From: Streptomyces sp. CB02400
GTDB lineage: Bacteria; Actinomycetota; Actinomycetes; Streptomycetales; Streptomycetaceae
Assembly (NCBI RefSeq): GCF_001905725.1
Contig: NZ_LIWB01000001.1
Coordinates: forward strand, 1,120,881 to 1,184,880
Length of the DNA stretch: 64,000 nt
Direction: 5' to 3'
The translations under genes and the position numbers were made by a program. Below are positions 1 to 64,000 of this stretch, piece after piece. Under the pieces are notes generated by a model. That model searched no databases, was not told the DNA's origin, and saw only the letters and a list, made by a program, of their open reading frames with translations. The first letter of the stretch is position 1; the number at the start of each line of letters is the position of its first letter.

Positions 1-1
1 A

Positions 2-1180
2 CTGCCACCCTCCCTGCTGCGGCGCATGGGCGGCCTCGTCCTGACCCAGCACAAGGGCACGCTCGACCCGGTGCTCCTGGCCGGCATCCTCATGGCCGAG
101 GACGCCGCTACCGGCATCCTGAGCGAGTCCGAACTCGAGGACCGGCACACCCAGGAGCGCTACCGGAGCGGCATCATGCGGGCCTTCAGCGCCCTCGCCG
201 ACCTCGGCGCCGTCGAGGACCACGGCGACCACCCCCCGTACTGTGCGGTCAAGCCCGGTGACCTGCGACCTGCGCCGTACAGCGCACAGCGGGCCGACCA
301 CCCCGCCGGGGAGGAGGAGACCGAGCTCATACGGATCGAGCGGACCGTCATCGACACCGCCCTGTCCTGGGACACCCCCGCACGGGTCGACGTCCGCCTC
401 CTCCACCGGGAACTCGGCGACCGCTGCGCCGACTACCCCGCGTACGCCGACGGGCCGGCGGCTACGTGGGAGCTGCTCGCGGACCTGCACGACCGGGGCC
501 TCCTCGACGTCTCGGCCGCACCCAGCCGCCGACTGGTCACGGGCCTCACCGTGCGCCGGCGCACTCTGCCGGACGGCTACCTGGGGCTGCTCGGCCGACG
601 CGGTCGGCGGACCGCGGAGGAACTGGCGAGGCTGAGAGAATTCTTCGACGCCCACACGGTGTGCTCCCAGCGCCTGTTCGCCGACTACTTCGGCGTCGCG
701 GACCTTCCCGAGGGCTGCTGCGGCACGGCGCGCTGCCGTTGTTCCGCCTGCTGGGACACCGGCCGCGGGACGGCCGACGAGCGGCGGCCCGCCGTCGCCG
801 AGGCCTTCCACAGTCCCCGGCCCCGGGACGGTGGCCGGGCCGATACCTCGCTGCGTGACCGGCGGGTCGACCTCCAGGTCCACCGGCTGCTGCAACTCCA
901 GCCGCAGGGCATGCACCCGCGCAGGCTCTGGCACGCACTGCGCGGCGACGAGTCCTCGTACCACCCCAGAGACCGCAGGATGATCGCCCTGCCGGCGGCC
1001 TTGCGCGACAGCCGCCACTTCGGAGGCCGCGCCGACCTGGCCTACTCCGCCGTCGGCGAGAGCCTGACCCGGCTCGCCGCCGGAGGGGCCGTCACCGAGG
1101 ACGAGCGGGGCCTCTGGCGCGCGGTCCGCACGGCGCGGCCCGCGGGAAGCGGACCGGAACGGAACAGGAGTGGCGCGTGA
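2..1180 (+). CDS. RecQ-like helicase, C-terminal part (5' end outside window)
   Basis: The reading frame is open to the left edge, so the gene starts upstream and only the last ~390 codons are visible; the first ATG in frame (26) need not be the start. No Walker motifs are present in this piece. What is visible is a winged-helix-like region followed at about 662-751 by a Cys cluster directly after the motif YFG. That layout resembles the RecQ zinc-binding subdomain, in which a Cys precedes YFG and a Cys pair plus a final Cys follow. The stop overlaps the GTG of the next gene (GTGA), so the two are translationally coupled. A full-length RecQ-family protein would unwind DNA; here the helicase core must lie outside the window. 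The RecQ-like call is moderate; membership in the following module is inferred from the overlap. Confidence 0.6.
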   Translation: MPPSLLRRMGGLVLTQHKGTLDPVLLAGILMAEDAATGILSESELEDRHTQERYRSGIMRAFSALADLGAVEDHGDHPPYCAVKPGDLRPAPYSAQRADHPAGEEETELIRIERTVIDTALSWDTPARVDVRLLHRELGDRCADYPAYADGPAATWELLADLHDRGLLDVSAAPSRRLVTGLTVRRRTLPDGYLGLLGRRGRRTAEELARLREFFDAHTVCSQRLFADYFGVADLPEGCCGTARCRCSACWDTGRGTADERRPAVAEAFHSPRPRDGGRADTSLRDRRVDLQVHRLLQLQPQGMHPRRLWHALRGDESSYHPRDRRMIALPAALRDSRHFGGRADLAYSAVGESLTRLAAGGAVTEDERGLWRAVRTARPAGSGPERNRSGA

Positions 1181-3423
1181 CGACGATGAGCACCGCCGGA
1201 GCGGACATCTGGCGACCGTACGAGCACGAACCCGTGCTCACCCCCGCGATGACAGGCGGGCACCGGGCCACGCCGCCCGAGGAGATGGACAGGCTCCGCA
1301 GATATCTCGAAGCCGTCGTCCACGACCGCAGGGGCGGCCCGGTGCACACCGCGGTCGCCTTCAACGCCGCCTACTTCGGATACGAGCCCGGAGGCGAGGG
1401 ATACGGCAACGGCGCCTTCGACATCGACGCCTTTCCCAGCCTGACCCTGGGGGGCGAGACACCCGCCCTGCCCGTGGGCGCGCTTGTCCGCATCGAGACG
1501 GGCTCCGATCCGTTGTACGCCGAGATCGTCTACAAGGAGGGGCGCCCTCCGGCCGCGTCGGACGGGGTTGACATCCCTGCCTGGGCGTCCGGTGCGCCGG
1601 CCGACGTCGAGGGGCCGGGCGAGCGACATGACATGTCGAGCCCCGTACGCCGGGAGCTCCTCGTTCCGGACCTCACGGCCTTCGGCTCGGCACTCCAGTT
1701 GCCCGAGGCCAAACTCAAGCGGTTCCGTGCCCGCCAGAAGTGGCTCAACAAGGACGGCCACGTGGTCGTGGACGCCCGTTACGCCTCCGCCCACGAGGCG
1801 GCACTCGACGACTCCGCGGCATTCGTGCACCACCTGCTCACCTGCCAGCGGGAGTCCCTGCTGAGCCCTCTCGTTCCGGTGTCCGTCGTCCAACTGGCAG
1901 GCGGTGCGCGGGAGGAGTGGCTGAGGGAAGCGCTCACCGGCCTCCTCGACGCGGTCGAGGAGGCGTTGCGCACCAGCGACGCCCTGCGTAGCTGGGGCCA
2001 CTACGCGCTGGCCCGCACACGCATCGGGTCGGGACTGTGCCACGACGGACCGCTGGGGGAGGCGGACCTGTATGCCCTCACCGGCTCGCTGGAACGCGTC
2101 GCCGCCCCGGTCACCCGCCGCCGCCACGGCATGCGGGGCCCGCGTACGGTCCACACGGCGATCGGCCCGTGGCTGCGTGACCTGGACGGTGCCGGGCCAC
2201 TGCTGACCGGTGTGGAATACGCGGTCTCGGTGTGCCGGGCCAACCTCGCCGTCGCGGACTTCGTCCGCAGGGACACGGACAACGGTCTCCGCACGGGCAG
2301 CGGAGTACGCATCACGCTGGACGACCGCTTCGAGAGCGGTGGCGTCTGGAGGTCCCACCACCCCGGCGCGGACGAGGTGCCGGCCGGCGAATTCTCCGAA
2401 CGTCGTACCACTGACACGGAGGAGGTCCCGGAAGCCCCGCTCGCCGACGACGCCCTCGCCGACGAGACGATCGGCATCCGGAACTACCTCCGCATCACCG
2501 ACAGCGAACTGTGCTGGCAGGCACCCCTGCGCCTCGCCCACCTCATGGAGGACCGCCTGCCGCTGAACGGGATGGTCCGCGACCGACTTCGCCGTCCGGG
2601 CACCGACACCCTCCCCGTACGGCTGGAACTCGGCCATCCCGGCGGCATGCTCGACGCGTCCGAAGAGGTACAGGAGGTCACACTGGACCTCACCGGTGAG
2701 ACCGGCATGCTGCGCGGCATCCAGTGGCCCGTCGACTTCTTCCCGGGGCTTCGGATCTACGTCCAGTGGCCTCGGGGCGGCACCGTCTTCCGGCTCTCCA
2801 CGGCCGAACTCGAGGACCCGGTCGACGTGGACGGACAGCTCATCACCCACCGCTACGACCCCCAGGTGCTGACCCGAGACGGCGCACCCGGAAGCGGCCG
2901 GGACGGTGACTCGTCCGACGGCCTCGACACGCGGCGCCTCGTCCTGCGCGCCGTACGCCGATTCGGCCGGCTCACACCCGACGGGCACGCCCTGCTCGAC
3001 CGCGCCGCGCTGCCGAGGGGCATCTACGCCACGGACCCTGCCGCACACCAGGCCACCGCGCTGGAACAAGCGGTGGACGAACTGCTCGGCGAGCACCACC
3101 TGTACGCGGCCACTGGAAGCCGAGGGGCGGATGGCGAACCCCACTACCCCGCACGCGAGGGGGAGGCCGCCATCCCGCTGATCGGTTACGCGCCGAACCC
3201 CGTGGTGCTGCCACGGCCCGGTACGGGCGGCCACGGACCCGCACGGGGCACAGGGGCCGAACACTTCGTCCACGGCTTCCTGCGGCGGCTGCCCGCAGAC
3301 TGCCGGCCGACCGACGTGCAACGCGCTGCCTACCGCGAGTACTGCCGCCGCATCGGAAAGGCGGACGGCTGGGAACTGCCCCGCGGCTACACCTTCGTCA
3401 CCGCGCACTCCCGCCGCCGCTGA
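1177..3423 (+). CDS. Unrecognised 748-aa protein of the helicase/ATPase module
   Basis: The GTG at 1177 overlaps the upstream stop, giving translational coupling; an ATG at 1186 is an alternative. I do not recognise the family. The protein is acidic and soluble-looking, without signal peptide, membrane segments, Walker motifs or an obvious nuclease signature. The first ~140 residues are rich in aromatic and Gly residues. A charged low-complexity stretch lies near residues 395-430, and the C-terminal third looks like a mixed alpha/beta domain followed by a Gly/Pro-rich linker and a short basic helical end. Composition and codon bias are the same as its neighbours. Its place between a RecQ-like helicase and a giant ATPase suggests a structural or specificity subunit, which is only a guess. 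Confidence 0.8.
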   Translation: MTTMSTAGADIWRPYEHEPVLTPAMTGGHRATPPEEMDRLRRYLEAVVHDRRGGPVHTAVAFNAAYFGYEPGGEGYGNGAFDIDAFPSLTLGGETPALPVGALVRIETGSDPLYAEIVYKEGRPPAASDGVDIPAWASGAPADVEGPGERHDMSSPVRRELLVPDLTAFGSALQLPEAKLKRFRARQKWLNKDGHVVVDARYASAHEAALDDSAAFVHHLLTCQRESLLSPLVPVSVVQLAGGAREEWLREALTGLLDAVEEALRTSDALRSWGHYALARTRIGSGLCHDGPLGEADLYALTGSLERVAAPVTRRRHGMRGPRTVHTAIGPWLRDLDGAGPLLTGVEYAVSVCRANLAVADFVRRDTDNGLRTGSGVRITLDDRFESGGVWRSHHPGADEVPAGEFSERRTTDTEEVPEAPLADDALADETIGIRNYLRITDSELCWQAPLRLAHLMEDRLPLNGMVRDRLRRPGTDTLPVRLELGHPGGMLDASEEVQEVTLDLTGETGMLRGIQWPVDFFPGLRIYVQWPRGGTVFRLSTAELEDPVDVDGQLITHRYDPQVLTRDGAPGSGRDGDSSDGLDTRRLVLRAVRRFGRLTPDGHALLDRAALPRGIYATDPAAHQATALEQAVDELLGEHHLYAATGSRGADGEPHYPAREGEAAIPLIGYAPNPVVLPRPGTGGHGPARGTGAEHFVHGFLRRLPADCRPTDVQRAAYREYCRRIGKADGWELPRGYTFVTAHSRRR

Positions 3424-3487
3424 CCGGTCTCCCGGCCACCACCCCCACAGCCCTCCCCTCACATCTCCACGAGAAAGCCGACACTGT

Positions 3488-6400
3488 ATGACCTTCAGCC
3501 ATCCGGTGGTCGCGGAACCTCCGCTCTCCCCGCCGGGCACACCCCTCGACCTGCTCGAGGACCTGGCCGCCGCACTCGACGGACTGGGCGCGGTCCTCGA
3601 GTCGTCCCTCGCCGCGCTCACCGTCGAGGAGACGGAACGCGCGCTCAACTCCCTGGGGCCCCTGGACCGCCAGGCCATCATGCGGGGCCTCGGCTTCCGC
3701 AAGGTCGAACCGCGTCGCTTCGGCCGCGCGCTCAGCGAGCAGGTGCTCAAGCGGGCGCAGCGGCTGGAGCAGGCTCCGGACCGCAGGCACGCCGTGTCCC
3801 ACCTGACCGTGCGGATCATCAACGACGTCGTCGGCGCTGCCATGGGGCAGACGACCTCACGGCAGGGCACCGGTCCGGTGGAGCGCTGGGGAACACGTCT
3901 CGTGCGCCTCGCTCTGTTCTCCCACCTTCAGGCGTCGGCGTTCGACGCCCGCCTGCTGATATGGGTCTCCGACCACGACTGGTGCGGCGCCGAGGCGGAC
4001 GAAGCCGCCCGGAAGGCGGTGGCCGAGGCGGCGCAGCGGGTGATCGAGGCGACGCCCGAATTCGGCCGTCCGCCCGTCCCGGAGGAGGACGTGAGGGGTG
4101 AGGAGGGCGGTGACCCGACGGCTGTTCCGGTTCCTGGGCAGACCCGCGGCGAGGCACCGGCGGAGGCCCCCATGGAGCCCGTACAGCCCGTACAGAAGGG
4201 GAAACAGATGCCGGGGAGCGAGCGGACGGTCCTGGAGGACCCCGCCTTGGCAGGTGAGGCGCTACGGCACACCGTCGACGAGGCACGGGACGCCGTGGAA
4301 CGCGTCAGGACGGCTCTGCTGGACGGATGTCCCCCGGACGCCTCCGATCTGGCGGTGCTCACCGCCGTCGCACCGGCCTTCGCCCGAGTCCGGGACGCGC
4401 TCTCGGCGGCCGGTGCCACCGACGTCACCGACCGCCTCGCGGACCTGATGACGGCGATCGACACCTCCCGGGAGACCGCCGAGAGAAACGAGCGGAACGA
4501 GCGGACCCGCCGCGTCCTGGCGACCGTGCTGACCCTGGGATGCCGGCAGGACAGCGCGGTGACCGAGGTGAGCGAGGTGATCGCGGACGCACGCCGGCGT
4601 GCCGGGGAACTGCTCGCCAAACACACCTGGGACGAACAGGACGACACCTGCGCGCACTACCTCGGCCTGCTGGTACGTCTCGTCGAGCTGAGGGAACGGA
4701 CCGACGCGGGGGCGGCGGTCACCGAGACGCAGCGGCAGCTTTCGGCGGCTCACCCGCCGTATGCCGTGGCGGCCGTGCTGTACGAGCAGATCACCGTGGC
4801 GACGGACCGGGACACCGAGGTCACGGTGCCCACGCAGAAGAGCGGGGCACCCGCCACGGACGGGCAGCCGCCCGCCACCGTGACGGCGCCTGAACCACCG
4901 GACGCGCCGACCGGCGTGCCCATGGCTTCCGAACCGCCCGCCGAACCCGAACCGTCCGTGTCCGGCACGCCCGAGCCACCGGAGGCGCCCGAACCGCCCG
5001 CCGAACACTCGGAATCACCGGTGGCCGGCCTCGCCCCGTCTTCCGGACCCGTCACCGGTGGGACGGCCGCGGCCGCTGTCGACCACACCCCGACCGGCAC
5101 CGCGTCCGTGCCCGCGGAAATCCCGGCGGCTCCCGGTGACCGGCAGTCGGACGACGTGGAGCCGACCCTCGCCCGTCTCATCGTCGAGCAGCGGTTCGGG
5201 CTCGCCGCACAGCTCTCGCACACGGCCGGCCGGCCGGAGGCGGAGGCCGCCGTGCTGCGTCTGTCCGCCGCGTCGGTCCTGCTGAACCCTCGCTCCGACC
5301 GCGCCGCACGTTTCGTCGAGGACGCACTGCGTGAGTGGGACGCCCAGGAAGACGCCGCGGCCGGGGGACTGGAGCTGCTTCTGCTGCCGGTCCTCGTACG
5401 AGCCGCCCTGGTGACCGGCGCCCCGGTCGTCGGCGCCCAACTGCGGGCGTTGTCACAGCATCTGCCGGGCTCGCTGCACCAAGTGGCCACGGATGTGGCG
5501 GAACGCACCCTGAACAGTGCGCTGTTGCTGGCTCCACTGCACACCGTCGTCGCGGACGCCTCGCAGACCGAGAGCCGCCTGCAGGACTTGGTGGAGGCAT
5601 GCCGGAACCTGCTCGTGCCGCCGCGGATGCGCTTCCAGCGTGCCTCCCAGATGGTGAAGCAGTGGCTGGCACCCCACGGGCTGCTGGGTGGTGTTCTGAC
5701 GGCCGTGGTCAACGGCGCCGGGGACGCGGAGGAGCGGGCGGACGCCCTGCTGAAGAAGCTGGACCGGCCGGCGCACATCGAGGACGAGATCGACCGGATG
5801 GACGGCGAGCTGCGCGGCAGCGGCGGACAGGTCATCCACGGGTCCGGCCGCAACAACGTGCGGCACTTCGTCGAGCGGGTGCGCGCCGCGGTGTGGGAGT
5901 GGCACAGCGTCCAGCGCGAGCTGGGGATCGCGAGGTCGGAGGAGTCGGCGTGGGCCGCGGACTCGGTCGCCGGTCTGCGGCTGTCCCTGCTCGGGCTGCG
6001 CAAGGGAGCGCTGGCCGAGCTGGCGTCCGCCGGCGGCCGGAGCCGTCCGGTGGCCAGGGCCGCCGCGCGGGCCGCGGGCGAGATGCTCGAAGCGATCTTC
6101 GGCGAGCTGGAGAACGGGATCTCCCCGGCGGTCAAGGCGACCGAGACCGAGGTCACCGAGCTGCTCGACGCCGAGCTGTACAAGCTGCCGGACTGGCCGG
6201 GTACGGCTCCCACGGTCTCCGGCCTGCTCGCGGCGGTGGACCGGACCTGGGACGACGCGATCGGTTTCCAGACCGACCGGGACGGGTTCGCCGCCGCTCG
6301 GGCCATCCTGCGTCTCGCGGAGGCGGGGGTCCTGCCCGCGGCCGGTGACCTGGAGTTCTCCGACGACCGCCTCGCCCGGCTCACTCAGGCGGAGCAGCAG

Positions 6401-9400
6401 CGGCACGGCGTACTCGCCGAACAGGCCCGCTCGCTCGGCGCGGACCTGCGACGCGCCCAGGCGGACGGTGCCCTCACCGACGAGCAGGACGTCAACCTCC
6501 AGGAACTGCTCGCCGATGCCACCGGGCGCACCGAGAGCGGTGAGCCCCGCGAGCTGTCGTTGATCCGGCGCAACCTCGACCGGGTCGCCGAACTGCTGCC
6601 GCACTACCGCAAGGAGGCGGCCGACCGGCTCCGGGCCAGGCTCGACGCCCTCACCGACATCAGCGAGGACGACCGCGAACGCGTCCGGCGCAACCTGGAC
6701 AACGACACCCTGGCCACGGCCGCGGAACTGGTCTACTTCCTCGAACTGGGCGAGCCGGTCCCGGAGATCAGAGCCGAGGACTCGCACCTGGAGATGTTCT
6801 TCCCCGCCGTGCCCGACGCGCTGCCCGGAGGCATCACCCCCGAACTGATCCAGGCCGTCCGGTCCCGCGAACGCCTGCGCAGGCCGGCCGTGCTTGACTA
6901 CTCGTCCCTGTCCGAGGGCGAGGCGGAACGAGCCGCCGACGCCCTCGAACGGTGGGCGAAGCTCGCCGCGACCCGCGACCGGGCCAACATCAACCCGCGC
7001 ATCGACCTGACCCCGGCCCTCTCCCTGCTCGGCTTCGAGGCCAGGAAGGCCCTGCCGCTGCGCGAGCTGCGGTACGGCAAGGACTACCGGTTCTTCGAAC
7101 TCGGGGAGACGGAGGTCACCGGCCGCGCCTGGGCCCCGGCCTTCGGATCGCAGATCAAGGACCGCGGCAACAAGCTGCGCGCCCTGCTGATCTGGGGATG
7201 CCCGCCGGCGAAGCTGCTGATCAGCCGCATCTCCCAGGACCCCGACGAGAGCAGCCTGCTCGTCGTGCACTTCGGCACCCTCGACAGCAGGACGCGCACC
7301 GAACTCGCCGCCGCCTCCCAGGGCAGCAAGCCCATCCTCGTCGTCGACGACGCGGCCCTGGCCTACCTCACCGCGCACGGCAACCGGCGGGTGGACGCAG
7401 CCACCGAGACACTGCTGCCGTTCTCCGGCGTGAACCCGTACATCAAGGAGAAGCGGGGGCAGATCGGCCGCGAGATGTTCTACGGTCGCGACCGGGAACG
7501 CAAGAACATCCTCGACCCGGCCGGGACGCAGATCATCTACGGCGGCCGCGGCCTCGGCAAGTCCGCGCTGCTCGCCGACGCGGGCGACCGGTTCGTGGAA
7601 CAGCGGCCCGGATCCCACCGCAAGCTCTACCTCAACCTCGACAAGATCGGCATCGGCAAGGGCATCGCCCTCGGCGCGGCGGCGATCTGGACCACCCTGG
7701 ACCAGGAACTGACCAGGGCGGGCGTCCTGGAGGAACCCCGTCGCAGGGGGCCGCAGAGGGAACCCTGGCAGCGGGTCACCGACGGCATCGCCAAGTGGCT
7801 GGCGCAGGACGCCGACCGGCGGCTGCTCATCCTCCTCGACGAGTGCGACAGCTTCTTCGAGGCGGACGTGCCCGACTGCACGGAGACCCGTCGCCTGCGC
7901 GGCCTGGGCGAGGACTCCCGGGGCCGGGCCAAGGTGGTCTTCGCCGGCCTGCACTCCGTGCAGCGGTTCACCCGCCTCGCCAGGAACAGCCCGTTCAGCC
8001 ATCTCGCGCAGACGCCGACCGTCGTCGGACCGCTCACCCCGCAGTTCGCCGCCGACCTGATCGTCCACCCGATGCGGGCCCTCGGCTTCGAGTTCGCCGA
8101 CGTCGACCTGGTCAACCGGGTGCTCGGCTTCTGCTCGTACCAGCCCTTCCTGCTGCAGATCTTCGGCAGTCGCATGGTGCAGGTCATGCAGGACAAGCGG
8201 GCCCGCCAGCCACTCCTGCCGCCCCCGTACACCATCGAGGCGGCCGATGTGGACGAGGTCGAGCAGGACGCCTCACTGCGCTCGGACATCACCGCGGCGT
8301 TCAAGGACACCCTGGCCCTCGACGACCGTTACAACGTCATCGCCAACGTCCTCGCCCAGCATGCCCGCGACAACGGCCTGGAGACCAGGCTCAGCGACCG
8401 CGAACTGCGCGACGAGTGCGCCGGCTGGTGGCCGCAGGGCTTCGACAAGCTGGACAGCGAGGGCTTCCGCGCCTACCTCCAGGAGATGGTGGGACTCGGC
8501 GTCCTGGCACCCAACCACGACGGGCAGGGCTGGCACCTGCGCGGCCCGAACGCGCTCCGCATGATCGGCACCGCCCAGGAGATCGAGGCACGCCTCTGGA
8601 GCGCCGAGCAGGAGTCGCGGCTGGAGGAGACCGTCGTCCTGGAGAGCCGCCCCGGGCTCGACGGCGACCGCCGCTCCGCCCCGCTGACGATCAACCAGAT
8701 CGACTACCTGCTCGGCGAGGGCGGCAACCAGGTCCGCGTCGTGCTCGGCACCCGCGCCACGGGTATCGGCGACGTCGAACGCACCCTGCGGGACGCCACC
8801 GGACGCGTGACGGGCTGGATCCTGCCGCCGATCGGCGGCGCCAACGCCTACCGCAAGGCACTCGCGGAGGGCCGGTCCGGCACACGGCAGCTGGTCGTCA
8901 GAGACCTGACGGAGCGCGGCGACAAGCCCTGCCGGGAGTCCCTGGAACTGGCCAGGACCGTCCTGCCCACCGCAGCCGAGGCCACCCGGTCGGTGGTCCT
9001 GGTCTCGAGCGCCGCGCAACTCGCCTTCTGGCGCGAGCTGTTGCACGACGGCGAGGCCAGCCGAGCCGACGGGAACGACACCGTGGTGGTCCTGCGCCGC
9101 TACGACCGGCGCGCCCTGCGGGACTGGACGCAGGACCACGGCGCCTACGAGTCCGAGGAGCGGCTGGCCCGACTGGCCGCGGCTACCGGCGGCTGGCCGT
9201 TCCTGCTGGACCGCGTCCTGGAGCTGCGCGAACAGCGCAAGGACCAGGATCGCGCCCTGCACGAGCTGGAGCAGTGGCTCGGACGGGCGGACAGTGCGGA
9301 GGAGTTCGCCGACGCCGTGGGCCTGCTGGAGGACGAGACGGTCCGGGCGGGCTACACCGCCATCGTCGAGCAGCTCGGCACCGGATGGAACTCCGACGCC

Positions 9401-9562
9401 GACTGCGTGACCGCGGCCGAACTCGCGGGCCTCGCCGTCGACGACGCACGGTGGGCGCTGACCTGCCTGGAAACCCTCCAGATCCTGGACCGCGACGGTA
9501 ACCAGGTGCGCGTCGAGCCGGTCCTTCATGCGGCGCTGGGCGTGCTGGACGCGAAGGAGTGA
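3488..9562 (+). CDS. Giant STAND-like P-loop ATPase (2024 aa)
   Basis: The start is the ATG at 3488, with a GAGAAAG ribosome binding site about 10 bases upstream. Residues 1-450 are helical. Residues ~455-560 form a Pro/Glu/Ala-rich linker, then a long alpha-helical region runs to ~1300. A P-loop NTPase follows: Walker A GGRGLGKS at 1352-1359 and a Walker B (LLILLDECDSF) near 1450. Downstream elements (GPLTPQ, YQPFLLQIFG) recall archaeal-type/STAND ATPases. The C-terminal ~350 residues look like a second, degenerate NTPase (GGWPFLLDRVLEL) plus a winged-helix-like end. STAND proteins often act as sensors that oligomerise to switch on an effector; the nuclease gene downstream is a candidate partner. 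A strong hairpin follows the stop. The ATPase assignment is firm; the sensor role is inferred. Confidence 0.85.
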   Translation: MTFSHPVVAEPPLSPPGTPLDLLEDLAAALDGLGAVLESSLAALTVEETERALNSLGPLDRQAIMRGLGFRKVEPRRFGRALSEQVLKRAQRLEQAPDRRHAVSHLTVRIINDVVGAAMGQTTSRQGTGPVERWGTRLVRLALFSHLQASAFDARLLIWVSDHDWCGAEADEAARKAVAEAAQRVIEATPEFGRPPVPEEDVRGEEGGDPTAVPVPGQTRGEAPAEAPMEPVQPVQKGKQMPGSERTVLEDPALAGEALRHTVDEARDAVERVRTALLDGCPPDASDLAVLTAVAPAFARVRDALSAAGATDVTDRLADLMTAIDTSRETAERNERNERTRRVLATVLTLGCRQDSAVTEVSEVIADARRRAGELLAKHTWDEQDDTCAHYLGLLVRLVELRERTDAGAAVTETQRQLSAAHPPYAVAAVLYEQITVATDRDTEVTVPTQKSGAPATDGQPPATVTAPEPPDAPTGVPMASEPPAEPEPSVSGTPEPPEAPEPPAEHSESPVAGLAPSSGPVTGGTAAAAVDHTPTGTASVPAEIPAAPGDRQSDDVEPTLARLIVEQRFGLAAQLSHTAGRPEAEAAVLRLSAASVLLNPRSDRAARFVEDALREWDAQEDAAAGGLELLLLPVLVRAALVTGAPVVGAQLRALSQHLPGSLHQVATDVAERTLNSALLLAPLHTVVADASQTESRLQDLVEACRNLLVPPRMRFQRASQMVKQWLAPHGLLGGVLTAVVNGAGDAEERADALLKKLDRPAHIEDEIDRMDGELRGSGGQVIHGSGRNNVRHFVERVRAAVWEWHSVQRELGIARSEESAWAADSVAGLRLSLLGLRKGALAELASAGGRSRPVARAAARAAGEMLEAIFGELENGISPAVKATETEVTELLDAELYKLPDWPGTAPTVSGLLAAVDRTWDDAIGFQTDRDGFAAARAILRLAEAGVLPAAGDLEFSDDRLARLTQAEQQRHGVLAEQARSLGADLRRAQADGALTDEQDVNLQELLADATGRTESGEPRELSLIRRNLDRVAELLPHYRKEAADRLRARLDALTDISEDDRERVRRNLDNDTLATAAELVYFLELGEPVPEIRAEDSHLEMFFPAVPDALPGGITPELIQAVRSRERLRRPAVLDYSSLSEGEAERAADALERWAKLAATRDRANINPRIDLTPALSLLGFEARKALPLRELRYGKDYRFFELGETEVTGRAWAPAFGSQIKDRGNKLRALLIWGCPPAKLLISRISQDPDESSLLVVHFGTLDSRTRTELAAASQGSKPILVVDDAALAYLTAHGNRRVDAATETLLPFSGVNPYIKEKRGQIGREMFYGRDRERKNILDPAGTQIIYGGRGLGKSALLADAGDRFVEQRPGSHRKLYLNLDKIGIGKGIALGAAAIWTTLDQELTRAGVLEEPRRRGPQREPWQRVTDGIAKWLAQDADRRLLILLDECDSFFEADVPDCTETRRLRGLGEDSRGRAKVVFAGLHSVQRFTRLARNSPFSHLAQTPTVVGPLTPQFAADLIVHPMRALGFEFADVDLVNRVLGFCSYQPFLLQIFGSRMVQVMQDKRARQPLLPPPYTIEAADVDEVEQDASLRSDITAAFKDTLALDDRYNVIANVLAQHARDNGLETRLSDRELRDECAGWWPQGFDKLDSEGFRAYLQEMVGLGVLAPNHDGQGWHLRGPNALRMIGTAQEIEARLWSAEQESRLEETVVLESRPGLDGDRRSAPLTINQIDYLLGEGGNQVRVVLGTRATGIGDVERTLRDATGRVTGWILPPIGGANAYRKALAEGRSGTRQLVVRDLTERGDKPCRESLELARTVLPTAAEATRSVVLVSSAAQLAFWRELLHDGEASRADGNDTVVVLRRYDRRALRDWTQDHGAYESEERLARLAAATGGWPFLLDRVLELREQRKDQDRALHELEQWLGRADSAEEFADAVGLLEDETVRAGYTAIVEQLGTGWNSDADCVTAAELAGLAVDDARWALTCLETLQILDRDGNQVRVEPVLHAALGVLDAKE

Positions 9563-9568
9563 CCCACC

Positions 9569-9610
9569 CCGGTCCGTGGGGCCGGGCCACGGCCCGGCCC
9601 CACGGACCGG
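9569..9610 (+). terminator. Perfect 20-bp inverted repeat, probable terminator
   Basis: Two 20-base arms (9569-9588 and 9591-9610) are exact reverse complements separated by two bases. The element starts seven bases after the ATPase stop. It has no U-tract, as is common for Streptomyces terminators. It may separate the GIY-YIG gene from the upstream transcript, or attenuate read-through, or protect the 3' end. Confidence 0.75.
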
Positions 9611-9670
9611 TCCGCTCGCACCGGCCCGACCCGGTGCTGACGACAACGACCGAGAGAAAGTGACATTCCC

Positions 9671-11566
9671 GTGTCCGTGCAGTCTTCCCGGCCCGATGTG
9701 GAGGCGGCAGCCACCGCGATCAAGGGCATCTGGTTCCCGGTCAGGGGCACCGTGAAGAGCCTCCCGGAGGTGCTGACACCCGATGAGACGGTTCAGGCCC
9801 TCGCCGTGGCTCATCACGACGGCGTCCTGGGCGTTCTCGCCCTCACCGACCGCCGCGTACTGTTCCGGGCACAAGGCTGGACGGGGCAGCGGCTGGTGTC
9901 GCACGTCCTCGGCGAGGTTACCGACGTGCGCTGGGCGGGCGGTCTGAGCCAAGGCGTGCTCACCTTGTTCGTCGCCGGATGGGCGGCCGAGTTCAAGAAC
10001 ATGGACAAGCGGGACGGCCAGAACCTCGCCGACCGCATCCAGCAGTGGCGCCAGTGGTACGCGGGACAGTCCGGTACGCCCGTGCCGGCACCGGTCGTAC
10101 CCGCTCAGCCGGTTCAGCCCGCCACCGCTCCTGCCCCCGTGCCTTCGCAGTCGACCGGAGGCGGAGGGATCTTCGGCCGGCGCCGCAGAGAAGCGGAGGC
10201 GGAAGCCGCCCGACTCGGCGAGGAATTGAATGCCAGGGCCGCCGACGCCGACGCCCTGCGGGCGGAGAACCAGCGGCTGCTGGCCGAGCTGACCGCCGTC
10301 ACCGGTGCCGACGCGGCCCGACTGGTCCAGGAGACCGAACGGATCCGCCGCACGCACGCCGAGCACCTGGCCGAGCTGCAGCGGATCGACGCCGTACTCG
10401 ACGCGAAGGTGGAGGCCGCCGCCGAACGCGCGGAGCGAGAACTCCACGGCACCCGGCAGCGGTTGCACGAGATGGAGACGCAAGCACAGGAGGCCGAGCG
10501 CCAGCTGACCGCGGCCAGGACCGGCCTGGTCGTCACCGACGACCTGGCACTGATGCAGGAGGCGGGCATCTACGAGTACCGCCACCCGCTCGCCGATGCC
10601 GTCGCCTACAAGGCACAACTCGACCGCACCAAGGATCAGTACAAGCTCCTCACCAAGAACGGCCGAGCCGTCGTCGGAGTCACCGAGTGGACGGTCAACG
10701 GATCCGCCGCCGAGGGCCGCCGCATGGTGCGGGACTTCTCCAAGCTGATGCTGCGCGCCTACAACGCCGAGGCGGACGCGGCGGTGCGGGGCATGAAGCC
10801 GCACCGTCTCACCTCCCTCATCGACAGGCTGGACAAGTCGCGGGAGACCATCGCCCGGCTCGGCAAGACCATGCAGATCCGGGTCACCGACGAGTACCAC
10901 CGACTCCGCGTACGCGAGCTGGAGCTCACCGCCGACCACCTGGCCAAGGTCGAGGAGGAGAAGGAGCAACGCCGGGAGGAGCGGGCGCGTCAGCGCGAGG
11001 AGGAACGCCTGGAGCGGGAGATCGCACGCGAGCGCGCCCGGCTCGACAAGGAGCGCAACCGCCTGGTCCTGGCGCTGAACCGGGCTCGTTCGGCGGGCCA
11101 GGCGGACGCCGCCCAGATCGCGGAACTGGAACGGAAGCTCGGCGAGATCGACGCGGAGGAGGAAGCCATCGACCGGCGCGAGGCCAACCGCCGTGCCGGG
11201 TACGTGTACGTCATCTCCAACATCGGGGCCTTCGGCGAGTCGATGGTCAAGATCGGACTCACCCGGCGCCTGGACCCCATGGACCGGGTCAACGAACTCG
11301 GCGACGCGTCCGTACCCTTCCGCTTCGACGTCCACGCCCTGATCTACAGCGATGACGCCGTCGGCCTGGAGCGCGCCCTGCACCAGGACTTCGAGGCGCG
11401 AAGGGTCAACCGGGTCAACGCGCGCCGCGAGTTCTTCCACGCCACCCCGACGCAGGTCCGTGACGCGCTCGCGCGTCACGCCGGCCAGCACCTCCTGGAG
11501 TTCCACGAGGAACCGGACGCACCGGAGTGGCGCGCGAGCATCGCCGCGGCACGGTCGCACGGCTGA
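9671..11566 (+). CDS. PH-like / coiled-coil / DUF4041 / GIY-YIG (T5orf172-type) nuclease
   Basis: The start is the GTG at 9671 with GAGAGAAAG ~10 bases upstream. The domains in order are: a bacterial PH-like beta domain (about residues 10-115, with LGVLALTDRRVLF and VTDVRW strands); a Pro/Ala linker; a coiled coil (~165-290); a DUF4041 region (~290-420); a second highly charged coiled coil; and a C-terminal GIY-YIG domain of the T5orf172/MUG113 kind (~509-605). The last shows GYVYVISN, VKIGLTRR, a Glu followed by ALHQDF, and a terminal EFFHA. GIY-YIG enzymes cut DNA, and DUF4041-GIY-YIG proteins are common in phage and defence loci. The protein probably acts as the nuclease of this module. 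The N-terminal PH-like fold is unusual and could bind a partner or membrane. Domain calls are by eye; the GIY-YIG assignment is the firmest. Confidence 0.85.
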   Translation: MSVQSSRPDVEAAATAIKGIWFPVRGTVKSLPEVLTPDETVQALAVAHHDGVLGVLALTDRRVLFRAQGWTGQRLVSHVLGEVTDVRWAGGLSQGVLTLFVAGWAAEFKNMDKRDGQNLADRIQQWRQWYAGQSGTPVPAPVVPAQPVQPATAPAPVPSQSTGGGGIFGRRRREAEAEAARLGEELNARAADADALRAENQRLLAELTAVTGADAARLVQETERIRRTHAEHLAELQRIDAVLDAKVEAAAERAERELHGTRQRLHEMETQAQEAERQLTAARTGLVVTDDLALMQEAGIYEYRHPLADAVAYKAQLDRTKDQYKLLTKNGRAVVGVTEWTVNGSAAEGRRMVRDFSKLMLRAYNAEADAAVRGMKPHRLTSLIDRLDKSRETIARLGKTMQIRVTDEYHRLRVRELELTADHLAKVEEEKEQRREERARQREEERLEREIARERARLDKERNRLVLALNRARSAGQADAAQIAELERKLGEIDAEEEAIDRREANRRAGYVYVISNIGAFGESMVKIGLTRRLDPMDRVNELGDASVPFRFDVHALIYSDDAVGLERALHQDFEARRVNRVNARREFFHATPTQVRDALARHAGQHLLEFHEEPDAPEWRASIAAARSHG

Positions 11567-11659
11567 CGAGGACACGACCGGGTAGCGGCCGGGGACACCG
11601 GATACGAGGTTCCCCGGCCGCCCCAGTGGCCACCAAAGGCGTCTGCCAGTGACACCAGG

Positions 11660-11773
11660 TAATCTCGAGCACATCGTCAACGCGGCCCGACGGGCTTCCG
11701 CTCCACCCCGGTGGAGTCTCGAAGGACACGCCCCCACCCGCACGAGTAACTTCGTGCTGCCTGGGGGAAGTCC
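11660..11773 (+). promoter_or_regulatory. Structured leader A: hairpin that contains the ribosome binding site of the first Schlafen-type gene
   Basis: A −10-like TAATCT (11660-11665) precedes a segment that recurs upstream of the next gene. GCGGCCCGACGGGCTTCC (11682-11699) can form a small GCCC/GGGC hairpin, followed by a CTCCACC/GGTGGAG hairpin found only here. Then comes a two-part stem: outer CCCCCA (11731-11736) with TGGGGG (11762-11767), and inner GCACGA (11740-11745) with TCGTGC (11752-11757). The 3' outer arm, GGGGGA, is the only good Shine-Dalgarno and ends five bases before the TTG start, so folding would hide it. This suggests translational control; the ligand or trigger is unknown. 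Confidence 0.7.
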
Positions 11774-13660
11774 TTGCTGTTCCGCGCGTCCGCGAAAACG
11801 GTCGCCGTCATGGCGCTCGACGGTTCGCTGTTCCTGCACCTCACCGACCAGTTCGTCCACATGCACGGCTACCGGCCCGGCACCTCGGAGGCGCGCTCCT
11901 GGGAGCGCAGCATTCCCGTCCTGGCCGCCGCGCTCAACGACGCCGGTCTGGGCGATGTGGAGATGATGCTCGAGTACGCCCTCCCGCTGAACAGCAAGCG
12001 TGCCGACGTCGTCCTCGCAGGCGTGCATCCCTCCACCGGGGAGCCGTCGTACGTCGTGGTGGAGCTGAAGCAGTGGAGCGAGGTCCTGCCCCACGAGGAC
12101 GATCCCACCCTGTGCCACGTCGAGCGCTACACCCACCCCGTCCTCAATCCCATCGAGCAGGTGCGCCGCTACTGCGACTACCTGGTGAACTTCAACGGAG
12201 CGGTGGCCGAGCACGGGCACCGGGTCAGTGGGGTGGCGTTCCTGCACAACGCCACGGAGTTCGACGTCGTCGGCCTGCGGGAGATCGAGCGCGACGGCCG
12301 CGGACTGCTGTTCACGGGGCAACGCCGTGGCGAATTCCTCGACCACCTCCGTTCGAAGCTGAGCGACAGGCATTCCGGTGTCCGGGCGGCGGACGAACTG
12401 CTCTCGGGCGTCACTGTGCCGTCGAAGCAGCTCATGTCCGTGGCCGCCGAGGAGGTGCGCGAACGCCAGCAGTTCGTGCTGCTCGACGAGCAGCAGGTCG
12501 CCTACCGAATGGTGCTCAACGCGGTGGAGAAGGCCAAGCGCGCCGACCGCAAGGAAGTCGTCGTCGTCACCGGCGGCCCCGGCACCGGCAAGAGCGTGAT
12601 CGCCCTCCAACTGCTCGGTGAGCTGTACCGGCGCGGGATGCCGGCCCTGCACGCCACCGGCTCCCAGTCGTTCACCAAGACGATGAGGAAGGTCGCCGGC
12701 TCCCGTAAGCGTGAGGTGCAGGACCTGTTCAAGTACTTCAACAGCTTCATGACCACCGAGGCGAACAGCCTGGACGTGCTGATCTGCGACGAGGCCCACC
12801 GCATCCGGGAGACATCGGCCAACCGCTATACGCGTGCCGAGCACCGGACCGGCAAGGCTCAGATCGACGAACTCATCGATGTCGCCCATGTGCCCGTCTT
12901 CCTCCTCGACGAGCATCAGGTGGTGCGGCCGGGCGAGATGGGCACCGTGGCCGACATCGAGGCGGCAGCGGCCAAACGGGACATCCCCTGCCACGTCGTC
13001 CCGCTGGAGAGTCAGTTCCGCTGCGGCGGCAGCGACGCCTACCTGCGCTGGGTCGTCCGACTTCTTGGCCTCGAACCCGGCGGTCCGGTCGTCTGGGACC
13101 CCGACGACCGCATGCAACTGCTGGTCGCCGATGGCCCGCAGGAGATGGAAGCCTTCCTCGAGTCCCGCCGGGCGCAGGGTTACGGCGCCCGCATGTCCGC
13201 CGGCTACTGCTGGCGCTGGTCCCCTGAGCCCAAGCCGGGCCACCCGCTCCCGCTGGACGTCGTCATCGGCGACTGGGCCCGCCCGTGGAACCTGCGGGGC
13301 GAACGCTCGGTCTCGGGCGCGCCCCCGGCGGCCCTGTGGGCCACCGATCCGGCCGGTTTCGGACAGGTCGGCTGCGTCTACACCGCTCAGGGCTTCGAGT
13401 ACGACTGGTCCGGAGTCATCATCGGCCCCGACCTGCTGTGGCGCGGCGACCGCTGGGTCACGGACCGAACGGCCTCCCAGGACCCGGTGTTCAAGAAGTC
13501 CACCCCGGACGCCGACGTGGACCGGCTGATCCGCAACACATACAAGGTGCTGCTGACGAGAGGCATGGTCGGCACGGTCGTCTATTCGACGGATGCCGAG
13601 ACACGGGCGAAGTTGCGACAACTCGCGGGGGGTTCGACGCGGGAGCCGGCTCTGGCCTGA
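11774..13660 (+). CDS. Schlafen-group-3 (DUF2075) helicase with PD-(D/E)XK-like N-terminus, copy 1
   Basis: The TTG at 11774 is chosen because GGGGGA sits five bases upstream and the N-terminus aligns with the second copy (MLFRASAK against MLLLRLAA); an ATG at 11810 is the alternative. The protein is 628 aa. Residues ~50-110 hold a restriction-endonuclease-like core (Asp78, then Glu97-Leu-Lys99). After ~230 comes the Schlafen group 3 DNA/RNA helicase domain (PF09848, formerly DUF2075), with Walker A GGPGTGKS at ~267-274, a Walker B containing LICDEAHR, and the late motif YTAQGFEYDW typical of SF1-like helicases. It is expected to move on or unwind nucleic acid and perhaps cut it. The gene is followed directly by a paralogue, and no terminator is seen between them. 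Confidence 0.85.
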   Translation: MLFRASAKTVAVMALDGSLFLHLTDQFVHMHGYRPGTSEARSWERSIPVLAAALNDAGLGDVEMMLEYALPLNSKRADVVLAGVHPSTGEPSYVVVELKQWSEVLPHEDDPTLCHVERYTHPVLNPIEQVRRYCDYLVNFNGAVAEHGHRVSGVAFLHNATEFDVVGLREIERDGRGLLFTGQRRGEFLDHLRSKLSDRHSGVRAADELLSGVTVPSKQLMSVAAEEVRERQQFVLLDEQQVAYRMVLNAVEKAKRADRKEVVVVTGGPGTGKSVIALQLLGELYRRGMPALHATGSQSFTKTMRKVAGSRKREVQDLFKYFNSFMTTEANSLDVLICDEAHRIRETSANRYTRAEHRTGKAQIDELIDVAHVPVFLLDEHQVVRPGEMGTVADIEAAAAKRDIPCHVVPLESQFRCGGSDAYLRWVVRLLGLEPGGPVVWDPDDRMQLLVADGPQEMEAFLESRRAQGYGARMSAGYCWRWSPEPKPGHPLPLDVVIGDWARPWNLRGERSVSGAPPAALWATDPAGFGQVGCVYTAQGFEYDWSGVIIGPDLLWRGDRWVTDRTASQDPVFKKSTPDADVDRLIRNTYKVLLTRGMVGTVVYSTDAETRAKLRQLAGGSTREPALA

Positions 13661-13771
13661 CCGTTCCCACCCATACGGCCGGGTCCTCCCAACTGGCCAT
13701 GATCAAGCCACACGGTTCGCCTGAACGGGCCGATTTCCGCTCGTGATTACCGGGCCGAGCCGGTGCGTGCC

Positions 13772-13864
13772 TAAGATCCCCGATACCGGTTGCGGCCCGA
13801 CGGGCTTCCTGCGTGGACACGCCCCCACCCGCACGAGTCACTCGTGCTCTGGGGGATCCTCCTC
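13772..13864 (+). promoter_or_regulatory. Structured leader B: second copy of the ribosome-binding-site hairpin
   Basis: This has the same order as leader A. A −10-like TAAGAT (13772-13777) comes first, then the identical 18-base GCGGCCCGACGGGCTTCC (13792-13809), and then a 24-base identical block (13815-13838) that opens the stem. The outer stem is CCCCCA (13822-13827) with TGGGGG (13850-13855). The inner stem is GCACGAG (13831-13837) with CTCGTGC (13841-13847), with loop TCA. Between copies the apical loop and the bases between the stems differ while pairing is kept. GGGGGA is the Shine-Dalgarno of the downstream GTG at 13865, eight bases away. Confidence 0.7.
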
Positions 13865-15985
13865 GTGTCCATGCTCCTGCTGCGATTAGCGGCACGGGAC
13901 CTGCTCGCTCTGAACGCACGGCGCCGTCTGGTGCCTCACCTCGCGGCCCGCTGGGTGCACTTCCAACGAGGCGAGTCCTCCGGCGGCGAGCGCTCGGCGT
14001 GGGCGCGCAGTCTCGTCTCGCTGGCGGAAGATTTGGTCGCCGCCGAACGCGGCAACGTCGAGATGATCGTCGAGTGTTCGCCCACCGTGGACGCGTCCGA
14101 AGGGTCGGCGACCACACACGGACAGATCGACGTGGTCCTCGTGGGCAGGCATCCCACGGAAGGGACCCTCTCCGTGCAGCTCGTCGAGCTGAAACAGTGG
14201 TCGTCGGTGACGAGGGTGGAGGCCGCGACGGCCGATCTCGTGTACGTACCGGGGATCGAGGAGCCCGTCACCCACCCCGCCCTGCAGCTCGGTGAGTACC
14301 ACGCACTGTTCACCGGTCCCACCGGCCCGCTGAACGGATTGCAGTTCGAATGCGGCGGATTCGCCTACTTGCACAACGCCACGGACGAGTCCGTCCGGCC
14401 GCTGCTCGGTGTCGACGCACCCACGGGGCCTTACGCCCGCATGTACACGAGCGACACCCGGGCCAGGCTCCTCAAGGATCTGCAGCGCCACTTCACCGAC
14501 GAGGACGACTACTCGGCGGCCGAGTACATCCTGCACCGGATGAACCTCCGGAACACACCGCTGCTCGACGCCATGGTCAAGTCGAACGGTGAGGACACGG
14601 TCTTCACCCTGAGAGGCCGGCAGAAGCAGGTCGCCGACGAGGTGCTCGAGGCTTCGGAACTGATCCTGGACGCCCCGGACCGGGAGGCGCTCGTCCCCCG
14701 TCCGCAGCGTGCGGTCTTCCTGGTCACCGGGGGAGCGGGCACCGGGAAGAGTGCCATCGGACTCCAACTGCGAGCCGATCTTGAAGCCGCCGGCCGAACG
14801 GTGAAGTACGCGAGCGGATCGCGGGCCTTCAACGCCGCCGTCAAGGAGAACGTCGGATACACCGAAACCGAGTTCCGGGAGCGCTTCGCGTACTTCAGCA
14901 GCTTCGTCAACCCGCCTGAGCCACCGCTGGACGTGCTGATCTGCGACGAGGCGCACCGGCTGCGGGACATGTCCAAGAACTGGCGTCTGCCCGCGGAGAA
15001 GCAGGGCACCAAGCCACAGGTGGACGAACTCATCGAGGCGTCCCGCCTGACCGTGTTCTTCCTCGACGGAGCCCAGACCGTGCGCCCGTACGAGGTGGGC
15101 ACGGCGGAGCTCATCGAGGACGCCGCGCAACGGCATGGTGCCGTCTTCCGTCGTTACGGTCTGGTGGAGCAGTACCGGTGCGGAGGCAGTGACGCCTACA
15201 TCCGCTGGGTCCGTGCACTGCTCGGTGTCTCGCCGCAGGAGGCGCACCAGTGGGTCCCGGACGGACTCATGCACATCGAGGTCGTCGACACACCCGACGA
15301 GATGGAGCACATCGTCCGCACCGAGTTCGACGCCGGCGCGACCGCCCGGGTGGTGGCGGGATACTGCTGGCCCTGGAGCAAGCCGGACAAGGGCAAGAAC
15401 CTCGAGAACGATGTGCGCATCGGTGACTGGCACCGTCCGTGGAACGCTTCGAGCGAGTCCTTCTGCGCCAACGGCGAACCACCGTCGAGGATCTGGCCCG
15501 TGCACGACGCCGGTATCGGACAGATCGGCTGTGTCTACACCGCGCAGGGGCTCGAGTGGGACTGGTGCGGGGTGATCATGGGCGCCGACATGGTCTGGCG
15601 CACCGACCGCTGGGTGTTCCAGCGGGGAAGGCAGCGCAAGGACCCGGAGGCCGGGGTGATGCGGGTGGCGAAACCGGGATCGCTCGACCCGAAGGTGCGC
15701 ACGAGCACCCTCGACGACGACGATTTCGCCCGCTGCGTCCGCCACGCCTACCACGTCCTGCTGACCAGGGCGAGCCGGGCCACCGTGCTCTACTCCACGG
15801 ACGAGGAGACTCGGCGCCACCTCAGGGAACTGGTCGGGGAGACCGACGTGCACGGGCTCCGGCCTACCCAGGAGTCCATCCCGCCCGAGCTGAGGATCGC
15901 CCGGCACGGCGGGGGAGCGCGGGGCCGAAGGGCACGGCGGGCGCGGAACAAGGCGAAGCGGAAGAACGAGATGATGTTGTTCTGA
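13865..15985 (+). CDS. Schlafen-group-3 (DUF2075) helicase with PD-(D/E)XK-like N-terminus, copy 2
   Basis: The frame is open further upstream (a TTG at 13790), but that would translate through the leader hairpin. The GTG at 13865, or the ATG at 13871, fits the ribosome binding site and the alignment with copy 1. The protein is ~706 aa. It has the same layout: an N-terminal nuclease-like core with GQIDVVL and VELKQW (Asp ~89, Glu ~108, Lys ~110), then the Schlafen group 3 helicase with Walker A GGAGTGKS near 290, LICDEAHR, and YTAQGLEWDW. The C-terminus is a basic tail rich in Arg and Lys. Codon 8 (13886-13888) is TTA, so translation should need the bldA tRNA in Streptomyces and be favoured late in growth. 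The two copies are clearly paralogous but well diverged, so they are not a recent duplication. Confidence 0.85.
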   Translation: MSMLLLRLAARDLLALNARRRLVPHLAARWVHFQRGESSGGERSAWARSLVSLAEDLVAAERGNVEMIVECSPTVDASEGSATTHGQIDVVLVGRHPTEGTLSVQLVELKQWSSVTRVEAATADLVYVPGIEEPVTHPALQLGEYHALFTGPTGPLNGLQFECGGFAYLHNATDESVRPLLGVDAPTGPYARMYTSDTRARLLKDLQRHFTDEDDYSAAEYILHRMNLRNTPLLDAMVKSNGEDTVFTLRGRQKQVADEVLEASELILDAPDREALVPRPQRAVFLVTGGAGTGKSAIGLQLRADLEAAGRTVKYASGSRAFNAAVKENVGYTETEFRERFAYFSSFVNPPEPPLDVLICDEAHRLRDMSKNWRLPAEKQGTKPQVDELIEASRLTVFFLDGAQTVRPYEVGTAELIEDAAQRHGAVFRRYGLVEQYRCGGSDAYIRWVRALLGVSPQEAHQWVPDGLMHIEVVDTPDEMEHIVRTEFDAGATARVVAGYCWPWSKPDKGKNLENDVRIGDWHRPWNASSESFCANGEPPSRIWPVHDAGIGQIGCVYTAQGLEWDWCGVIMGADMVWRTDRWVFQRGRQRKDPEAGVMRVAKPGSLDPKVRTSTLDDDDFARCVRHAYHVLLTRASRATVLYSTDEETRRHLRELVGETDVHGLRPTQESIPPELRIARHGGGARGRRARRARNKAKRKNEMMLF

Positions 15986-16039
15986 GCCCTCGGCTCGAAG
16001 TGGAGTGGCGGGCCCCCGGGAGCCCGCCACCGGCCTGCT

Positions 16040-16168
16040 TCAGAAGAGCAGGTGTGCTGCCGACATCATGGCGGCCACCAACAGGTTGGCGACCACGTTG
16101 ACGGCGACGTCCGCCAGGATCTTGCGGAACCGGGCGTAACGCGCAGGCTGGTACTCGACAGGGTCCAT
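16040..16168 (-). CDS. 42-aa hydrophobic small protein
   Basis: This short gene lies antisense in the gap before pglW. The ATG at 16168 follows AAGGAG by nine bases, a strong ribosome binding site. The peptide has a charged start (MDPVEYQPARYARFRK) and then a hydrophobic helix of about 24 residues ending in LLF, long enough to cross a membrane. Most third positions are G or C, as in real genes here. It could be a small membrane protein or a toxin-like peptide tied to the neighbouring systems. I do not recognise a family. No signal peptide cleavage site is visible. Confidence 0.55.
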   Translation of the reverse strand: MDPVEYQPARYARFRKILADVAVNVVANLLVAAMMSAAHLLF

Positions 16169-16574
16169 GGGTGACCACTCCTTGGTGGTGAGCAGGAATG
16201 GTGGGGGGACGGCCCACCGGGCATCCGCTCACACACCGCACGCACGCGCACGGCGATTCACCACCACTGCTCACATGCCGCCGAGGGGCACATGAACTCC
16301 GCACTCGTACCCCTCCGGGAGGATGCGCAGCACAAGTCACTCTACTTCACGCACAGTTGTACGGTCCCCTGGCCGAGGACACGCACTCGGCCCGGACCGT
16401 CGGGCTCGACGCGTCCGAGGCGGTCCGTGAGCTCGTCCGCCAGCAGCCTGGCGCGGGCGAGACCGCTCGCCGGACGCCTGTCCACTCACCAAGGAAAATC
16501 ACCAATACCGGGTGAACATCCAGATTCACGACGAAAAGAACCTGAAGCAGACGCTCTCTTTGGCTGAACTCGCC
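16169..16574. other. Intergenic region upstream of pglW
   Basis: About 400 bases hold no gene I can support. The first half is ordinary high-GC sequence. From about 16480 it becomes clearly richer in A and T than its surroundings, which is typical of a promoter-bearing region. Confidence 0.5.
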
Positions 16575-16651
16575 TACTATGCAACGTAATGGGTGTTTTA
16601 TCCCGTAGTCCTGTCCTTCACCGCCTCTTCTCATGTCGTAGCCACCCATTA
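16575..16651 (+). promoter_or_regulatory. pglW: Probable pglW promoter and inverted repeat
   Basis: TACTAT (16575-16580) is a good −10 hexamer with no clear −35. Just downstream, TAATGGGTG (16587-16595) and its exact reverse complement CACCCATTA (16643-16651) are separated by 47 bases. The first arm would lie at the expected transcript start, so the pair could form a 5' hairpin or be two half-sites for a regulator. Confidence 0.4.
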
Positions 16652-16717
16652 GGATCTGCACGCAGGGCCCGACCATGGGGAACGGTGGCCCTGGAAGAAC
16701 GACGAGTGGGGACAGGC

Positions 16718-19700
16718 ATGCGGGAAGGCCGGTGGGTCACGGTCACCGAGTCCGAGTTCGAGCACGAACGCCGCGGCCTGGAGGCGATCAGGGAGAAGCT
16801 GCCGGACGGCGACCCCTGGCGGGCCTGGTCGAACTTCACCTTCACCGCGAACACCGGCCACGTCCGGGAGGTCGACCTGCTGGTCGTCGCCCCCGGCGGC
16901 CTGTGCATGATCGAGCTGAAGGACTGGCACGGCTCGGTCACCTCCGAGAACGGTACCTGGGTCCAGACCACCCCCGGCGGCTACCGCCGCACCCACGGCA
17001 ACCCGCTGCACCTGGTCAACCGCAAGGCCAAGGAGCTGGCCGGCCTGCTCGCCCAGCCCGGCGCCAGGCGGGTCTGGGTCGCCGAGGCCGTCTGCTTCAC
17101 CGACAACGGCCTCCGCGTCCGGCTGCCCGCCCACGACCAGAACGGCGTGTACACCGTCGACGAACTGGTCGACATGCTCAAGCAGCCCCCGGCCGACGAG
17201 CGGCGCCGCATCACGGCGATCGGCTCGCGCGAGGTCGCGGCGGCCCTGGCGAACATCGGCATCCGCAAGAGCGACGCGCAGTACAAGGTCGGCCCGTACG
17301 AGCTGGAGCGGAAGTCCTTCGAGTCCGGGCAGACCTGGGCCGACTACCTCGCCCGCCACAGCGACCTGCCCGAGGCCGCACGCGTGCGGATCTACCTCAG
17401 CGAGCGCGGCTCCGACGCCTCCCTGCGCCAGTCCGTGGAGAACGCCGCCCGGCGTGAGGCCGCGGTGCTGGGCCGGTTCAAGCACCCGGGCGTCGTCCAG
17501 CTCAAGCAGTACTTCCCCTCCGGGCACGCCGCCGGCCCCGCGCTGATCTTCGACTACCACCCGGACACGCTGAAGCTGGACGAGTACCTGGTCCAGTACG
17601 GGGAGAAGCTGGACATCCTCGGCCGGATGGCGCTGGTGCGCCAGCTCGCCGAGACGATGCGCTCCGCGCACGCCAGCCGCATCCACCACCGCGCGCTCGC
17701 CGCCCGCTCCGTCCACGTCGTCCCCCGCCCGCGCGGCCGCAAGGGGCAGGCCGTCGGGGAGGAGACCGCCTGGCTCACCCCGCAGCTGCAGATCTCCGAC
17801 TGGCAGATCGCCACCCAGCGCAGCGGCGACTCCTCGCAGGGCCAGGGCATGACCCGGTTCGCGCCGACCGCCCTGTCCGCCATGCACCTGTCCGACGACG
17901 CCGACGCCTACCTCGCCCCGGAACTCACCGCCCTCAGCCCCGACCCGGTCTACCTCGACGTGTACGGGCTCGGCGTCCTCACCTACCTGCTGGTCACCGG
18001 CAAGGCCCCGGCCGCCAGCCAGGCCGAGCTGCTGGCCCGCCTGGAGGCGGGCGAGGGCCTGCGCCCCAGCTCCCTGGTGGACGGGCTCTCCGAGGACGTG
18101 GACGAGCTGGTGCAGGCCGCCACCGCCTACCGTCCCGGCCAGCGCCTCTCCAGCGTCGACGAGTTCCTGGAGCTGCTGGAGGTCGTCGAGGACTCCCTCA
18201 CCGCCCCCGCCGCCGCCCTCGACGGGCACGCGGAGGAGGAGACCGGGGCGAGCGCCGACAAGGACCCGCTGGAGGCCGTTGCCGGCGACGTGCTCGCCGG
18301 CCGGTGGGAGGTCCGCCGCCGCCTCGGCACCGGCTCCACCAGCCGCGCCTTCCTCGTCCGCGACCTGGAGGCGGAGACCCGCAGGACGCGCCCGCTGGCC
18401 GTGCTGAAGGTCGCCCTCTCCGACAGCCGAGGCGAGATCCTCGTCCGCGAGGCCGAGGCCATGGGCCGCCTGCGCCCCCACTCCGGCATCATCCGCCTCG
18501 TCGAGCCCGAGCCGCTGCTCATCGCCGGCCGCACCGTCCTGGCGCTGGAGTACGTCGGCGACGAGCGCGACGACGACGCCCAGGGCGCCGAGGGCGCGGC
18601 CCGCCCGCGCCGCCGCGAGGAGACCGTCGCCCGCCAGCTCCGCGAGCACGGCCGCCTCCCGGTCGACCAGCTGGAGGCGTACGGCGACTATCTCTTCGGC
18701 GCCGTCGACTTCCTCGAGGGCGAGGGCGTCTGGCACCGGGACATCAAGCCCGACAACATCGCCGTCCGCATCCGCCCCAACCGCACCCGCGAGCTGGTCC
18801 TCATCGACTTCTCGCTGGCCGGCTACCCCGCGAAGAACACCGACGCGGGCACCGAGGGCTACCTCGACCCCTTCGTCGACGTCATCACGCGCGGCTCGTA
18901 CGACTCGCACGCCGAGCGGTACGCCGTCGCCGTCACCCTGCACCAGATGGCCTCCGGCGAGCTGCCGAAGTGGGGCGACGGCAGCGTCCTGCCGCGCATG
19001 ACCGACCCGAAGGAGTGGCCGTACCCGACCATCGCGGCCGAGGCCTTCGACCCGGCCGTGCGGGACGGGCTCGTCGCCTTCTTCCAGAAGGCCCTGCACC
19101 GCGACGCGGGCAAGCGGTTCCCCGAGCTGAAGCCGATGCGGGACGCCTGGCGCAAGGTCTTCCTCGACGCCTCGCAGACCGTCCCCTCCAGCCACCGCAC
19201 CCGCCCCACGGCCCCCGCCGACGGGACCACACCCGCCGAGGGCGCCGCCGCGGGGATCGCGGACGCCGAGCCGGAGACCGCCGAGCAGCAGCGCGACCGC
19301 CTCGCCGCCGAGGTCACCCGCGACACCCCGCTGACCGTCTCCGGCCTCACGCCCGCCGCCCAGTCCTTCCTCTACGGCCTGGGCCTCACCACGGTCGGCG
19401 AACTCCTCGACTACAGCCGCCGCAAGCTCGTCAACGCCCCCGGCCTCGGCGCCAAGACCCGCAACGAGATCCAGCAGCGGCAGCGGGAGTGGGGCGAGCG
19501 GCTGCGCGAGATCCCCGTCTCCCCGCTCACGCCGAAGGGCCGGGCGGAGGCGAAGGAGGAGCTGGAACAGCTCACCGCCGCCGAGTCCGCCCTCGTCGGA
19601 CAGCTCGCGACGGGCGAGTCGGCGGGCGCGCTGTCCGCCCGCACCCTGCGCTCGGTCAGCCTCGACACCCTCGCCACCGTCTTTGTGCCGGCCGTCAACA

Positions 19701-21394
19701 ACAACGGCTCCAACCGCAACAAGGCGGAGGTGGTGCGGCTGCTGCTGCGCCTGCCCGACGAGCACGGCGTCCTGCCGGACATCGGCGTCTGGCCGAAGCA
19801 GAAGGACGTGGCCGACGCGCTCGGCCTCAGCCACGGCCGTATCCCGCAGATGCTCAAGGACGAGCGCAAGCGCTGGAAGGCGGAGCCCGCCGTCCGGGCG
19901 CTGCGGGACGAGATCATCGATCTGCTGGAGAGCATGGGCCGCGTCGCCTCCGCCGTGGAGATCGCCGACGCCCTCGCCGTCCGCCGCGGCACGCACCTCG
20001 CCGGGCGCGAACAGCGGCGCGCGATGGCCCTGGCGGCGGTGCGGGCCGTCGTCGAGGTCGAGCAACTGGTGCCGCAGGAGGCCGAGTTCCAGCACCAGCC
20101 GAACCGCAAGGCGACCGACGAGTCGCTGGGCGCCGGCCTGCTCGCCCTCGACGTCCGCGAGAACGACGCTCCGGACACCCCGACCGCGCCCGGCCTGCTC
20201 GACTACGCGACCCGCCTCGGCAGGACGGCCGGTCGGCTGGCCGAGCTGGACACCCTGCCGACGGCCGCGACCGTCCTGGCCGAACTGGGCGCGCTGACGG
20301 TCCCGCCCGGCGCTGTCGACTGGGACGAGCGGCGCATGGTGGAACTGGCCGCCGCCGCGTCGGTGAATGCCGCCGCCACTCCGCGCCTGGAGATCTACCC
20401 GCGCGACCTGTCGCTCGTCCGCGCGCTGCGCCTCACCCAGGCCGGCCTCGTCCGCTGGATCCCGGGCGTTCCGGAGGGTCGGCAGCCCGGCCTGACCGGT
20501 GAGGACGTACACGAGCGGGTGCGTGCCCGCTTCCCCGAGCTGGGCGTCCCGGACGGGCGCGGCGGCACGACCCACGAACTGCCGACCGGCGGCCCGCTCA
20601 CCAAGGCGCTGCGCGACGCGGGCTTCGAACTGTCGCTTAGCATGCGCGAGGACACGGGCACGCTGCGCTACCTGCCGACGCGGGTGGAGGACGCCTCCAG
20701 CTACCTCACGACGGGCGCGTGGCGGCAGTCGACGCGCACGGGCACGGTGACGCGGTACGCGGACGACCCACAGCTCGCGGGCGCGGTGCGCGCGGAGGAA
20801 CGGCTGCTCGCCTCGGCCCACCGGGACGGGTACCGGGTGCTGACCGTACGGCAGCAGCTCGTGCGGGACGCGGTACGGGAATTGAGCGCCGAACGGCTGG
20901 GCGCGCGGGCGGTATCGGTGACCGAGCTGTTCCTGGAGGCCCTGCACGGTCAGGTCACGCCAGGCACCAAGCCGACTTGGGAGACCCTGCTCAAGGCGGA
21001 CGCCGCCGAGCCGGGCTCGAAGGGCGCGGTGCGGTTCGCGGAGTACGCGCGGACGGCATGGGGCTCGGTCGAGCCCCGGATCGCCGAGCTGCTGGGCAAC
21101 GGCGGTGGTGGCGGTGCGGGTCCGGTCCTGCTAACGGAGGCCGGGGTGTTCGCCCGGTACGACGCGATGGGCGTCCTGGACCGGCTGGCATCGGCGGCCC
21201 GGCGGGGCGGGCGGGGGCTGTGGCTCCTGGTCCCGCAGAACGACCCCTCGCGCGAGCCCCGGCTCGGGCAGGCGGCCGTGCCGTACCAGGCCGGCCTGGG
21301 GGAGTGGATCCAGCTTCCGGACACGTGGGTGGGCAACGCCCATCGCGGGTCCGGCGAGGTTGTGGCAAGTGGTGTCGAGGGAGACGCGAAGTGA
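16718..21394 (+). CDS. pglW: BREX type 2 serine/threonine kinase PglW
   Basis: The ATG at 16718 is preferred because GGGGACAGG lies just upstream; an in-frame ATG at 16589 would add 43 residues with no similarity to the family. The protein is 1558 aa. The N-terminus is a NERD-type nuclease-related domain (about residues 30-110: REVDLLVV, IELKDW). A first kinase-like domain (~200-500) is degenerate, with HRAL in place of HRD. A second kinase domain has VLK at ~563, the catalytic HRDIKPDN near 672-679, and IDFS where DFG is usual. A helix-hairpin-helix/alpha-CTD-like segment (~878-928) and a long C-terminal region follow. PglW is the kinase of the Pgl/BREX type 2 phage exclusion system. Its stop overlaps the pglX GTG, so the two are coupled. 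Confidence 0.93.
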   Translation: MREGRWVTVTESEFEHERRGLEAIREKLPDGDPWRAWSNFTFTANTGHVREVDLLVVAPGGLCMIELKDWHGSVTSENGTWVQTTPGGYRRTHGNPLHLVNRKAKELAGLLAQPGARRVWVAEAVCFTDNGLRVRLPAHDQNGVYTVDELVDMLKQPPADERRRITAIGSREVAAALANIGIRKSDAQYKVGPYELERKSFESGQTWADYLARHSDLPEAARVRIYLSERGSDASLRQSVENAARREAAVLGRFKHPGVVQLKQYFPSGHAAGPALIFDYHPDTLKLDEYLVQYGEKLDILGRMALVRQLAETMRSAHASRIHHRALAARSVHVVPRPRGRKGQAVGEETAWLTPQLQISDWQIATQRSGDSSQGQGMTRFAPTALSAMHLSDDADAYLAPELTALSPDPVYLDVYGLGVLTYLLVTGKAPAASQAELLARLEAGEGLRPSSLVDGLSEDVDELVQAATAYRPGQRLSSVDEFLELLEVVEDSLTAPAAALDGHAEEETGASADKDPLEAVAGDVLAGRWEVRRRLGTGSTSRAFLVRDLEAETRRTRPLAVLKVALSDSRGEILVREAEAMGRLRPHSGIIRLVEPEPLLIAGRTVLALEYVGDERDDDAQGAEGAARPRRREETVARQLREHGRLPVDQLEAYGDYLFGAVDFLEGEGVWHRDIKPDNIAVRIRPNRTRELVLIDFSLAGYPAKNTDAGTEGYLDPFVDVITRGSYDSHAERYAVAVTLHQMASGELPKWGDGSVLPRMTDPKEWPYPTIAAEAFDPAVRDGLVAFFQKALHRDAGKRFPELKPMRDAWRKVFLDASQTVPSSHRTRPTAPADGTTPAEGAAAGIADAEPETAEQQRDRLAAEVTRDTPLTVSGLTPAAQSFLYGLGLTTVGELLDYSRRKLVNAPGLGAKTRNEIQQRQREWGERLREIPVSPLTPKGRAEAKEELEQLTAAESALVGQLATGESAGALSARTLRSVSLDTLATVFVPAVNNNGSNRNKAEVVRLLLRLPDEHGVLPDIGVWPKQKDVADALGLSHGRIPQMLKDERKRWKAEPAVRALRDEIIDLLESMGRVASAVEIADALAVRRGTHLAGREQRRAMALAAVRAVVEVEQLVPQEAEFQHQPNRKATDESLGAGLLALDVRENDAPDTPTAPGLLDYATRLGRTAGRLAELDTLPTAATVLAELGALTVPPGAVDWDERRMVELAAAASVNAAATPRLEIYPRDLSLVRALRLTQAGLVRWIPGVPEGRQPGLTGEDVHERVRARFPELGVPDGRGGTTHELPTGGPLTKALRDAGFELSLSMREDTGTLRYLPTRVEDASSYLTTGAWRQSTRTGTVTRYADDPQLAGAVRAEERLLASAHRDGYRVLTVRQQLVRDAVRELSAERLGARAVSVTELFLEALHGQVTPGTKPTWETLLKADAAEPGSKGAVRFAEYARTAWGSVEPRIAELLGNGGGGGAGPVLLTEAGVFARYDAMGVLDRLASAARRGGRGLWLLVPQNDPSREPRLGQAAVPYQAGLGEWIQLPDTWVGNAHRGSGEVVASGVEGDAK

Positions 21395-24300
21395 TCGACC
21401 GCAAGGCTCTGTTGGACGACCTGAAGCAGCAGGTCAAGGCGGTCGAGGCCGACCTCGACAAGCAGGTGAAGGCGCTCGGTGAGGTCGGTGCGCGGCTGCG
21501 GGCCGAGTACGACCAGGCGCGCAAGCTGGGGCGTACGGCGGCGACGTGGACCTCGTGGCTGGACGAGCGGGTCACGCAGGTCGCGGTGGCGTGGGTGCTG
21601 GGGACTGTCTTCGTGCGGTTCTGCGAGGACAACCGGCTGATCCCGGAGCCGTACCTGACGGGGCCGGACGGTGACCGGCGCGAGCTGGCGGAGTCGCGGT
21701 ACGACGCGTACGTGGAGTCGGACGAGGACCCGACGTACCGGGGGTGGCTGGAGAAGGCGTTCGACGAGCTGGGTCAGGGGCAGGCGGGGCGGCTGCTGTT
21801 CGATAAGCGGCACAACCCGCTGTATCAGGTGCCGCTGTCGCACGACGGTGCGCGGGAGCTGGTCGAGTTCTGGCGTCAGCGCGACGAGGCGGGCGTCCTC
21901 GTCCACGACTTCACCGACCCGCTGAACGAGGACGGCACGGAGGGGTGGGACACGCGGTTCCTGGGGGACCTGTACCAGGACCTGAGTGAGGCCGCCCGGA
22001 AGACGTACGCGCTGCTCCAGACGCCGGAGTTCGTGGAGGAGTTCATCCTTGACCGGACGATGAACCCGGCGGTGCGGGAGTTCGGGTACGAGGAACTGAA
22101 GATGATCGACCCTACGTGTGGGTCGGGGCACTTTGTGCTGGGGGCGTTTCGGCGGCTGGTGCGGTTGTGGGCGGAGGGGCATCCGGGGAAGGACGTGCAC
22201 GAGCGGGTGCGGGCGGCGCTGGAAGCCGTGCATGGCGTGGACATCAATCCGTTCGCGGTGGCCATTGCGCGGTTTCGGTTGCTCGTTGCGGCTATGGCAG
22301 CGAGCGACGTTACTAGCATGGCAGAAGCTGGGAAGTACGAGTGGCCCATTCGACTTGCGGTGGGGGACTCGTTGATCAAGCACCGGTATCGGCAGGGGAA
22401 CCTGTTCGACGGCTCTGAAGAGGTGGGGGCGGACGAACTCGCGGACTTCAAGTATGCGACCGAGGACGTTCACGAGCACCCGGACATCCTGCTGCAGGGA
22501 CGTTACCACGTGGTGGTGGGAAATCCGCCGTATATCACGGTGAAGGATAAGGGGCTGAATCAGCTTTATCGTGATCTATACGATGCGTGCGCTGGGAAGT
22601 ATGCACTTTCGGTTCCGTTCGCTCAGCGATTTTTCGAGCTGGCCAGGCGAGGAACTGCTGATGGGTGCGGCTACGGAATAGTTGGACAGATCACGGCAAA
22701 TTCCTTCATGAAGCGAGAGTTCGGTGCAAAGCTGATCGAGAGTTACTTTGCGCACGATGTGGAATTGACCGAGGTCATCGACACGTCCGGAGCTTACATC
22801 CCGGGTCACGGGACCCCGACAGTGATCCTGGTCGGCAAGCGACGGGAGGGAAGCCGGCGCGCGGCGACTATTCGTACGGTTCGCAGCGTACAAGGGGAGC
22901 CGGGGGTGCCAGAGAACCCTGCAAAGGGTTTGGTCTGGCGAGCAATTATCGATCAGATCGACACTCCCGGATCCGTCGGCGAGTGGGTGTCGGTAAGCGA
23001 TATGGAGCGGGCGCGGTACTTTGGTGGGCATCCTTGGGTGCTTGCTGCAGGTGGCCGGGAAATGCTCGAGCAGCTCAAAGAAGCAGAATCTCAGAAGCTT
23101 AAATCGATTGTCGATCCGATCGGATTCTCTGTAATTACGGGCGATGATGATCAGTTCGTGTATTCGCGGCCGCTTGCCCGCTGGATTCCTGAGCGCAATG
23201 TGACCCTCCGACCGTTCCTCGTAGGTGACGGAATTCGTGACTGGGGAAGCTCTTCTGGTGCTGATGCGATCTATCCGCTTGATGCCTCCGCCGCTGAGCG
23301 CCATGTACTTGAAGGGAGGTATCTATGGGCGCGACGGCAGCTACTTCGCACCGGCCTCATGTTCTCGAAGACCAAGGAGCAGCGTGGAATCCCATGGTCC
23401 GACTACACGTTCTCTAGGAAGGATCGGATTGAAGCTCCCCATTTGATCGCTTTTTCTTTCATGGCCACGCACAACCACTTCGTTCTAGAGCGCAGGGGAA
23501 GTGTGCTTAACCACTCGGCTCCGGTCATCAAGCTGCGGGAGAGTAGTGCGGAAGAGGATTACCTAGGTCTGCTCGGGTTGCTCAATAGCTCCACTGCTGG
23601 ATTCTGGATCAAGCAAGTGAGCCATAGTAAGGGTAATGCGACGGCTGCCAGTGGCATGCCTGATCAGCCATGGTCATGGAACTTTGAGATCACCGGCACA
23701 AAGTTGGAGGAGTTTCCGCTTCCCGTTGATCGCCCTGTCGATCTCGCTGCTGCACTCGATGTCCTCGCTCAGAAACTCAGTGCTGTCAGTCCGTGGCGTG
23801 TTCTTGCCGAATCCACGCCCACCACTGATGTCCTCCGCAAGGCTCGTCAGACTTGGGAGTCCACTCGAGCGCGCATGATTGCCCTCCAGGAGGAACTGGA
23901 CTGGCAAGTTTACTCAATCTATGGCTTGCACTCTGAGGATCTACGTACTCCAGGGTCCGACGTGCCCGGAATTGCCGCAGGGGAGCGCGCGTTTGAAATC
24001 ATTCTCGCACGGAAGATTGATAACGGCGAGGTGAACACAAAGTGGTTCACCCACCATGGCAGAAAAACCGTCACGGAAATCCCATCCCATTGGCCCGCTC
24101 CCTATCGCGAGATCGTGCAGAAGCGAATCGACGCCATCGAATCGAACCACGCTATCGGGATGGTCGAGCGGCCCGAGTACAAGCGCCGCTGGGCCACGGA
24201 GGGCTGGGACGCGCTCCAAGAGAAGGCTCTGCGCTCCTGGCTGCTCGACCGCATGGAGAACCGCGATTTGTGGTTCGACGAGAACGGTCAGCCCACCATC

Positions 24301-24987
24301 CTCACCCTGACCCGTCTCACCGACGCGCTTTCCCGTGACGAGGACTTCGTGTCGGTCGCCAACCTCTACGCGCCCCGTAAGGAACTCGCGAAGGCCGTCG
24401 CTGAGCTGATCACCGACGAGCACGTGCCGTTCCTCTCCGCTCTGCGCTACAAGCCCTCCGGGATGAAGAAGCGCGCCGACTGGGAAGAGGTCTGGGACCT
24501 CCAGCGCAAGGAGGACGCCGCGCCCGACGAGCCGTCTAAGCGGAAGATCCGGGACTCCATCCCCGTGCCGCCGAAGTACACCTCGGCCGACTTCCTCCGC
24601 CCGTCCTACTGGCGAGCGCGCGGCAAGCTCGACGTGCCCAAGGAGCGGTTCATCTCCTACGGGCAGACCAATGCTGCCACCCCCGAGCTGTATGGGTGGG
24701 CCGGCTGGGATCACAAGGAGCAGGCGCAGGCGCTGGCGACGTACTTCACCAACGCCGCGCTGTCCGCCGAGGAGATCACACCGTTCCTCGCCGGCCTGCT
24801 GGAACTGCAGCCGTGGCTGTACCAGTGGCACAACGAGTTCGACATGTTCTACAGCGGCTCCCCGGCGGACTTCTTCGCCGGTTACCGCCAGCAGAAGCAG
24901 GGCGAGCACGGACTCACGGACGACGACCTCCGTGGCTGGCGTCCTCCGGCCGCGACCCGAGGTCGTCGCGCAGCAGCGAAGCAGTAG
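21391..24987 (+). CDS. pglX: BREX DNA adenine-specific methyltransferase PglX
   Basis: The GTG at 21391 overlaps the pglW stop (GTGA). The protein is 1198 aa, the normal size for PglX. It has a coiled N-terminus, the S-adenosylmethionine-binding motif DPTCGSGH at 240-247, and the catalytic NPPY at 378-381 of an N6-adenine methyltransferase; the rest is target-recognition and C-terminal regions. It should mark host DNA at the BREX site and is needed for exclusion of phage. Base composition is striking: the ends are typical high-GC Streptomyces, but the middle (about 22500-24000) is much lower, only 45% G+C in 23101-23160. Rare codons such as CTA and AGG occur there. This suggests that the recognition part was exchanged horizontally. 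I see no homopolymeric G-tract longer than five bases. Confidence 0.95.
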   Translation: MIDRKALLDDLKQQVKAVEADLDKQVKALGEVGARLRAEYDQARKLGRTAATWTSWLDERVTQVAVAWVLGTVFVRFCEDNRLIPEPYLTGPDGDRRELAESRYDAYVESDEDPTYRGWLEKAFDELGQGQAGRLLFDKRHNPLYQVPLSHDGARELVEFWRQRDEAGVLVHDFTDPLNEDGTEGWDTRFLGDLYQDLSEAARKTYALLQTPEFVEEFILDRTMNPAVREFGYEELKMIDPTCGSGHFVLGAFRRLVRLWAEGHPGKDVHERVRAALEAVHGVDINPFAVAIARFRLLVAAMAASDVTSMAEAGKYEWPIRLAVGDSLIKHRYRQGNLFDGSEEVGADELADFKYATEDVHEHPDILLQGRYHVVVGNPPYITVKDKGLNQLYRDLYDACAGKYALSVPFAQRFFELARRGTADGCGYGIVGQITANSFMKREFGAKLIESYFAHDVELTEVIDTSGAYIPGHGTPTVILVGKRREGSRRAATIRTVRSVQGEPGVPENPAKGLVWRAIIDQIDTPGSVGEWVSVSDMERARYFGGHPWVLAAGGREMLEQLKEAESQKLKSIVDPIGFSVITGDDDQFVYSRPLARWIPERNVTLRPFLVGDGIRDWGSSSGADAIYPLDASAAERHVLEGRYLWARRQLLRTGLMFSKTKEQRGIPWSDYTFSRKDRIEAPHLIAFSFMATHNHFVLERRGSVLNHSAPVIKLRESSAEEDYLGLLGLLNSSTAGFWIKQVSHSKGNATAASGMPDQPWSWNFEITGTKLEEFPLPVDRPVDLAAALDVLAQKLSAVSPWRVLAESTPTTDVLRKARQTWESTRARMIALQEELDWQVYSIYGLHSEDLRTPGSDVPGIAAGERAFEIILARKIDNGEVNTKWFTHHGRKTVTEIPSHWPAPYREIVQKRIDAIESNHAIGMVERPEYKRRWATEGWDALQEKALRSWLLDRMENRDLWFDENGQPTILTLTRLTDALSRDEDFVSVANLYAPRKELAKAVAELITDEHVPFLSALRYKPSGMKKRADWEEVWDLQRKEDAAPDEPSKRKIRDSIPVPPKYTSADFLRPSYWRARGKLDVPKERFISYGQTNAATPELYGWAGWDHKEQAQALATYFTNAALSAEEITPFLAGLLELQPWLYQWHNEFDMFYSGSPADFFAGYRQQKQGEHGLTDDDLRGWRPPAATRGRRAAAKQ

Positions 24988-25507
24988 CCAGGAGCAGATC
25001 GACATCCGTCGGTTCAAGGGCCACCCGGTGCGTGAGCGGGTGGCCCTTTGTCTGCGTGTGCAGCTCCGCCCATACGGTCTTTCTTGGGGCGGCCTCGCGA
25101 GGGCTGGCGCCCCAGTCGTCCGCGAGGGCGGCGACCAGAAGCAGGCCCCGGCCGGACTCGGACAGCGAGTCGGTCGCCGAAGGGCTGGCGGCCGAGGGCT
25201 GTTTCTCATCGCGGGTGTCGGTCACCTCGATACGGAAGGTGCCCTCGGCCAGGGTGAGGTGGACGTGGAAGTCCCGGCCGGGGACGTGGCCGTGGCGGAC
25301 GGCGTTGGCGGTGAGTTCCGCCGTGATGAGGGTGAGCGTCTCATTGACCGTGGTCGCGTACGGGTGGCCCCAGTCGTTCAGGCGGTGCGAGACGAGTCTG
25401 CGAGCGAGGCGGGCACCGCGCGGCGTTGACGTGAAGCGCATGGTGAACTCGTGTTCGGGCGCGGGGTGCTGCTGCATATGCCCATTCGGGGGAGTTGCTG
25501 ACTTCAT
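24914..25507 (-). CDS. RsbW/SpoIIAB-like ATP-binding regulatory protein
   Basis: The ATG at 25507 gives 197 aa. The HATPase_c motifs are visible: N-box ELTANAVRHG, G1-like VTDTRDEKQP, and G2-like SGRGLLLVAALADDWG. Proteins of this anti-sigma-factor-kinase-like group are the usual divergent partner of WhiJ-type helix-turn-helix plus DUF397 pairs in Streptomyces, as here. Its 3' end overlaps the 3' end of pglX by 74 bases on the opposite strand, and the pglX terminator lies inside it. The C-terminal ~45 residues extend beyond the usual fold. It probably acts in a regulatory switch together with the next two genes. The kinase target is unknown. Confidence 0.85.
   Translation of the reverse strand: MKSATPPNGHMQQHPAPEHEFTMRFTSTPRGARLARRLVSHRLNDWGHPYATTVNETLTLITAELTANAVRHGHVPGRDFHVHLTLAEGTFRIEVTDTRDEKQPSAASPSATDSLSESGRGLLLVAALADDWGASPREAAPRKTVWAELHTQTKGHPLTHRVALEPTDVDLLLATASLLRDDLGSRPEDASHGGRRP
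25016..25048 (+). terminator. Terminator after pglX
   Basis: AAGGGCCACCCG (25016-25027) pairs exactly with CGGGTGGCCCTT (25037-25048) around a nine-base loop, and a short T run follows. It lies within the antisense coding sequence of the ATP-binding protein gene. Confidence 0.75.
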
Positions 25508-25509
25508 AG

Positions 25510-25543
25510 GGTCAACGGTGTCGGACTCTGCGTAGCGTTGACC
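25510..25543. promoter_or_regulatory. Inverted repeat between divergent regulatory genes
   Basis: GGTCAACG (25510-25517) and CGTTGACC (25536-25543) are perfect reverse complements 18 bases apart. They sit just upstream of the ATP-binding protein start and in the divergent gap with the helix-turn-helix gene. The right arm contains TTGACC, a −35-like hexamer. This is a likely operator for the WhiJ-like regulator. Confidence 0.45.
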
Positions 25544-25669
25544 AGGAGCGATGCGCTGACGGGTACGGGCTGTACACGCCGTCGGCGCGCTTGTACCTGG
25601 TGTTGGGCGTGACCGGTTCCCAGGCCCCGAAGTTGGCTGACTGGGCGGTTGTACGAGAGGAGCTGCGGC

Positions 25670-26503
25670 GTGGACGACGAGGTTCAGCAGCCGGAAGAAT
25701 ATGAGGTCGGGACGGGCATGCTGTGCGTGTTCGGGAGGCAGTTGAAGCTGTTCCGGGAGCGGGCGGGCCTGGACCGCGCGGGGCTCGGGTCCCTGACCGG
25801 GTACTCGGCCTCGACGATTGCGTCGTTCGAGCAGGCGAGACGTATTCCGCAGCCCAGGTTCATCGACCAGGCGGATGAAGTGCTGGGTGCAGGTGGGGTG
25901 TTGAGCGCGAGCAAGGAGGAGGTGGCTCGGGCTCAGTATCCGGCGTTCTTCCGGGACGCGGCACGGTTGGAGGCGGAGGCCGTCGAAGTGCATGTGTACG
26001 CGAACCAGGCGGTGCCCGGACTCCTACAGACGGAGGAGTATGCGCGGGCCATTTTTATGATGATGCGGCCACCTATGCGCGACGAACTGATCGAACAGAG
26101 GGTGGGCGCCCGCCTGGACCGACAAGAGATCTTGTCCAGCCATGACGCGCTGCTCGCCAGCTTTGTCATGGATGAGGCAGTGTTGAGACGCCCCATCGGA
26201 GGTCGAGGCATCCTGCGTGGCCAGCTTGAGCAGATTCTCCTGATGGGGCAGCGTCGGAACGTCGAGATTCAGGTGATGCCGCTTGACCGCGAGGAGAACG
26301 CGGGCATGGCTGGTCCCTTCACCTTGATCGAAACGAAGGAAGGGCGGAGGATCGCGTACGCCGAGGTACAGAACATCAGTCGCCTGCAAACGGAGCGGGA
26401 CCGCGTCCGTGCGCTGGAGGCCAAGTACGGGATCATCCGGGCGCAGGCCCTGACTCCTCGTGAATCATTGGCGTACGTAGAGAAGTTGCTGGGAGAGTCA
26501 TGA
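25670..26503 (+). CDS. WhiJ-like helix-turn-helix regulator (XRE + DUF5753)
   Basis: The GTG at 25670 is chosen because GAGAGGAGC lies about 7 bases upstream. The protein is 277 aa. An XRE-type helix-turn-helix (residues ~20-75, with LTGYSASTIASFEQARR) is followed by a DUF5753 domain to the C-terminus (VPGLLQTEEYARA, VQVMPL-like segment, LQTERDRVRALE). This is the standard form of the many WhiJ paralogues in Streptomyces, which control development or secondary metabolism with a small DUF397 partner. Its stop overlaps the ATG of the DUF397 gene. It probably binds the inverted repeat in the divergent promoter. Whether it also controls BREX genes is unknown. Confidence 0.9.
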   Translation: MDDEVQQPEEYEVGTGMLCVFGRQLKLFRERAGLDRAGLGSLTGYSASTIASFEQARRIPQPRFIDQADEVLGAGGVLSASKEEVARAQYPAFFRDAARLEAEAVEVHVYANQAVPGLLQTEEYARAIFMMMRPPMRDELIEQRVGARLDRQEILSSHDALLASFVMDEAVLRRPIGGRGILRGQLEQILLMGQRRNVEIQVMPLDREENAGMAGPFTLIETKEGRRIAYAEVQNISRLQTERDRVRALEAKYGIIRAQALTPRESLAYVEKLLGES

Positions 26504-26703
26504 ACGCGCACGTACATCAACCACAGATAGACCAGTTGGTATGGCGCAAGAGCAGCTATAGCAGCGAGGAAGGCGGCGAATGCGTTGAGGTCGCCGCACG
26601 CCCCGCCACCGTCCACGTCCGCGACTCGAAGGACACAACCCGCGCCGCACTCGCCGTAGAAGCCACGGCATGGGCCGCCTTCGTGGAGTTCGCGGCACGC
26701 TGA
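26500..26703 (+). CDS. DUF397 small partner protein
   Basis: The 67-aa product starts at the ATG (26500) that overlaps the upstream stop. It has the DUF397 hallmarks: WRKSSYS, then GGECVEVA, VHVRDSKD, and a final AWAAFVEFA. Such proteins pair with WhiJ-like regulators and are thought to act against or together with them. A strong hairpin follows. Confidence 0.92.
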   Translation: MNAHVHQPQIDQLVWRKSSYSSEEGGECVEVAARPATVHVRDSKDTTRAALAVEATAWAAFVEFAAR

Positions 26704-26720
26704 CAGAGGTGGCGCCGATC

Positions 26721-26762
26721 GCAGGGCCCTCCGGCAAGCATGTGCTTGCCGGAGGGCCCTGC
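26721..26762 (+). terminator. Perfect 20-bp hairpin terminator
   Basis: Arms 26721-26740 and 26743-26762 are exact reverse complements separated by TG. The hairpin lies 17 bases after the DUF397 stop and ends the regulator pair. Confidence 0.8.
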
Positions 26763-26948
26763 GCATCCCACCCCTACGGCACACCTTCAGCAGACCCGAC
26801 GCCTCGCTCGCCCGCGGTCGCCTTCCCGGGCGGCGATCCGCATCGCACAGGAAGCCGACCCTCACGCCACCGCCACTCTCGTAACGAGGTCTCAACGAAG
26901 CTGATCCATGCTGACCCTCGCAACTCGGAGGCACTGTAAGTTCCTGCC

Positions 26949-27827
26949 ATGAAGCAGGGTAAAGAGGTCGAGAACCCCGAGTCGCGTTTCTTCGCGGTGC
27001 TGCTGGCGGCGGCAAAGCTCCCCGGTGTGCGGATCAACAGGGAGGCGTACCTCCGCAGTGCGCTCGCTCGCCACTGCTCCGAGGAAGAGATCCGACGAGC
27101 GATAGAGGAGACTCCCGCTGCTGCGGGCATCGCTGTTGACCTCCTCGACAAGGTCGCCAACGACTCCATCCGCTACGAAACCGCCAAAGTCAGCGCTCTC
27201 TCGGCCGCAGCCGGGATACCCGGCATCTTCGCCCTGCCTGCCACCGTGCCCGCCGACCTGGCCCAGTACGTCGGCCACATGCTGCGCATCGCGCAGAAGC
27301 TCGCCTATCTCTATAGCTGGCCCGACCTGTTTGACGAGGAGGGCGAGGGCGTCGATGACGCGACGATGGGCGTGCTCACGCTGTTCTTCGGCGTGATGTT
27401 CGGTACCCAGTCGGCGAACGCCGCCGTGGGCAAGGTCGCCGGGATGATGTCGAAGCAGGTCGCGAAGAAGCTGCCCCAGAAGGCGCTCACCAAGGGTGTC
27501 ATCTACCCGATCGTGAAGAAGTCCGCGGCTTACCTCGGCGTCCAGATGACCAAGCAGTCCTTCGCGAAGGGCGTCTCCAAGGCCATCCCCGTCATCGGGG
27601 CCGTCGTGTCCGGCGGGCTGACTCTCTCGACCTACCTTCCGATGGCCAAGAGACTCAAGAAGCACCTCGCCGGCCTGCCACTGGCGGACCCCTCGCACCG
27701 AGTGATGGAGGAGGGGGACGTCGTGGAGGGCGAAGTCGTGGAAGAACACGAAGCGTTCGCCTCAGCGGACGCCGAACTGCACGCCCCGGACATTACTGCC
27801 GTCAAGCTGGAGGACCCCAGGCTCTGA
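26949..27827 (+). CDS. EcsC-like protein
   Basis: The ATG at 26949 gives 292 aa; GGAG lies ~20 bases upstream, so the ribosome binding site is weak or distant. The sequence AAAGIPGIFALPATVPADLAQYVGH and the following QKLAYLYSWPDLF-like segment are typical of EcsC-family proteins. Two moderately hydrophobic stretches, LFFGVMFGT and a Gly-rich AIPVIGAVVSGGLTL, may dip into the membrane. The C-terminal ~50 residues are acidic with repeated Glu-Val pairs. The biochemical role of the family is not known. The gene stands alone between terminators, upstream of a broken regulator on the other strand. Confidence 0.6.
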   Translation: MKQGKEVENPESRFFAVLLAAAKLPGVRINREAYLRSALARHCSEEEIRRAIEETPAAAGIAVDLLDKVANDSIRYETAKVSALSAAAGIPGIFALPATVPADLAQYVGHMLRIAQKLAYLYSWPDLFDEEGEGVDDATMGVLTLFFGVMFGTQSANAAVGKVAGMMSKQVAKKLPQKALTKGVIYPIVKKSAAYLGVQMTKQSFAKGVSKAIPVIGAVVSGGLTLSTYLPMAKRLKKHLAGLPLADPSHRVMEEGDVVEGEVVEEHEAFASADAELHAPDITAVKLEDPRL

Positions 27828-27845
27828 CGCCGCGGAAGCCCTCCT

Positions 27846-27870
27846 GGCCGCCCGACTCAAGGGGGCGGCC
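27846..27870 (+). terminator. Terminator after the EcsC-like gene
   Basis: GGCCGCCC (27846-27853) pairs with GGGCGGCC (27863-27870). A TTCGGTCTTC tail follows. Confidence 0.6.
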
Positions 27871-27909
27871 TTCGGTCTTCGGCGGAGGTGCGGGCCGGGT
27901 TCGCCGGCG

Positions 27910-28263
27910 CTACGGCTGCTCGTGATGTTCTGCCCAGGACACACGCCCGCAGCGACACCACCGTGGGTTCAGGGAGCGGCGGGCCGATGCGATGACGCTG
28001 TGGGCGTCAGCCCCGTACACCGCCGACTCGCTGAGTGTCTTCCAGACCTTCTTGTACAAAGTGATGTTGTCGGTGTCGTCCAACCACAGTTCGGCGTGCC
28101 AGTCCTCGGCGACGACCAGCCGGTCGTCGAGCACCCAGAAGCCGTTGGCAGGCACGATCTTGACGGGTGCCGTGAAGGGGATGACAGCCAGCTCGACCGT
28201 GTCCATGCCGATCATGCCGTTGAGGCGGTCGCTCTGTCCGGCTTCCTGGATCTGATGCCCGAC
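27910..28263 (-). pseudogene. Remnant of a WhiJ-like DUF5753 regulator
   Basis: The translation from about 28263 to the stop at 27910 matches the C-terminal half of DUF5753. It includes VELAVIPFTAPVKIVPANGF, FWVLDDRLVVAEDWHAEL, LYKKVWKTLSESAVYGADAH and a final SVIASARRSL. No helix-turn-helix is present upstream; the frame instead continues into unrelated low-quality sequence. The N-terminal two thirds has therefore been lost. It may be a relic of a second WhiJ-like cassette at this site. Confidence 0.6.
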
Positions 28264-28613
28264 CCGCGAGGCGTCCGCGGTCGCCGAAGACCCCTGACCG
28301 CCCTCGGTCTCACCGGATGAATCCGGACGGATCTCGATCGTGGCGAGAGGCCCTGGGTGGTACCGGGAAGTTGTTTCAGCCTTGCGGGCTTCGACGGCAG
28401 GGCCGGCTGTGCGGACTGCTGGTGAAGGCGCCACCTGGGACAGGAAACCGACTGCCACACAGGCACAATGACGACTCGTCACGCGGCAAAGCATGCCTGT
28501 GCGAATCCGGATCACTGACCGGAAATCACCCTCTCACGATCCGATCACAGATGTAAGAATGTCTGTTCGATTACCGTCCCGTGCAATGGGGCCGAATCAC
28601 AGGGGGTGGGAGA

Positions 28614-29711
28614 GTGGCTGGACGCCGTCCAGGACTCGTGGGTAGAACCAGCGTGGCGTTCGCGTTGGCCGCATCGCTTGCTGTCGCCGGGGGCAACGCG
28701 CAGGCCGACACAAGCGCAATACCGATATGTCCGACCACGGATGAGTTATCGGTATACGAATTGCCGACTGGTCTGAACGTGCACACCTGCGATGTGGAGG
28801 GTCTCGTCGTCACCTATGACGGCACCGGAATAGAGATGCCGGAGGCCGACACCGCGGTAAGCATCGACATGCTGGCCGAAGACGGTACGGAGCACGGATT
28901 CACGCTGATCGTCACCTCGGACGGCAAGGTCTCCTATGACCTGTCCGAGGCCAACACGGAATCGCCCAGCGCAGGCGAGGACCGTGCCGATGTCATGAGC
29001 CCGCGGCTGACGGCGGGTGATCTGACAGAGGAATCGGACTTACCGGTGTCCGAGCCGCCCACACCCGACGGCCTCGAAGTGGCCGAGGTGGACGCCGCGA
29101 GTTCCCCCGGCGAGTGCCAGGACGGTGCCTACTCGACACTGGACCGGAAAGAGTACGGCATCTACAACTGGTACCTGGGGGACGGGGCCTATCCCGCAGG
29201 CATGACACGCTCTCAAGCGCTGGAGTACTTCGAAGGCTCGATCGGACGGATCACGGCCAGCACCAACAACTGTGGCCTGACCGACCAGGTACCCGCCAAG
29301 AGTCACTACGCGGGTACGACCACGTATGAAGCGGACGTGAGCGCCAGCGGGACGTGCACCGCCCGGGATGGGAAGAGCACGTGGGACGCCGGTGACCTGG
29401 CCGCCGGGGCCGTCGCCTCGACATGCGCGTGGACATGGCCCAACCCGGTTGGCAAGAACGACCTCCGGGAAGCGGACGTAAGGTTCAACATCGCGGACTT
29501 CGACTTCACGAGGAATCCGACGAGCACCTGCAACGGCAGGTACCACGATGTACTCAACACCGGCACGCACGAGGCCGGTCACATCTTCGGGCTGGGCCAC
29601 GTGGGTTCCGGACACTCGAATCTCACCATGTACACCAAGGCGGACCGCTGCGAAGTGAAGAAGAGGACACTCGGTAAGGGCGACGTTATGGGACTTCGCA
29701 GCATCTATTAG
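28614..29711 (+). CDS. Secreted metzincin-like zinc metalloprotease
   Basis: The GTG at 28614 directly follows an AGGGGGTGGGAG ribosome binding site; an ATG at 28581 in the same frame lacks one. The 365-aa product begins with a signal peptide (basic VAGRRPGLVGR, hydrophobic core, cleavage near NAQA). An acidic propeptide-like region follows, then a protease domain. Its zinc motif HEAGHIFGLGH lies at 319-329, and NLTMY about ten residues on is the likely Met-turn, so it belongs with matrixin-type metzincins. It contains two TTA codons (28746-28748 and 29040-29042), so it should depend on the bldA tRNA. The downstream lipoprotein starts ten bases on, with its ribosome binding site over the stop, so they form an operon. 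Confidence 0.85.
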   Translation: MAGRRPGLVGRTSVAFALAASLAVAGGNAQADTSAIPICPTTDELSVYELPTGLNVHTCDVEGLVVTYDGTGIEMPEADTAVSIDMLAEDGTEHGFTLIVTSDGKVSYDLSEANTESPSAGEDRADVMSPRLTAGDLTEESDLPVSEPPTPDGLEVAEVDAASSPGECQDGAYSTLDRKEYGIYNWYLGDGAYPAGMTRSQALEYFEGSIGRITASTNNCGLTDQVPAKSHYAGTTTYEADVSASGTCTARDGKSTWDAGDLAAGAVASTCAWTWPNPVGKNDLREADVRFNIADFDFTRNPTSTCNGRYHDVLNTGTHEAGHIFGLGHVGSGHSNLTMYTKADRCEVKKRTLGKGDVMGLRSIY

Positions 29712-29720
29712 GAGGACTCC

Positions 29721-30122
29721 GTGAGCTGGGTCGGACCACGTGCGATTGCGGCGGGATTGGCAGCCGTGGCGTTCACCGCGGTCGGGTGTGGATCAGAAGG
29801 GTCCGAAGGTGCCGGCGCGAACAGCGAGAGTGTGTGCGCGAGCGACGTCATCTACGAAGGTCGCACGTATATAAGGCTCTCGAACGTCGAGTTCAAGGCC
29901 GGACAGAAGATCGGTACCGCCACGAGTCCGCCGTGCCGTGACACCAATGACCAAGGCGCCGAAGTGCCGGAGACCTCGGAGAACGCCTATGCGGTGAGCG
30001 GCATCTCTCCGGACCTGGCCATAGCGATCGGGTCATCTCCTGAACAGGCGGAAGCCTTCAGGGTCCTCCGCTCCGACAAGAAGATCCCACCCGAGGTACA
30101 AGAGTTGATCGACGGATCGTGA
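29721..30122 (+). CDS. Secreted lipoprotein, DUF6281-like
   Basis: The GTG at 29721 follows AGGAGGA. The 133-aa product has a lipoprotein signal: hydrophobic AIAAGLAAVAFTA and a lipobox-like AVGC at residues ~20-23, followed by Gly/Ser/Glu residues. The rest is a small domain with two Cys (VCASD, PPCRDT) that may form a disulphide and a segment EGRTYIRLSNVEF. It resembles DUF6281 proteins of actinomycetes, but that is a loose match made by eye. Cotranscribed with the metalloprotease; it could be a substrate, inhibitor or surface partner of it. Confidence 0.75.
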   Translation: MSWVGPRAIAAGLAAVAFTAVGCGSEGSEGAGANSESVCASDVIYEGRTYIRLSNVEFKAGQKIGTATSPPCRDTNDQGAEVPETSENAYAVSGISPDLAIAIGSSPEQAEAFRVLRSDKKIPPEVQELIDGS

Positions 30123-30253
30123 GGTGAGGCGTGGAAATGGGCTTCGCCCGGCCCGCGCCTCCCTGCCACGGTTCCCCCACGGAGCGCGCCAAGCCGACCT
30201 CCACAACGACGCCGGAACCTGTCCCGGCGCGCGCTGACCGATGAGTTGATGCG

Positions 30254-30283
30254 AAGCCCCGGGGAGAGTGCCCCGGGGCTTTT
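30254..30283 (+). terminator. Intrinsic terminator
   Basis: AAGCCCCGGGG (30254-30264) and CCCCGGGGCTT (30271-30281) form an 11-bp stem around AGAGTG, followed by TTTT. It ends the protease-lipoprotein operon. Confidence 0.85.
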
Positions 30284-30559
30284 CGCTGTGCGGCGTGCAT
30301 CTTTCTCACCCGCACTCACCGCTGGACGCGGTGGAGCCCTGCCGGAAACGCTGCTGGAGGAAGGACCGGGTGGTCGAGCTCGACACCGAGAAGTCCTGGC
30401 GGTCGGACGGCGGTGAAGGCGCGATCCCCTGTGTGGTCAGCCGTGTCATTACACCGCGTAAGGCATACGTCAGGCGTAGGGAGTGCTCCCCCTGTAGGCG
30501 GATGGAGGTCGTTTCGACAGTTGATGTCGCGCTGCTGCGGTCGATGCGAGGGTCGGTGC
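30284..30559. other. Intergenic region without a supported gene
   Basis: Open frames exist here but their composition does not look coding. Near 30452-30482 there are three spaced CGTNNGG words (CGTAAGGC, CGTCAGGC, CGTAGGG), a possible regulator site upstream of the membrane protein gene. Confidence 0.35.
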
Positions 30560-31594
30560 ATGGTCGGTGCGACAGGGACGACGAGGGCGCTTCGGCGCGC
30601 ATGGTGGCAGCGGTGGCCGTACTGGGTGGGCCGGGCAACGACGGCGTGGGCGGTGGTGTACGCCGGCTTCGGCCTGGCATGCGCGCTGAGCGGGACGCCG
30701 CCGCTCTACCTGGGCAGCGACCCGGGACCCTCGACGCTGGGCTGGGGGGTCGCGGGGGTGGGGGCACTGGCGGCCCTGGCCTGTGGCGCGGTGATGCTGT
30801 ACGGACTGCGGCCGGCGTTGCGGGTGCTGCTGTGGGTGGTCTGCGCGCTGGCAGGGATCGCCGCGTTCGGTCTGCTGATGGACGTCATCACCCTGGTATT
30901 CGGTCAGGGTGTGGACGACGGCGTGGCCGCGGCACATCACGCGCTGGCGGCGACCGGGGTGCTGCTGCTCGCGGCCACTGCCCGGTCCGGCCGCCGCCCA
31001 CCCGCCGCGCCCGTCGTGCAGGCCCCTTCCACCGCATCCAGGCCGGTCCAGCTCGCCGCCTGCGCCGGCACCGCGGCCTTTCTCCCCTACGCGGCGATGA
31101 AACTCGTCTGGGCGTCCGGCGGCACCTTCGCCGGGATGACCGGAGAGGAGATGCTCACGATCTCCCAGCGCAACGGTGCGTCGGGAATTTGGCTCACCCT
31201 GGAGTCCTGGGGCCTGGACGGCACCGTGCTGCTGGCCGCGCTCGGCATCTTCCTGCTGTGGGGCCTGGTCCGCCCATGGGGCCAGGTCTTCCCGCGCTGG
31301 ACGCTGTGGCTGCGCGGCCGGCGCGTCCCCCGCTGGCTCCCTCTGGCTCCGGCCTTGATCGGCGCCGCCACGCTGGCTCCGTACGGAGTGCTCGGCGTCG
31401 GCTACGTGACTCTGGCGACGGCCGGCGTGGTGACGATGAGGCGAGGCGACTTCCCCTCCTCGAGCGACGCAATGCTGGTCGCCTGGATAGGCATGGCCGC
31501 ATTCGCCGTCTACGGAGTCGCGCTGATCGTCGCTGCCCGCTCGTACTGGCTCCGGACCCGTTCCGCCCGCCGGACCCACGTCGACGCGGAGTGA
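30560..31594 (+). CDS. Polytopic integral membrane protein, unknown function
   Basis: The ATG at 30560 follows GAGGG by eight bases; the frame is open further upstream but the extension is not hydrophobic and has no ribosome binding site. The 344-aa product has roughly eight hydrophobic segments of 18-22 residues (for example AWAVVYAGFGLACALSG, VLLWVVCALAGIAAFGLLM, MLVAWIGMAAFAVYGVALIV) separated by short Arg-rich loops. No family motif is seen. It sits alone between the lipoprotein terminator and pglY. It may be chance cargo, or a membrane partner of neighbouring genes. Confidence 0.8.
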   Translation: MVGATGTTRALRRAWWQRWPYWVGRATTAWAVVYAGFGLACALSGTPPLYLGSDPGPSTLGWGVAGVGALAALACGAVMLYGLRPALRVLLWVVCALAGIAAFGLLMDVITLVFGQGVDDGVAAAHHALAATGVLLLAATARSGRRPPAAPVVQAPSTASRPVQLAACAGTAAFLPYAAMKLVWASGGTFAGMTGEEMLTISQRNGASGIWLTLESWGLDGTVLLAALGIFLLWGLVRPWGQVFPRWTLWLRGRRVPRWLPLAPALIGAATLAPYGVLGVGYVTLATAGVVTMRRGDFPSSSDAMLVAWIGMAAFAVYGVALIVAARSYWLRTRSARRTHVDAE

Positions 31595-31945
31595 CCGTTC
31601 GCGGCCGGTACGGGCGGTCGCGAGGGGATACGGCACGGGGCCGGTGGGAGTGCCGATGTAGGGTGCTATGCGCAGGCCGTACGGGTGACGTTCAGTACGA
31701 GGGGGACGAAGAGTGCAGACGCCGCGAACCCGTCAGACCTGAACCGGCCGACGACGTGAGCGTCGCGCCCGTCCCGTTACCGTATGGCCGGATTCGTCCT
31801 TACCGTCGGCCCGCCGCATCGGCCATTCGTACCTCTGATCCCCGCCCCGCTCCTCGGACCGGCCCCGGGCCTCGGCGGCGGACCCCGTACGACACCGTGT
31901 ACGAGCAGCAGCACCGATCACCGTCAGGGAGAGCGAGAACCCGCA
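31595..31945 (+). promoter_or_regulatory. Upstream region of pglY
   Basis: The 351 bases hold no supported gene. TAGGGT (31659-31664) is a possible −10 hexamer without a good −35. The pglY frame is open back to 31784, but the extra residues are Pro-rich and unlike the family, so the true start is downstream. Confidence 0.35.
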
Positions 31946-34900
31946 ATGGCCCAGCCGCCCCTCCTCCGCGATGTCATCGACATCAAGGAGTCCATCTCCA
32001 CCTCGGACTTTGTGCTGTCCCTCGCCGAGGCGACGACACCCGAGGGCGCCCAGCACGCGCTCAAGGACTACGTCGTCACCGAGCGGCTGCTGGAGAACTT
32101 CGACGAGGCGCTGGCCCTCATCAAGTCCGCGCTGGACGGACACCGCTCCAAGGCGGCTTACCTCCACGGGTCGTTCGGTTCCGGTAAGTCGCACTTCATG
32201 GCGGTGCTGTACGCGCTGCTCAGCGGCAACCCCGCCGCCCGCTCCCGTACCGAGTTCGACCCGGTGCTGACCAGGCACGAGTGGCTGAGCACGGACGGCA
32301 AGAAGTTCCTGCTGGTGCCGTACCACATGCTCGGCGCGAAGGCCCTGGAACAGCGGGTGCTCGGCGGGTACGTGCACCACGTCAAGAAGCTGCACCCCGA
32401 GGCGCCGACCCCGCAGGTGTACCGGACCGACTCCCTCTTCGCCGACATCCGCGCCATGCGCGCCAACATGGGCGACGAGGCCGTCATCCGCGGCCTGGGC
32501 ACCAGCGACGCGGACGACGGCGAGGAGGACGAGTGGGGCGAGGGCTTCGCCTGGACCCCGCAGCTCCTCGACACCGCGCTCGCCGCCGAGGAGAACCACG
32601 AGGCGGGCGTCCACCTCAACCTCACCAACCCCTCCACCCCGGCCGAACTGCGCGCCAAGCTCGTCAACGACGCCGGCACCAACCTCCTCCCCGGCTTCAC
32701 CAAGAACGCCGCCGAGGACGAGCACGGCTTCATCTCCCTGGACGCGGGTCTCTCCGTCATCGCCGAGCACGCCAAGTCGCTCGGCTACGACGGCCTGATC
32801 CTGTTCATGGACGAGCTGATCCTGTGGCTGGCCACCCTCATCCACGACCAGAAGTTCGTGGCCCGCGAGGCCAGCAAGATCACGAACTTCGTGGAGGGCG
32901 GCGACGCCCGCCGCGCCATTCCCGTCGTGTCGTTCATCGCCCGTCAGCGCGACCTGCGCGAGCTGGTCGGCGAGGAGGTGTCCGGCGCGGCCGAGTCGTC
33001 CATCCAGGACACCCTGAACCTGGCCTCCGGCCGGTTCGACAAGATCACCCTGGAGGACCGCAACCTCCCGCAGATCGCCCACGCCCGCCTCCTCAAGCCC
33101 AAGGACGCCGAGGCGGCCCAGCAGGTCGACGCCGCCTTCGAGCAGACCAAGCGGGTCGGCCCCCAGGTCTGGGACACCCTGCTCGGCTCGGAGAAGGGCA
33201 CCACCGGCGCGGACGCGGAGTCGTTCCGGCTGACGTACCCGTTCTCTCCGGCGTTCATGGACACCCTCGTCCACATCTCGTCCGCGCTGCAGCGCTCCCG
33301 CACCGGTCTGAAGCTGATGGGCCAGCTCCTAGCCGACCACCGCGACGAGATCCGCCTCGGCCAGCTCGTCCCCGTCGGCGACCTCTACCCGGTGATCGCG
33401 CAAGGAGGCGACAAGCCGTTCACCGACAGCCTGAAGGTCGTCTTCGAGGCCGCCGACAAGCTCTACAAGACCAAGCTGCGGCCCTACCTGCTCAGCTCGT
33501 ACGACATCACCGAGGACGACGTCGAGCAGTACCGCAACCGGCCCGAGTCCCTCACCGACCCGAAGAAGCTCAACGGCTGCCGCATGTTCACCGGCGACAA
33601 CCGGCTCGTGTGCACCCTGCTGCTGTCCGCGCTCGCGCCCAGCGTGCCCGCGCTGTCCGAGCTGACCATCCGGCGGCTCGGCGCGCTCAACCACGGGTCG
33701 GTCCTCGCGCCCATCCCGGGCGCCGAGGTCGGCATCATCAAGAACAAGGTCGCCGAATGGGCGGCCAGGTTCCCCGAGATCAAGGAGACCGGCACCGACG
33801 CCAACCCCGGCGTCCGTCTCGAACTCTCCGGTGTCGACGTGGACTCCGTCATCGCCAACGCCCAGGTCAACGACAACCCCGGCAACCGGGTCGCCCTCGC
33901 CCGCCGCCTGCTCTCCGAGGAACTGGGTGTCGAGCACGGCCAGTTGAGCGACCAGCTCGGCTTCACCTGGCGCGGCACCGCCCGCACCGCCGAGATCGTC
34001 TTCGGCAACGTCGCCGACGAGGACGAGCTGCCCGACCACGACCTGATGCCGCAGGAGGAGGGCCGCTGGCGCATCGCCATAGACCTCCCCTTCGACGAGG
34101 GCGAATGGGGCCCGGTCGAGGACGTCAACCGCATCCGGCGGCTGCGCGAACGCCAGCAGGGTGAGCGGTCCCGCACCGTCGCCTGGCTGCCCGCCCACCT
34201 GTCCGCGACGCGCTTCGCCGACTTCCGGCGCCTCGTCGTCATCGACAAGGCCCTCGCCGACGAACACCGCTTCGACACCCAGTACGCAGGCCACCTCAAC
34301 GCCGACAACCGCAGCCGCGCCAAGGGCCTCCTCGAAACCCAGCGCGAGGCTCTGCTCAAGCAGGTCAAGGGCGCCTTCAAGCAGGCGTACGGCCTCGCCC
34401 AGAAGCAGGCCGCCGACGTCGTGCCCGACTTCGACGACCACCTCGTCGCCCTGCCCGACGTCGACGGGCTCACCCTGTCCTTCGGGCAGAGCCTGCACGA
34501 CGGCATCCGGCACGTCGCGGGCAAGCTGCTCGCCCACCAGTACCCGGCCCACCCCGACCTCGACCCCGACGCCACCGGCACCGCCGTCAAGCCCGCCGAC
34601 ACCAAGAAGGTGTTCACCCACGTCCGCGCCGCCGCCGAGGCCCGCGACGGGCGGATCGAGGTCCCGGCCGCCGACCGCAAGCTCATGCAGCGCATCGCCG
34701 GGCCGCTGCGCCTCGGACAGCAGAAGGAGGCGTACTTCGAGCTGTCCCGCTACTGGGCCGACCACTTCCGCCAGCAGGCCAGCTCCCAGGGCGTCACCGG
34801 GGACCTGTCCCTGATCACCCTCACCGACTGGACCGACCGGCCCGACCCGCGCGGCCTGCCCGACTTCCTCGCCCGGCTCGTCGTCGCCTCCTTCGCCGAG

Positions 34901-35827
34901 ATGGACGACCGGGTGTGGGTGCGCGGCGGCACCGTCCTCGACCCCGCGCCCGAACTGTCCGCGATCAAGGACCACGACGCGCTGCGCAGCCAGCCGCTGC
35001 CCGCCGAGTCCGACTGGGAGACCGCACGGCAGCGCTTCGAGACGGTCTTCGGGGCGAAGCCGCCCGCGCTGCGGCGCGGCCGGATGGTCAACCAGTTCGC
35101 CCGCCAGATCATCGAGGCCGCCCGTGACCACCGGGACCACGCGGCCGACCTGGTGCACCAGCTGGAGGCCCACACCACCTTCCTCGGTCTCGACCAGACC
35201 GCTGACACCGGACGGCTCGCCCTCGCCCGACGCTCCCTGGAACTGCTGGACGTCCTCACAGCGGAGGCCGGCAAGGGCGCGGCCGGGGCGAAGAAGACCG
35301 TGGAGGCCCTCGCCTCCTTCGACCTGGGCGAGACCAGCGCCGACCGGTACGGCACCTCCATCAAGAAGGCCCGCGCGGTCGCGGAGGCCGTCGCCTCCGC
35401 CCCCTGGACCACCCTGGAGCTCGCCGCCGGACTCGGCCCCGAGGGCGAGGCACTGCTCGACTCGCTGCGCAACGTCGCCCGCGACGACCAGCGCACCGCC
35501 GACCTGCGCGACGCCCTCGCCCGCACCCAGCGCGAGGTCGTTGCCCTGATCAAGCGGGCCCAGGCCGCCGCCACCCCGCCGCCCGCGCCCCTGCCCCCCA
35601 CGGCAGACGGTCAGTCCCTGGACACGCCGACCAGTGACCCGCGCATCCCCTACACCCCGCCGCAGGAGACATCCTCCCCGGTGAGCGGCGGCGGCACCGC
35701 GCGCACGTCCGGGCGCCGCAGCACGACCGTGTCCCGGGCCGCCTCCGACCTCCAGGCGGAGCTGTCCGAACTGGCCGCCCGCCACCCGAACGCGACCATC
35801 GAGATCACCTGGCAGGTCATCGAATGA
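31946..35827 (+). CDS. pglY: BREX ATPase PglY
   Basis: The ATG at 31946 follows AGGGAGAGCGAG. The 1293-aa product begins with the typical [13 protein letters not shown] and has Walker A GSFGSGKS at 75-82, a Walker B region [10 protein letters not shown] near 290, and long helical segments. The C-terminal ~100 residues are Pro- and Thr-rich. PglY is the large AAA-like ATPase of Pgl/BREX type 2, equivalent to BrxC in other types. Its last codons overlap the pglZ ATG (ATGA), so both are made in a coupled manner. Confidence 0.94.
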
Positions 35828-38745
35828 CGGACACCGCCACCGTCGCACCGGGCGCGGTCCGGCTGAACACCGCGACCGTCACCCAGTACCTGTCCTCGCA
35901 GTCCTCCCTCGCCGCCTCCCTGACGGGGGACGGCGAGGGCAGGCGCCGGGTCGTGCTGCTGCGGTCCGCTCCCCAGTGGGACGGGCCCGCCGAACCCGTC
36001 TGGGGTGACGGCCGTACGGCCGGTGTCGCGGTCGCGCCGTCCCCGCTCGCCGTCCACGAACTCGTCCTCGACCACCTGGGGGGCCGCCGCCCCGGCCCCG
36101 CCGTCCTGGTCGTCCTCACCGACCGCGAGCAGCACGAACTCGACCCGGCGATCCTCGCCCGCGTCCACAAGCTGCGCATCGACACGGTCGACAGCTGGGA
36201 CGTCGTCCGCGAGGCGTTCGGCGCCCGGCAGATAGACCCCCGGCTCAAGGACGTCAACTGGGCCGCCGAGGCCCTGCTCGACGCCACCCCGCCCGGCGGC
36301 TGGCCGGCCGTGCCCGGCGGCTGGCTGTCCCGCCAGTACGCCCTCACCGCGCTCGCCCAGCGCCGCCTGCGCCTGGGCCGCTACGACACCGAGGGCGGCA
36401 TGCGCCGCCCCGGCGACGACCGGCTCGACGCCCAGGCCCTGCTGCACTGGTCGACCCGGCCCGGCGCCCCCGAACGGCTCCTCGCCCTGCGCGGCCCTGA
36501 ACGCGCCGGGCTGACCGCCTTCCTCGGAGAGGAGGACCAGGCGGGCCTCGCCGGACGCGCACTGCTCGCCCTCGTCGACGCCGAACGCGGCGCGGACGCC
36601 GCCGCCTTCGGCCTCGTGTGCGCGGCGCTGTGGCAGCACGCCGAACCCGCCCCCGAGACGTACCGGGCCCGGGGGCGCGCCGAACGCTACTTCGGCGACC
36701 AGCCCCCGGCGGCCGGCGACCAGCTCGACACCCTGGTGACCGTCTTCGGGCGGGCCGCCGAGGAGTACGTGACCACGCTGCTGGCGGCCGGACACCGCAC
36801 CGGCGGCACCGACGCCGACCAGGCTCGCGAGGCACGCCGTACCACTGGCATCGTGCTCGACCGGGCCGCCGCGCTGGCCCGCCAGTTCGGCGCGGAGGAG
36901 GCCGTGGCGGCGAGCCCCGTCCTGCGCGGCGGACTCGAGGCCCGGTTCACCGCCGTCGGCCGGGCCCTCGCGGCGGGCGACACGGCCGCGGTGGCGGACG
37001 CCGTCCGCCGCCTGGAGGACCACCGGCTCACCGCCGAGCCGGAGGAGTCCGCCCGCATCGAACGCGCCCGCATGGGCCAGCGCCTCGCCCGCTGGCTGGC
37101 CACCGACCCGCCCGCTGACGCCCCCACCGTCGCCGACGCCCTACAGCGGCACGTCGCCGAGACCGGCTGGGTGGACCTCGCCCTGGAGCACATCGAGGCG
37201 GGCGGCGACCCGGACCTTGTCCTCAAGGCCGCCTACGACACCCTCGGCACGCGCGTGCGGGACCGGCGTCGGCAGATGGACGCGTCCTTCGCCCGCTCCC
37301 TGGCCGCCTGGACGCAGGCCGGTACCCAGCCCGGTTCCATGCTCACCGTCGAGACCTTCCTCGACCGCGTGGTCGGCCCGGTCGTGCGGCGCACGGAGGA
37401 ACGGCGGGTACTGCTGCTCGTGCTCGACGGCATGAGCGCGGCCATCGCCAACGAACTCGGGGAGAAACTGCGCCGCTCCTGGGCCGAGTTCGACCCGCTG
37501 CCCGAGGGTGACACCCCGCACCGGCGGGCGATGGCCGCCGCCCTGCCCACGGTGACGGCCGTGTCCCGCACCTCCCTCTTCGCGGGCACCCTGATGAAGG
37601 GCACCCAGGCCGACGAGAAGCGGCTCTTCCCCGCGCTGAAGCTGTGGGGCGGGGCCCCGGCCGCCGTGTTCCACAAGGACGACCTGCGCACCGAGACCGC
37701 GGGTGACACCTTCGGCCCGGCACTTACGGAGGTGCTCGGCGACGGCAGGACCCACGTCGCCGTCGTCCTCAACGCCATCGACGACCGGCTCGCCAAGGAG
37801 CAGAAGCTCGGCGACGGCGCCTGGCGGATCGACGACGTGCCTGGCCTGCGCGACCTGTTGCGGGTGGCGGCCACCCAGGGCATGGCGGTCGTCCTCACCA
37901 GCGACCACGGCCACGTCGTCGACCGGCACGGCACGAAGGTCGACCCCGCTACCGACCCCGCGTCCGCCCGCCACCGCCTGCCCGGCGACGGCCCGCTCGC
38001 CGAACGGGAGACCGCCCTCTCCGGACCGCGCGTGGTGTGGCCCGAGCCCGGCGCGTCCGTCGTCGCCCTGTGGGACGCCGACTCCCGCTACACCGCCCTC
38101 AAGGCCGGCTACCACGGAGGTACCTCCCTCGCCGAGGTCACCATCCCGGTGCTCGCCTTCCTGCCGTTCGGCGCGGAACCCCCCAAGGGATGGCGGGAAC
38201 TGGGCGACCAGCGGCCGGCCTGGTGGGCCCCGGAGGAGACCGGAAAGGCATCGCTGCCGGACGAGCACACCGCCCGGCCGGTGACCGCGACGGCTCCCGC
38301 TCCCAGGAAGCCGACGGCGAAGGCCAAGAAGGACCAGGCAGAAGTCGCCCGGACGCACGAAACGCTCTTCGACGTGGCGCTGACCACCGGGGGAGACGAC
38401 GCCCTCCTCACCCCGACCCTCGTCTCCCGCACCGAGACGCTGGTGACGGCGCTGCTCGACTCGGAGACGTACCAGGCGCAGCTCGGCGGCCTGGCCCGCA
38501 AGCCGCAGCAGGAGCAGGTCCACAAGGCGCTCGCCGCCCTGCTGGACGCGGGCGGCACCCTGCCGGTGACCGCGCTCGCCCAGCGCGCCGGCATGCCCGT
38601 CACCCGGGGCGACGGCTTCGCCGCCGTCCTGCGGCAACTCCTCAACTACGACGGCGTACAGGTCCTGGAGACCCTGCCGGACGGCCGCACCCTGCGGCTC
38701 CACGAGGCGCTGCTACGCGAGCAGTTCGCCCTCGGAGCGGGCTGA
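35824..38745 (+). CDS. pglZ: BREX alkaline-phosphatase-fold protein PglZ
   Basis: The ATG at 35824 overlaps the pglY stop. The protein is 973 aa. The PglZ domain lies in the second half, with a nucleophile/metal region [15 protein letters not shown] near 530 and the metal-binding SDHGH near 693-697. A Lys/Pro-rich linker (~820-850) leads to a winged-helix-like C-terminus. PglZ defines all BREX systems; its alkaline phosphatase fold binds metal, and in type 2 it works with the PglW kinase and PglX methyltransferase. A terminator follows directly. Confidence 0.95.
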
Positions 38746-38755
38746 CGACACGACT

Positions 38756-38790
38756 CGGGGTGCCTCGGACCTTGGTCCCGAGGCACCCCG
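38756..38790 (+). terminator. Terminator after pglZ
   Basis: CGGGGTGCCTCGG (38756-38768) and CCGAGGCACCCCG (38778-38790) form a 13-bp perfect stem with a nine-base loop. Confidence 0.85.
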
Positions 38791-38803
38791 AACGGGTCCG
38801 TCG

Positions 38804-38875
38804 TCAGGCGGTGATCTCACCCGCGTAGGCAGTGAACGCGGTCCACTGCTCCCGGGGACCGACCCTGCCCCGCCA
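38804..38875 (-). pseudogene. Possible C-terminal scrap of a DUF397 gene
   Basis: On the minus strand, 23 codons reading WRGRVGPREQWTAFTAYAGE and ending ITA before a stop resemble the end of DUF397 proteins (Trp, then AF and an acidic tail). Nothing further upstream matches, because the CBS-HEPN gene ends there. It is too short to be sure. Confidence 0.3.
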
Positions 38876-38877
38876 CC

Positions 38878-39930
38878 TCACGACGCGAACGCCCGCAGCA
38901 CCTTCGCGAAGGTCGTCAGCTCGTCGATCATCTCCGACGGGAGCGGCTTCTCATCGAAGTGGGCGATCCGGTTGCGGATGTCCTTCACCCGCTTCAGCAG
39001 GCCGATGAACTGCTCCCGGGGCATGTTGGGCCACTTCAGCGCCTCCCAGTTGCGGTCGGCCCGCTCGGCGAGGGACTGCTTCGTCTGGTCGCCGTCCAGG
39101 AGCCTCAGGTAGTCGCCGAACATCAGGTCCGACACCTGACCGGTGCGATGCTCCGCCTTCTTGTTCGTCTGGACCGCCTTGATGGCCTCCGTGTCCAGTG
39201 CCGCGCCCAGGCAGCGGCGCAGCAACGACTCGATCTCACCCACGATGAAGAAGGGGCGCGCCGCCCCCTCGAAGCGTTCCGTGACATCCGCGGCGGTGAC
39301 AATGCCCGCCAGACAGCCGTCGTCGCCGCGGACGAGCAGATAGCCGTGTTCGCGGATGACCGGGAGGGCGGTGAAGAACTCCTGGCGGGCGTCGGCGACG
39401 GGCAACGAGTCCTTCTCCATCGCGTTGTCGAGGGTGGCCTCCTTCCCCGCCTCGTACATCTTGGCCACGGACCCCCAGGTGACGACCCCGTGAACCTGCG
39501 CTATGCCGGTGGTCACCGGCACCTGGGAGAGCCCCTTCGTGCGCATCAGGAAGGTCGTCTGGGACAGGGGCGTCCCGGGACCCACGGACACCAGGCCGCG
39601 CCGTGCCGACGGCATGTCGCCGAGCAGCAGACGTTGCGGCAGCGCGTGCGAGGGCAGGGCCTCGTCCGCCTCGTCGGCCTCACCCTCCGGTTCGGCGGGC
39701 GTGCGCTGCGCGGGAACGGCTGCCAGCGGCACGACGTCCACGGTGCTGCGCAGACCGCAGACGGCGAAGTCCGGCAGCGTGGTCAGCCCGGCGTCCGTGA
39801 ACGCCTGAGAGATGCGGTGCACCGTCCGGTGGTCGCGGACCCTGACCTGGAACAGGTCGAGGATCTCTTGCACGGACACGGTCCTGCCCTTGAGCGAGGC
39901 CATGTCCCGCTCGTCCGGCCTGGTCGTCAT
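38878..39930 (-). CDS. CBS-pair protein with Swt1-like HEPN domain
   Basis: The ATG at 39930 gives 350 aa; it overlaps the stop of the DUF262 gene (ATGA), so it is the second gene of a two-gene operon. Residues ~125-240 hold two CBS motifs (PLSQTTFLMRTKGLSQVPV, VHGVVTWGSVAKMYEAG, GYLLVRGDDGCLAGIVTAAD), which usually bind adenine nucleotides. The C-terminal ~120 residues are helical and carry RNRIAH at 319-324, the R-x4-H signature of HEPN RNases, most like the Swt1 HEPN group. The product may be an RNase or RNA-binding effector gated by nucleotides. It points against the BREX genes and sits between pglZ and brxD. Confidence 0.75.
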   Translation of the reverse strand: MTTRPDERDMASLKGRTVSVQEILDLFQVRVRDHRTVHRISQAFTDAGLTTLPDFAVCGLRSTVDVVPLAAVPAQRTPAEPEGEADEADEALPSHALPQRLLLGDMPSARRGLVSVGPGTPLSQTTFLMRTKGLSQVPVTTGIAQVHGVVTWGSVAKMYEAGKEATLDNAMEKDSLPVADARQEFFTALPVIREHGYLLVRGDDGCLAGIVTAADVTERFEGAARPFFIVGEIESLLRRCLGAALDTEAIKAVQTNKKAEHRTGQVSDLMFGDYLRLLDGDQTKQSLAERADRNWEALKWPNMPREQFIGLLKRVKDIRNRIAHFDEKPLPSEMIDELTTFAKVLRAFAS

Positions 39931-41744
39931 CGGACGTCGCCCTCCGGCAGGTCACGGAGCATCGTCCTCTTGCCCATGGCGGAGTGCACGAGGTCCTGCA
40001 ACTGCTTGGAGCGGTCGCGGTAGAAGCGCTCGTAGTCGTTCTCGCGCAGCGCGTCCGGATCGATCAGGTGGGTGGTCAGGAGATCGTCGAACCACTCGGG
40101 ACGCATGTCGGACGCGGCGATCATCGTGGACAGGTACGACGACGGTGCCCCCGTCATGTCCATCGCGGCACGGTAGGACAAGGGCGTCTTGTTCACGATG
40201 GAACTGGTGGGCAGACCATTGCTGTTGCCCCGCCGGAACCACGTCCTGGGGAAGATCTGCCGCACGTCCACGCCGTACTCGTCCAGCCGACCGGGACTGA
40301 GCGGGGCGCTCGTGTAGTGCCAGTCCACCGCCCCCTGCTTGATCAGCAGGGCGTAGATGCCCTTGTAGGCGGCGCTGTTGCGAGTGGTGAGGGTGTCGAG
40401 GCGGTCGGCGAAGAAGAACGCCTCCGTGACCGTCTCGGGCGCCTTCTCGTCCTGCGCGATCCAGGGGACGAGCTGTTCGACGTCCTTGGTGAAGCGCGTC
40501 TCCGTGGAGCCGCCGTACATCTCCCCGAGGACCCCGCACCAGTACCACTGCTCGATCTTCTCCTCCGCCCCCAGGCCGTCCGTCCCCGTGTCGAGGATGG
40601 CGCGGACTGCCGCGAGCGGGATGAGCTGCGTTCTGTACGGCAGGTCGGCCGGGCGGACGATGCACTGCCGTTCCAGGAAGTCGCCCACCCACGCGAAGGC
40701 GTCGGCGAGCCTGGGCGCCAGGCGCACGAAGTCGGCCAGGGGGAGGTCCAGCAGATCACGGCGCTTGCAGGACACCGTGGTCCCGAGGCCCTCCTGCTTC
40801 CGCTCCCAGGTACGCACCAGTGCGATGGCCTGTAGGAAGTCGATGCTACTCAGCCCGTTCTCGAGACCGCTCTCCAGGCGGCCGAAGACCGGGTACTTAC
40901 TCGCCAGGGCCTGCTTGATCTCCCGCCACACCACCGGAAGCTGGTAGTAGTCCCCGGTCCGCTCCACATAGTCACGGTCCCCGGCGTACGTCGCGGTGAG
41001 CAGTTCGAAGACGTTCAGGGGCACACCGCCCGTGTTGACCCGCTCGAACACCGCGCAGACGGCGTCCATGGAGGTGGAGGCGGCCAGCCGGATCATCGGC
41101 ACCTGGAAGGCGCGGACCTGCTGGAGGACCGCCTCGTCGAACTGGCCCCACAGGTCCCAGTTCCGGTCCTCGTCCGCCTTGATGTACGCCTTCTTCCACT
41201 CGTTGACGCGCTGGGCGTCGAAGACGAAGTGGAGAGGGAAGAGGCCGGCCGCGCACTCGGCCTCGGTGGTGCTCAGGTCCAGCACCACGGTGCGGTTGAA
41301 GTCCGTCCGCAGCACCTTGTCGGCCGGGACGGACACGATGGCCTCGTCGCGGTCCGCGGACGGCCCGACGGCCTTCGCGATGTCGACGTAGTACCACCGC
41401 TGGATGGGCTTGCCACGGGCGTCCGCCGTCTCCACCGGAGCGTCCAGCCACAGGGCCTGGAAGAGGGAGGTGAGGCGCTGCTGCCCGTCCAGCAACAGGA
41501 GATCGGCCTCCGGGTCCCCCTCCGGCCGGGCGCCGGTGAGGGTCCGGGAACGGAACCGGGTGGCGCCTCCGGTCTGCAGCGTCATCACGACGCCGAGCGG
41601 GTAGTCCAGCGTGACCGTCGCGATGATCGCCCGGATCCGGTCGTCGTCCCACTTCCAGTTCCGCTGAAAGTCGGGCAATTGTAAGGAACCCGAGGCGACA
41701 TCCGCCAGAACGTCCTTGAGCTTCACGTTGTCGAGGGCTGCCAT
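39927..41744 (-). CDS. DUF262 (GmrS-like) protein with degenerate DUF1524-like C-terminus
   Basis: The ATG at 41744 has a GGGGAGTGGAG ribosome binding site. The 605-aa protein has the DUF262/ParB-like hallmarks LPDFQRNW (23-30) and DGQQR (86-90), which in GmrSD-type enzymes support nucleotide-dependent DNA cleavage. The C-terminal part aligns with DUF1524 (IFPRTW at ~497, then SIVNKTPLS), but the expected HIFP reads QIFP, so the HNH-like histidine seems lost. Codon 21 (41682-41684) is TTA, implying bldA control. A −35-like TTGACC occurs upstream on this strand. It is probably a restriction-like defence protein acting with the CBS-HEPN partner. Confidence 0.8.
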   Translation of the reverse strand: MAALDNVKLKDVLADVASGSLQLPDFQRNWKWDDDRIRAIIATVTLDYPLGVVMTLQTGGATRFRSRTLTGARPEGDPEADLLLLDGQQRLTSLFQALWLDAPVETADARGKPIQRWYYVDIAKAVGPSADRDEAIVSVPADKVLRTDFNRTVVLDLSTTEAECAAGLFPLHFVFDAQRVNEWKKAYIKADEDRNWDLWGQFDEAVLQQVRAFQVPMIRLAASTSMDAVCAVFERVNTGGVPLNVFELLTATYAGDRDYVERTGDYYQLPVVWREIKQALASKYPVFGRLESGLENGLSSIDFLQAIALVRTWERKQEGLGTTVSCKRRDLLDLPLADFVRLAPRLADAFAWVGDFLERQCIVRPADLPYRTQLIPLAAVRAILDTGTDGLGAEEKIEQWYWCGVLGEMYGGSTETRFTKDVEQLVPWIAQDEKAPETVTEAFFFADRLDTLTTRNSAAYKGIYALLIKQGAVDWHYTSAPLSPGRLDEYGVDVRQIFPRTWFRRGNSNGLPTSSIVNKTPLSYRAAMDMTGAPSSYLSTMIAASDMRPEWFDDLLTTHLIDPDALRENDYERFYRDRSKQLQDLVHSAMGKRTMLRDLPEGDVR

Positions 41745-41895
41745 GTGACTCCACTCCCCGCCCTGTTACCTGTACGGAGAGTGATTCCAGCAGCGCTCTG
41801 TGGTGACGGTCAAGCCGGTTCGAAGATAAACAAGACCATCAGCGAGCGCCTACCCACCGAGGAGTTCCGCGGTATCCCTGGGGGAGAAGGGTTGA

Positions 41896-42615
41896 CTACC
41901 GGGTTTCCGTCGAGATCGGGTCGAGGTGGAAGAGGCACTGGACCGCGTTGAATTCGCCAACTTCGGCGATGAAGCGGAACTTGTCACCTGCGCCGACGGC
42001 GGCGGGGGTCTCCTTGCCGGTCAGTTTCAAGTCCGAGATGTTGACTCCCTCGTACTTGAAGGCCGGGCCGACCGTGGTGCTCGGTCCCTTGTCGCCCGGG
42101 CCCAAGAGGAAGTCGTAGCCGGTGGAGTAGCGTGCCATGTGCACGATCGAGCCGTTGAAAGCGACCGTCCGGCCCTCGTGTTTGGTTGCGAAGTCCGCGT
42201 TGGCGGCATCGCAGTCGTCCGCTGTCTTCAGCAGAGCCGCGAACTCCGGGCTGTTCTCAGGCGTGATCACCTCGATGGCAGCCGACTCGGCGGCGCTCGG
42301 AGTCGGCGTAGCGGAAGGCTCCTCGCTCGCGGCGGCCTCTGGCTTGGCCACCTCGTCCTTCTTCTCGTCCCCATCGCTGAGTGCGGTGGCAGTGCCGATG
42401 ATGATGGCCAAGACCGCGAGGCCGGCGGCCGCCGCGCCGATCAGGGGCCACGGCAGCGGCTTCTTCGGCCGGCGGAAGGCGAGGGTGGAGCGAAGCGTGC
42501 CCTGGGACTGTTCGACGAACTCCCAGCCGTCCTTCTGCATCTTCGAGATCACCAAGCCGTCGGTGCCGCGAATGGTCTGCACGGTCTTGTACTCGTACTT
42601 GATCTCGTCGGCCAT
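41896..42615 (-). CDS. Single-pass membrane protein, DUF4839-like
   Basis: The ATG at 42615 starts MADEIKYEYK; a GTG at 42645 in frame is possible but less likely. The 239-aa protein has an N-terminal DUF4177-like strand-helix unit (EYKTVQ, GWEFVEQ). A transmembrane helix follows (PLIGAAAAGLAVLAIIIGTA, residues ~57-76), then an acidic Ser/Thr/Pro linker and an extracytoplasmic domain with VAFNGSIVHMARYSTGYDFLLG, like DUF4839. Two Cys in the outer domain could pair. It diverges from brxD. Function unknown. Confidence 0.7.
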   Translation of the reverse strand: MADEIKYEYKTVQTIRGTDGLVISKMQKDGWEFVEQSQGTLRSTLAFRRPKKPLPWPLIGAAAAGLAVLAIIIGTATALSDGDEKKDEVAKPEAAASEEPSATPTPSAAESAAIEVITPENSPEFAALLKTADDCDAANADFATKHEGRTVAFNGSIVHMARYSTGYDFLLGPGDKGPSTTVGPAFKYEGVNISDLKLTGKETPAAVGAGDKFRFIAEVGEFNAVQCLFHLDPISTETR

Positions 42616-42811
42616 GTGCCGCGCGCCCCCGAATGCACTGTTCACACCAACTGCCTCGCGAGCATAAGGGACGGCGGGGGAAACCCCGACATCGTCGACT
42701 CACCATCGGCTTCGAGCACGGAAGTCGAACCAACGGGCACTTGTCTACGAACCGGACACTGTGGCCCTTCGCCCGGGCGCTGAGGTGTGAGGAGATGGAA
42801 CACTGTTCCCC

Positions 42812-44161
42812 GTGAGCACCACCGGATCCAAGCGTCCCGCCCAGGTCAGCGCCGCCCGCCGCCGTACCGTCGTCGATGCCCTGCGCCGCGGGGCCGTGCC
42901 CGAGAGCGGGCTCGACCTGCTGGCCACCGGGCTCGACCGGTTCGAGGCGGCCCTCGACTCGGAACTGGATTCGGTGGCGTCCGGCGGGTCCGTGTTCAAG
43001 GCCGTGCGCGGTGAGTACGGGTCCGGCAAGACGTTCTTCACCCGCTGGCTGGGGGAGCGGGCCAAGCGTCGCAACTTCGCCGTGGCCGAGATCCAGATCT
43101 CCGAGAACGAGACGCCGTTGCACAAGCTGGAGACGGTCTACCGGCGGCTCACCGAGCGCCTCACCACCTCCAGCTTCCCGCCCAGTGCTCTGCGCCCGGT
43201 CGTCGACGCCTGGTTCTACGCGCTGGAGGAGGACGCCCTCGCCGCCGGCGCGACCGAGGAGGAGCTGCCCGGTGAGGTGGAGAAGCTGCTCGTCGCGCGG
43301 CTCGCCGAGGTGTCCCGGCACGCCCCGTCCTTCGCCACCGCCCTGCGCGGCTACCGTGCCGCCCTCGCCGACGGCGACGAGGCGACCGCCGCGGCCGTAC
43401 TGGCGTGGCTCGGCGGCCAGCCGCACGTCGCCGCCTCCGCACGCCGGTCCGCCGGGGTGCGCGGCGACCTCGACCACTTCGGGGCGCTCGGCTTCCTGCA
43501 GGGCCTGCTCACCGTGCTGCGGGACTCCGGCCACACCGGGCTCTTCGTCGTCCTCGACGAAGTGGAGACGCTCCAGCGCGTCCGCTCCGACGCCCGCGAC
43601 AAGGCGCTCAACGCGCTGCGGCAGCTCATCGACGAGGTGCACTCCGGCCGTTTCCCCGGCCTGTACCTCGTCATCACCGGCACGCCGGCCTTCTACGACG
43701 GCCAGCAGGGCGTCCAGCGCCTGGCCCCGCTCGCCCAGCGGCTCGCCACCGACTTCACCACCGACCCGCGCTTCGACAACCCCCGCGCGGTGCAGATCCG
43801 GCTGCCCGGCTTCATCCAGGAGTCACTGGTCGGCCTCGGCGTCACCATCCGGGACCTGTACGCCGACGCCGCCACGTCGCCCGAGCGCGTGCGGACGGTC
43901 GTCGACGACGTCTACGTCGCCGACCTCGCGCGGGCCGTCGGCGGAGCCCTGGGCGGAAAGGTCGGGGTGGCTCCCCGGCTGTTCCTGAAGAAGCTCGTCG
44001 GGGACGTCCTCGACCGCGTGGACCAGTTCGACGACTTCGACCCGCGACAGCACTACAAGCTGACGGTCGCGAGCAGCGAGCTCACCGACGTGGAGCGGAA
44101 CCTGGCCGCCACGGTCACCGGCGGTTCCACGTCCGCCGACGACATCGACCTGGAGCTGTGA
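42812..44161 (+). CDS. brxD: BREX ATP-binding protein BrxD
   Basis: The GTG at 42812 lies 15 bases after GAGGAGATGG. The 449-aa product is a DUF2791/BrxD AAA-type ATPase: Walker A GEYGSGKT at 67-74, Walker B VVLDEVETL, and a sensor-like LVITGTPAFYDG. BrxD is a marker of type 2 BREX (with pglW and brxHI). Its stop overlaps the ATG of brxHI (TGATG), so the two are coupled. It should act with the helicase to control loading or activity on DNA. Confidence 0.93.
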   Translation: MSTTGSKRPAQVSAARRRTVVDALRRGAVPESGLDLLATGLDRFEAALDSELDSVASGGSVFKAVRGEYGSGKTFFTRWLGERAKRRNFAVAEIQISENETPLHKLETVYRRLTERLTTSSFPPSALRPVVDAWFYALEEDALAAGATEEELPGEVEKLLVARLAEVSRHAPSFATALRGYRAALADGDEATAAAVLAWLGGQPHVAASARRSAGVRGDLDHFGALGFLQGLLTVLRDSGHTGLFVVLDEVETLQRVRSDARDKALNALRQLIDEVHSGRFPGLYLVITGTPAFYDGQQGVQRLAPLAQRLATDFTTDPRFDNPRAVQIRLPGFIQESLVGLGVTIRDLYADAATSPERVRTVVDDVYVADLARAVGGALGGKVGVAPRLFLKKLVGDVLDRVDQFDDFDPRQHYKLTVASSELTDVERNLAATVTGGSTSADDIDLEL

Positions 44162-46368
44162 TGGCGGACACCGATGGCCCGGCCGGGGCGGAGGCGGCCG
44201 GGGGAGGGGCCGACGTACTCGACCGGCTCGACCCCGTCGTCCTGCACCACATCGTCAACACCCTCGGCTGGCCCGACCTGCGCCCCCTCCAGCGGGCGGC
44301 GATCACCCCGCTCATGGACGGCGAGGACGCCGTCCTGCTGGCGCCGACGGCCGGCGGCAAGACCGAGGCGGCCTGCTTCCCGCTGCTGTCGGCGATGGCC
44401 GGACAACGGTGGACCGGCACCTCGGTGCTGTACCTGTGCCCCCTCAAGGCACTCCTCAACAACCTGGTCGGCCGCGTCGACACCTACGCCCAGTGGCTGG
44501 GACGGCGCGCCGCCCTCTGGCACGGCGACACCAAGGAGTCGCAGCGGCAGCGCATCCGTACCGAGGCGCCGGACGTCCTGCTGACCACGCCCGAGTCGCT
44601 CGAGGCGATGCTGATCGGCGTCAAGACCGACCACGCCCGGCTGCTGGGAAGCGTACGGACCGTCGTCGTCGACGAGGTGCACGCCTTCGCGGGCGACGAC
44701 CGGGGCTGGCACCTGCTCGCCGTACTCGAACGGCTGGAACGGGTCACCGGCCGGCCCATCCAGCGCGTCGGACTCTCGGCGACCGTCGGCAACCCCGAGC
44801 ACCTGCTGCGCTGGCTGCAGGGAGCTGGTACTGGGAGCCGTACCGGGCAGGTCGTCGCGCCGGGCGTCCACCTGCCCGCCACCGGTGCGGCCGGACACGG
44901 GGAGCAGGCTGCTGCGGACCCGTCCCGCAGGCCCGCGGGCGAGGTGGAGCTCGACTACGTGGGCTCCCTCGACAACGCAGCCAAGCTCATCGCCGCCCTG
45001 CACCGGGGGGAGAAACGCCTCGTCTTCTGCGACTCGCGCCGTCAGGTCGAGGAACTGGGCGCCGCGCTCCGGGCCCGCGAGGTGACCGTCTTCCTGTCCC
45101 ACGCCTCCCTCTCCGTCGACGAACGCACGCGCTCCGAGCAGGCCTTCGCCGAAGCGCGCGACTGCGTCATCGTCTCCACCTCCACCCTCGAACTCGGCAT
45201 CGACGTCGGTGACCTGGACCGCGTCATCCAGATCGACTCACCGGCCTCCGTCGCCTCCTTCCTGCAGCGCATCGGCCGCACCGGGCGACGGCCCGGCACC
45301 GTACGCAACTGCCTGTTCCTCACCACTCACAAGGACACGCTGCTCCAAGCGGCAGGCTTGCTGTTGCTCTGGTCGCGCGGCTGGGTCGAACCGGTCCTCC
45401 CACCGCCCGAGCCGCGCCACCTCGTGGCCCAGCAGCTCCTCGCCGCCACCCTGCAGCAGCACAAGCTCGGCGACCAGTTGTGGGAACAGCAGTGGAACGG
45501 CCTCGCCCCCTTCGACCGGTCCGCCGCCCCGATCCTGCGCCACCTCACCGAGGAGGGCTTCCTCGACAGCGACGGCGGCCTGCTGTTCGTCGGGCCCGAG
45601 GCGGAACGCCGCTTCGGCAAGCGGCACTTCATCGAACTCACCGCGTCCTTCACCGCGCCACCGCAGTTCACCGTCCTGTCCGGACGCACGGAGATCGGCC
45701 GCACCGACCCGAGCGTGCTCACCGAGGAACGCCCGGGCCCGCGCCGCCTACTGCTCGGCGGACGCAGCTGGCAGGTCACCTACATCGACTGGACGCGCAA
45801 ACGCGTCTTCGTCGAACCCGCCGACGGCGGAGGTGTCGCCAAGTGGATGAACGGTGGCATCGCCGGACTGTCGTACGCCCTCACCCGCGCCATGCGTGAA
45901 GTACTGCTGGGTGCGAACCCGCCCGTCTCCCTCACCCGGCGTGCCGAGTCGTGCCTGACCGAACAGCGTGAGACCGACGCACCCGACACCGTGCAGCCGG
46001 ACGGCACACTGATCACCCGAGTCGGCCGCGACGTGCGCTGGTGGACCTGGGCCGGCTACCGCGCCAACGCCACCCTCGCAGCCACCCTCTCGTCGGTCGC
46101 CGACCCCCTGCAACGTCCCACCGACTGCTGGCTGCGCCTGCGCGAGGACCTCACCCCGGCCGACTGGCGCGCGGCCCGCGAGAACGTCGGCGAGAGCCTG
46201 GTCCTGCCCGACGTGGACCCCCGGGCCGTACGCGGCCTGAAGTTCTCCGCCGCCCTCCCGGAACGCCTCGCCGTCGCCACGGTCGCGGCCCGCCTGGCCG
46301 ACTTCGAGAGCGCCCGCGCCGTTCTTACCGAGCCTGTCCGTCTCGTCTACTCGAACGATGTTGCCTGA
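44161..46368 (+). CDS. brxHI: BREX DEAD/DEAH helicase BrxHI
   Basis: The start is the ATG at 44161 overlapping the brxD stop; the longer open frame upstream is only a shadow of brxD. The 735-aa protein has helicase motif I APTAGGKT (61-68), DEVH (171-174), a motif III-like SATVGNP, a C-terminal helicase domain with STLELGIDVGD and QRIGRTGRRPG, and an Lhr-like C-terminal extension. It is the helicase of type 2 BREX. Three copies of GCCTGAG cover its stop. Confidence 0.93.
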   Translation: MADTDGPAGAEAAGGGADVLDRLDPVVLHHIVNTLGWPDLRPLQRAAITPLMDGEDAVLLAPTAGGKTEAACFPLLSAMAGQRWTGTSVLYLCPLKALLNNLVGRVDTYAQWLGRRAALWHGDTKESQRQRIRTEAPDVLLTTPESLEAMLIGVKTDHARLLGSVRTVVVDEVHAFAGDDRGWHLLAVLERLERVTGRPIQRVGLSATVGNPEHLLRWLQGAGTGSRTGQVVAPGVHLPATGAAGHGEQAAADPSRRPAGEVELDYVGSLDNAAKLIAALHRGEKRLVFCDSRRQVEELGAALRAREVTVFLSHASLSVDERTRSEQAFAEARDCVIVSTSTLELGIDVGDLDRVIQIDSPASVASFLQRIGRTGRRPGTVRNCLFLTTHKDTLLQAAGLLLLWSRGWVEPVLPPPEPRHLVAQQLLAATLQQHKLGDQLWEQQWNGLAPFDRSAAPILRHLTEEGFLDSDGGLLFVGPEAERRFGKRHFIELTASFTAPPQFTVLSGRTEIGRTDPSVLTEERPGPRRLLLGGRSWQVTYIDWTRKRVFVEPADGGGVAKWMNGGIAGLSYALTRAMREVLLGANPPVSLTRRAESCLTEQRETDAPDTVQPDGTLITRVGRDVRWWTWAGYRANATLAATLSSVADPLQRPTDCWLRLREDLTPADWRAARENVGESLVLPDVDPRAVRGLKFSAALPERLAVATVAARLADFESARAVLTEPVRLVYSNDVA

Positions 46369-46383
46369 GGCCTGAGGCCTGAG
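46363..46383 (+). repeat. Three tandem 7-base repeats at the brxHI stop
   Basis: GCCTGAG is repeated three times without spacing. The first copy supplies the TGA stop (46366-46368). Because seven is not a multiple of three, slippage would change the C-terminus only if it occurred before the first copy's stop. Confidence 0.8.
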
Positions 46384-46441
46384 GCATGGGTCCAACGGCG
46401 TGTGAAGCGGATTTGAACTCCAGCCCAACGACCTCACGCGT

Positions 46442-47014
46442 CTACCTACTGGGGGTTTCCACGCACGCAGTGATGCCGAGATCCCGGCGCATCTCATCCC
46501 TCAGGGCGGTCAGCCGGTCCCAGAGGTCGTCCACCCGTCGACTCAGTTCCTGAAGCTCCTCCTCCCGGTCCGACTGCCCCGAATCCAGGCGCTGGACCAG
46601 CCCGTAGATCTTCCGCAGCGAACCGTTGGCGGCGCCCGCAACGGGCAGCACGGCATCGGACACGATCATGTGAGACTCCGCGTGCTGGACGACGTAGGCA
46701 CTCCAGCGCTCCTCCAGTTCAGCCCGTCGCGCCTCGTCGAAGGAGCCGCCCCGGCGCAGATCGTGCATGCACCCGGCCAGAGCATCCCGGGCCGCTCGCG
46801 CCGTGGCGTTCAACCGCGTGTATGCGGCCCGCCGTTCCTCCAGCAGACGGCTGTCCCGCTCACGGATCCGGTCCTCTTCACGATGACGCTCGATCCGCTC
46901 GTGCTCACGGGTCCACCCGCGTTCCGCACTGCGCTGCGTCAGGAGAACCGAAGCCAGGGAGACCCCGCCTCCGATCACTGCAGCCGCAAGTGCCAGTAGA
47001 GCCGCACCCATCAC
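46442..47014 (-). CDS. Small membrane-anchored coiled-coil protein
   Basis: The start at 47014 gives 190 aa. An N-terminal membrane helix (ALLALAAAVIGGGVSLASVLL) is followed by a long, Arg/Glu-rich helical region, likely a coiled coil (residues ~27-70 and ~145-180). No enzymatic motif is present. Many such one-helix coiled-coil proteins occur in actinomycetes without known function. The gene is convergent with brxHI and lies between it and the large helicase gene. Confidence 0.7.
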   Translation of the reverse strand: MMGAALLALAAAVIGGGVSLASVLLTQRSAERGWTREHERIERHREEDRIRERDSRLLEERRAAYTRLNATARAARDALAGCMHDLRRGGSFDEARRAELEERWSAYVVQHAESHMIVSDAVLPVAGAANGSLRKIYGLVQRLDSGQSDREEELQELSRRVDDLWDRLTALRDEMRRDLGITACVETPSR

Positions 47015-47120
47015 TCGCCCCCTCGTTCACGGACTTCACGGCATTCTTCCTGACATCACCCGCCAACACACCGGATTCACCGTCATCGAGGTCTCACCAC
47101 GCCACTGGCGACCGGTCGGT

Positions 47121-47138
47121 GAGCGGACTGCTCCGCTC
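47121..47138 (-). terminator. Hairpin after the large helicase gene
   Basis: GAGCGGA and TCCGCTC form a 7-bp stem with loop CTGC, ~50 bases beyond the stop of the large minus-strand helicase gene. There is no T run. Confidence 0.4.
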
Positions 47139-47189
47139 GCGCGGGTCGCCGGTCGTCATCGGTCCCTCCCTTGAACCAGCGCACGGTCG

Positions 47190-50100
47190 TCACCCGGTGA
47201 CGTCGTCCACCGGCACGAGCCCCGACGGACCCGTGGTGACGAGCCCGCTGGTGATCAGCTCCTCGATGTCCTGGTCGAACGCGGCCCGGATGTCCGTCCC
47301 CAAGCGCAGCCACCCGAAGAACCGGGCCGTCTCCCTGGCCAGTTCCTCGCGGCGCATGCCCGGTGACTCCGACAGGATGCCGAGCAGGGCGACCTGACGC
47401 TCCGCGGGAGGAACCTGGGAGACCTTCTTGCGGTCGAAGTCCGGGCTCGGAGTCCGGGCCATCGTCACGGCCCGTCCGGGTACGTCCCAGACGGTCCCGG
47501 ACTGGACCGCTTTCTTCTTCCGGCGCAGTCGTGCCAGCGCGTCGCGGACGCTGCCCTGCACGATCTGACCCGAGCGGTCGAGCAGCCACGCACTGCGGAC
47601 CCGGCCGATCAACACGTCCTCCTCGATGGGACCTTCCATGGTGAGGATGTGGAGGGCCACTTCAGCAACCACCTTCTGGGCGGCGGGGTCGCGGAGGTCG
47701 ATGCCCGGGAGCCGGGCGGCCGCGGACAAGGCGTCCTTCAGGTCGTACAGCTCCTCCCAGCCCAGGGCGCGGTACGGCCGGCTCCACTCGGAGCGGTCGG
47801 ACTCGGTGACCGGAACGATCGCTATCTCCGCCGGGGCCTTCTCGGGCGCGGGAGCCGGAGCAGGTTCCGACGCGGGCGCGTACGGGTCGGCCGCGCAGGC
47901 CGTCTCCACCGCCTCGCGCAACCGTCGCTGCGCGTCCTTGCGGTTGCGGTACCAGTCCGTGCCCCAGATCCGGTGCAGGTTCCACCCCAGGCCGCGCAGG
48001 ATCTCCTCGCGCAGCCGGTCGCGGTCGCGGGCCGCGCGGGAGGAGTGGTACATCGCGCCGTCGCACTCGATGCCGAGCGCGTAGGAGCCGGGGGCGCCGG
48101 GGTGCCGGACCGCCATGTCGATCCGGAAGCCCGCCACGCCCACCTGGGGCTGCACCTCGTAGCCCCACCCGCGCAGGGTGTCGAGCACGTCCTCCTCGAA
48201 CGGGCTCTCCGGCGCGGCGTCCGCGTCGGGGGCGGCCGTGGCCAGGATCGCGGGGCCCTGTTCCGCGTACTGCAGGTAGCGCTTGAGGTGCTGGACGCTC
48301 TTGTTCGCGCTGTCCGGCAGGTCGGCGCCGTGGAAGGACGCCACGACCTCCACCCGGTGCCGCGCCCGGGTCACGGCCACGTTCAGCCGCCGCCAGCCGC
48401 CCTCGCGGTTGATCGGGCCGAAGGAGGAACGCAGCTTGCCCTGAGCGTCGGGGCCGTATCCGACCGACAGGACGATCACGTCGCGCTCGTCGCCCTGCAC
48501 CGTCTCCAGGTTCTTCACGAAGAAGCCGCCCAGACGGTCCTCCGTGAAGTACTTGTCGAGGTCGGGCCGGGACCTGCGGGCCTCGGTGACGGCGTCCTCG
48601 ACGGCGTCCGCCTGTGCCTTGGAGAGCGTGACGACGCCCAGGGTCAGGTGCGGTCGCGTCGAGAAGTGGTGGACGACCCGCTCGGCCACCAGTTCGGCCT
48701 CGCGGACGTTGTCGCGCTTGCCGCTGCGGTCGTACACGCCGTCGGCCTTGTAGAACGCGACGCCCACGTCGTGGCCGTCGGTGACCGCGCCCGGGAACAC
48801 GACCATGGAGTCGTCGTAGAACTCGTGGTTGCTGAAGGCGATCAGGTTCTCATGGCGGCTGCGGTAGTGCCAGCGCAGCGACAGCTCACGCAGCACCCCG
48901 CTGGCCTTGCAGGCGTCCAGAATGGACTCGAAGGAATCGGGCACCTCCTCGTCCCACTCGTCGTCATCGTCGGAGTCGCCGCCGGCGCTGAAGAACGACG
49001 TGGGCGGGAGCTGCCGCGGGTCGCCCGCCACGATCAGGGCGTCACCGCGGTAAATGGCGTTCACGGCGTCCTGCGGAAGGACCTGGGACGCCTCGTCGAA
49101 GATCACCACGTCGAAGCGGAAGTCCGGCGGCAGGTACTGGCTGACCGTCAGCGGGCTCATCATGAAGCACGGCTTGAGCCGTTGTACGACGTCCCGGGTC
49201 TCGTTCAGGAGCCGCCGCACCGGCATGTGCCGCCGCTGCAGCTTCGCCTGACGGCTCAGGATCGCGGCCTGACCCGTCGTCGCCCGGCGCGGACGTCGTG
49301 CGTTGCAGGCATCGATCACCGTCGCGTGGGCGGCCTGCACCAGCCCGCGGTCCAGTCGGCGGTAGCGCTCCACCACCTGGTCGCGGTCGGCGGCCCGTAC
49401 CACCGCGAGACGGCTGTCGGACGCCAACTGGTGCTCCACCCAGGCACGCAGCACGGTGCGCTCCACGGCCACGGGGAACAGCGACGCCGGAACCTCGCGG
49501 TCCGCGAGCTGCGTCGGCAGATTCTCCAGCCCGTACCGGCTCAGCACCTCGTGGGCCTCGGCCGAGCGGAGCCAGGCGTCCGGGCCGTAGGGATCGTCGG
49601 ACATGCGGTCTAGGAGTGTCCGGGCGGACGGGAACCCGGCCTCCAACTCGGTGCGGATCTCCGCTGCCCGGGCCGGTACGAAGTAGTCGACGAGGACCTC
49701 CGACCGCTCCAGCCAGTCACGGTTGCGGCGCTCCACCGACGAGTCGGGCGCCGCGTGCAGCAGCAGGCGCGCGGCCTCGGGCTCCAGAGGGGCGGCCGAG
49801 CCGGTGACGGAAGCGGTGCGCCGGACACCGAGGGTCCAGTCCAGGGCGCGGTGGACGGCCTCCCGGGAAGTGTGCACTCCCTCGTACAGGTCACCGAGCA
49901 GACAGCGGTGGTCAGCCTCAGAGCTCAGGAGATCCTCCTCGGCCGCGCGGGCTGCGACCACGGCCGCCACGGAGGAGCGGGCGCCGCCCAGGGACAACCA
50001 GTCGGCGCCCCCGCCCGGGGAGCCCGTGGCACGGGCCACCGAGTGAATCAGGGAAGCGGCCTCGTCGAGGGGATCGAGGTGGGCACGCAGCCAGGCCGCG

Positions 50101-53100
50101 CCCTCGGGCAGGGAACGGGCCCGCAGACCGGGGGCGGCAGCAGCCAGCGCGGGGGAGTGCGTGAAGGTCTCCCAGTCGGCGCACTCCGCCCGCAGGCGGG
50201 CGGCCGTCTCCAGTAGCCCTGGAACGGCGGGCTGGTGAGCGCAGAGGGCGCGGACGGGACCGCTGCGCCGGACCGGGTCCGCCAGGACCGGGCCGGCCAG
50301 CCGGTGGGCGTCGGACGCCGCGGCGAGCGCCGCGGCCAGGGCGGCGGTGCGGGGACGGCCGTCCGGCGCGTACTCGCCCAGGAGCTCAGCGGTCCGGACA
50401 GGGACAGATCCCGTCTCAGGCCCGTCGCTGGTGAACGACAGCCGCATGGCCTGGCGCAGCAGGTCGCTCTCCACCGTCGTGCCGCCGCCGGTGTCCGGCC
50501 GGTCGTCGAGACGGGTGTCCAGGCCCGTGTACCAGGCGCACAGCAGTTCCCGGTCCTGGGCCTCCCGGGCGGCGAACGCCGCGTCCTCCCGCTGCGCCGA
50601 GTGCGCCGCGGCGACCGCCGCGCGCGCCGAGGCGAGGGTGTGGCCCGTCGTCCCGGGGAACTCCCGGCGACCGACGGACTGGACCGTGTCGATGAGTCTC
50701 ACGGCGTCCTCCAACGCCGGCACGTGGGCGCGCAGCCACACGGCGGTCGCCGCCGATCCAAGACGGCCCAGGTCCGTGCCGTGCTCGCGCAGCCGTGACT
50801 CCCGCAGTGCCGAGCCCCACGTGCTCAGGTCGTCCTCCAGCCGCTTGACCCACTCGGACAGCGCGGGGTCGGACACGGACCCGTGGGCCAGCTGCACGGC
50901 CAGACGGTTGCGACGGACCGGGTCGGCCACCACGTCCGGGGCGAGCCGGTGAGCATCCTCGGCCTGGCGCAGCGCGCCGTCCAGCGCGTTGATGTCGGGC
51001 AGGTCGTCACCGGCGTACGCGGCGAGCAGTTCCGCGTGTTCGGTCACCGCGGCACGCACGGCCCGGTGTGCCTGCTGCCAGGCCGCCGCCTTGCCCAGTT
51101 CCGCCTGCAGGCCGCTGTTCCAGGATCCGCCGGTGCTGACTCCGCCGACGAGTTTCCGGTCGGCCCGGACCTGGGAGGACAGAGCCGCCGCGAAGCGCCG
51201 GCCGTTCTCCGAGAGGCGGCGCACCGCGTCGGTCAGCCCTTCGGTGTAGGGCGTACCGGGACCGAACACGTCCTGCGCTTCCTGACGGGCCCGGTCGAGG
51301 ACGTCCATGAGGCGGTGCAGTTCGTCAACGGCTCGGCGTACCCGGGGCAGCACGGCCGGATCGAACCAGGAGACCGGAGCGCGGTGGACGGGGCCGGCCA
51401 GCGCGGCCAGCCCGGTCACGGACCGCGTCGCGGAGGCGGTGTCCGGCGGTTCGCAGCCCAGCAGTTCCGCCACGTTCACCGCGCACTTGGCGGTGCCCTC
51501 CAGCATGTCGGCGAGGGTGCCCCAGCGGGAGGCGAGCGAGTCGGCCTCGTCCCGGCCGAGGACCGTGAGGTTGGCACCGGACGGCTCCATGAATCCGAGC
51601 GCGGCCTCCGCTGCCTCCGGCTCTCGGGGCAGGTGGGACGGCAGGTCCGCCCAGCCAGGCCCCGCGTGCTCCCGCGCTGTCGCCCGTGCTGCGGTCGTGC
51701 GGTCACGACAGGCCTCGAACTCCCTCACAGAGGTCGCCACGAGACCGAGGGCTGCTCGCTGGGCGGCGGCGAAGTCCTCCGGGGCGAGCCACGCCTCCAG
51801 TGGGCGGTGCGGGACGTCGGACAGGTCCGCCAGATCGCACAGGGCCGTCGCCTCAGCCAGCGAATGTGGTTCGTCGACGCCCAGGTCCCGGGCGAGCTCG
51901 CGGGCCGAGGAGGTGGCGCTGCCCAGCAGGTCGGCCGCCTTCTCGAAGTCCCTGCTCAGGTTCTCCGCCTGCCGCTCGGTCAGGCCGGTCAGATCCAGAC
52001 CCCGCGGCTCGAGGGAGACCAGAGCCCGCTCCGCCGCCGGCGGCTCGGGGCGAAGACGCGGGGACACCTCCTGCCAGCGGTCGCCCACCAGGTCCTGCGC
52101 GGTCTGCTGGGCACGCCGTACGCGGCGCAGTGCGTCGAGGAAGGACTCGACCGGATCGGTCACGGCGTGAGCCATGTCGGCTTCGGTGAGCCACCACTCG
52201 GGCACAGGCAGCCGTTCGTCCAGCAGACGGAGCAGCCGGACGAGACGGTCCACCTGGTCCGACGTCGTGAACTGCGCGCCCTCCGGAGCGAGCGCCCCGT
52301 AGCCGTCGAGGGCGGACAGGAGTCCGCTCAGGGCCGTGCGCGCCTCTTCCAGGGCGGGGCCGGGGTGGGGCCGGTCCGTGCGCAGTCCCCGCCACGGAAA
52401 GCCCGGGTCGGCCACCGCCTGCCAGGCGTCACCGACAGCGTCGGCGGCCTTGAGCACGTCGGCCAGGTCGGCCGCGGTCAGGGAGGAGGGAGCGAACAGT
52501 CGGGACGAACCGTCATCGGAAGCGGAGAGGTAGGCGACCGGGGCGTCGTCGAGACGGCCCACCTGGCCGATGACGTCGTGCAGGGTGCGACCCAGGGGGC
52601 GGCGCACCTCGTTCATCGCGGCGGCGTACGCGGACAGTGCCTCGCGGTCGAGGCGCGCCTGGACCCTCTCCTGGTCGGGGAGCCCGGTTGCCTGGGGCTG
52701 CTCGGAGAGCGCACGGCCGAGTTCCTGCGCCACGGCCTTACGACTGGTGTTGCGGCTGTGCAGGGCGAAGGAGTAGGAGTCCAGACCCACTGACCTCAGC
52801 CGCTGCAGCACGACGTCCAGCGCCGCCGCCTTCTCACTGACGAACAGCACGCTGCGGCCAGCGTGCATCAGTCCGGCGATGATGTTGGTGATGGTCTGGC
52901 TCTTGCCCGTCCCCGGAGGACCATCGAGCACGAAGGACCGGCCCGCAACGGCTGCCGCGACTGCCTGCCGCTGCGAAGTGTCCGCGTCCAGAACCAGCGG
53001 AGCGTCCTCCGGAGGGGCCAGCTCGTCGACCCGTTCCGCCGGCACCTCCTCGAAGTCGAAACGGTCGGAGGCGAGAGCGTCGCCGGGTCCCACCGCCACC

Positions 53101-53864
53101 GCGCGCACCAGGTCGCTCGCGAGGAGCCGGTGTTCGTTCTCCAGCAGGTCCCGATACATCGACTCCTTGTGGGAGGCGAAGAGTGCCATGACGACCCGCT
53201 CCTCCACCTCCCACTGGGACTTGCCGGCCACCGCCCCGCGCACGGCCTCGACCACCGCGTCCACGTCACGGCAGTCGGTCTCCGCGACGGGCGCCCAGTC
53301 GATGCCGAACTGTTCCAGCTTGATGGGCAGTGCGGGATTGAGCTGTGGGTCCTCGTCCTCGTTCGCCTGGAGGAGTACCTGTCCGGTGGGCGTCCGCACG
53401 ATTTCCACCGGGAAGAGGATCAGTGGCGCCTGATTGCTGGTGGTGGCCCCGTCCTCACGCCAGTGCAGCATGCCGACGCCCAGGTGGAGGGTCCACAGAC
53501 CGTAGTCGTTGAACACCTGAGTCGCCTTGGAGCGCAGGGAGCGCAGCGCCCTCTGCAGCGCGGGGGCCGTGGTTTTCTGCGTGACGATGTCGTCCTCACC
53601 GGGAGGAGGGCACTCCTGCTCCTCATCCTCCGCGGGCACCTCGTCCGGGAGCGGCGCGAAGCGCAGCGCGTGGTTCTCCAGCAGCCTCACCAGCTCCGAC
53701 GGCAAGGGGGCCGACAGTTCCAGTGTCGAGGTGCGGGTGTGTCGGAAGTTCAACAGCCGGTTGCGTCCGCTGAGGTCCACGAGCGACGTGCGCCAGTTCG
53801 CCAGGACTGCCTTGAGGCGTTCCAGATCGCTGCCGCCCCCGAATGCACCCGGAATGGTCGTCAC
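47190..53864 (-). CDS. Giant DUF4011 / SF1 helicase / Vsr-like nuclease / DUF3320 protein (2224 aa)
   Basis: The start is the GTG at 53864, after AGGGAC. The N-terminus is DUF4011-like (WRTSLVDLSGRNRLLNFRHT). Walker A GPPGTGKS is near 313-321, followed by a ~1200-residue helical insertion. The rest of the SF1 (Dna2/Nam7-type) helicase then follows, with IFDEASQVLPQDAV near 1585 and VAVTRARHRVEV. After it comes a Vsr/DUF559-like endonuclease domain (~1890-1980: FRIDMAVRH, GIECDGAMYHSS), and finally a DUF3320-type end. The order DUF4011-helicase-Vsr-DUF3320 is known from predicted and tested single-gene anti-phage systems (the Hhe-type helicase-nucleases, as I recall). It probably recognises and degrades invading DNA. 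Confidence 0.88.
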   Translation of the reverse strand: MTTIPGAFGGGSDLERLKAVLANWRTSLVDLSGRNRLLNFRHTRTSTLELSAPLPSELVRLLENHALRFAPLPDEVPAEDEEQECPPPGEDDIVTQKTTAPALQRALRSLRSKATQVFNDYGLWTLHLGVGMLHWREDGATTSNQAPLILFPVEIVRTPTGQVLLQANEDEDPQLNPALPIKLEQFGIDWAPVAETDCRDVDAVVEAVRGAVAGKSQWEVEERVVMALFASHKESMYRDLLENEHRLLASDLVRAVAVGPGDALASDRFDFEEVPAERVDELAPPEDAPLVLDADTSQRQAVAAAVAGRSFVLDGPPGTGKSQTITNIIAGLMHAGRSVLFVSEKAAALDVVLQRLRSVGLDSYSFALHSRNTSRKAVAQELGRALSEQPQATGLPDQERVQARLDREALSAYAAAMNEVRRPLGRTLHDVIGQVGRLDDAPVAYLSASDDGSSRLFAPSSLTAADLADVLKAADAVGDAWQAVADPGFPWRGLRTDRPHPGPALEEARTALSGLLSALDGYGALAPEGAQFTTSDQVDRLVRLLRLLDERLPVPEWWLTEADMAHAVTDPVESFLDALRRVRRAQQTAQDLVGDRWQEVSPRLRPEPPAAERALVSLEPRGLDLTGLTERQAENLSRDFEKAADLLGSATSSARELARDLGVDEPHSLAEATALCDLADLSDVPHRPLEAWLAPEDFAAAQRAALGLVATSVREFEACRDRTTAARATAREHAGPGWADLPSHLPREPEAAEAALGFMEPSGANLTVLGRDEADSLASRWGTLADMLEGTAKCAVNVAELLGCEPPDTASATRSVTGLAALAGPVHRAPVSWFDPAVLPRVRRAVDELHRLMDVLDRARQEAQDVFGPGTPYTEGLTDAVRRLSENGRRFAAALSSQVRADRKLVGGVSTGGSWNSGLQAELGKAAAWQQAHRAVRAAVTEHAELLAAYAGDDLPDINALDGALRQAEDAHRLAPDVVADPVRRNRLAVQLAHGSVSDPALSEWVKRLEDDLSTWGSALRESRLREHGTDLGRLGSAATAVWLRAHVPALEDAVRLIDTVQSVGRREFPGTTGHTLASARAAVAAAHSAQREDAAFAAREAQDRELLCAWYTGLDTRLDDRPDTGGGTTVESDLLRQAMRLSFTSDGPETGSVPVRTAELLGEYAPDGRPRTAALAAALAAASDAHRLAGPVLADPVRRSGPVRALCAHQPAVPGLLETAARLRAECADWETFTHSPALAAAAPGLRARSLPEGAAWLRAHLDPLDEAASLIHSVARATGSPGGGADWLSLGGARSSVAAVVAARAAEEDLLSSEADHRCLLGDLYEGVHTSREAVHRALDWTLGVRRTASVTGSAAPLEPEAARLLLHAAPDSSVERRNRDWLERSEVLVDYFVPARAAEIRTELEAGFPSARTLLDRMSDDPYGPDAWLRSAEAHEVLSRYGLENLPTQLADREVPASLFPVAVERTVLRAWVEHQLASDSRLAVVRAADRDQVVERYRRLDRGLVQAAHATVIDACNARRPRRATTGQAAILSRQAKLQRRHMPVRRLLNETRDVVQRLKPCFMMSPLTVSQYLPPDFRFDVVIFDEASQVLPQDAVNAIYRGDALIVAGDPRQLPPTSFFSAGGDSDDDDEWDEEVPDSFESILDACKASGVLRELSLRWHYRSRHENLIAFSNHEFYDDSMVVFPGAVTDGHDVGVAFYKADGVYDRSGKRDNVREAELVAERVVHHFSTRPHLTLGVVTLSKAQADAVEDAVTEARRSRPDLDKYFTEDRLGGFFVKNLETVQGDERDVIVLSVGYGPDAQGKLRSSFGPINREGGWRRLNVAVTRARHRVEVVASFHGADLPDSANKSVQHLKRYLQYAEQGPAILATAAPDADAAPESPFEEDVLDTLRGWGYEVQPQVGVAGFRIDMAVRHPGAPGSYALGIECDGAMYHSSRAARDRDRLREEILRGLGWNLHRIWGTDWYRNRKDAQRRLREAVETACAADPYAPASEPAPAPAPEKAPAEIAIVPVTESDRSEWSRPYRALGWEELYDLKDALSAAARLPGIDLRDPAAQKVVAEVALHILTMEGPIEEDVLIGRVRSAWLLDRSGQIVQGSVRDALARLRRKKKAVQSGTVWDVPGRAVTMARTPSPDFDRKKVSQVPPAERQVALLGILSESPGMRREELARETARFFGWLRLGTDIRAAFDQDIEELITSGLVTTGPSGLVPVDDVTG

Positions 53865-53920
53865 GGTTGTCCCTGCTCTCGCGTCGCGCTGCTCATACCG
53901 GAGAGGGAAAGCACGGACTT

Positions 53921-54001
53921 CATGTCAGGGACATGGAAACGCGGGCGGGCCCGGCGTTGTCCATCTGATCCCCCCTGTGTGACATGTTCGTCTTGTCGCA
54001 C
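53921..54001 (-). promoter_or_regulatory. Operator-like palindromes upstream of the giant helicase
   Basis: CATGTC-AGG-GACATG (53921-53935) is a perfect 6-bp palindrome. GTGTGACA (53977-53984) and TGTCGCAC (53994-54001) form an imperfect inverted repeat with one mismatch. Both contain TGTC/GACA. On the minus strand, TAGAAT further upstream is a possible −10. A repressor site is plausible. Confidence 0.35.
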
Positions 54002-54046
54002 TCGCCCCCCCACGGACGGACGGATTCTATGGTGACGGTGTGGAAA

Positions 54047-55396
54047 TCAGAAGTGGACCTTGTGGTCACGGTTCTCTAGGTGCTCCATCACCACCTGGTG
54101 CGCCCGCCACCCGTCCGGGAACTTCGGCGGCACGTCCAGATACACCGGGCTGCTGCGCGGATGCCGGTCCAGCAGGTCGGTGATTCCCGCGCGGGCCACC
54201 ACCACGCAGGCGAAGCGGTGCCGGGAGAGCAGGACGCACAGACGGCCGGTCTCCAGGTGGAAGGCGGAGGCGTCCTGGCGGCCGGAGAGCGGGTGCCAGA
54301 CCAGGGTGACGTCGAACTCGCGGCCTTGCAGCCGGTTGGCGGTGTCCACCGTGACGGCCGTCAGACCGCGCGCCGCCAGCCGGGACCGTACCGCCTCCAC
54401 CTGGACGGTCCGTGCCGCGCCGATCGCGATGCGCGACGCGGTGAGCGGCTCACCATTGACCAGGGCGCCCCGCTCCAGGAAGCGGGCCGCCGTCGCGGCG
54501 AGCGCCTCGGCGACCTCCGGGTCGTCGTCCAGGGTGTGCCGGGCGGGCAGCTCCAGCAGACCCCATCCCGACTCCGCCGCGCGGGACAGGACCGCGTCCT
54601 GCGGGGTGGGACGGTGTGCCTCGCTGCTGTAGCCGAGGACGCGGTCGGCGGCCGTCGTACCCGAGGTGAAGGGGTAGAAGGGGTAGAACGCCTTCTGCAC
54701 CAGCGATGCCGCCATCTCCGGCAGGCGCCAGGACACCGGCAGCTGATGGCGTTCCAGGTCCGCGTTGTGGGCCAGGGTGACGTCGACCGCGTTGCGCAGC
54801 GGATCCCAGGTCAGGCCGTGCCAGCGGTCGGTGTCCACGGTGGCGAACGGGTCCAGCTGACCGGGGTCGCCCACGAAAAGCACTTGTGAGTCCTCCGGGC
54901 CGAAGAGCGGTGCCGTGGCGAGCAGGGCGTCCGACCGCATCTGGTAGGCCTCGTCGACGATCGCCCAGCGCCACGGGTCGCACTTGTCGGGCTTCACGTA
55001 CGACCACTTCTTCGCCGTGGAGACGACGACCGGCAGGTCGCGCAGATCGGATATGTCCTTGCTGCCCGTCACATTGGCGTGCCGCCGCACCCGTTCCGGG
55101 AGTGAGAAGGCGCTCGCGTGAAGGCGGCCGAGCGCGAGGTCCGGGTACTCGCGGGCGATGTTGTCCACCAGGTCGTCGACCTGTTCGTTGGTCTGCGCGA
55201 CGATCATCAGCTGGTGGCCGGCCGCCGTGAGGTGGCCGGTGGCGCGTTTGACCAGCGTGGACTTGCCCGCGCCGGGTGGGGAGTCGACCACCACGCCCCG
55301 GCCGGTGGTCGTGTCCAGCGCCGTGAGGATGCCCGCCACCGCCCGGTCCGCGAGGACGCCGGGAGTGGCTGGGCCGGTCTCCGGAGCGGCGGTCAT
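54047..55396 (-). CDS. SF1-type helicase/ATPase of the Cas4-like operon
   Basis: The ATG at 55396 overlaps the stop of the preceding gene (ATGA). The 449-aa protein has Walker A SPPGAGKST (39-47), Walker B IVDEAYQM (DEA at ~148-150), motif III-like VGDPGQLDPF, and the C-terminal motifs TVDTANRLQGREFDV and LCVLLSRHRF of SF1 (Dna2/UvrD-like) helicases. It is short for this family and lacks its own nuclease domain. It is the last gene of a four-gene minus-strand operon with a Cas4-like nuclease, so it may form an end-processing complex with it. Confidence 0.85.
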   Translation of the reverse strand: MTAAPETGPATPGVLADRAVAGILTALDTTTGRGVVVDSPPGAGKSTLVKRATGHLTAAGHQLMIVAQTNEQVDDLVDNIAREYPDLALGRLHASAFSLPERVRRHANVTGSKDISDLRDLPVVVSTAKKWSYVKPDKCDPWRWAIVDEAYQMRSDALLATAPLFGPEDSQVLFVGDPGQLDPFATVDTDRWHGLTWDPLRNAVDVTLAHNADLERHQLPVSWRLPEMAASLVQKAFYPFYPFTSGTTAADRVLGYSSEAHRPTPQDAVLSRAAESGWGLLELPARHTLDDDPEVAEALAATAARFLERGALVNGEPLTASRIAIGAARTVQVEAVRSRLAARGLTAVTVDTANRLQGREFDVTLVWHPLSGRQDASAFHLETGRLCVLLSRHRFACVVVARAGITDLLDRHPRSSPVYLDVPPKFPDGWRAHQVVMEHLENRDHKVHF

Positions 55397-56898
55397 TCCC
55401 AGATCTCCTCTGCGTCCTCATCGGTCGGTTCGTAGGGTTCGGGCGGCCCTCCGTGGGTCCACGGGGTGTCCTCCTCGGCGGGCAGGACGGACGGCATGGA
55501 CTTGGGGTCGACGGAGGTGTAGGTGACCGTCTCGTCCACTTCGGCCAGGGTGCCCGGCGGAGCCGGAGGCTTGCGCTTGTTGTTGAAGCCGCCGTTCAAC
55601 TGGATCAGTACGGTGTGGCCGTTGCCGTCCGGGGACACCTCGACGATCTCCGCCTTCTGGCCCGGACGCGCAGGGCACTTGATCTCCGTGCCCGCGCGGA
55701 GGCGTACGGGCAGTTCGCTGCGCACGGTGATCGTCGGGCGCCACTTCGGACTTCTCGCCCCTGGCAGGAAGCGGTCCTCGTCGCAGGCCACGACCACCCC
55801 CGTGAACGCCTCACCCGTCAGCTCGTACTCCGCCATCACCAGTGGATCGTCGAACGCCCGCTCCGCGTCGTACCGCGCCATCGCCTCCTCCATGCGCGCC
55901 AGGCGGCGGGCCGCGCCGACGGCGTGGTCGCGGCGGGCCTGCGGGCGGCCGTCCTCGTCCAGGTAGACCGCGTACTCGGCGAACAGCCGGCGGTCGTACG
56001 CCCACCGCTCGGACACGTGTCCGCCCTCCGGCAGCTCGCGCAACAGCTCCACTCCGCGCCACATCAGCTCCCAGGTGGGCAGCATCTGGCCGCGCAGCTC
56101 GCGGTCGATCTGACGCCCGACGGCCTCCCGGCCGCGGTCGTCACCGGCCTCGTCGTAGCGGGACATCAGCTCGTCCAGCGTACGGTCGAAGACGACGTCC
56201 GTCGCCGGTCCCGCGGGCGGGTACAACAACGGGTCCTCCGCTTCCCGGGCGGCCTCCGCGCCGGTGTGCCCTCCTGGCGGGTCGATCCAGGCGAGCAGCG
56301 AGGCGAGGTGGGAGTCCTCCGCGGCGCTCTGCCCCGTGGCCCAGTGGGCGGCCAGCAGCCGGGTCATGGCCTGCAGCAGGCCGGAGCCCGGGAACTCGGC
56401 CCGGTCGGCGAACCAGGTCAGCCACTTGCCGAGGACGGGCACGGCCGGGTCCACGGCGTACGGGCCCTCGACGGCACGCAGCCGGGTCAGTCGGCCGAGC
56501 AGCCGGACGTACGCGATGCCGTCCCCGTTGGGTACGAGGAGTTGTGGCGCGCGCAGAGGGCGCCGGCGCTCCTCCTTGTCCGGGCCGCGGCCCATGGTGT
56601 ACGTCTCCGTTTCCGCCGTACGGCACTCCTCGATGTACGGCAGCAGCAGCGCGGCGAGGCGCTCCACGAAGAGGAACCGTTCGCCGCGGTCGCGCGGTTG
56701 CCGGACCGTCAGCAGGACGGGGTCGGCGGGATCGGTGCCGGCGAGGGCGGCCAGCGGCGCGCAGGCCTCGCCGGCGAGCCTCAGCGGTACCAGTACGAAG
56801 GGGCGGTCGTCCAGATGGTCGTGTCGTACCGTCGTCAGCCGCTCGGCGTGGCCGGTCTCGGTGGCCCGCAGGGTGGCCACGGCGGTGAGCGCACTCAT
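55393..56898 (-). CDS. Unrecognised 501-aa protein of the Cas4-like operon
   Basis: The ATG at 56898 overlaps the stop of the nuclease gene, and its own stop overlaps the helicase start, so three genes are tightly coupled. No motif is recognised. The middle is helical with many Arg/Glu residues; the last ~130 residues contain a beta-rich segment (ITVRSELPVRLRAGTEIKC, AEIVEVSPDGNGHTVLIQL) that could be a small barrel. The C-terminus is acidic and Pro-rich. It is probably a structural subunit joining helicase and nuclease, an inference from the gene order alone. Confidence 0.8.
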   Translation of the reverse strand: MSALTAVATLRATETGHAERLTTVRHDHLDDRPFVLVPLRLAGEACAPLAALAGTDPADPVLLTVRQPRDRGERFLFVERLAALLLPYIEECRTAETETYTMGRGPDKEERRRPLRAPQLLVPNGDGIAYVRLLGRLTRLRAVEGPYAVDPAVPVLGKWLTWFADRAEFPGSGLLQAMTRLLAAHWATGQSAAEDSHLASLLAWIDPPGGHTGAEAAREAEDPLLYPPAGPATDVVFDRTLDELMSRYDEAGDDRGREAVGRQIDRELRGQMLPTWELMWRGVELLRELPEGGHVSERWAYDRRLFAEYAVYLDEDGRPQARRDHAVGAARRLARMEEAMARYDAERAFDDPLVMAEYELTGEAFTGVVVACDEDRFLPGARSPKWRPTITVRSELPVRLRAGTEIKCPARPGQKAEIVEVSPDGNGHTVLIQLNGGFNNKRKPPAPPGTLAEVDETVTYTSVDPKSMPSVLPAEEDTPWTHGGPPEPYEPTDEDAEEIWE

Positions 56899-58019
56899 GC
56901 GGCACCACCCCGGCGCAGTCGCCGCAGCCGTTCCGCGGCGCGCAAATGGTCGATGGCGGCGGCCTCGGCGGGCCCCGGGGCATGCACACCCTCCAGGTGG
57001 GCGAGGGCGGTGCGGGTGGAGTCGATGCCGGGGAGGGTGTTGCGGACCGTGCCCCCGAGGCGGGTCGGGGAGGCACAGGCGGTGGCCTCGTCCCGGCAGT
57101 AACGAGCCATCTCGCAGAAGGACAGACAGTCGGGGGTGTAGGCGGCGTCCAGCGCACCGACCGACGCGTCCAGTTCGGCCTCGTCGCGGTCGGTGTCGAG
57201 GGTCGCCGACGGCGGCAGGCCGAGCGCAAGGTCGTCGGCGCGGCGCAACCGGGTCAACTGGAAGAGCAGCGCGTCGAGTTCTTGACGGAGGTCCACCATG
57301 CGGCCGTAGGGACGGTTGGAGAAGTCCTTGGGGCAGATCAGCAGGAACTCGTGAGCGATCTGCTCCGGGTTGAGGTCCATATCCGCGAAGGCGCGGCGCA
57401 GGGCGAGGACGGACACGGCGGCCTGCTTCGCGGTCTGCGCGACGGCAGTCGGATTGGCCTGTCCGTCGATGGCGGGGAAGGAGCGGATCTCGGCCAGATA
57501 GAACAGGCCGCCGACGCGGTGGGTCAGGGCCTGGGGTTCCAGGTAGGCCGTCTGCCCGGCGACCTCCAGGGTCAGCAGCGGCCGGTCGAGGATCAGGCGC
57601 TCGTCGCTGCCGGAGGCCAGGCGCTTCAGCAAGTGCCGGGTCTCGGTCGCCCGCCGGTTCAGAGAGGTGTCGCCGCCCACCTCGCTCAGGTCGGTGACAG
57701 CGGCCTCTTCCACGGGGATGCCGAGCTGTTCACGGAGCAGCCGGATCAGCTCCGCGTAACCGCCCCACTTCACCAGTGCCTCGAACGCCTGCTCGCGCGC
57801 TATGGCGAAGGGTGACTGGCCGAAACGCGGTTCGTACCCCATGCGCTGGGCGAGTACGGCCTTGTCGACCCCGGCGGCGTCCAGCACGGCGCGGCGGGAA
57901 CAGGCTGGGTTGGCGGTGAGGGCGGTTATCTTGCGCGCGGTGTACGGCTGAGGGGAACGTGGTCCGCGCAGGGTGGCGAGCCGGCTGTCGGAGGGCTCAA
58001 AGGGGTGCTGCGGAGGCAT
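56895..58019 (-). CDS. Cas4/RecB-like nuclease with Cys cluster (probable Fe-S)
   Basis: The ATG at 58019 gives 374 aa. One Cys (C40, in NPACSRR) stands near the N-terminus, and four more (C298, C302, C308, C315, in CLSFCEMARYCRDEATAC) near the C-terminal end. This split 1+3 layout is that of Cas4 and AddB nucleases, which hold a 4Fe-4S cluster. The nuclease core shows FYLAEIRSF (Glu177, Arg179 at the usual E-x-K) and a helix TAKQAAVSVLALR that fits the QxxxY region. The Arg in place of Lys means activity is uncertain. By analogy it would trim or cut DNA ends with the helicase downstream. Confidence 0.65.
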   Translation of the reverse strand: MPPQHPFEPSDSRLATLRGPRSPQPYTARKITALTANPACSRRAVLDAAGVDKAVLAQRMGYEPRFGQSPFAIAREQAFEALVKWGGYAELIRLLREQLGIPVEEAAVTDLSEVGGDTSLNRRATETRHLLKRLASGSDERLILDRPLLTLEVAGQTAYLEPQALTHRVGGLFYLAEIRSFPAIDGQANPTAVAQTAKQAAVSVLALRRAFADMDLNPEQIAHEFLLICPKDFSNRPYGRMVDLRQELDALLFQLTRLRRADDLALGLPPSATLDTDRDEAELDASVGALDAAYTPDCLSFCEMARYCRDEATACASPTRLGGTVRNTLPGIDSTRTALAHLEGVHAPGPAEAAAIDHLRAAERLRRLRRGGAA

Positions 58020-58088
58020 CTTCTCTTCTTACCGGGTGTTGTGGCACGGCATGGTGCGGTGGCGGGACGCGGCGGCCCCGGTCGCGTG

Positions 58089-58952
58089 TCAGTTGCTCGC
58101 GCCGCCCGCGTCACGCAGTGCGTTGTGCAGCGGTGCGGCACCGAAAAGCTGCTGTACGTCGGTGAGCCGGGCCCGCGCGCGGTCTGCGGCGGCACGCCGT
58201 TCGGCGGTGTCGGACTCCTGGTGGACCGCCGCCTCGGTGCGGGCGGCGGAGATCACCCGGGCGGGATCGATGTCGTCACTCTCGTACGCGCCGGGGATGT
58301 TGAGCGCGAAACGGCGCAGCAGCTGCCAGGCGGTGTCCGACGGGGGGTGGCCGGCCGTGGTGAGCCGCTGGATCTGCTCGGCGGTGCCGACGGCATGCGT
58401 GAGGAAGTCGGCGCGTGGGCTGAGCGGGGCGATGACGCGCCGCTCCAGCGGCCACACCGATACGGCCAGCAGACCGCGCGCGGGTGTGAGCCGGTCGTGG
58501 GTGAGGGCCGCGCAGATGTAGTACGGGCGGGCGTACCCCTGCGCGCTGAACGAGCGTTCCTCGTCGCGGCGGAGCGAGGCCAGCTTGGTGGCGACGAGCG
58601 GTTCGGTGAAGAAGGCCTCGTACACGGAGGAGATGAGCTTGGGAGCTGCCGGGGCGCCGAGCAGTGTGAGTGACTGATGGACCTGTTCCCGGATGGGGAC
58701 GGCGCCTTGAGTGGAACGTTTCTCTCGTGGAGCCGGCCGAGGGGCGGCCGCGCGGATCGGGGACCGCTGTTCGCCGGGCTCGGGCGCGGCTGCCTCCTCC
58801 GCGTCCAGTGCCCGTTCCCAAGCCTCCTCCACCACTCGCAGCTCACGTCGGATGCCGGAAGCGGCCGAGGTGTCACGAGCACGGCGTGCCTCACGCAGCC
58901 TGGCGCGCAACTCCGCCAGACGCTCCTCCAGTTCCTCCAGCGATGCGGTCAT
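58089..58952 (-). CDS. Coiled-coil / winged-helix-like protein, first gene of the Cas4-like operon
   Basis: The ATG at 58952 is preferred: a promoter (−10 TACGCT) ends six bases before it, so the mRNA is leaderless. A longer frame to 58997 runs through that promoter. The 287-aa protein starts with a Leu/Glu/Arg coiled coil (residues 1-50), then a Pro/Ala linker. A domain rich in short helices follows (VHQSLTLLGAPAAPKLISSVYEAFF, ARPYYICAALTHDRLT), resembling a winged helix that might sense DNA. A basic helix ends the protein. No known family. It heads the operon. Confidence 0.75.
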   Translation of the reverse strand: MTASLEELEERLAELRARLREARRARDTSAASGIRRELRVVEEAWERALDAEEAAAPEPGEQRSPIRAAAPRPAPREKRSTQGAVPIREQVHQSLTLLGAPAAPKLISSVYEAFFTEPLVATKLASLRRDEERSFSAQGYARPYYICAALTHDRLTPARGLLAVSVWPLERRVIAPLSPRADFLTHAVGTAEQIQRLTTAGHPPSDTAWQLLRRFALNIPGAYESDDIDPARVISAARTEAAVHQESDTAERRAAADRARARLTDVQQLFGAAPLHNALRDAGGASN

Positions 58953-58958
58953 GCGGGC

Positions 58959-59010
58959 AGCGTATCGTCTCGGCCATTGAATTCCAAGATGCTCCAAACA
59001 TTTCCAAGTT
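58959..59010. promoter_or_regulatory. Minus-strand promoter with three 10-bp-phased TTGGA repeats
   Basis: On the minus strand, −35 TTGGAA (58982-58987), 17 bases, and −10 TACGCT (58959-58964) precede the ATG at 58952 by six bases. The plus strand reads TCCAA at 58983-58987, 58993-58997 and 59003-59007, exactly one helical turn apart. The first lies in the −35. This looks like a phased binding site for a regulator of both divergent operons. Confidence 0.6.
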
Positions 59011-59059
59011 TCTGCGCTATGCTCGGTCCTGCCTCACTGCCGAGGCGTCGGCCGAGCGG

Positions 59060-59314
59060 ATGGAGGCCGCTGTCGTACCGGTCCTGGGGCGGCTGATCGC
59101 CCTCCATGCCCGTCATTTCACCGCACGGGGTGCCATCACCGCACCCGCGGTGCTCGTCGGGACCGGCATCGCCGCCTGCCACACCATGCCGTGGACCGAC
59201 ACATCGTCCGCCTTCCGCACGGACGAGTTCGGCTACTGCTGGGAACGGGCCAAGGGCGTCGGCGGCGAGTACTTCAGGACCAACCGGTGCCAGGAGTGGA
59301 AGAGGGACGGCTGA
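59060..59314 (+). CDS. Small 84-aa hypothetical protein
   Basis: An ATG at 59060 opens an 84-codon frame in the divergent gap. Third positions are ~85% G or C, like the real genes around it, while the alternative minus-strand frame here has no such bias. The protein has a hydrophobic AVVPVLGRLIALHA helix, a second hydrophobic stretch (ITAPAVLVGTGIAACH), three Cys and two Trp in the second half, and a charged end (CQEWKRDG). The ribosome binding site is weak; TATGCT (59018-59023) is a possible −10. It may be a short accessory protein of the Hsp70-NYN set. Confidence 0.55.
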   Translation: MEAAVVPVLGRLIALHARHFTARGAITAPAVLVGTGIAACHTMPWTDTSSAFRTDEFGYCWERAKGVGGEYFRTNRCQEWKRDG

Positions 59315-59435
59315 GGCAGGGTGCGACATGTTTCCGTCCGGCACCGCACTCCGGGACTCGGCGGGGATGCTACCTGCGGATTCGCTGTTCAGGGGAGGGG
59401 TGGGTGAAGTTTTCGTGCACGGTTACAGTGTCGGC

Positions 59436-61145
59436 GTGTACGACATGACCGACCCGGTTGCCGCCCGCCGCGCGGCGATAGCCGCCGAGAAGGAGCGCCT
59501 GGCCAGAGCGCGCGAGCGCCGGTCGAGCCAGGGCCAGGCCGGCGCGACCGGCTTCGCCCAGCGGAAGTGGCGCTGGCTCGGCGTCAACGGCGGCGAGGCC
59601 GTCGACGCGGTACTGGCGGTACTGCGGGACATCGTGGAGGCGTCCACGCTGACGGACGACCAGCGAGAGACGCTGGACCGGGCCGTCACCGGGACACCTG
59701 ACCGCGAGACCCTGCTCCCGGCGGTCCGGGCGGGACTCGCCACTCTGGAGCCGCGCAGCGTCCTCGGACACCTGCGAAGTCTGTGGGCCGCCGAAGTGCG
59801 CTGGCTCAACGAGCCGGGAACGGAACGGTGCCGGATCCTGTGCTCGACCGCTCCCGGCCTCGAACTGGTCGGCACGAGGTTCCGCGCGGTCTCGGGCGGG
59901 CCCGCCTTCTCTCTGTTCGCCACCGCGGCCACCCGAGGCGCGATCCCTGTGCCGAACGCGGTCCTGGCCCACGTTCTCCCCTGGGCTCCGCTGTCCGTCC
60001 TCGACGACCTCGTGGACCACGGGGGTCTGCTGGCCGAGGACGAGCCATGGCAGGCACGCGACGAGGAGGAAGCGCTCTACCTGAGGGCCCGCCTCACCCC
60101 GAACTCGGTCGGCCCGCAGGAGGCCGAGCGGCTCGGCTGGCACGGCATGCTGCGCCGCAGGGCGTTCCTGGCCGACGAGACGATCATGAGGCAGGAACCC
60201 GAGGACGTCTGGGACCTGTTGTACGACGTGGTCAGGGACGGTCAGCTGTCGTCCCTGGACGCTCTGGACGCGGCACTGCCGCGCGCCCAGCAGATCCAGT
60301 TGCGCGACCTCAGGTCCGGGGCACTCGTCGGCCAGTGGGACGGCGACACCGTCCGCGACCGAGGACTGTGGAAGCTGATGGCCGCGCTGTGGCGGCCGAC
60401 CGCTCCGGTCGATCCCCGACGCAGTGACTTCTACGCCCTGGTCGCGCTCAACCGGGCCTATGACCTGCTGAAGTCCGGCGACCTCGAAGGGGCGGGCCGT
60501 CAGGCCGAGTCCTTCGTGCGGGAACGGAAGAAGGAGTCGGCCCTGCCCACCGGCATCATGGACGAGGCGTACACCATCGCCGCGTACACCACCGCCGTCA
60601 CCTCGCCCGAGGCCGGAAGCGACAGGGCCGCGAGGGAGCAATTGGTGCTGGCGGAGACATACGCGGTGAAGGCGGCGGAGAACGGTGATCCGATCGCCGA
60701 GCGCAATCTCAGCCATGTGCGCACCTGGAGGGACACACCGAAGAACAGGCGCGGGCCGATGACCAACCCCTTCCTCGAACTCGGCCTCGACCACGGGGCA
60801 GAAGACTGGGAGCGGCACTGCCGCGACCTCTTCCGCCGGTACGAACACGAGAAGGACCAGTCGTCCCAGGCCCGCCTCAACCAGACGGAGGGCCGGATCG
60901 ACGAGGCGGCGCGGCACGAGTCCGGATACGACGTCTTCTTCCGGGTGCCCCTCGACCGGGCACGGTACGAGCTGCCCGACACGGTCCCCAGGAGACTGGT
61001 GCCGCCGTTGGAGCCGATGGCACGCCGGACCGCCCTCACGAGCGGCGCGGACCTCGAGTCCATCCGTGCCCTGGCGGCCGTCGAACTGCTCGACGACTTC
61101 CGCAGCACACCACCGCATCTCGACCGGCACGGGTCCACCCGCTGA
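59436..61145 (+). CDS. Hsp70-associated protein with degenerate J-like segment
   Basis: The start is uncertain: GTG at 59436 (seven bases after TACAGT, a possible −10, so leaderless), ATG at 59445, or GTG at 59415 after GGGTGAAG. The product is ~569 aa. The N-terminus has a short basic helix (AARRAAIAAEKERLARARERR). The body is alpha-helical and TPR-like in parts, such as ALNRAYDLLKSGDLEGAGRQ. Near residue 441 comes NPFLELGLDHGAEDWERHCR with following helices, resembling a J domain, but the catalytic HPD is absent. It forms an operon with the CxxC protein and the Hsp70-NYN protein, so it is a likely cochaperone or sensor. Confidence 0.7.
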   Translation: MYDMTDPVAARRAAIAAEKERLARARERRSSQGQAGATGFAQRKWRWLGVNGGEAVDAVLAVLRDIVEASTLTDDQRETLDRAVTGTPDRETLLPAVRAGLATLEPRSVLGHLRSLWAAEVRWLNEPGTERCRILCSTAPGLELVGTRFRAVSGGPAFSLFATAATRGAIPVPNAVLAHVLPWAPLSVLDDLVDHGGLLAEDEPWQARDEEEALYLRARLTPNSVGPQEAERLGWHGMLRRRAFLADETIMRQEPEDVWDLLYDVVRDGQLSSLDALDAALPRAQQIQLRDLRSGALVGQWDGDTVRDRGLWKLMAALWRPTAPVDPRRSDFYALVALNRAYDLLKSGDLEGAGRQAESFVRERKKESALPTGIMDEAYTIAAYTTAVTSPEAGSDRAAREQLVLAETYAVKAAENGDPIAERNLSHVRTWRDTPKNRRGPMTNPFLELGLDHGAEDWERHCRDLFRRYEHEKDQSSQARLNQTEGRIDEAARHESGYDVFFRVPLDRARYELPDTVPRRLVPPLEPMARRTALTSGADLESIRALAAVELLDDFRSTPPHLDRHGSTR

Positions 61146-61194
61146 CGGTCCTTCCCGACAGAACGCACGACGGTGAGCGAGGCGCAACCAGTCC

Positions 61195-61848
61195 ATGGCC
61201 GCGAAGAAGAAGACCACGGCACGCCCTGGGAAAAAGATCAGAGTCCCCAAGAATGAGCGTCCTCATCGGCCCTGCCCGCACTGCGGTCACATACAGCCGG
61301 GCAAGAGCCGCACGGCCGCGCCGCACAAGCCCGGCGGGCTGAAGCGCAGCAAGGGGAAGCAGCAGCAATCGGTCGAGCAGCCCGCCGTCGCGAGGCCGCA
61401 GGCCGTCCCCGAGCCGCCGGAGCCCATCGACGCCAAGACGGTCATCCAGGGAGTCGTCGAGCGGGTACCCGCTGCCCTGGCGGACGCGAACGCCGGCGAG
61501 GTCCCGCCGTCCACCGCTCTGAACGTGGCGGTGCGCAAGGCGGTCCTCGACGAGTTCCGCACCCGTACCCAGTTCGCGGGACGTCTCGCGGAGATCGACG
61601 CCCTCGTATGGGCGCAGGCGGCGCACGGTGGTGAGCTGCTGGGCGGGGCCATGCGGGAACACCTGCGATCACTGCGCATCCTCAGGGTGACCGAGCCGGA
61701 GGAGAGTGACCGGTTCGTCGTCACCGAGGGAGAAGGCGAGACGTTCGAGGTGCTGCGCCCGGCATACGTTGACGAAGTGACCGGAAAGGTCATTCTGGCC
61801 GGACACCTCCGGCGGGTGCCCGGTCCTGCAGTGGGGGAGGAAGCATGA
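61195..61848 (+). CDS. CxxC protein, probable Hsp70 cofactor
   Basis: The ATG at 61195 gives 217 aa. The first 60 residues are very basic (AAKKKTTARPGKKIRVPK) with one CPHC pair, half of a zinc ribbon. A Pro/Gln linker follows. The rest is helical with an acidic strand-like C-terminal end (FVVTEGEGETFEVLRPAYVDE). Its stop overlaps the Hsp70 ATG (ATGA). Genes placed just before dnaK-like genes are often grpE-like, and this one may be a divergent exchange factor, but no family match is claimed. The basic N-terminus could bind nucleic acid or ribosomes. Confidence 0.7.
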   Translation: MAAKKKTTARPGKKIRVPKNERPHRPCPHCGHIQPGKSRTAAPHKPGGLKRSKGKQQQSVEQPAVARPQAVPEPPEPIDAKTVIQGVVERVPAALADANAGEVPPSTALNVAVRKAVLDEFRTRTQFAGRLAEIDALVWAQAAHGGELLGGAMREHLRSLRILRVTEPEESDRFVVTEGEGETFEVLRPAYVDEVTGKVILAGHLRRVPGPAVGEEA

Positions 61849-63947
61849 CGACGGGCATCGACTTCGGCACCACCAACTCGGTCGCCGCCCAGTGGAACGG
61901 CGAGTACGTCGAGATCCTGGAACTCGGTGGCCAGGGACTCGACGCGGACTGGGAGCGGCCCGGCTTCGAAAAGCTCTACCCCTCGGTCGTGGGCACCAGT
62001 TCCCTCCGTACCGGAGCGCTGTTCGGCTGGGAGGCCAAACTACGGTCCGAGCAGGCCGTCGAGGCGTGCAAGCGGCTGCTGCGCGAAGAGCCGCTCGTGA
62101 CGGTCGGCGGACGGCGGTTCGCCGCCACCACTGCCGCCGCCGGCGTGTTCCGCTCCATGGCCACGGCGGCCGAGGAGGAAGCCGCGACGGAGATCGGCGA
62201 GGCGGTGATCACCGTGCCGGCGAACGCCACGGGAGCGGCTCGCTTCCGTACCCGGGAAGCGGCGCGGGCGGCGGGCATCGCCGTCAAGACGCTGCTGAAC
62301 GAACCCACCGCCGCCGCCATCGCCTACGCGCACACCATGGAGGAGGACGGGGAGTTCCTCGTCTTCGACTGGGGCGGCGGAACCATGGACGCCACCCTGC
62401 TGCTGCACGACGACGGGTTCTTCGACGAGAAGGCCAGCCGCGGTGTCAACAAACTGGGCGGTCTGGAGATCGACGCCCGGCTGCGGCGCATGGTGCTCGA
62501 CCGGGCGCCGGCGCGCAGGAAGTGGTCCGAGTCCGAACAGCGGCAGTTCGCCCTCGACATCGAGCGCAGCAAGATTCTCCTGTCCTCCCAGGAGTTCGTG
62601 CGGATCACCACGCCGGACGGCAACGCCGTGGAGGTCGGCCAGGACGAGTTCTCCGCCGCGATCCAAGACCTCATCAGCCGGGCACTCGATCCGGTCGAGG
62701 AGTGCCTTGCCCAGGCTCGCATCGATCCGGGCGAGCTCAAGGCCGTACTGATGATCGGCGGCAGCAGCCAGATCCCCGCCGTGCGCGACGCCGTGGCCGA
62801 GGCGCTGGACTGCGAACTCGTGAGCGCGGACCTCTGCCAGCCGCTGACCGCGGTCGCCGAGGGCGCCGCGATCTGCGCTGCCGCCATGGACGGAGAACTG
62901 AAGAGCATCATCCGCGTCGTCAACACGCACGCACTCGGCACGGTCACCAAGGACCAGTACGGCAAGCGTGAGTTCAGCGCGCTGATCGACCGCAACCAGC
63001 GCCTTCCGCAGCAGCGGAAGAAGTCCTACCAGCCGTCCAGGGACGGCGTGTCCAAACTGACCGTCGAGGTGTGGGAAGGCGACCCCGACCGGCCCGTCGA
63101 CCACCCCGACAACGTCAAGCTCACCGAACTCGTGCTCAAGTACCCGCAGCAGCACTCCCGGGCGGCCGAGGACGGGGCGTTCGACCTGGAGTACACCTAC
63201 AGCAAGGAAGGTTTGCTGGCGGTCAGGGCCACGTTGCAGAAGACGGGGGAACCCGTCCTCGAAGGCGAGGTCCGGGTCTTCGGCGACAGCACCGTCCCGC
63301 CGGAGATCGAGAACGAACTCAACGACCTCTTCTCGTTGCGCACGACCGGCCGCGAGGCACCCCGGCCGACGCATCCCCAGCCCGTGCCGGCGGTATCGGC
63401 GCAGGACCGGCCGAACGGCGCGGCAGCGGCGGGGACGGTGGTCCGGCCCACTCCCGCGTCGATGGCCCAGTCGGTCAGGGCCGCCAAGCAGCCTGCGGCG
63501 GCCCTGGTGGTGGACGGTTCGAACCTCGCGTGGAACGGCCGTCCACCACGCTCCGCGGGCGGGCGGCCGAGCTTCCAGGCACTGCAGGCCGCGATCAAGT
63601 CGCTGCGGTTCAAGAACCCTGACCGGGACATCCACGTCGTCGTCGACGCGACACTGCGGCACGATGTCGCCGCCGACGAGCGTCCGTCGGTGGAGGAGGC
63701 GATCGCCGCTGGCACCGTGGTGCAACCGCCGGCGGGCACCGAAGGCCGGGGCGACGCCCTCGTCATCAGCATCGCCGAAGAGGTGGGCGGAGTGATCGTC
63801 TCCAACGACAACTTCGCCCCCTTCCAGAAGGCCAATCCCTGGCTCCTGGACAACGGCCGGGTGCTGGGCGCCACCCAGTCCCAGGGTGTCTGGGTCTTCA
63901 ACCCACGCAGGCCCAATGCCGTCGGCTCCGCGGGGCGCCGCCACTGA
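61845..63947 (+). CDS. Hsp70 (DnaK-like) ATPase fused to a NYN/PIN-type RNase domain
   Basis: The ATG at 61845 overlaps the previous stop. The 700-aa protein starts with an Hsp70 ATPase domain: phosphate-1 GIDFGTTNS (4-12), connect-1 NEPTAAAIAYA, phosphate-2 VFDWGGGTMDATLL, adenosine motif IGGSSQIPAVRDAV. A short substrate-binding-like beta region (~430-490) and a Pro/Ala linker follow. At ~553-690 there is a NYN/Zc3h12a-like domain with LVVDGSNLAW, VVVDATLRHD and GGVIVSNDNF, placing the acidic residues of a PIN-fold RNase. A chaperone switch fused to a toxin-like RNase suggests damage- or infection-triggered RNA cleavage. The Hsp70 call is firm; the NYN activity is inferred. Confidence 0.85.
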   Translation: MTTGIDFGTTNSVAAQWNGEYVEILELGGQGLDADWERPGFEKLYPSVVGTSSLRTGALFGWEAKLRSEQAVEACKRLLREEPLVTVGGRRFAATTAAAGVFRSMATAAEEEAATEIGEAVITVPANATGAARFRTREAARAAGIAVKTLLNEPTAAAIAYAHTMEEDGEFLVFDWGGGTMDATLLLHDDGFFDEKASRGVNKLGGLEIDARLRRMVLDRAPARRKWSESEQRQFALDIERSKILLSSQEFVRITTPDGNAVEVGQDEFSAAIQDLISRALDPVEECLAQARIDPGELKAVLMIGGSSQIPAVRDAVAEALDCELVSADLCQPLTAVAEGAAICAAAMDGELKSIIRVVNTHALGTVTKDQYGKREFSALIDRNQRLPQQRKKSYQPSRDGVSKLTVEVWEGDPDRPVDHPDNVKLTELVLKYPQQHSRAAEDGAFDLEYTYSKEGLLAVRATLQKTGEPVLEGEVRVFGDSTVPPEIENELNDLFSLRTTGREAPRPTHPQPVPAVSAQDRPNGAAAAGTVVRPTPASMAQSVRAAKQPAAALVVDGSNLAWNGRPPRSAGGRPSFQALQAAIKSLRFKNPDRDIHVVVDATLRHDVAADERPSVEEAIAAGTVVQPPAGTEGRGDALVISIAEEVGGVIVSNDNFAPFQKANPWLLDNGRVLGATQSQGVWVFNPRRPNAVGSAGRRH

Positions 63948-64000
63948 CGACGCCCTGACCGGGATGACGGCAGGAACGGTGATGCGGGTCGGCGCGCCTC

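Follow-up and report, generated by a model that had tools for sequence, protein, structure and literature searches.

Where their control is known, genes for phage defence are mostly regulated by protein repressors or at the level of the finished protein, and autoregulatory mRNA leaders are known from ribosomal-protein operons. In Streptomyces, the dauA motif is an orphan riboswitch candidate (PMC11109978). The main text of that 50-genome survey of ncRNAs, which covers S. avermitilis, is without DUF2075 or Schlafen (PMC11109978), and a 2026 survey of BREX names Schlafen RNases and no riboswitch or leader (PMC12839542). Our literature search, which covered a minority of subscription papers and preprints, returned no paper joining a riboswitch to DUF2075 and nothing on an RNA of the kind described below.

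The window, a 64,000-nt stretch of Streptomyces sp. CB02400 DNA, contains two tandem Schlafen-type genes, each preceded by a copy of the same leader. The elements of the locus are as follows.

11660..11665, + strand: −10-like hexamer TAATCT of copy 1 (from sequence; position kept in other copies).
11682..11741, + strand: aptamer-like domain of copy 1 (RNAalifold consensus, compensatory changes).
11682-11685/11738-11741 and 11692-11695/11730-11733, + strand: P1 and P2 of copy 1 (RNAalifold consensus, compensatory changes).
11697-11699/11724-11726, + strand: P2b of copy 1, with the variable tip at 11700-11723 (RNAalifold consensus, compensatory changes).
11722..11775, + strand: predicted sequestering hairpin P3 of copy 1 (folding, P3 covariation).
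Within it, + strand: P3 outer stem AAGGAC/GTCCTT, and GCCCCCA 11730-11736 with TGGGGG 11762-11767 (folding).
11740-11745/11752-11757, + strand: P3 inner stem GCACGA/TCGTGC of copy 1 (folding).
11763..11768, + strand: Shine-Dalgarno (SD) GGGGGA of gene 1 (from sequence, 5 nt before TTG 11774).
11774..13660, + strand: gene 1, starting at TTG, 628 aa, an N-terminal PD-(D/E)XK-type nuclease motif and an SLFN-g3 helicase (PF09848 E 1e-93; motif; structural model).
13772..13777, + strand: −10-like hexamer TAAGAT of copy 2 (from sequence; position kept in other copies).
13792..13832, + strand: aptamer-like domain of copy 2 (RNAalifold consensus, compensatory changes).
13792-13795/13829-13832, 13802-13805/13821-13824 and 13807-13809/13815-13817, + strand: P1, P2 and P2b of copy 2.
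13815..13870, + strand: predicted sequestering hairpin P3 of copy 2, its outer stem GGACACG/CGTGTCC spanning the start codon (folding).
13851..13856, + strand: SD GGGGGA of gene 2 (from sequence, 8 nt before GTG 13865).
13865..15985, + strand: gene 2, starting at GTG, 706 aa, a paralogue in the family of gene 1 (PF09848 E 2.6e-95).
16589..38745, + strand: BREX type 2 genes pglW (16589), pglX (20719), pglY (31784) and pglZ (35824), the setting outside the element (NCBIfam).

The preliminary description had reported paired leaders with an SD buried in a stem, and its details were reproduced. An identical 18-mer, GCGGCCCGACGGGCTTCC, occupies 11682-11699 in copy 1 and 13792-13809 in copy 2, and a second identical block of 24 bases, GGACACGCCCCCACCCGCACGAGT, lies at 11724-11747 and 13815-13838. 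The inner stems and loops agreed with the earlier account, as did the 3′ arm TGGGGGA (11762-11768, 5 nt 5′ of TTG 11774; 13850-13856, 8 nt 5′ of GTG 13865) and the −10-like hexamers, which end 16 nt (TAATCT, copy 1) and 14 nt (TAAGAT, copy 2) 5′ of the 18-mer. Across the 8.9 Mb genome these two copies were the sole significant leader matches (second copy E 3e-9), and their hairpins gave folding z-scores of −4.4 and −5.3. Among 207 copies at other loci, 180 have a TAnnnT hexamer in a wider interval around the same place (~30 expected); because its end falls mostly 12-17 nt upstream of the first leader nucleotide (G0), the element would lie near the 5′ end of the transcript, whose start is predicted ~10 nt upstream. 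An Rfam search, which the preliminary description had proposed, was run with 4227 models at gathering cut-offs and matched no family in the window, and a permissive search of 11600-13900 returned nothing overlapping the leaders.

Genes 1 and 2 scored 315 and 320 bits against the SLFN-g3 helicase PF09848, compared with a Pfam gathering cut-off of 24. The N-terminal part of both proteins carries the conserved residues E67, D78 and E97-x-K99, which we take, from the motif, to be the PD-(D/E)XK nuclease pattern. An AlphaFold2 model of gene 1 (mean pLDDT 91) resembles RecD2 and SLFN11 among solved structures. The profile of the PADLOC candidate PDC-S41 is matched by 53 of the 54 downstream proteins of leader loci, but the match is partial (the best stretch spans 75 residues in gene 1) and PDC-S41 is itself a candidate whose function is putative. 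The gene pair is flanked on one side by a DUF4041/T5orf172 gene and on the other by pglW/pglX/pglY/pglZ of BREX type 2 (Pgl), directly upstream of pglW. The nuclease-helicase is not a core BREX gene, however; pgl genes were present within the few kb examined at ~20 of 106 leader-carrying loci, and most leader loci were without them in that interval. Likeness to candidate PDC-S41 and adjacency to BREX are the two observations that make the family a candidate for anti-phage defence. Upstream of the T5orf172 gene, at 3488-9562 (+), the window encodes a 2024-aa protein with no Pfam, NCBIfam or PADLOC match.

The leader proved to be widespread. Within the window's genus, BLAST with the copy-1 leader found matches in 38 of 150 genomes, and a covariance model built from 51 copies (R1) was positive in 96 of 393. 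In the class, R1 was positive in 42 of 395 genomes (25 of 137 genera), the weakest of these matches being uncertain. Three other orders were searched with a second model (R2), built from 63 diverse copies with its structure restricted to P3 to avoid bias toward P1/P2; it matched 19 of 166, 30 of 131 and 29 of 160 genomes, two of the weakest matches being chance. In total the leader occurs in >50 actinobacterial genera besides the window's own, among them Herbidospora, Nonomuraea, Actinomadura, Kitasatospora, Knoellia, Janibacter, Ornithinimicrobium, Serinicoccus and Phytoactinopolyspora. Overall ~2000 genomes were searched, many repeatedly, and the model E-values are rough. A phylum-level genome sample yielded no copy outside the class, and exact sequence patterns found no leader in IMG/VR. 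Marginal model matches at loci L286, L287, L333 and L338 look like chance and were rejected.

Broken or cut-off copies aside, the same ORF family lies 3′ of the leader. PF09848 was detected in 53 of 54 scanned downstream proteins, and the lone miss is probably L282, where the wrong frame was used (22% identity to the rest). In the reverse direction, nearly all close homologues in a sample of the class carry the leader (exceptions L313 and L316), and distant homologues (L317, L318, plasmids, Hymenobacter) were without it. Like an autoregulatory leader, the element is exclusive to the genes of one family, with one possible partial exception at L259:926-1010 (−). Here a P1/P2-like element without a clear P3 precedes a 315-aa ORF that has no Pfam match, appears EVE-like by eye and is divergent from the SLFN leader on the same contig; it may be either a remnant or the mark of a second kind of client gene.

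Several individual loci show variation in the arrangement. The array at L071:7418-12752 comprises three family members with one leader apiece, two of them very divergent; the third protein (388 aa, no Pfam match) keeps the nuclease part and has a degenerate helicase. L319 (MT836681.1) is a 9-kb sequence obtained from human faeces, deposited as unverified under the name 'Bacteriophage sp.'; at 2419-4354 it carries the leader with a 58%-identical gene, and it may be a bacterial fragment or a mobile copy. On the Hymenobacter plasmid L323 (NZ_CP114769.1, 898-4884), two DUF2075 genes likewise stand in tandem but have no copy of the leader, thus tandem pairs extend beyond the range of the RNA. Leaders at L135, L178, L164, L203, L050 and L052 precede broken, shortened or fused gene copies, which suggests frequent loss.

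Positions within the leader were numbered from G0 (11682 in copy 1), such that the second block begins at 71 (11724). Pairing between the 5′ block and the front half of the hairpin creates an aptamer-like domain. In it, P1 (GCGG/CCGC) is separated by a conserved internal loop from P2 (GGGC-U-UCC/GGA-CAY-GCCC), whose tip is variable. The RNAalifold consensus of 63 diverse copies placed P1 at 0-3/85-88, P2 at 10-12/78-80 and P2b at 15-17/71-73, with double compensatory changes at five pairs. Over P1, P2 and P2b, 96.6% of cells were paired, and 11 cells held double changes compared with 1.7 ± 1.3 in shuffles. An alternative combining P3 with a hairpin inside the 5′ block (H1, GCCC-GAC-GGGC) was weaker than P1/P2 on the same alignment, partly because MAFFT misplaced the 3′ arm of gene-2-type copies. 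H1 fits Streptomyces-type copies; it is broken in divergent ones (GCGGUACCGAC, GCGGAUCGAC), is absent from the consensus, and was rejected.

For pair-change analysis, 219 copies were parsed by sequence anchors. U80 was always found opposite A10 (nine copies) or G10 (four copies), thus P2 pairing is kept. L153, L238, L255 and L259 additionally have A in place of G at the P3 partner, position 115, giving a triple change at 10/80/115, and L274 has a triple change at 11/79/116; in these cases the shared base was altered together with both its P2 and its P3 partner. The A11-U79 pair recurs in L331, found later in another family. P1 varies as U3-G85 and A0-U88, and P2b has been swapped for quite different helices in L150, L269, L273 and L282-L284. 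On the protein tree, canonical double changes were observed in 11 of 16 proposed pairs versus 26 of 636 other column pairs (Fisher p 1.5e-11, a guide only, as column pairs are not independent). A model that includes P1/P2 (R3) outscored the P3-only R2 in 47 of 60 held-out copies (mean +2.2 bits). No pair reached significance when the MAFFT alignment was put through an APC-corrected G-test under a homogeneous-rate null, and the top pairs fell within the 3′ arm, where gene-1- and gene-2-type copies are misaligned. Such single-pair tests are modest because the core barely varies. Taken together, compensatory changes support P1, P2 and P3 alike, and the leader contains, as riboswitches do, a conserved 5′-UTR domain. 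The conservation that the preliminary description would have examined is thus present in many genera, together with compensatory changes.

P2 and P3 vie for one nearly invariant strand, GGACAYGCCCCCA, whose partners are either GGGC-U-UCC (P2/P2b) or the SD and start region (P3). When the 5′ domain was folded alone, P1/P2 formed in 190 of 195 unique copies; when the full leader was folded, P3 formed in 181 of 194 copies, with a mean SD pairing probability of 0.99. The structured, conserved and SD-sequestering leader proposed earlier for both genes is therefore borne out by folding and by compensatory changes over many genera. In six copies examined singly the calculated OFF fold lay 8-30 kcal/mol below the ON fold, so switching would need to be co-transcriptional or strongly assisted. 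The calculated OFF folds of the window hairpins are very stable (−28 kcal/mol and below), which bears on the idea of an RNA thermometer. Pairing of the start-site region with the tip and positions 71-76 was stronger within a leader than when these were taken from other leaders (−9.25 versus −7.96 ± 0.17 kcal/mol; 0 of 2000 permutations, a comparison that shared ancestry can inflate), thus occlusion of the start site also seems to be conserved. On these calculations, the expression platform and the aptamer-like fold are mutually exclusive, as in a riboswitch.

These results support a model in which the leader is a two-state cis-regulatory RNA controlling translation of one defence-associated nuclease-helicase family, to which we assign a probability of roughly 0.72, counting autoregulation by the encoded protein as one form of the switch. 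The best reading is a default-off translational switch, laid out like a translational riboswitch. The first 40-100 nt of the nascent transcript would fold into P1/P2, as folding and covariation suggest; once the rest is transcribed, GGACAYGCCCCCA could abandon P2 for the SD and start codon region and so form P3, whose greater calculated stability would set the default to OFF. If a signal stabilised P1/P2, or kept P3 from forming, the SD would be released and translation turned ON, with one switch per tandem gene. The 5′ block would then be the antisequestor (aptamer-like) half; this upstream switching domain is new and goes beyond the preliminary description, whose proposal that translation is kept off until a signal opens the fold appears structurally well supported. 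A predicted phage-defence enzyme would probably be silenced in this way until a signal arrives.

The signal could be a small molecule, an RNA or a protein, in the last case perhaps the enzyme that the mRNA encodes, and the exclusive tie to one protein family leans toward that protein or toward a signal specific to the system. The nuclease-helicase or its tandem partner may bind the leader, stabilise one fold and limit its own level, which would be the same switch with a protein as ligand. We consider this a serious prospect at less than even odds: the element precedes this protein family only, each paralogue of a tandem or array has its own copy, and a helicase-like family with folds resembling SLFN11 and RecD2 may well bind nucleic acid, but feedback repression alone needs no conserved antisequestor that mimics the SD region. 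More speculatively, the leader could represent a new riboswitch class that senses an infection-linked molecule (a nucleotide, alarmone or phage product) and switches on translation of the defence nuclease-helicase; if true, innate immunity would be gated by an RNA sensor within the effector's own mRNA. Invariant nucleotides that stay unpaired in either fold are few, chiefly CGAC, and would offer little to a classical small-molecule pocket.

The hairpin might instead passively hold translation of a toxic enzyme low, P1/P2 being a mere folding intermediate, and the OFF fold was indeed far more stable than the ON fold in all copies tested. We regard this as unlikely, since P1 and P2 are conserved and compensated, triple changes tie P2 to P3, and a mere throttle has no need for an 18-nt 5′ block. 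A host or phage RNA that base-pairs into the leader and frees the SD would be in keeping with a switching strand nearly invariant between genera, but double pairing already accounts for that invariance, leaving the idea a long shot. Some copies have ATG, GTG or TTG directly 5′ of CGGCCC, as if the 5′ block were a short ORF and ribosomes translating it set the hairpin open or closed. Such attenuation is highly improbable: many copies have ACG or CAG in the place of the start codon, and tip lengths range from 2 to 65 nt and are spread over the three frames (93/72/54), so that no conserved short ORF runs through the leader.

If the two-state switch is correct, its significance lies in a single RNA fold, kept over many genera of actinobacteria and present in a separate copy at each tandem paralogue, that appears to decide translation of a nuclease-helicase. 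Whatever stabilises the fold is likely to be what triggers this family or the step by which it limits itself, such that what Schlafen-type systems sense becomes testable on an RNA of ~100 nt.

Compared with the leaders of ribosomal-protein operons, the element is alike in serving one gene family and in its predicted action on the start of translation, and unlike them in that its client is not a ribosomal protein and each paralogue has its own copy; binding by the protein is hypothetical here. With translational riboswitches and the dauA motif it shares a compact 5′-UTR fold, mutually exclusive aptamer-like and sequestering stems, and an SD in the 3′ arm. While the clients of those systems are metabolic or transport genes, this leader serves one defence-associated nuclease-helicase family, and its sequence and fold match no Rfam family; we class it as a new family of RNAs of a known kind whose client gene is unusual.
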